Positions 1 through 20,808 of a stretch of 20,808 nucleotides of DNA are shown here, piece by piece (positions within the stretch are counted from its first letter, which is position 1; the number at the start of each line of letters is the position of its first letter). The stretch covers positions 1 through 20,808 of the forward strand of contig CAJMEO010000001.1 in NCBI GenBank assembly GCA_905212505.1, read 5' to 3'. A program made the position numbers and the translations under genes. The stretch is from an uncultured Christensenella sp. Lineage in GTDB: Bacteria > Bacillota > Clostridia > Christensenellales > UBA1242. Below the pieces are notes generated by a model that was not told the DNA's origin, did not search any database, and was given only the letters and a program-made list of their open reading frames with translations.

Positions 1-303
1 CTGAAAAACAGGCTGCCAGACAGCTCCCTGCGCCTGCAGCTGACGAAACGCCTGCAGCTCAACACCCTCTTAACGGACTCCCCGCATCTTTCTGCCGGAC
101 GCCTGCAGCATATCCAGGCACCGGTCCTGATCCTTGCCGGAACCCGGGATCTCATAAAGACCTCCCACACCCGCTGGATGGCAGAGCAGATCCCAAACAG
201 CCAGCTCAGACTCATTGAAGGAGGCACGCACAAGGTCCTGTTTTTGCGGGAGCAGCAATGCACGGGCTATATTCTTGATTTTCTTCGGCGGAATCATCTG
301 TAA
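1..303 (+). CDS. Alpha/beta hydrolase, C-terminal 100 residues (5' end outside window)
   Basis: Reading frame 1 is open from the first base to TAA at 301-303, giving 100 codons with no start, so the gene begins upstream of the window. The fragment has the typical end of an alpha/beta-hydrolase fold: a hydrophobic strand APVLILAGTRD (residues 40-50) ending in the presumed acid of the catalytic triad (Asp50), the stretch IPNSQLRLIEGGTHK (64-78) with the presumed catalytic His77, and a final helix YILDFLRR. The nucleophile serine would lie upstream and cannot be checked; the substrate is unknown. Base composition is unlike the rest of the window: 72 of the first 120 bases are G or C, and codons such as CTG, CGC and CAG dominate. 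The gene faces the giant gene and is followed 28 bases later by a hairpin terminator. The minus-strand open frame over the same bases looks like a shadow of this gene. Confidence 0.8.
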   Translation: MKNRLPDSSLRLQLTKRLQLNTLLTDSPHLSAGRLQHIQAPVLILAGTRDLIKTSHTRWMAEQIPNSQLRLIEGGTHKVLFLREQQCTGYILDFLRRNHL

Positions 304-330
304 AATCTGTGGTTTCTTATAAAACAAAAT

Positions 331-367
331 AAGAGCTATCTGACTTTCTCGTCATCAGATAGCTCTT
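331..367. terminator. Rho-independent terminator after the hydrolase, possibly bidirectional
   Basis: A perfect 13-bp stem pairs AAGAGCTATCTGA (331-343) with TCAGATAGCTCTT (355-367) around an 11-base loop. On the plus strand a run of T (366-369) follows the stem, 28 bases past the hydrolase stop. On the minus strand the stem is followed by ATTTTGTTTT, so it could also stop leftward transcription. It lies between two convergent genes, which suits a shared terminator, although the giant gene also has its own. Confidence 0.8.
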
Positions 368-540
368 TTAACAAATATCCCGAAGTTTCACTTAATAACC
401 TCTCTTTCTTTATATTCTTTTTTCAAAGTGCTATGGGCCTCTGCCTTTCATTGGAATCTCCCTCCTTCGATTACATCTATGTAAACTCGCTAAGAGATTT
501 TTCTTAAGTTTGTTTTCCTAACCCATTGGACCGTCCTCCT
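368..540 (-). promoter_or_regulatory. Leader-like intergenic stretch with three mini-ORFs (tentative)
   Basis: Read on the minus strand, this gene-free stretch holds three very short ORFs, each behind a purine-rich ribosome-site match. AGGAGG (535-540), 8 bases of spacing and ATG (524-526) open MG-stop (518-526). AGGAGGG (460-466), 8 bases and ATG (449-451) open MKGRGP-stop (431-451). GAGAGG, 7 bases and GTG (389-391) open a seven-codon ORF, M/VKLRDIC, with its stop at 368-370. The last stop directly abuts the 331-367 hairpin. The first two start regions are similar to each other (CATTGGA...TCC.TCCTT on the plus strand). Such short translated ORFs before a terminator hairpin are the hallmark of attenuation leaders, but leftward from here only the antisense of the hydrolase is in view. 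A function is therefore inference, and the layout could be a leftover of a rearranged locus. Confidence 0.25.
471..511. repeat. Small inverted repeats in the intergenic region
   Basis: TTACAT-CT-ATGTAA (471-484) is a near-perfect palindrome. Beside it, AAACT (483-487) and TAAGA (491-495) pair with TCTTA (502-506) and AGTTT (507-511), forming a 10-bp hairpin with a three-base bulge. The two structures overlap by two bases and lie between the first and second mini-ORF starts of the minus strand. They could be an operator or part of a folded leader RNA. The rest of the gap to the right (541-625) is plain A+T-rich sequence in which I see nothing. Confidence 0.35.
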
Positions 541-630
541 TTTTTATTTTTGTTTTGCTTAATTGCTATAAAAGATTAAAATCTAATTTCATTACTATTA
601 TATCAAAATCTAATTTTAATTAAAAATCAT

Positions 631-667
631 TTTCGCCCCCACCAAAAATTTCTTTGGCAGGGCGAAA
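631..667 (-). terminator. Rho-independent terminator of the giant surface-protein gene
   Basis: TTTCGCCC (631-638) pairs with GGGCGAAA (660-667). A short inner stem pairs CCAAA (642-646) with TTTGG (653-657) over a small A+T loop. In the minus-strand sense the hairpin starts 29 bases after the TAA of the giant gene and is followed by ATGATTTTTAATT, a T-rich tail. This is the expected position and form for the gene's own terminator. Confidence 0.72.
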
Positions 668-696
668 TAATTTTTATAAACATCGGCTTTTGTTTG

Positions 697-3600
697 TTAA
701 TTGTTAGATTGTTGATACAAATTTCCATTTAAATCGGTTGGAATTATCTCAATATTGTTAAAAGTGTAGGTTGTTCCACCTTTTGTGAACTCATAGTTAA
801 CATGATAAGCGTTGTTCAAGTCAACCACAGTGTCTAGTGGCTCAACAAAAGACATTCCATCTTTTAAGTAACCACTAACCTCGCTTAAACTTTTACCTTC
901 AATTAATGGAGTTTTAACTTTCAGTCCAGTATATAAAATTTTAAGTTTGAAGCCACAACCACCATCAAGCACAGTTTCAACACTGCCATATTCAACCGAT
1001 GCGATAAATTTCTCGCCATTGATTGTAATTTCTTTATTTGTGCTATATGTGCTACCTATACCTTCAAAACCATCTTCAGCAACCTTAACCAAATCAAAGG
1101 TTACAAAATCTACCAATTTGCCATTTGAAACATACATATCTTGCCCATCTGCTAAATAGCAAATCATTGAATCGTTAGATTTTAAAGTCACTTTCAATCT
1201 AACATCAATCATGCCGTCAAACGAAACATCAGGGATAACTTTATAGGTGTCAGTGTCATTAACTTTAACATTGTGTTCCAAATATGCCCTTGCTTTTGTG
1301 CTCTTTGTCGATCCTGTTACAAAAAGTATGTTTTTGCAATATAACTCATTATTTATTATACTATCTGTATGGTAAGAACTATTGAAATTTGTTGCCCAAA
1401 GTGCGGCAGTAATATCGTTAACCCAAACGGACACAAGTCCACTGGTGTCCAAAATTACATATGCAAGAACTGTGGACGCCAATTCATTTTTGACGGCGAT
1501 AGGAAATACAAAGGAACCATTGCTGGTATAGAAACAGCCATTCTCAAGTGCCTCGTTCGTGGTCAAGGAATTCGTGATGTTAGTTCTGTGCTGAGCGTAA
1601 GTATCGGCAAGGTCTTGAGCGTAGTTCATAAATTCCGTTTTAGAACTAAACCCAAACAAGTTTGCTATGACTGTTTGGAAATCGATGAGTTCTGGACTTA
1701 TGTCGCCTCCAAAAGCCATCGTGTATGGATGATTTACGCCTATCACCGCGCTTCTGGTGAGATCGTTGTTCACGTTCTTGGTAAACGAAACAAGCGAACT
1801 GTTATAAAGCTCTATCGCCTTATTATAAAATTGGGTGTAACTATTGAGAGCATTTCCACTGACGGTTGGGATGTATTCCGTACCGTTTGTAGATATTTCA
1901 AAATTCCCCATAAATGTGGCAAACAATTCACTAAGGAAATTGAAGGCAACAATTGTAGACTCAGATGCCGACTGCGATGTGTGTTTAGAAAGACTTGTAA
2001 TTTCTCCAAAATCCCCAGCAATCATGCCAAACGGATTGCAATCGTCATAACTTACATTAACTCTGGTTCCGTTGTACCCTGAAATATATCTTTCATACAA
2101 TTCGGAACACCTCCCTACTTTAATTGTAATTTCATTAGTATTATTATTATTATGATTAGTTGCAACAGCACGTTTTGCAGTGTCGTCATAAGTAAGGCTT
2201 GCATTATCTATATCGTTGAAGAAGAATTCACAAAGCCCGCTAACAATATTTTTAGTCCCACCATTTTCTTCATAAGTTCCAACAATAATTTCACTAAATT
2301 GTGCAGTGACTGTTTTGTCTTCGTCGTTTAAAACATCAACAGCTTTTTCTTTTTTGCCAATTATTATTTCTTTTTCTTCTCCACATAAAGCATAACCTGT
2401 TGCAAAACAATTTGTGATTTGTGGAATATGTGCCGTGTGAAGTTCAACATATTTCAATATATTATTGTGTTCCGTAGATTTTTTAACTGAATATACGCAA
2501 GGAGAAATTCTTCCAGTTAATGAGCCCTTTGTCACTTTAATTTCACTTGTATTGCTTTTATCGCCATCAGGAGTTTCCAAAGAGTTTGAAATGCTACAGC
2601 CCAAAACTGAGCAACCATCAAAGCCAAGTTCAGAATATCCTGAAACAAGACCAAAACATCCAGACAAGTTTTCAAAAACATTTAATTGACAGTTTGCAAT
2701 TTGAATGTTTGTTATCTTGTCGGTGGATTCTTCGGTGGATTCTGTTGAACCAGCAAAATATTCATTTGAACCAGAAATTAATCCAATACTTGATGATAGG
2801 TTAATTGTTGAATTTATGCCTTTTGTGTTAAATATGTTTTCACCAGTCTTTTGTTGATCTCTTTCATCAACGCCCTCAATATTTGTCAAATCATAGCAAG
2901 TGTTTGTTGCTTTTGCGTTGATGTTTATTGTTCTTCCTGACAAATTAATATTTTCAATTTTTCCATGATTTAAGCCACAAATAACGCCCATTTCAAGATT
3001 AATTGTTGTTTCACGAGGTTTTCCTTTATAAGGGTTAGGATCTATTTCCTGAGTTATGCTTTCATCTGTTTGTACCTTAAGTTTATCAGAATTAATATTT
3101 ATTTGAGTAATAGAATATGAACCATCATCCTTTTGTACGAGTTCTCCGTCTTTATCTCTTAAATAAACGCTTGTTGTTCCGTAACTGTGGTCTAAGGTTA
3201 TATTTGAAGTGATAGTAAGGTCATTATCAATTTCGCATCCAGATATTTCCCCAAAATTTAATGCACTGAACAAACCAAAGGTTAGGTTAGAGCCCAAATT
3301 TACATTATCTGAACTTGTTGTTGTTGCTTCTAATGTGCTTGGATAGCCACCTTCTGGTTTATCTATAAGGTTTTCAGCAAAATCAACTTCCTGATTAATA
3401 GAAATATTTTCTTGAGTTATTAATTTTATATTTTCTATTTTTCCACAATTTGCCAAAACACCAAAAGAGAATAATGAAACACCTCCATCGTTTACCACTT
3501 GGAAATAAGTTGCGTCAATAGTAAGGTTTTTAACGGTTGCCGTTTCTCCAAGTTGAAGGAATAAATACTTGCAAGAATTTCCTAATTTTATAGTTTTATT

Positions 3601-6600
3601 ATTCCCTTCAATTGTTCCCATAAAGGCTTTACGTGCACCACTTTTTGTTACTTCTGAAATGTAATCTACATTATCATTTTCGCTTTTAACAAAATCTGGA
3701 ACTTTATAAGCAGGATAATAAACAGCATTTTCGTTTGTGCTTAAAATTGTTATCAACTCGCTTTCAGTCACAAGCCTATCATCACAAACATACATAATTT
3801 GATTTTCGTTATAATCTTCATAGTCATAAATATCAAGAGAGTCAATATTGATGCTTGAAACATCTAAGTCTTTGTTTATTATAATAGTTTTGCCATAGAA
3901 ATTTATGCCTTGATGGGTTGAGCCATTATAGCGATAAGTTGTCATAGCATCTGCAACAACTTCAAGTTGACGAGCGTATTGAACAACAAAAGTATCATCA
4001 TCATTACCTAAAGCCGCGTATGCATTGTCTAAGGTTAAATTTTTGTCATTTTCAGATTTATCTTCGCCAAATTTGTCTGGATATTCTTTTATATACTCTT
4101 CTTCCCAAACTTTTCTGAAACGTTCTTTAAAGTTTTCATATGCAACTTTGGTTAGATTTCTGCTTACTGTTTCAAATCTTCCATATTCATTTGCATCACC
4201 TTCCTTTTTCACAAGAATATTCTTATAACCTTTTTCAGTATCAGTATAATCATTTTCAAAGTTTTCATTAGAGCCATAAACAATTTTAAAGCCGTTGTCG
4301 GTTATTGTAAGGCCTGACGAAACAGTCAAAAGCGAATCCCAAACTTTGCCTGCCATGCTGATATTATCCATCAAAACAATGTTTTTAACAATGTTGTGAC
4401 TTAATGCATAAGCAAGTTCGTTAACGTTATATACATAATATTTTTCGTTTTCTTGTTTTGGTTCAACTTGTAAGTTGCTTAACAAAACAAATTTCTTGTT
4501 AAATGCAATTTTTGCTGGAATGTACTTTTGTTTTGAAGTGTCAACAGCATTTTCCGAAGTATATGGAGAAAGTATTTCACTTTTTTTATCAAGCAATTCT
4601 AATGAGTCTGAATCCGGAATTAGAATTGAATCCGAATCTGTCAAGCCAATAGTATTCACTTCATGCTTAAAGCTGTTTACTCTTTGAGCTTCTTTTGAAA
4701 TTTCAATTGTTAATGAAATGATAGTTAAAATAACGCTTGGTTTAACTGCCCCTTTAAGAAGTTTTCCAAATGTTTTGGCAATTTTCAATTTGCTTGCCGC
4801 CTTAGCAGCGCCATAAATCTTTTTAAGTTTTGGAATGGCATTTTTCAAATATTTTAAGGCTTCAACTGTTTTTTTGCCATATTTTTTAATTACTTTTGCT
4901 GCGATAAGACTATCAACAAGAAGTGTTGTGCTAACTCTTCCAGCAATCATTCCCACTTGCTCTATAGATACGCCTGTTTCTTCAGATTTAAATAAATTTT
5001 CCGTTTTAACATACAAAGTGGAATCTAATTTTGGAGCATAACAACTTGAAACAGTGCCTTCATTAGACCCAACAATTGCACCAACATATTGTTGTGCTTC
5101 AGAATAGAAAGTTATGCCAACAATATCTGCCCCAACTTCATCTCCAGCGCCAACACCCCTCATTCCGTTTGTTTTTGCGGTCGAATTTATTGAAGAATAG
5201 AAATATGAATTTTCAATAATTCCGGTTACGGTGTTAATTCCTGAAATTCCGCCAATATGAGTGTAAATTCCATTACCATTGAAATTTGCCAACATAAATT
5301 CAACATCAATAACAACTGAAGATTCTATTGCTGGTTGGTCAAAATTGATAACTTCACAAGAAGTGATATGGCCACTATTTTCAGCTGACATAACACCTGA
5401 ATTAAGATCAATATTTTCTGAAATATTTTGAGTTATTGAAACATCAATATCAATAAATGACAATCCTTGTTCTGTTGAACTTACCAAAACATCTTGAATT
5501 GTTCCGCTGTTTTGCCCAGCAACAACAGAAACATATTTTTTGCAAGAACCGCCAAAATCTGTGATCTTAATGCTTGGATTTTCAAAATTAATGTTTTGAA
5601 TTGTTCCGCTGTTTTGACTGACAAAGCCCCAAACTGTTGCATATTTAGGGTCTTCCTCTGTGCCCAAGTTTAATTCAATTCCTTTAATTGTTAAATTTGA
5701 AATTGTGTGATATCCCCCGTCAAATGTGCGACTAAATTCAGTTGATGGAGTGATGTATGTGTATCCAGTCATGTCAATATCGTCAACAAGTTTGACATCC
5801 TTTGTTGTTTTGTCTGCATACATTGACCAATACCACAATTCAAATGATGTTGAAATTAGATATGCACTAGAATCAGTTTTCAACGTAAATGCGTCTAGAT
5901 CAATCAATTTTATTCTTGGTTGTGTGAAATTGTTATCTGTTGACACAACAAAATCTGAAAGTTTTTCAATAACAACATTTCCACTTTCATCTGTTTTGCC
6001 AGCAAAATATTCCCACCATTGCTCTTTATCGGAATTAGAAGTTGTTTCCAAAATTTCATCAAGACCAAAACATTTATTGTTGCTTGCATTTGGTGAAATG
6101 TCTGGAATACGATCTGGTGCAAGTGTTGTGTAGCCCCCACCAAGAGTATAACAATAAGATGCCGTGCCACTTGTTATGGTGTAGGCTTGTGACGAACTCA
6201 TCACACCACCAAGTTGATATGAATAGTAAACACTTGTTGCATTCCCTGCACTTATTGCTGCTGCAACAACTGAATTTGATTTTGAAGGAGAAATTGACAT
6301 AATTGTTGTTTTGTTAATACAATACAAAATCGTGCCATTATTTGCAATTCCGCCAACAAAGTTTATAGCAGAAGAGCCTGAATAATTGTTCACACCTTTA
6401 ATTTTGCTTTCGTTTTTACAGAACGAAATAATGTCGTTAGAATTTTCTCCGTTAACAATGCCGGCAGTGTATGTGCCAATATTGTTTTTGTGTGCATTTT
6501 TTGCATAAATTAGGCCAAAGTTTGAGCACTTAAATAAATATCCCTTTTCAGTTTTTCCACTAATTCCTGCAGTGTAGATATTGTTAAAACTGCTTGATGT

Positions 6601-9600
6601 ACTTGCGGTTGTAACAGTTGAATTATTTTCACAATTGTTGAATAGAGTTTGTTTTGAAAGACCAACAATTCCGCCAACATAAAGGGTTTTTGCATCAATG
6701 TCACTTTCAAACACTGCTTCAACTCTGCCTTTTAATGTTTTAACATTCGTTAGTATTGAAACCTCAGCCACATCAACAATCGACCCAATGCAATAATCAG
6801 ATGAAGTTTTTGAACTTGAAGTTTCACTTGTTCTGTTAAAATATATTTCATCCAAGGTTATATTATATAAATTTGTGTTTTCAATTTTGTTTGCAAGTGC
6901 TGCACTGTGAAGTGTTTGACTTGCTTTAATTTTTAAGTTTGAAATTGTGCAGTTTGTTAGAGTGTCAAAAATGTTTGAAGATATTGTTGTGGTTGTTTCA
7001 TTAACAAACAAAATTTTTGTGTTTGTTAAGTTTTTCTTTGAAACGCTTTCACCTTGTTCGTTTTGAACGGTTTCGTATGCAAAAGTAAATTCACCCGTAA
7101 CATCAACAATATAAATCACATCGTCTTCAAATGCCCAAGAGTTTTCGGTCACAATTTTAAAATTAGGTTTTTCAAAAATGTTTGTTGCTGTTTTTGTGTT
7201 GTCAGCAAAATCATTCCAAGTGATGTTAGCCCCTATTAAATCTGTTAAATCTGTTAAAACTGATTCAGAATTGTTTGCATCCTCAACCAAACTTAATGAA
7301 GAATTATATTTGTTCCCAGTATTATTAGTTATATTATAAACTTTTCCCGCTATCGCCTTAATATTATAGATCAAATCATCATCATCCGCCGAAGCGTAAT
7401 ATCCAAGATAAGCCCCTTTATATGAAACAACCCCAAAGACTGAGTTATTTGTCAATGCTCCGCCATCAACAAAGCCAACAATTCCCCCAATATTTGCTTC
7501 TTTTGCACTTGAACAACTTACATCACCAAAGTTATAGTTATTGTTTAATGTCATATTAGAAACTTTTCCTGCAAAGCCACCAACATTAACACTATAGGCT
7601 TGTTTTTCTTTTGAAGTTACAATTTTTGCAACCAAATAATCTAGATTAACATTTAATTTGTTAATGCTATTTTCAATTTTGCAATTGCTAGTGTTTGTGC
7701 CATTAGCAAAGCCAACAAAAGCCCCAGCATATATATTTTTTGCATTTGAATAGTTTGTAACATTCATAATTTCGTTGCTAGAAATCATTTGGCCATCAAC
7801 ATAGCAACTTGTTATGCTAACATTTCCATTATTTTTTGCAACAAGTGCCCCTGCATAAACATCTTTAACGGCATTATATTTGTCGTTCTCATCTGAAACA
7901 TCTGATATTAAAACTTCAAATTTCGCACTTATTAAAGCTAAATTTGCAATAACAATATTTTTATTAGCTTCATCACAACTGAACAACCCAACAACACTTT
8001 CAGATTTTTCTTTATCAATTTCAGAAGTCATTAATAAATTGTAAATTACAAAATCACTTCCGTCGAAATTTAATGATTTTTTAATCTTTAAATTTTTTGC
8101 TTTCAATGCAATTTCGTCTGTTGCGTTTTGAGTTTTTCTGTTTACTGCCCCCATAAATGAAGCGATTTGTTTGATTTTAATGTCAGTTATTGTTTCTTCT
8201 TCATTCAATGTGTTAACAACAAAATTTAAAGAACTTAAGTTGTTGATTAAATATTTTTCTTCATTTGTTTTTGTTGTTAGCAAGTTTTTAGCAAAATCAT
8301 TCGTTTTGTAAGTTGCAATGCTTGGATAAGCATAACCAAACAAAATTTCAGGAAGGTTTTCAGACCACATATTTGATGTTGCATTGTTTTTTCTGATGCT
8401 GAAATCTTTTTCTTTGCTAAATATTTCATCAAAACTATAATAATAAACACCATTTGGAATTGAATAGTCATAATAATTTCCGTTTGCCGCAATATCAATA
8501 AAACAATTTGCAAATTTGCTTGTTGTTTTGTCATAGCCAAATGATTCATAATATTTGTCTGACAAAGGAAGTGTTATTGCTGAAACGCAGTTAGCCATTG
8601 TGTCTAAATTAGATTTAACAAAACCAAAAATTTTTCTAATATCTTCATTATATTTTGTTCCAACATTATAATTTTTTATTTCACCTGCTTCAATAAATTC
8701 AATATTACCAGTTGAAATTGAGTTGTAAATTGCTCCGCTATTGTTATTAACAAATCCAGAAACATAAGCGTCATCTTGTGTTAAACCTTTTGCAACAAGA
8801 TGCGACAAACTGGTAACAACATTAATCACGCCTGCATTATTCAAAACAACAGGACTAGCTGCCACATCGTTTGCATAAATGTTGCCCTTAACAGCACAAT
8901 TGTAAATCACACCATAGTTATCCTCAGCCACTATTGTTTGAACGTTGTTTACAAACACATTTCCATTAAAACTTGATGTGTTGTCACTTGAAAGTTCAAA
9001 AGTTAAACCCGAAACTATTGCATTTTTGCTGATTGATTCTGCAAAAGTTTTCTTAACAACAAATTTATGACCATCGCCAATGATATCCCCTTTAATCTCT
9101 GAAATTGTTTCTGTAAAATTTAAGTCGTTCTTAATTAAATAATATTTATTATCTTCAAAACTTATTAAACTTGACACAGAAATTGGATTATAAACACTTC
9201 CTTCATGGAAATATATATCTTCGCCTTCAATTGAATCAATATCAGGATCTTTAAGTTCATTATTTTCAAGTTTTTGTTTGTAAAATTCATTTTTGTTAAT
9301 GATTTCTTTTACAATTCCTATATACCCATTAACAAAATCACTAAATTTCACAGCACCTGCAAAAGTATTATCGCTGTTGTGAGCACCAAATTCAGTGTTT
9401 CTTGAAGGAGTCAAAGACACGTCTTCAATAAAATAGCAATTTTCATAATTTATTGGTGTTGTGCTGGTGTTAGAATTATAGTCATTTCCAATAAGCCCAC
9501 CAATATAATCTAACGACTGACAATAATATTTTATCATGCCAACAAATAACGAATTGTTAACATTGCTTTCTCCGCCACAATAGTTATAACCCAAAAGTCC

Positions 9601-12600
9601 GCCAACATTTACATCTTTTTTGCCTTTATCTTTAACAGAAATACTAGAAGTGCAAATAATGTTTGAAATTACGCTTCCTTTTTCGTTTAGCCCGTTGCTT
9701 CCAACAACCCCACCAACACGAGATATGCCAGATGATGATATTGCCTCCAATTCAACACTTGCTGAATTCATAATCTGCAGAATATTTCCGCCTTCAGAAT
9801 ATCCACAAACTCCACCAATAAAGTTTGAAGAGTTACTTGTTTGTGTTTTATCATTTGCCAAAACTTGACAAGTTTTTGACAAAACAGCATTTTGAATTGT
9901 TGAATTTTTGCTTTCACCAATCAAACCGCCAACATATAAAGATTTTAGATTTGAATAGTTGTTTTCAACACTAACAATAGCATCGCTTAAATTTACGCTA
10001 TTTAGTTTTAATCCATTTGAAGAACCTGCAATGCCACCAATATAAATATTGCTTTCTGTTCCGCCTATTCCATCAGCATTATGTGTTATCTCCAAAGCTT
10101 TTTTAGTGCAATTGCTTACAACAGAATTTTGAATTTGTCCAAACAATCCCCCAACATAACTATATTGATTTTCTTTGCCTTGAAGATTATAAATTTTGTT
10201 ACTACCATTAAGGTTAACATTATAACATTTAATGTCTTTTGCAAGGCCAATTAAGCCACCAAAATATGTATCAAAGTTTTTAGCCTCTTCACGTTTCATG
10301 TTTAAATTTTCAAATGTAACGCCTGGCAACCCTTCATTTAAAGAACCTATTGTTGTGCCGTTAGCTTTTCCAATTAAACCACCAACATAATTTAAGTTAG
10401 TTGTAATAATACTTTTATTATCTATTCCATTATTATCACTAAACTTAATATTAATGTTTGTTATAACAGAGTTGTTATCAACAGCACTCAAAACTCCTAA
10501 ACCATATTTAGCTTCAACATTTTGATTAATTATGTTAATTCCACGTTTTGCTCCATTTCCCCAATTTTCATCTATGTCTTCTTCAGTTGGGTCAGTGTTA
10601 ACAAATTCTTCACCCCTCTTAGCAGGATCAGTATAATTAGATCCAACAACAAAAGTAATATTACTTATTTCTGCATTATTAGTTGAGGCAAAGAAGCCAA
10701 CATTCCCTGAAACATTTTTTGATTGATTGTTGATTGTTAAATTATAAATAATATAATATTCGCTTTGACCTTCTTTACGGTTTTGCCTTTTTGCACTATA
10801 AAATTTGCCTTCAAAATTTCCAAGTGGGTCCCAAGGATTTTCTAAATAAATATCTTTTTCAAGAACACATACGCCTTTTGAAAGCATATTCCTTAAATCA
10901 TCTTCACTAGTAATCGATCTAACCGAACCTTTTTTGTTATAAGTCAATCTATAGAAAGTGTCAAGGTTTACCGTGCGTGTAAAACATGAACTTTCAGCAT
11001 AACCATTAAAAGTTCCACTAACTTGACTTATAAAGTCATTATAAGATTTGCTATTATCAATTCTTCCTACACTAATATCAATCCCATTAAATATTGTTGA
11101 AACATTGCTTAAACATTCTCCAATAATTTTGTTTTCAGAAATGTTTTTTGCTTGATTATATCCAACAAAACTAGCAAGACCAAATTTTGATGGTGTTTGT
11201 GTGTTCCTTAATAAAGACACAAAATTAGTAATTGAACTTTTATCATTAAATTCAATAATTGTTCCAATAAAGCCCGCATAACCTTTTTGAGTTGTGATTA
11301 GGCCAGCATTATTAACTTCTTCTTGGCAAGCAAGATATGAATTTGCATATACAAATTCAATTCTAGAATTAATAAAAGCACCAACACTAGAACCAACAAA
11401 TCGACTGCTTTTAGCATCGATATTTGCCTTGTTATATGAATAATTTAAAATCCCTTCATCCAAAATTCCAACCAAACCACCAACAAAGTATGCTTTGTTG
11501 TTTGAATTTGAGAATAAATAACTTGTTAAATATTCGTTTTGAGAAGTTTTGTCAATAACTCTTTGACGATTAAGTTCAGTTTCTACTATTGCATAAGAAA
11601 TTAGTCCTTTATTAACACCCGCAATTCCACCAACAGCATAATTTGCTATCAAGTTTTGAGTGTTAGATTCATTCAAGACAAATCTTGCGTCATAAATTGA
11701 GCTTCCTTCCAAAACAAGCCCAAACATTCCACCAACAATGTCACCTGAAATTTGAATATCTCCGCCAACTTTAGTAAATTGAATGCTTGAATTCTCAAAT
11801 GAAACTTCTTGCTCTCTTTCAATAACAGCATTAACATAGTAAGATTGACTTGAAACATTTTGAACAAAGTTTTCTATTCTTGTTTTATAGATATCAACAA
11901 CACCAAACAATCCGCCAACGATGTTAACGTTATAGTTTTCGTCATCAATAATAGCATCATAAGGATATTTGTATATTTTCTTTGTGCTTTGATATGAATA
12001 ATCATAATTGGACGATTTATTGTCAAATGTGGCTTTAACGCCAAGATTGCTAGAAACTCCTTTAACAAAACTGTTTCCACTAATTCTTCCAGCAACACCA
12101 CCAACAATGTTATTACCAGTAACAACAACGTCCCTGTTGCTTATAATGCTTATATTATAAAGTTTAGAGTTGATAACTTCACCACTAAGCGTTCCAACAG
12201 ATTTAGTTATTGTTGCAGAAATGCCATCAATTTCAAAATTGATGTTTTTAACAACCGTACAATTATCTTCATCTAACTTATCATTTTTAATATTTCCATT
12301 ATTATCATAAGCAAGTTCAACACCAATTTGTTTGAACAAACCAAAGGAAGTGTATTTTAATTTATCATTTTTTGCAGCAATTGTAATATTTTCAAGAAGC
12401 ATATTGTTTGCATTTAGGCTTCCTGCAAAAATAATATCTTGAAGTTTTTGCACTTGTGTTGTTGTGTTTGTTTCACCATTGTTTATATCAATAATTTTTG
12501 ATAAATCTAAGTCTTTAACAATGCTTATATGTTTATAATTTATTTTTGTTTTATTTATTTTTCCATTGAAATAATATGAATATAAATTTTCTTCGCTTGT

Positions 12601-15600
12601 TAAAGCATTAAAGAATTGTTCTGTTGTGCTAACAATTATAGGATTATTGATACTACCTATACTATTATTAATATATACATACTCATATTTTGTTTGATTT
12701 GATTGAGAATTCTCATTAATAAGTTTTCTCTCACACACTATATCTTGATCTGCATCAACAAGTCTTGGCATCATACCTTTATTAAATGACCAAACAGAAC
12801 TTGATGTTCCATCACTAATAAATCCTTCAAAGTAACTTGCATCATCAAGGCTCATAATGCCATTTGCCGGCTCGCCATATTCACCTTCTTCACCATTCAC
12901 ATCTTGCCCTTCAAGCCAATAGTAACAATATTTAACGCCATCATTATTTAAAGTTAAATTTTCTTCATTATTTCCGGTGAAATATCTAAAACTTTGAGTT
13001 GATTTTGATGCACTTGATGCACTTATAGATGTTTCAACATAGCCATTTGTGTTATCATAAACAAAACCACTTGAACGTTTATTTGTGTTAATTAAAATAT
13101 TTGAATAACAATCTTTAATATTCCCTGAGTTTGTTGTTACAAATCCTCCAACATAACCATTTGCAAAAATGCCTCCTTCTGTGATTGAATTTCCAAGCAC
13201 TTTTAAAGGTTCTTTGCTGTAACCTTGAACATAACTTGATGTAACAGAAGCATCTTGAGCATTCACTGCAACAAATCCTGCAGTGTTTTTGCTTAATGAA
13301 TTATTATATATTGTTGTGTTGACAACATAACTTGATGCAATTTTTTTGTTGTTAATTGCAACAAATCCCGCCATTTGTGCTTTTGCTGTTATTGTAAATT
13401 GATTGCTAGAGTTTTTATCATTCATGCTTGAATAAGTGATATAGCCATCGTTAACTCCAACAAAACCTCCAACATTGGCTTCTATGCTTTCATTAACATT
13501 CACAAAAATTTCAATATTTTCATAAGCGTTTTTATTGTTTATTAATTTATAGTTTGTGTTAACAACATGGCAATTTGTGATGACGCCTTTGTTTGTTCCA
13601 CAAAGCACGCCGAAATTTAGGCTTGCCAATGTTTGAGCATTAATATTAAGCCCATAATTATACTCATTATTTGCATAATAAAGTGTTGGCAAAACATTAA
13701 CTTTTAAGTTTTTAACAATTGAATTTTCAGAAATCTCATTAAACAAACCAACACTTGTTTGACTTGTGCTTGAAATTGAAAATCCTTGAATGTTAATTGT
13801 TTTGTTATTTCCATCAAAACTTGAAATTTTTGCATTAATTCCACCAAAATCTGTTGGAAGAGTTAAGTCATTTAACAAAATATAGTTTCCATTATCAGAC
13901 ATCTTAACAAACTCATCAACAGTTTTAATAGGAACAGGATTATCTAAACTAGATTCAGTTTTCACATCCAAAACAAATTCAGATGAAACTTCGTTGTTAG
14001 AACCTTGTTTTAATGCAACAAGCCCATCATCGTAACCAATATTAACTTTTATTAACATTCGGTTTTCAGAAATGTTTTTTCCTGTAACAATATAATAACC
14101 GTCACTATTGATTGTAACAACAAAATTAGAATATGAAGTGTTTTCTTTAATGTTATTATAAACAAGATTTCCATTGCTGTTTTGTGTGATTAAATTCCAA
14201 GAATAATTTGATTTTGAAATCAATTCAGTTAATGTTTGAATTTTTAAATTTATGTTAGAAAACTCTAACTCCCTTTCACTTAAATTTGATACTGAAATAT
14301 TTTGTTTTAGACCATTTTCATCAATATATTCAAATTTGTCAACACTGCTTCCGTTTGCATCAAAATAAATATAATTTTTGCAACCATTAACTTCAAGTTC
14401 GGCTTTAAGCATTGTTGAAGAGCCAAGATAGTTTTTCAAAATCCCGTCTTCACAATCGCTCACTTTAACACCATTAACAAAATAGTCCACAACGCAAACT
14501 TCAATTGTTGCACCTTCACTAATAGTATCTTTTCCATTAACCTTCGCTGAATAGGTTGGTGTGATTTTTAGTTTTGTGTTTCTTTTGTTTAAAATATCAG
14601 AATAAATAACCAATTGATTGTTTTCGTTGATCTTATAACCAAATATTGTTTTGCTTTCTGGTTCAATCACATATCTAAAGCCATTTATATCCTCAAATAA
14701 AACATTATTATAATAAATGTCTATCAATTCATTTCCGTTAACACTAAATTTAAAGTTGCCCGTGCTTACGCCTTCAAAGTCTTCGTCCATATTTATGGTG
14801 TTAATATTAAGAGCAATTTCTCCGCCCTTTGGAACAAAATTTTCATCGCTTCCGTTTGGATTGGTTAGTATTATTGTTGTTAAAGCTTTTGCTTTTAAAT
14901 TTAATGTTACAGGCTGATATTTATGTCCTAGACCATAATAGCAAGTAACTGTTATTGTGAAAATCGTGTCATCCAAAATGTCGGTTGAAAGCAATGTTCC
15001 AACATAAATATTTCCGCCATTTTCTTGCAACTCTTGTTTATTAACATTTAACTTTATTCCTTGAGGCAATGTGTCTTTTGCCGAAGTTACAGTAAGTTTA
15101 TTTTCTTCATTTAATTTTAGTTGTGAAAAATTAATTCTATTTCCATTCACAATAGAACTTGTAACATCAATGTCTGTAATGTTTGCAAAACTTGGATATA
15201 AGTTTATGCTTAAAACCCCAAGATTGCCTTTGGTTATTTCATAACTTGGAATTGTTTCCTTGTTAATGACATAATCATAAGCATTATAATATGTAATTGT
15301 GCTTGAAAAATGATTCAATTCAACGTTTTGAAGCTTTGAACTTTTTAACAACACATTAATTTTTGCTGAAACATTTTGATTTAGTTCGTCCCCGATTTTG
15401 TGACGAATAACAAATTCAAATGCTCTATCCTCAGAAAGACTAACATCTTTTGCTGTAACTTTAACATTAAATTTAGTTAGGCTTCCTTCAATTGTTTTCT
15501 TTGAAGCATCAATTTCAAAATAATTAACAAGATATTCTCCATATCTTTCAAAAATTAAGTTTTGATTAAGGATATCTCCAGTTGAATCAACATAAACTTC

Positions 15601-18600
15601 AAATTCAATTGTTTCGTTTTCAGGAATTGCAAAATAATTAACCGAAGTTGTTATTATGCTTGCACTGTTCACAACCTTAATTGTTATACTTTTTTTGTTT
15701 TCAAAATCAATAAAATTATAACTTTCATCACCAAATCTAACAATGCTATATGGCATAACATCAATAGTTGTTTGTGAAATTTGATCTAGTCCAGTAAATA
15801 TTGTTCTTGCATCCAAATGATAAATTTCATTATTTATTGCTTCTTTATTATTTATAAGCAATTTTGAACTAACATCATCATTCAAAACAAAATATAATCC
15901 ATTACTTTCTGTTTTTGGTGAAAATTTTGTATCAATTTGTTTTGTTGAACCTTTTGATATAGTAATTGATTTTTCAATATCAAAAGTATCAACTCTTTCT
16001 ATTACACTCAAATAAACATAAGTTTTAACACTTGTGTTATGTTTTGCATAAATTTCAATTGTTGCATTTCCAATTCCAACAATCTTAAGTTTTCCATTAA
16101 CAATGCTAACAACATTATTATTTAAGCTTACAAGCTCAAAGTCATTAACCGCATCACTAGGTGTTGAAGAAATGTTAAAAATTTCGTCAACGTCATAAAC
16201 AAGATTGTTTTTAAAGTAAATTACTCCCTTATTCAATTCGTCATCTTTAATCACAACAACATTTTCGCCATTTCCATAAACATATTTATTATTGCTGTTT
16301 TCAACGTCATTCTTAACTTGAAGCTTAGCATCAATGCTTGTTGCAACAATTGTCATTAGTTTTTTAAAGCCATCTGTTTCGTTATAAACCAAGTATGGTT
16401 TTCCACCATTTTTTGTGCTAACATAAGCAAAATATTTGTTATCATTAAACACCAACACGCCATTTTCATCTTTCACTGTTATAACATTAACATAATTCGT
16501 TTTATCATAGAAGTATTTGCTGTCTGTTGAAAGATGTTCTTGAACACAAGTTGTTGAATAAACTTTATTAAATTTTAAGTTCCCCGCCAAAATATTTCCA
16601 ACAAAACTTTGAACACCTGTTACATAGCTATAAGCATTATCAACAGAAAGATTAGCATTCATGTTTCCAATAAATGCTCCACCTTTAAAATCATTTGCTT
16701 GAATATTGCCTTTTGCTTTCAAAACAACATCACTAAACACAACTGAAAGTTTTGTTGAAGTGGCATTTGTTCCAATAAGCCCGCCAACAACCAAGCCTTC
16801 AATATTGCATGCACCACTATAAAGTTTTGAAAAATTTTGGACATAAGCATATTTAATATTGGTTTGGTTAGCCCCTTCAAAATTAACACTTCCAAACAAG
16901 CCACCAACAGTGTGTCCAGACAAACTTGACGAATTTTCCAAAATATTTCCAACAAATTCAACAAAAATCAAAGTAAAATCAAATTTATTTGCATCTTCAA
17001 TTTCACTTTTAACATAGGCACTAATTCCGCCAACAACAGCATCTGAATTTCTTGCCATGATATTTCCGCTAAAATATAGATTTTTATATTCCTTGTTCTT
17101 GCTTTCAATTTTTCCAGCAATTCCACCAACATATTTAGCATTACTTGTTATATTTGCATCAATTTTTATTCCGTTTAAAACGCCCTGATTTTTCGCAACC
17201 ACACCCGCAACACAACTTTCACTATGAACATTGCTCAAATCAACAATCCTTAGTTTAGCCATGCCATGATTGATGTTTTTTAAGAAATTAAAGTTTGAAA
17301 TTATACTTCCATTTTCCATGTTTTGAGCAACAAAACCACCAAAGTTGACTGAAGCCTTTTCTAAAATAACATTAGTATAATCAGCATCAATTGAACTTAT
17401 AAAACAATTTTCAATTAAACCATTATTTTGTGCAAACAACAACCCTATGTTAACAACGTTAACTAAGTTATTATTAATAATTTGCAAGTTGTTTAAAATC
17501 AAATTTAAGTTTTTAATTTCTCCATTATTTTCTTTTGCAATTATTCCAAAGTCATCTGAAACTTCAACTTTGTTTTGATTATAAATTATGTTTAAGTTGG
17601 TTAGTTTTGCAGTTAATGCGTCATTATTATTAATGTTAAACACACTTCCTGTTCCACTAAAAATTAAACTATAAACTGAATTTTCGCTAAAACTTGAATT
17701 TGAATATTTTGCATAACTAAATTTACCATCAATTCCGGCAACTTGTTTTGTGATTGATTGATTAAATTCAACATCTTTGTTTAATGTGTAATATCTATTT
17801 TCATTTAAGTTTTGAACATTTTCAAGAATGTATGGAAAACTCATGCTTCCATCAGCAACAACAACATAAACATCACTAAAAATTGAATATTCTCCACCTG
17901 TTGTATATTTGCTTCCTTTTGCATAAACCCTAACTTTAGTAACCCCTGCCGAAGTAAATGACACAACCCCTGTATCTTTATCAACAGTTACGCTTGTCCC
18001 TTCAATAATTTTAAATTCTAGGCTCTTATTTGTTGCTTCATTATAATTTTCACCAATAACTTCGGCTTCAATTTGCGCAAACCCAACTCCTTGATTGCTT
18101 AAATAAACAAAGCCTCCATCATTTTTGATTTCAACCTTTTCAGATTTCACCTGCTCAGTTAAAACAACTTTTAGTGTTAGCAAATAAGCCTCATCACTTC
18201 CGGCCAAATCATAAATTTCAATTGTTAAACCAAAAATAAACTTTCCATCAATAAATTTATTTTGATGATTTTTGTAAACATGGAAATAAATTTTGTTGAA
18301 TAATTCGCCATCGCTTAATTCTTGATGAAAATCATTTTGATTTGCCACATTATGTTCTGAATCATAAGTCGCTTCTTTAAGTTCACTTGGGAAATTAAAC
18401 TTAACCTTAATATTTCCTTTATTTCCTTCGGTCACGCCCTCAATTTTAACGAGTTTGTTCAAGTCAAGCATGTTAAGTTTATTTTCAAGACTATCAAGGT
18501 CAAGGCCTTCACCATCAACAATTGTAACTTCAGAAGAAATTTCGCCGTTTGTGAAAGTAACCCCAGTTAATGGCACATAGGTGTTAATATTAAACTCTAT

Positions 18601-20742
18601 ATCTTCAATTTGTTTTTCAACAGTTTCATTCACTTTGTCAAAAGTGTTATAAACCCAAATTGAAATTGTAATTTTCACACTTTCTTCAACGTTTGCAAGG
18701 CAAGACAAATTGAAAAACAATTCATTTTTGTCAAGAATAGTCACTTTAATAGCTTCATTACTGCTGTTAACTTCAACTTTGTATATACTTGATTTTTGAT
18801 GATTAACTATTTTAAAATTTGCTGAATTTTTGCCATATGTCGTGCCCAAATAATAGTCATATTCAATTTGACCGTTATTTTCTTTTGCAACTTTTTTAAT
18901 ATTGTTACTGTTCAAATCAAGTTCAAATTTATCAATGCTTGTTTCGTCATAGCCAGCATAAACAAACAAACTCTTTTGTGATGTTTCAACTCCATTATCG
19001 CTTTTCAAATAAAACTCAACATCGCCAACTTGTCCTTTACTTTTCAAAATAAATTTTCCACTTTCAATATCACGTGAAACATCAACAAGTTCAGCTCCTT
19101 CAATAAACTCTATGTTAACAAAGCGGTTAAGTGATTTTATTGCAGCATTATTAACCGTAAATGGAACTTCAAATTCGCAGTTAGATTTTTCAAGATAGAA
19201 ATAATTTTTTTCTTTAACACCATCTCCAAATCCTAAACTTCTAACCCCTGGCACCAAATTCAAATTGATTTCTTTAATTAAATTTAAATAAAAGTCATCA
19301 ACAATCAAATCTAAATCTTGACCACTCAAAATATTAGAATAAAATTTAATTTTCACACTTTTTTCATCGTTTTGAGATTCTTTTGCCAAAACAAACAAAC
19401 TTGAATTATTTTCAAACACTCTGGTTGTTAATTCGTTATATCCCAAAACTTCATCTTGATATCTAATTTCAACCAAATTAAAATCTTCTTCTGAAATGTA
19501 AATTTTAAAACTGTTATCGTATGCCCCTGTTTGAGATATATTAACATTAAATTCTTGACCTTTAGAATTATCCTTGTAATAATCAAAAATATCATAACTA
19601 TTGCTTACACTGTTATTAACAATCAATGATATTGGATATTCCAAAACTTTAACGGGAATTTGAATTGTTTTTGAATAATTATCAACATTTTTATATTTAA
19701 CATAAACAACAATTGTATCAACGCCGGGATTGGTTGAATAAATATTGAAATTTTTCAAGTTGTCGGTGTTATCTTTTAAATTTGTTTCTATCAAAACATT
19801 TAAAAGTGTCATTCTTTCAAATTTAACTTCAATTTCATTAAAGTTAAGCCCAAAATCTGATTTAACACCCACAGCAAAACTTGAATTTTTCATTTCTTCA
19901 AGATTGCTTGCAAGGGTAATTCCTTCTTGCATTAAAGCCCCAATAGATTTTATTGCTTCGGTGTCTGTGTCGCCAGAAAATTTATATTCTTCGCCATTCA
20001 ACTTATAACTTAAAATTAAGTTGTCAAATTTAATATCTCTTAAAACAGAAACATAAAAATCAACATAATATTCACTTCGCTTTTTACTTGTTGCCCTAAC
20101 TTTTATTTTGCTTGACACATCTTCGTTTTTAAAATATTCTTCTTCATTAACCCTAATCTCGCCAGATTTTGACAAACTAACGCCATCAATTTCATTTTCC
20201 AAACTAAATTCAACTTCTCTTTCTGTTGTGTTTTTTGGAAAATAATTAAAAGCATTTGAAGCATCTATGTAATATGGATTTGAATCACTAACAACATAAG
20301 GAGTGTAATCTAAGTTTTGTGATAATCCTGAAATGGGAATTTCAACATTGATTTTAAGTTCACAACTTTTATTTCCTTCAAGCGATTTAAAAGTGATAAC
20401 AGTTGAAGGATCAAAAGCTGAAATATTATCTAGTGCTGTTATTTTAAATCTTTTTATATCCTTGCTTGATGAAGTTAACTCTTCAATTGAAACAATATTA
20501 TTTTGAGAAACAGAGTATGAAATAATGCGACAATTATTGTTTGGCGCATTTTTTATTAAAATTTCAATTTCCCTAGAATTAGGTTCTTCGTCAGTTGCGA
20601 AATTCCCTGCCCTAAGTTTAATCTCACTTTCTCCATTAACTTGAATGCTGAAGTCTTTATATTTGTCTTTACATCCAAAAAAAACTCCAGTGAAAGCCAT
20701 AAGTGAAAATATGAAAATTGTTAAAATCTTTTTTAATTTCAT
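697..20742 (-). CDS. Giant secreted surface protein with BIG/Ig-like regions and GLUG-type beta-helix blocks (6681 aa)
   Basis: One uninterrupted frame runs from ATG at 20740-20742 to TAA at 697-699. The start is supported by AGGAGA nine bases upstream and by an N-terminal signal peptide ending in a lipobox-like FFGC (Cys24). Residues 25 to about 965 and 1456-2266 are beta-rich Ig/BIG-like stretches with phrases such as LKIVGIGNATIEIYAKHNTS. Nine blocks in between and after consist of imperfect repeats of the GLUG kind (VGGLFGxxxxxxIxNxxxxG), more than twenty of which are visible, for example near residues 1300, 2900, 3600 and 4400. Each block begins with a recognisable cap (NDLxF...F.G...I.NLTI). 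Such proteins of AT-rich Firmicutes are taken to be adhesins or cell-surface fibres; the ligand is unknown. No LPXTG motif, C-terminal membrane helix or S-layer homology domain is seen, so anchoring would rely on the N-terminal lipid. Oddities are an antisense IS1 transposase within residues 6221-6458 and a cationic helical segment at 5278-5356. The frame is secure; the molecular role is inferred. Confidence 0.93.
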   Translation of the reverse strand: MKLKKILTIFIFSLMAFTGVFFGCKDKYKDFSIQVNGESEIKLRAGNFATDEEPNSREIEILIKNAPNNNCRIISYSVSQNNIVSIEELTSSSKDIKRFKITALDNISAFDPSTVITFKSLEGNKSCELKINVEIPISGLSQNLDYTPYVVSDSNPYYIDASNAFNYFPKNTTEREVEFSLENEIDGVSLSKSGEIRVNEEEYFKNEDVSSKIKVRATSKKRSEYYVDFYVSVLRDIKFDNLILSYKLNGEEYKFSGDTDTEAIKSIGALMQEGITLASNLEEMKNSSFAVGVKSDFGLNFNEIEVKFERMTLLNVLIETNLKDNTDNLKNFNIYSTNPGVDTIVVYVKYKNVDNYSKTIQIPVKVLEYPISLIVNNSVSNSYDIFDYYKDNSKGQEFNVNISQTGAYDNSFKIYISEEDFNLVEIRYQDEVLGYNELTTRVFENNSSLFVLAKESQNDEKSVKIKFYSNILSGQDLDLIVDDFYLNLIKEINLNLVPGVRSLGFGDGVKEKNYFYLEKSNCEFEVPFTVNNAAIKSLNRFVNIEFIEGAELVDVSRDIESGKFILKSKGQVGDVEFYLKSDNGVETSQKSLFVYAGYDETSIDKFELDLNSNNIKKVAKENNGQIEYDYYLGTTYGKNSANFKIVNHQKSSIYKVEVNSSNEAIKVTILDKNELFFNLSCLANVEESVKITISIWVYNTFDKVNETVEKQIEDIEFNINTYVPLTGVTFTNGEISSEVTIVDGEGLDLDSLENKLNMLDLNKLVKIEGVTEGNKGNIKVKFNFPSELKEATYDSEHNVANQNDFHQELSDGELFNKIYFHVYKNHQNKFIDGKFIFGLTIEIYDLAGSDEAYLLTLKVVLTEQVKSEKVEIKNDGGFVYLSNQGVGFAQIEAEVIGENYNEATNKSLEFKIIEGTSVTVDKDTGVVSFTSAGVTKVRVYAKGSKYTTGGEYSIFSDVYVVVADGSMSFPYILENVQNLNENRYYTLNKDVEFNQSITKQVAGIDGKFSYAKYSNSSFSENSVYSLIFSGTGSVFNINNNDALTAKLTNLNIIYNQNKVEVSDDFGIIAKENNGEIKNLNLILNNLQIINNNLVNVVNIGLLFAQNNGLIENCFISSIDADYTNVILEKASVNFGGFVAQNMENGSIISNFNFLKNINHGMAKLRIVDLSNVHSESCVAGVVAKNQGVLNGIKIDANITSNAKYVGGIAGKIESKNKEYKNLYFSGNIMARNSDAVVGGISAYVKSEIEDANKFDFTLIFVEFVGNILENSSSLSGHTVGGLFGSVNFEGANQTNIKYAYVQNFSKLYSGACNIEGLVVGGLIGTNATSTKLSVVFSDVVLKAKGNIQANDFKGGAFIGNMNANLSVDNAYSYVTGVQSFVGNILAGNLKFNKVYSTTCVQEHLSTDSKYFYDKTNYVNVITVKDENGVLVFNDNKYFAYVSTKNGGKPYLVYNETDGFKKLMTIVATSIDAKLQVKNDVENSNNKYVYGNGENVVVIKDDELNKGVIYFKNNLVYDVDEIFNISSTPSDAVNDFELVSLNNNVVSIVNGKLKIVGIGNATIEIYAKHNTSVKTYVYLSVIERVDTFDIEKSITISKGSTKQIDTKFSPKTESNGLYFVLNDDVSSKLLINNKEAINNEIYHLDARTIFTGLDQISQTTIDVMPYSIVRFGDESYNFIDFENKKSITIKVVNSASIITTSVNYFAIPENETIEFEVYVDSTGDILNQNLIFERYGEYLVNYFEIDASKKTIEGSLTKFNVKVTAKDVSLSEDRAFEFVIRHKIGDELNQNVSAKINVLLKSSKLQNVELNHFSSTITYYNAYDYVINKETIPSYEITKGNLGVLSINLYPSFANITDIDVTSSIVNGNRINFSQLKLNEENKLTVTSAKDTLPQGIKLNVNKQELQENGGNIYVGTLLSTDILDDTIFTITVTCYYGLGHKYQPVTLNLKAKALTTIILTNPNGSDENFVPKGGEIALNINTINMDEDFEGVSTGNFKFSVNGNELIDIYYNNVLFEDINGFRYVIEPESKTIFGYKINENNQLVIYSDILNKRNTKLKITPTYSAKVNGKDTISEGATIEVCVVDYFVNGVKVSDCEDGILKNYLGSSTMLKAELEVNGCKNYIYFDANGSSVDKFEYIDENGLKQNISVSNLSERELEFSNINLKIQTLTELISKSNYSWNLITQNSNGNLVYNNIKENTSYSNFVVTINSDGYYIVTGKNISENRMLIKVNIGYDDGLVALKQGSNNEVSSEFVLDVKTESSLDNPVPIKTVDEFVKMSDNGNYILLNDLTLPTDFGGINAKISSFDGNNKTINIQGFSISSTSQTSVGLFNEISENSIVKNLKVNVLPTLYYANNEYNYGLNINAQTLASLNFGVLCGTNKGVITNCHVVNTNYKLINNKNAYENIEIFVNVNESIEANVGGFVGVNDGYITYSSMNDKNSSNQFTITAKAQMAGFVAINNKKIASSYVVNTTIYNNSLSKNTAGFVAVNAQDASVTSSYVQGYSKEPLKVLGNSITEGGIFANGYVGGFVTTNSGNIKDCYSNILINTNKRSSGFVYDNTNGYVETSISASSASKSTQSFRYFTGNNEENLTLNNDGVKYCYYWLEGQDVNGEEGEYGEPANGIMSLDDASYFEGFISDGTSSSVWSFNKGMMPRLVDADQDIVCERKLINENSQSNQTKYEYVYINNSIGSINNPIIVSTTEQFFNALTSEENLYSYYFNGKINKTKINYKHISIVKDLDLSKIIDINNGETNTTTQVQKLQDIIFAGSLNANNMLLENITIAAKNDKLKYTSFGLFKQIGVELAYDNNGNIKNDKLDEDNCTVVKNINFEIDGISATITKSVGTLSGEVINSKLYNISIISNRDVVVTGNNIVGGVAGRISGNSFVKGVSSNLGVKATFDNKSSNYDYSYQSTKKIYKYPYDAIIDDENYNVNIVGGLFGVVDIYKTRIENFVQNVSSQSYYVNAVIEREQEVSFENSSIQFTKVGGDIQISGDIVGGMFGLVLEGSSIYDARFVLNESNTQNLIANYAVGGIAGVNKGLISYAIVETELNRQRVIDKTSQNEYLTSYLFSNSNNKAYFVGGLVGILDEGILNYSYNKANIDAKSSRFVGSSVGAFINSRIEFVYANSYLACQEEVNNAGLITTQKGYAGFIGTIIEFNDKSSITNFVSLLRNTQTPSKFGLASFVGYNQAKNISENKIIGECLSNVSTIFNGIDISVGRIDNSKSYNDFISQVSGTFNGYAESSCFTRTVNLDTFYRLTYNKKGSVRSITSEDDLRNMLSKGVCVLEKDIYLENPWDPLGNFEGKFYSAKRQNRKEGQSEYYIIYNLTINNQSKNVSGNVGFFASTNNAEISNITFVVGSNYTDPAKRGEEFVNTDPTEEDIDENWGNGAKRGINIINQNVEAKYGLGVLSAVDNNSVITNINIKFSDNNGIDNKSIITTNLNYVGGLIGKANGTTIGSLNEGLPGVTFENLNMKREEAKNFDTYFGGLIGLAKDIKCYNVNLNGSNKIYNLQGKENQYSYVGGLFGQIQNSVVSNCTKKALEITHNADGIGGTESNIYIGGIAGSSNGLKLNSVNLSDAIVSVENNYSNLKSLYVGGLIGESKNSTIQNAVLSKTCQVLANDKTQTSNSSNFIGGVCGYSEGGNILQIMNSASVELEAISSSGISRVGGVVGSNGLNEKGSVISNIICTSSISVKDKGKKDVNVGGLLGYNYCGGESNVNNSLFVGMIKYYCQSLDYIGGLIGNDYNSNTSTTPINYENCYFIEDVSLTPSRNTEFGAHNSDNTFAGAVKFSDFVNGYIGIVKEIINKNEFYKQKLENNELKDPDIDSIEGEDIYFHEGSVYNPISVSSLISFEDNKYYLIKNDLNFTETISEIKGDIIGDGHKFVVKKTFAESISKNAIVSGLTFELSSDNTSSFNGNVFVNNVQTIVAEDNYGVIYNCAVKGNIYANDVAASPVVLNNAGVINVVTSLSHLVAKGLTQDDAYVSGFVNNNSGAIYNSISTGNIEFIEAGEIKNYNVGTKYNEDIRKIFGFVKSNLDTMANCVSAITLPLSDKYYESFGYDKTTSKFANCFIDIAANGNYYDYSIPNGVYYYSFDEIFSKEKDFSIRKNNATSNMWSENLPEILFGYAYPSIATYKTNDFAKNLLTTKTNEEKYLINNLSSLNFVVNTLNEEETITDIKIKQIASFMGAVNRKTQNATDEIALKAKNLKIKKSLNFDGSDFVIYNLLMTSEIDKEKSESVVGLFSCDEANKNIVIANLALISAKFEVLISDVSDENDKYNAVKDVYAGALVAKNNGNVSITSCYVDGQMISSNEIMNVTNYSNAKNIYAGAFVGFANGTNTSNCKIENSINKLNVNLDYLVAKIVTSKEKQAYSVNVGGFAGKVSNMTLNNNYNFGDVSCSSAKEANIGGIVGFVDGGALTNNSVFGVVSYKGAYLGYYASADDDDLIYNIKAIAGKVYNITNNTGNKYNSSLSLVEDANNSESVLTDLTDLIGANITWNDFADNTKTATNIFEKPNFKIVTENSWAFEDDVIYIVDVTGEFTFAYETVQNEQGESVSKKNLTNTKILFVNETTTTISSNIFDTLTNCTISNLKIKASQTLHSAALANKIENTNLYNITLDEIYFNRTSETSSSKTSSDYCIGSIVDVAEVSILTNVKTLKGRVEAVFESDIDAKTLYVGGIVGLSKQTLFNNCENNSTVTTASTSSSFNNIYTAGISGKTEKGYLFKCSNFGLIYAKNAHKNNIGTYTAGIVNGENSNDIISFCKNESKIKGVNNYSGSSAINFVGGIANNGTILYCINKTTIMSISPSKSNSVVAAAISAGNATSVYYSYQLGGVMSSSQAYTITSGTASYCYTLGGGYTTLAPDRIPDISPNASNNKCFGLDEILETTSNSDKEQWWEYFAGKTDESGNVVIEKLSDFVVSTDNNFTQPRIKLIDLDAFTLKTDSSAYLISTSFELWYWSMYADKTTKDVKLVDDIDMTGYTYITPSTEFSRTFDGGYHTISNLTIKGIELNLGTEEDPKYATVWGFVSQNSGTIQNINFENPSIKITDFGGSCKKYVSVVAGQNSGTIQDVLVSSTEQGLSFIDIDVSITQNISENIDLNSGVMSAENSGHITSCEVINFDQPAIESSVVIDVEFMLANFNGNGIYTHIGGISGINTVTGIIENSYFYSSINSTAKTNGMRGVGAGDEVGADIVGITFYSEAQQYVGAIVGSNEGTVSSCYAPKLDSTLYVKTENLFKSEETGVSIEQVGMIAGRVSTTLLVDSLIAAKVIKKYGKKTVEALKYLKNAIPKLKKIYGAAKAASKLKIAKTFGKLLKGAVKPSVILTIISLTIEISKEAQRVNSFKHEVNTIGLTDSDSILIPDSDSLELLDKKSEILSPYTSENAVDTSKQKYIPAKIAFNKKFVLLSNLQVEPKQENEKYYVYNVNELAYALSHNIVKNIVLMDNISMAGKVWDSLLTVSSGLTITDNGFKIVYGSNENFENDYTDTEKGYKNILVKKEGDANEYGRFETVSRNLTKVAYENFKERFRKVWEEEYIKEYPDKFGEDKSENDKNLTLDNAYAALGNDDDTFVVQYARQLEVVADAMTTYRYNGSTHQGINFYGKTIIINKDLDVSSINIDSLDIYDYEDYNENQIMYVCDDRLVTESELITILSTNENAVYYPAYKVPDFVKSENDNVDYISEVTKSGARKAFMGTIEGNNKTIKLGNSCKYLFLQLGETATVKNLTIDATYFQVVNDGGVSLFSFGVLANCGKIENIKLITQENISINQEVDFAENLIDKPEGGYPSTLEATTTSSDNVNLGSNLTFGLFSALNFGEISGCEIDNDLTITSNITLDHSYGTTSVYLRDKDGELVQKDDGSYSITQININSDKLKVQTDESITQEIDPNPYKGKPRETTINLEMGVICGLNHGKIENINLSGRTININAKATNTCYDLTNIEGVDERDQQKTGENIFNTKGINSTINLSSSIGLISGSNEYFAGSTESTEESTDKITNIQIANCQLNVFENLSGCFGLVSGYSELGFDGCSVLGCSISNSLETPDGDKSNTSEIKVTKGSLTGRISPCVYSVKKSTEHNNILKYVELHTAHIPQITNCFATGYALCGEEKEIIIGKKEKAVDVLNDEDKTVTAQFSEIIVGTYEENGGTKNIVSGLCEFFFNDIDNASLTYDDTAKRAVATNHNNNNTNEITIKVGRCSELYERYISGYNGTRVNVSYDDCNPFGMIAGDFGEITSLSKHTSQSASESTIVAFNFLSELFATFMGNFEISTNGTEYIPTVSGNALNSYTQFYNKAIELYNSSLVSFTKNVNNDLTRSAVIGVNHPYTMAFGGDISPELIDFQTVIANLFGFSSKTEFMNYAQDLADTYAQHRTNITNSLTTNEALENGCFYTSNGSFVFPIAVKNELASTVLAYVILDTSGLVSVWVNDITAALWATNFNSSYHTDSIINNELYCKNILFVTGSTKSTKARAYLEHNVKVNDTDTYKVIPDVSFDGMIDVRLKVTLKSNDSMICYLADGQDMYVSNGKLVDFVTFDLVKVAEDGFEGIGSTYSTNKEITINGEKFIASVEYGSVETVLDGGCGFKLKILYTGLKVKTPLIEGKSLSEVSGYLKDGMSFVEPLDTVVDLNNAYHVNYEFTKGGTTYTFNNIEIIPTDLNGNLYQQSNN
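700..1368 (-). other. C-terminal region of the giant protein beyond the IS1-derived stretch
   Basis: Residues 6459-6681 return to the A+T-rich, beta-strand/turn style of the main protein (YKVIPDVSFDGMIDVRLKVT, FKLKILYTGLKVKTPLI). They end in YQQSNN without an LPXTG signal, transmembrane helix or basic tail. The open frame and adhesin-like composition past the IS indicate that the original reading frame has been restored or kept. No domain is recognised. Confidence 0.6.
1369..2082 (+). CDS. IS1-family transposase, full length, antisense within the giant gene
   Basis: 237 residues from ATG (1369-1371) to TGA (2080-2082). The N-terminal part has the IS1 InsA-type zinc ribbon (Cys9, Cys12, Cys32, Cys35) and a helix-turn-helix-like stretch (GQGIRDVSSVLSVSIGKVLS, residues 66-85). 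The C-terminal part has the InsB-type catalytic core: EIDEFW (Asp106), STDGWD (Asp165) and KEIEGNN (Glu192), ending in RKTCNFSK and YINSG. IS1 itself makes this protein by frameshifting between insA and insB; here the two parts are a single frame, as in other members of the family. No ribosome site is evident before the ATG (ATTATACTATCTGT precedes it), so expression is doubtful although all key residues are present. G+C is near 44% over 1441-1560, well above the flanking adhesin sequence. Its codons align exactly with those of the giant gene on the other strand, so it contains no TTA, CTA or TCA codon. Confidence 0.88.
   Translation: MVRTIEICCPKCGSNIVNPNGHKSTGVQNYICKNCGRQFIFDGDRKYKGTIAGIETAILKCLVRGQGIRDVSSVLSVSIGKVLSVVHKFRFRTKPKQVCYDCLEIDEFWTYVASKSHRVWMIYAYHRASGEIVVHVLGKRNKRTVIKLYRLIIKLGVTIESISTDGWDVFRTVCRYFKIPHKCGKQFTKEIEGNNCRLRCRLRCVFRKTCNFSKIPSNHAKRIAIVITYINSGSVVP
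1369..2082 (+). mobile_element. IS1-family insertion sequence, minimal extent (ends not resolved)
   Basis: The element is recognised from its transposase and its base composition. I could not identify terminal inverted repeats or an 8-9 bp target duplication with confidence. GGTACAACGG on the minus strand (near 2067-2077) partly resembles GTTACAAAAA at 1315-1324, which would put the left end about 54 bases before the ATG, close to the IS1 layout, but the match is weak. The ends may have decayed, consistent with an old insertion. Confidence 0.65.
2083..4440 (-). other. Beta-helix block 9 of the giant protein, with an inserted charged helical stretch
   Basis: Residues 5435-6220. The cap begins YYVYNVNELAYALSHNIVKN and NIVLMDNISMAGKVWDS, but the solenoid is interrupted by a charged, helix-prone insert at residues 5529-5606 (3925-4158). 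It resumes at INFYGKTIIINKDLDVSSIN, with EGNNKTIKLG after it. Repeats are longer and less regular than in blocks 2-4 (FGVLANCGKIENIKL, FGLFSALNFGEISGCEI, MGVICGLNHGKIENINLSG). The block ends at the left boundary of the transposase-derived stretch. Confidence 0.52.
2720..2743. repeat. 12-base tandem duplication inside the giant gene
   Basis: TCGGTGGATTCT occurs twice in a row. It lengthens a Ser/Thr/Glu stretch of the giant protein (STESTEESTD) by four residues without shifting the frame, and could vary by slippage. Confidence 0.8.
4675..4911 (-). other. Cationic amphipathic helical segment plus hydrophobic helix inside the giant protein
   Basis: Residues 5278-5356 are unlike the rest of the protein. 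About 55 residues rich in Lys, Ala and Leu/Ile (VIKKYGKKTVEALKYLKNAI, then PKLKKIYGAAKAASKLKIAK) have the spacing of amphipathic helices and almost no acidic residues. They are followed by a hydrophobic stretch (SVILTIISLTIEI, 5336-5348) and a charged exit. The segment sits between beta-helix blocks 8 and 9, where a block ending would be expected. Similar composition occurs in membrane-active peptides, leaderless bacteriocins and membrane-inserting hairpins of toxins. That likeness is compositional only and no homology is claimed. Confidence 0.6.
4912..5874 (-). other. Beta-helix block 8 of the giant protein
   Basis: Residues 4957-5277. The cap is DSSAYLISTSFELWYWSMYA, then KLVDDIDMTGYTY and FDGGYHTISNLTIKG. 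Repeats include NSGTIQNINFENPS, IGGISGINTVTGIIENSYFY and VGAIVGSNEGTVSSCYAPKL. The last unit, VGMIAGRVS, runs straight into the cationic helical segment, with no usual closing phrase. Confidence 0.57.
5875..7143 (-). other. Beta-helix block 7 of the giant protein
   Basis: Residues 4534-4956. The cap begins NSWAFEDDVIYIVDVTGEF, with NLKIKASQTLHSAAL after it. Repeats include VGGIVGLSKQTLFNNCENNS and VGGIANNGTILYCINKTTI. It is richer in Ser/Thr than its neighbours and closes with WWEYFAGKTD and FTQPRIKLID. Confidence 0.57.
7144..8265 (-). other. Beta-helix block 6 of the giant protein
   Basis: Residues 4160-4533. It opens with NEEKYLINNLSSLNFVVN and KIKKSLNFDGSDFVIYNLLM. GLUG-type units include VGGFAGKVSNMTLNNNYNFG and IGGIVGFVDGGALTNNSVFG. 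A Thr/Asp/Leu repeat (LTDLTDL) near the end comes from a 9-base tandem duplication at 7237-7254. Confidence 0.57.
7237..7254. repeat. 9-base tandem duplication inside the giant gene
   Basis: TAAATCTGT is present twice in tandem, giving the protein repeat LTDLTDL. It is in frame, and so a potential length-variable site. Confidence 0.75.
8266..9192 (-). other. Beta-helix block 5 of the giant protein
   Basis: Residues 3851-4159. The cap is YNPISVSSLISFEDNKYYLI followed by KNDLNF and GDIIGDGHKF. The repeats are degenerate (VAEDNYGVIYNCAVKGNI, VSGFVNNNSGAIYNSISTGN) with few canonical GG pairs. The end phrase is WSENLPEILFGYAYPSIATY. Confidence 0.55.
9193..10929 (-). other. Beta-helix block 4 of the giant protein
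   Basis: Residues 3272-3850. The cap reads GSVRSITSEDDLRNMLSKGV, then LEKDIYLENPWDPLGNFEGK. The repeat core holds the highest GLUG density in the protein: VGGLIGKANGTTI, FGGLIGLAKDIKC, VGGLFGQIQNSVV, IGGIAGSSNGLKL, VGGLIGESKNSTI, IGGVCGYSEGGNI, VGGVVGSNGL, VGGLLGYNYCGG and IGGLIGNDYN. Confidence 0.64.
10930..12648 (-). other. Beta-helix block 3 of the giant protein
   Basis: Residues 2699-3271. It opens with NNPIIVSTTEQFFNALTSEE and includes ISIVKDLDLS and IIFAGSLNANNMLLENITIA. GLUG-type units seen are VGGVAGRISGNSF, VGGLFGVVDIYKT, VGGMFGLVLEGSS, VGGIAGVNKGLIS and VGGLVGILDEGIL. This run of five regularly spaced units makes it one of the two densest blocks. Confidence 0.62.
12649..13944 (-). 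other. Beta-helix block 2 of the giant protein
   Basis: Residues 2267-2698. The cap DNPVPIKTVDEFVKMSDNGN continues as YILLNDLTL and ISSFDGNNKTINIQGFSI. GLUG-type units include VGGFVGVNDGYITYSSM and VGGFVTTNSGNIKDCYSNI. It closes around WSFNKGMMPRLVDAD, the typical W...MPRL ending, followed by a linker. Confidence 0.62.
13007..13024. repeat. 9-base tandem duplication inside the giant gene
   Basis: GATGCACTT occurs twice in tandem, encoding the Ser-Ala-Ser repeat in ISASSASKST near the end of beta-helix block 2. It is in frame. Confidence 0.75.
13945..16377 (-). other. Second Ig/BIG-like region of the giant protein
   Basis: Residues 1456-2266. BIG_2-like features are clear at about 1515-1580: VVSIVNGKLKIVGIGNATIE, then IYAKHNTSVKTYVYLSVIE. 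Further tandem beta-sandwich-like stretches follow with no GGxxG repeats, ending in FVLDVKTESS just before the next cap. Its role is probably a spacer between beta-helix block 1 and the long run of blocks 2-9. Confidence 0.55.
16378..17847 (-). other. Beta-helix block 1 of the giant protein
   Basis: Residues 966-1455. It opens with the cap SFPYILENVQNLNENRYYTL followed by NKDVEF, then runs through repeated short strands and turns such as VGGIAGKIESKN, VGGLFGSVNFEG and VGGLIGTNATST, spaced roughly 40-60 residues apart. It closes with GGKPYLVYN, the type of phrase (a proline and aromatic residues) that ends GLUG-repeat solenoids. A parallel beta-helix fold is inferred from this pattern. Confidence 0.6.
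17848..20670 (-). other. N-terminal beta-sandwich (Ig/BIG-like) stalk of the giant protein
   Basis: Residues 25-965 lack GLUG repeats and are made of alternating short hydrophobic strands with Asp/Asn/Lys turns. The end (about 900-965) reads like a BIG-type domain: LEFKIIEGTSVTVDKDTG, then VVSFTSAGVTKVRVYAKG and a closing strand YVVVADGS. The DGS directly precedes the first beta-helix cap. Individual domain borders cannot be set by eye. A role as a stalk near the cell surface is inferred from its position after the lipobox. Confidence 0.55.
20671..20742 (-). other. Signal peptide of the giant protein, probable lipoprotein type
   Basis: Residues 1-24 read as a basic start (MKLKK), a hydrophobic core (ILTIFIFSLMAFTGVFF) and Gly23-Cys24, followed by charged KDKYKD. 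This fits a signal-peptidase-II lipobox except that -3 is Phe rather than the usual Leu, so lipidation is likely but not certain. Together with the absence of any C-terminal anchor it suggests that the N-terminus is tethered to the membrane and the chain extends outward. Confidence 0.72.
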
Positions 20743-20751
20743 ACAAAAATT

Positions 20752-20757
20752 TCTCCT
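20752..20757 (-). promoter_or_regulatory. Ribosome binding site of the giant gene
   Basis: On the minus strand AGGAGA stands nine bases before the ATG at 20740-20742. It is a good match to the anti-Shine-Dalgarno sequence in an otherwise A+T-rich leader and fixes the start codon, in agreement with the signal peptide that follows directly. Confidence 0.85.
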
Positions 20758-20784
20758 AAATTTATTTTGTTGAATAACGATTAT

Positions 20785-20793
20785 TTTATAACA
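20785..20793 (-). promoter_or_regulatory. Possible extended -10 promoter element of the giant gene
   Basis: TGTTATAAA on the minus strand matches the extended -10 form TGnTATAAT in most positions and lies about 43 bases upstream of the ATG. The matching -35 region would fall at or beyond the right edge of the window, and the sequence is so A+T-rich that chance matches are common. Confidence 0.35.
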
Positions 20794-20808
20794 TTAATTA
20801 AATTTTTA

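Follow-up and report, generated by a model that had tools for sequence, protein, structure and literature searches.

How can the gene of a giant protein read straight through a complete transposase gene that lies inside it on the opposite strand? The window studied here (the whole stretch of 20,808 nucleotides that was analyzed, from an uncultured Christensenella sp.) raises this question, since the initial annotation had placed a full-length IS1-family transposase antisense within a giant frame. The coordinates bear this out. The plus strand carries at 1369..2082 an ORF of 237 aa, with an ATG start, a TGA end and no internal stop; the minus strand opposite is also stop-free, and is continuous with the ORF at 697..20742 (minus strand) to which it belongs, encoding a protein of 6681 aa. 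The antisense of the transposase corresponds to residues 6221-6458 of the giant protein and 223 residues follow it, both as annotated. Calling the host gene adhesin-like was a guess: a Pfam scan of parts of the giant protein matched no family. Elsewhere in the window, the end of an ORF at 1-303 (plus strand) shows weak alpha/beta hydrolase similarity (PF12146, E=3e-4, under its cut-off), and a 135-aa ORF antisense to the giant gene at 5726-6133 (plus strand), without Pfam match, is probably there by chance.

Profile searches establish the plus-strand protein as an IS1 transposase. It matches PF03400 (DDE_Tnp_IS1) with E=2e-23 and a score of 83.5 versus a cut-off of 24.1, the IS1 equivalog NF033558 of NCBIfam with 162.1 bits (cut-off 100) and, at its zinc-binding N-terminus, the IS1/IS1595 zinc domain NF050000 with 49.4 (cut-off 28). 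Alignment with 120 IS1 proteins confirmed the annotated D106, D165 and catalytic Glu192 (number 190 in the trimmed alignment, where two window residues are left out). Of the 87 residues with 95% or higher conservation in these proteins, the window copy (hereafter W) keeps 76 and lacks 11. A search of 5.8 billion proteins gave 504 sense-strand matches; among the 120 of these that were listed, the highest identity is 54%, and no free-standing or sense-oriented relative close to W was present. Gene callers may favor the antisense frame and hide sense copies. Directly upstream of the transposase ATG lies a promoter-like site (TTGCAA-17-TATACT, 1334..1362, plus strand), recognized by consensus only; across the region, four such sites were observed and 3.4 were expected in shuffles.

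The extent of the mobile unit could be delimited thanks to L001, the only close one (78%) among 40 relatives in the genome collection, which comes from a Clostridia MAG of roe deer rumen. W and L001 share a block of about 805 bp at 87% nucleotide identity, and BLASTN of window positions 1001-2500 against L001 reported no further similarity beyond it. The L001 unit likewise lies antisense within a giant ORF, in a sequence context differing from that of W; away from the unit, the two giant proteins can be aligned over about 1040 columns with 25% similarity. The L001 transposase frame no longer has its start codon, contains an internal stop and keeps 63 of the 87 conserved residues, and the antisense frame of L001 is open. 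IS1-family elements duplicate about 8-9 bp of their target site. A perfect 8-bp direct repeat flanks the L001 block, which gives a unit of 805 bp and, by homology, ends at 1310..2114 in the window. The transposase ORF was annotated correctly, but the common unit is larger. No target duplication was seen in the flanking DNA of W. As 805 plus 8 makes 813, that is, 3 x 271 codons, the reading frame survives insertion. The left end (1310..1333, plus strand) and the right end (2091..2114, minus strand) resemble by eye the terminal repeats of IS1 relatives; the complement of the former codes for the C-terminal end of the antisense product, and the latter for its N-terminal xCSELYE. IS1-family elements have terminal inverted repeats of the GGTG type. 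When the two ends are compared with each other, 13/24 positions agree in W and 15/24 in L001, no more than in shuffles; among testable IS1 relatives, seven of eight reach 18-23/24, with L012 as the exception.

The open antisense frame opposite the window transposase exceeds chance. Random recoding of the transposase protein gave 8.9 expected antisense stops with the codon usage of three ORFs neighboring L001, and 10.1 on average with that of the giant gene itself; a stop-free antisense frame arose once in 20,000 draws with the first and never in 20,000 with the second. The minus strand of the unit (1310..2114) encodes a domain of ~265 aa (xxCSELYERY ... YCKNILFVTG), at about residues 6211-6477 of the giant protein. 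Structure prediction (pLDDT 92.6, pTM 0.92) gives one mixed alpha/beta domain, so that the stretch described in the initial annotation as helix-prone and soluble-looking does contain helix, but is predicted to be more than merely helix-prone. Comparison of the prediction with solved structures yielded no clear match, and Pfam and NCBIfam searches with the domain matched no family.

A search of other genomes for this product found it in frame in many different proteins. Among genomes drawn from the order, 18/396 and 16/297 had the product, as did 3/198 relatives of L001's genome, 14/248 relatives of genome G182, 2/277 genomes from the family of L001's genome and 1/274 from the class (L001's own); the same genomes recur in several of these sets, and a small number of the matches are weak and incomplete. 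All listed genome matches are free of internal stops. Searches of the 5.8 billion proteins identified 21 proteins with the domain among 635 candidates (with a 400-aa query) and 22 giants carrying it among 958 candidates, including the window's own and L001's; one relative with the domain, P0154, is a Christensenellales MAG protein. Among the matches listed, antisense-coded proteins are up to 97% identical to the window domain. The suggestion that a new domain arose from antisense transposon DNA is thus supported, although the domain occurs well beyond this gene and is not new to it.

The hosts are diverse. They include giant proteins, a GH16 glycanase, a MORN-repeat protein (P0129), DnaE and several proteins with lipoprotein-like starts (by eye). 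The flanks of 35 host proteins fell into 18 clusters by BLASTP (L068 being left out), and further hosts were found besides; window and L001 share one flank cluster, through repeats away from the insertion site. On this sequence evidence, in-frame insertion has occurred repeatedly, and insert-free relatives exist. One case is L065:559-3705 in genome G316, a DnaE (DNA polymerase III alpha subunit) with the domain in frame near residue 303. A DnaE search gave matches in 39/39 genomes including G316 (that in G129 being weak), and the sole match in G316 bears about 267 extra residues; in both G351 and G358, the DNA matching residues 2-302/303 runs directly into that matching residues from 570 on, without an insert. 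The four conserved cysteines of the domain are also present in the DnaE copy, where they may therefore bind metal and not form disulfides. PF00722 (GH16) is carried by 8/21 of the proteins with the domain. The insert-bearing GH16 glycanase is retained in several genomes of the order, and GH16 orthologues of 292-296 aa without insert are found in three genomes. In L042:889-2544 and L043:874-2532, the GH16 gene with insert stands beside a similar-looking neighbor gene (by eye).

This range of hosts bears on the possibility that the domain benefits its host through a surface function (e.g., ligand or glycan binding) and is selected by it, the transposon being only the vehicle. Many hosts look secreted or surface-exposed, judging from signal-like N-termini seen by eye and from the giant proteins, and retention in the GH16 clade has been long. 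The domain is nevertheless present in DnaE, which is cytoplasmic, and in the MORN-repeat protein, and the hosts have no evident common function. We regard a host-selected surface function as possible but unlikely.

Which strand is constrained can be asked of the copies themselves. We compared the 14 of 39 IS1 loci that gave a single match of at least 200 residues with 17 copies of the domain. Antisense stops are absent from 17/17 domain copies, and each of the 14/14 ordinary IS1 relatives has 1-11 of them. In the sense frame, seven of the 14 ordinary relatives have stops and six of the 16 domain copies other than W have none, so that stops alone cannot prove which frame is used. Moreover, using the antisense product to find the copies favors open frames, and codon positions therefore weigh more. 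The frame argument is carried by codon positions, identity and profile scores. Between ordinary IS1 pairs (12 listed) and between window and ordinary IS1 (10 listed), differences concentrate at sense third positions, and in the latter comparisons the sense proteins are 47-51% identical versus 19-24% for the antisense. Between window and the other host-gene copies, differences concentrate instead at the third position of the domain frame, that is, the sense first position. With L063, for example, the domain is 68% identical and the sense product 32% (p = 8e-11). Constraint on the domain frame is favored in 15/15 host-copy comparisons, with p from 8e-11 to 0.02, the comparisons not all being independent (seven are GH16 copies of one insertion). 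Judged by these patterns, two opposite constraint regimes exist: in host genes the antisense frame is the constrained one, and transposase likeness fades. Indeed, scores against the IS1 profile fall from 297 bits in the window and 256 in L001 to 58, 33, 24 and 22 in other copies, and the opposite strand in 11/17 domain copies has no match at E<=10. Homologues that keep the domain with no transposase opposite had been named in the initial annotation as evidence against its reading, and these 11 partly fit that description; since the decay gradient and the IS1-like ends point to an IS1 origin, we do not count the lost transposase likeness as a refutation.

The window copy stands, by the same sequence measures, where the transposase regime and the domain regime meet. 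Between window and L001, differences by codon position number 35, 19 and 40, the outer two about equal and the middle one lowest. Random placement of the 94 differences would leave 175 +/- 4 identical residues in either frame, while the sense frame retains 187 (p = 0.005) and the antisense frame 193 (0/3000 placements); this test of dual constraint is on one pair, in which polarized changes are few.

These data also allow us to weigh a neutral passenger filtered by survival, in which only IS1 copies that happen to be open on the antisense strand persist in genes, with no selection on the domain at the level of the element. In favor of such a filter, only survivors are visible, they were sought with the antisense product, and survivors would look alike; in-frame antisense is, besides, one of six possible arrangements. 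Openness, however, looks lineage-wide (17/17 copies versus 0/14 ordinary relatives), about 9-10 antisense stops would be expected in the window copy, and the product is predicted with high confidence to fold, with a conserved core that persists across different hosts. We thus find survival filtering of chance-open copies improbable. The simpler proposal of the initial annotation, a neutral insertion saved by its frame alone, is likewise unlikely, given antisense stops in 14/14 ordinary IS1 relatives and constraint on the antisense frame in hosts.

The manner of spread can be read from insertion boundaries. Domains of W, P0123, P0145 and P0146 are 96-98% identical, with sharp common boundaries. 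Over 271 residues, P0123 and the window show a 95% match, and their flanks share no significant similarity; P0145 and P0146 carry a window-like domain (97%) in other giants. The flanks of these four are unrelated, except for 30% identity between P0145 and P0146. In 4/23 contexts (L001, P0147, P0148 and P0124), the dipeptide preceding 'xxCS' recurs after 'VTGP', against a permutation mean of 0.3 (p = 0.00015); this count does not include P0127 and P0143 (one flank missing), P0150 (C-terminal end lost), the array in G351 or repeated instances of one insertion. When the register is shifted, matches appear in L065 and P0123 only, in both cases one residue out. We read these duplicated dipeptides as probable protein traces of the 8-bp target duplication, which at sequence level would then have occurred in several insertions. 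No in-register duplication was found in the most similar copies, W, P0145, P0146 and P0123 (the last being one residue out). Dipeptide duplications are thus absent from the youngest copies and present in each of the slightly older P0147, P0148 and L001; the copies may have recombined with one another, or another mode of insertion may have been at work.

The domain tree (built without some GH16 rows and close repeats) is star-shaped. The tips of W, P0123, P0145 and P0146 measure 0.01-0.03, and L001, P0147 and P0148, with dipeptide duplications in 3/3, form a second young group. Most other insertions are tips of 0.16-1.2 off short inner branches, mostly with weak support (4/32 inner branches starred). 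A star of this kind would be expected if an active lineage changes slowly and its copies change faster once they have landed. The GH16 copies form one supported clade (100/99), and that insertion is therefore old and vertically inherited. Diverged copies occur in tandem in long proteins of G351:C73 (L068, L074, L076), G360:C4 and C1, and G429:C1, as though they had turned into ordinary repeats there; two of the three G351 copies have about 25-28% identity to the window.

The single old GH16 insertion, tandem arrays and W-like copies without duplications are what one would cite for a single ancient IS1 insertion that was domesticated, the domain then spreading by recombination or gene duplication and not by transposition, with the transposase frame of W as a relic. 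Against this stand the perfect 8-bp duplication in L001 and the dipeptide duplications in 4/23 contexts, the DnaE insertion with contiguous homologues lacking it, the sharp common boundaries of 95-97% identical copies with differing flanks, and a stop-free 237-aa frame scoring 297 bits, which is not expected of a relic. One domestication followed by recombination therefore seems to us a distinctly poor prospect. As for an assembly or annotation artefact, many relatives are metagenome-derived, but records and assemblies that are separate from one another contain the same unit, each listed genome match has open frames, and we give this explanation practically no credence.

The locus is most probably explained by an IS1 lineage that codes on both strands, the antisense product being a foldable insert tolerated by host proteins. 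The plus strand would code for the transposase, and the opposed minus-strand codons, together with both ends, for a compact domain of ~265 residues. On insertion, the 805-bp element would duplicate 8 bp and, in the right orientation and phase, lengthen the gene by exactly 271 codons without bringing in a stop. The host protein would gain a self-folding domain in a loop and still work, and the insertion would be tolerated. After landing, constraint would remain only on the antisense frame, which now belongs to the host protein, and the transposase would decay; new copies would keep coming from a lineage that evolves slowly under constraint on both strands. Sequence supports the mobility, the origin and the constraint, whereas the fold is predicted. 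We infer that tolerance by folding is the reason for this success, that it is of advantage to the element, and that the element is currently active. It is somewhat likely, too, that the transposon is selected on both strands, with its ends coding for the termini of an insert-tolerant domain, and can enter genes, essential ones included, without disrupting them.

The element resembles the IS1 family in passing the Pfam and NCBIfam cut-offs, in its DDE residues and zinc domain, its size of ~0.8 kb, the 8-bp duplication in L001 and ends similar by eye; it differs in an antisense frame that is open and conserved as a domain, where 14 ordinary relatives have 1-11 stops. Inteins are in-frame inserts in unrelated proteins, DNA polymerase among them. 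The antisense domain is similarly in frame in unrelated hosts including DnaE, but no Pfam or NCBIfam family matched it. Rickettsia palindromic elements (RPEs) are not known to carry a transposase. They are described as mobile DNA of about 150 bp, in frame in unrelated genes, coding for a short conserved peptide and presumably tolerated by the host (PMC10969869). The present unit is likewise in frame in several unrelated genes (18 flank clusters, 35 hosts), but it is 805 bp long and pairs an IS1 transposase with a predicted folded domain of ~265 aa encoded on the opposite strand. PARCEL elements are coding elements among membrane and surface proteins of diverse microbes, made of 25-residue tandem repeats with dyad symmetry (PMC2996958). 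Our element is, in contrast, an IS coding on both strands, and the aligned copies hold a single domain of ~265 aa and not tandem 25-residue repeats. The antisense overlapping genes laoB, ano and asa of E. coli also yield two proteins from opposite strands, but are single genes at one locus (PMC5810103, PMC5960689, PMC6294744), whereas here the pair includes a transposase and recurs at many sites. A literature search, with most subscription journals and preprints outside its reach, found no account of a dual-strand IS with an in-frame antisense domain.

The element described here is a mobile element with an antisense product that appears to render gene insertions harmless, a transposon spreading as a protein domain. 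It accounts for a family of insert domains, unannotated so far, that giant proteins, glycanases and a DNA polymerase carry in Clostridia-type bacteria, and it illustrates how gene calling can hide such elements, the best listed sense match having 54% identity and antisense-coded proteins up to 97%. Nature also supplies here a testable example in which the same codons yield two proteins, one from each complementary strand, possibly with a new fold from antisense DNA. If our explanation is true, selfish DNA would have a new way of inhabiting coding sequence, and a new protein fold would have arisen from the strand complementary to an unrelated gene.
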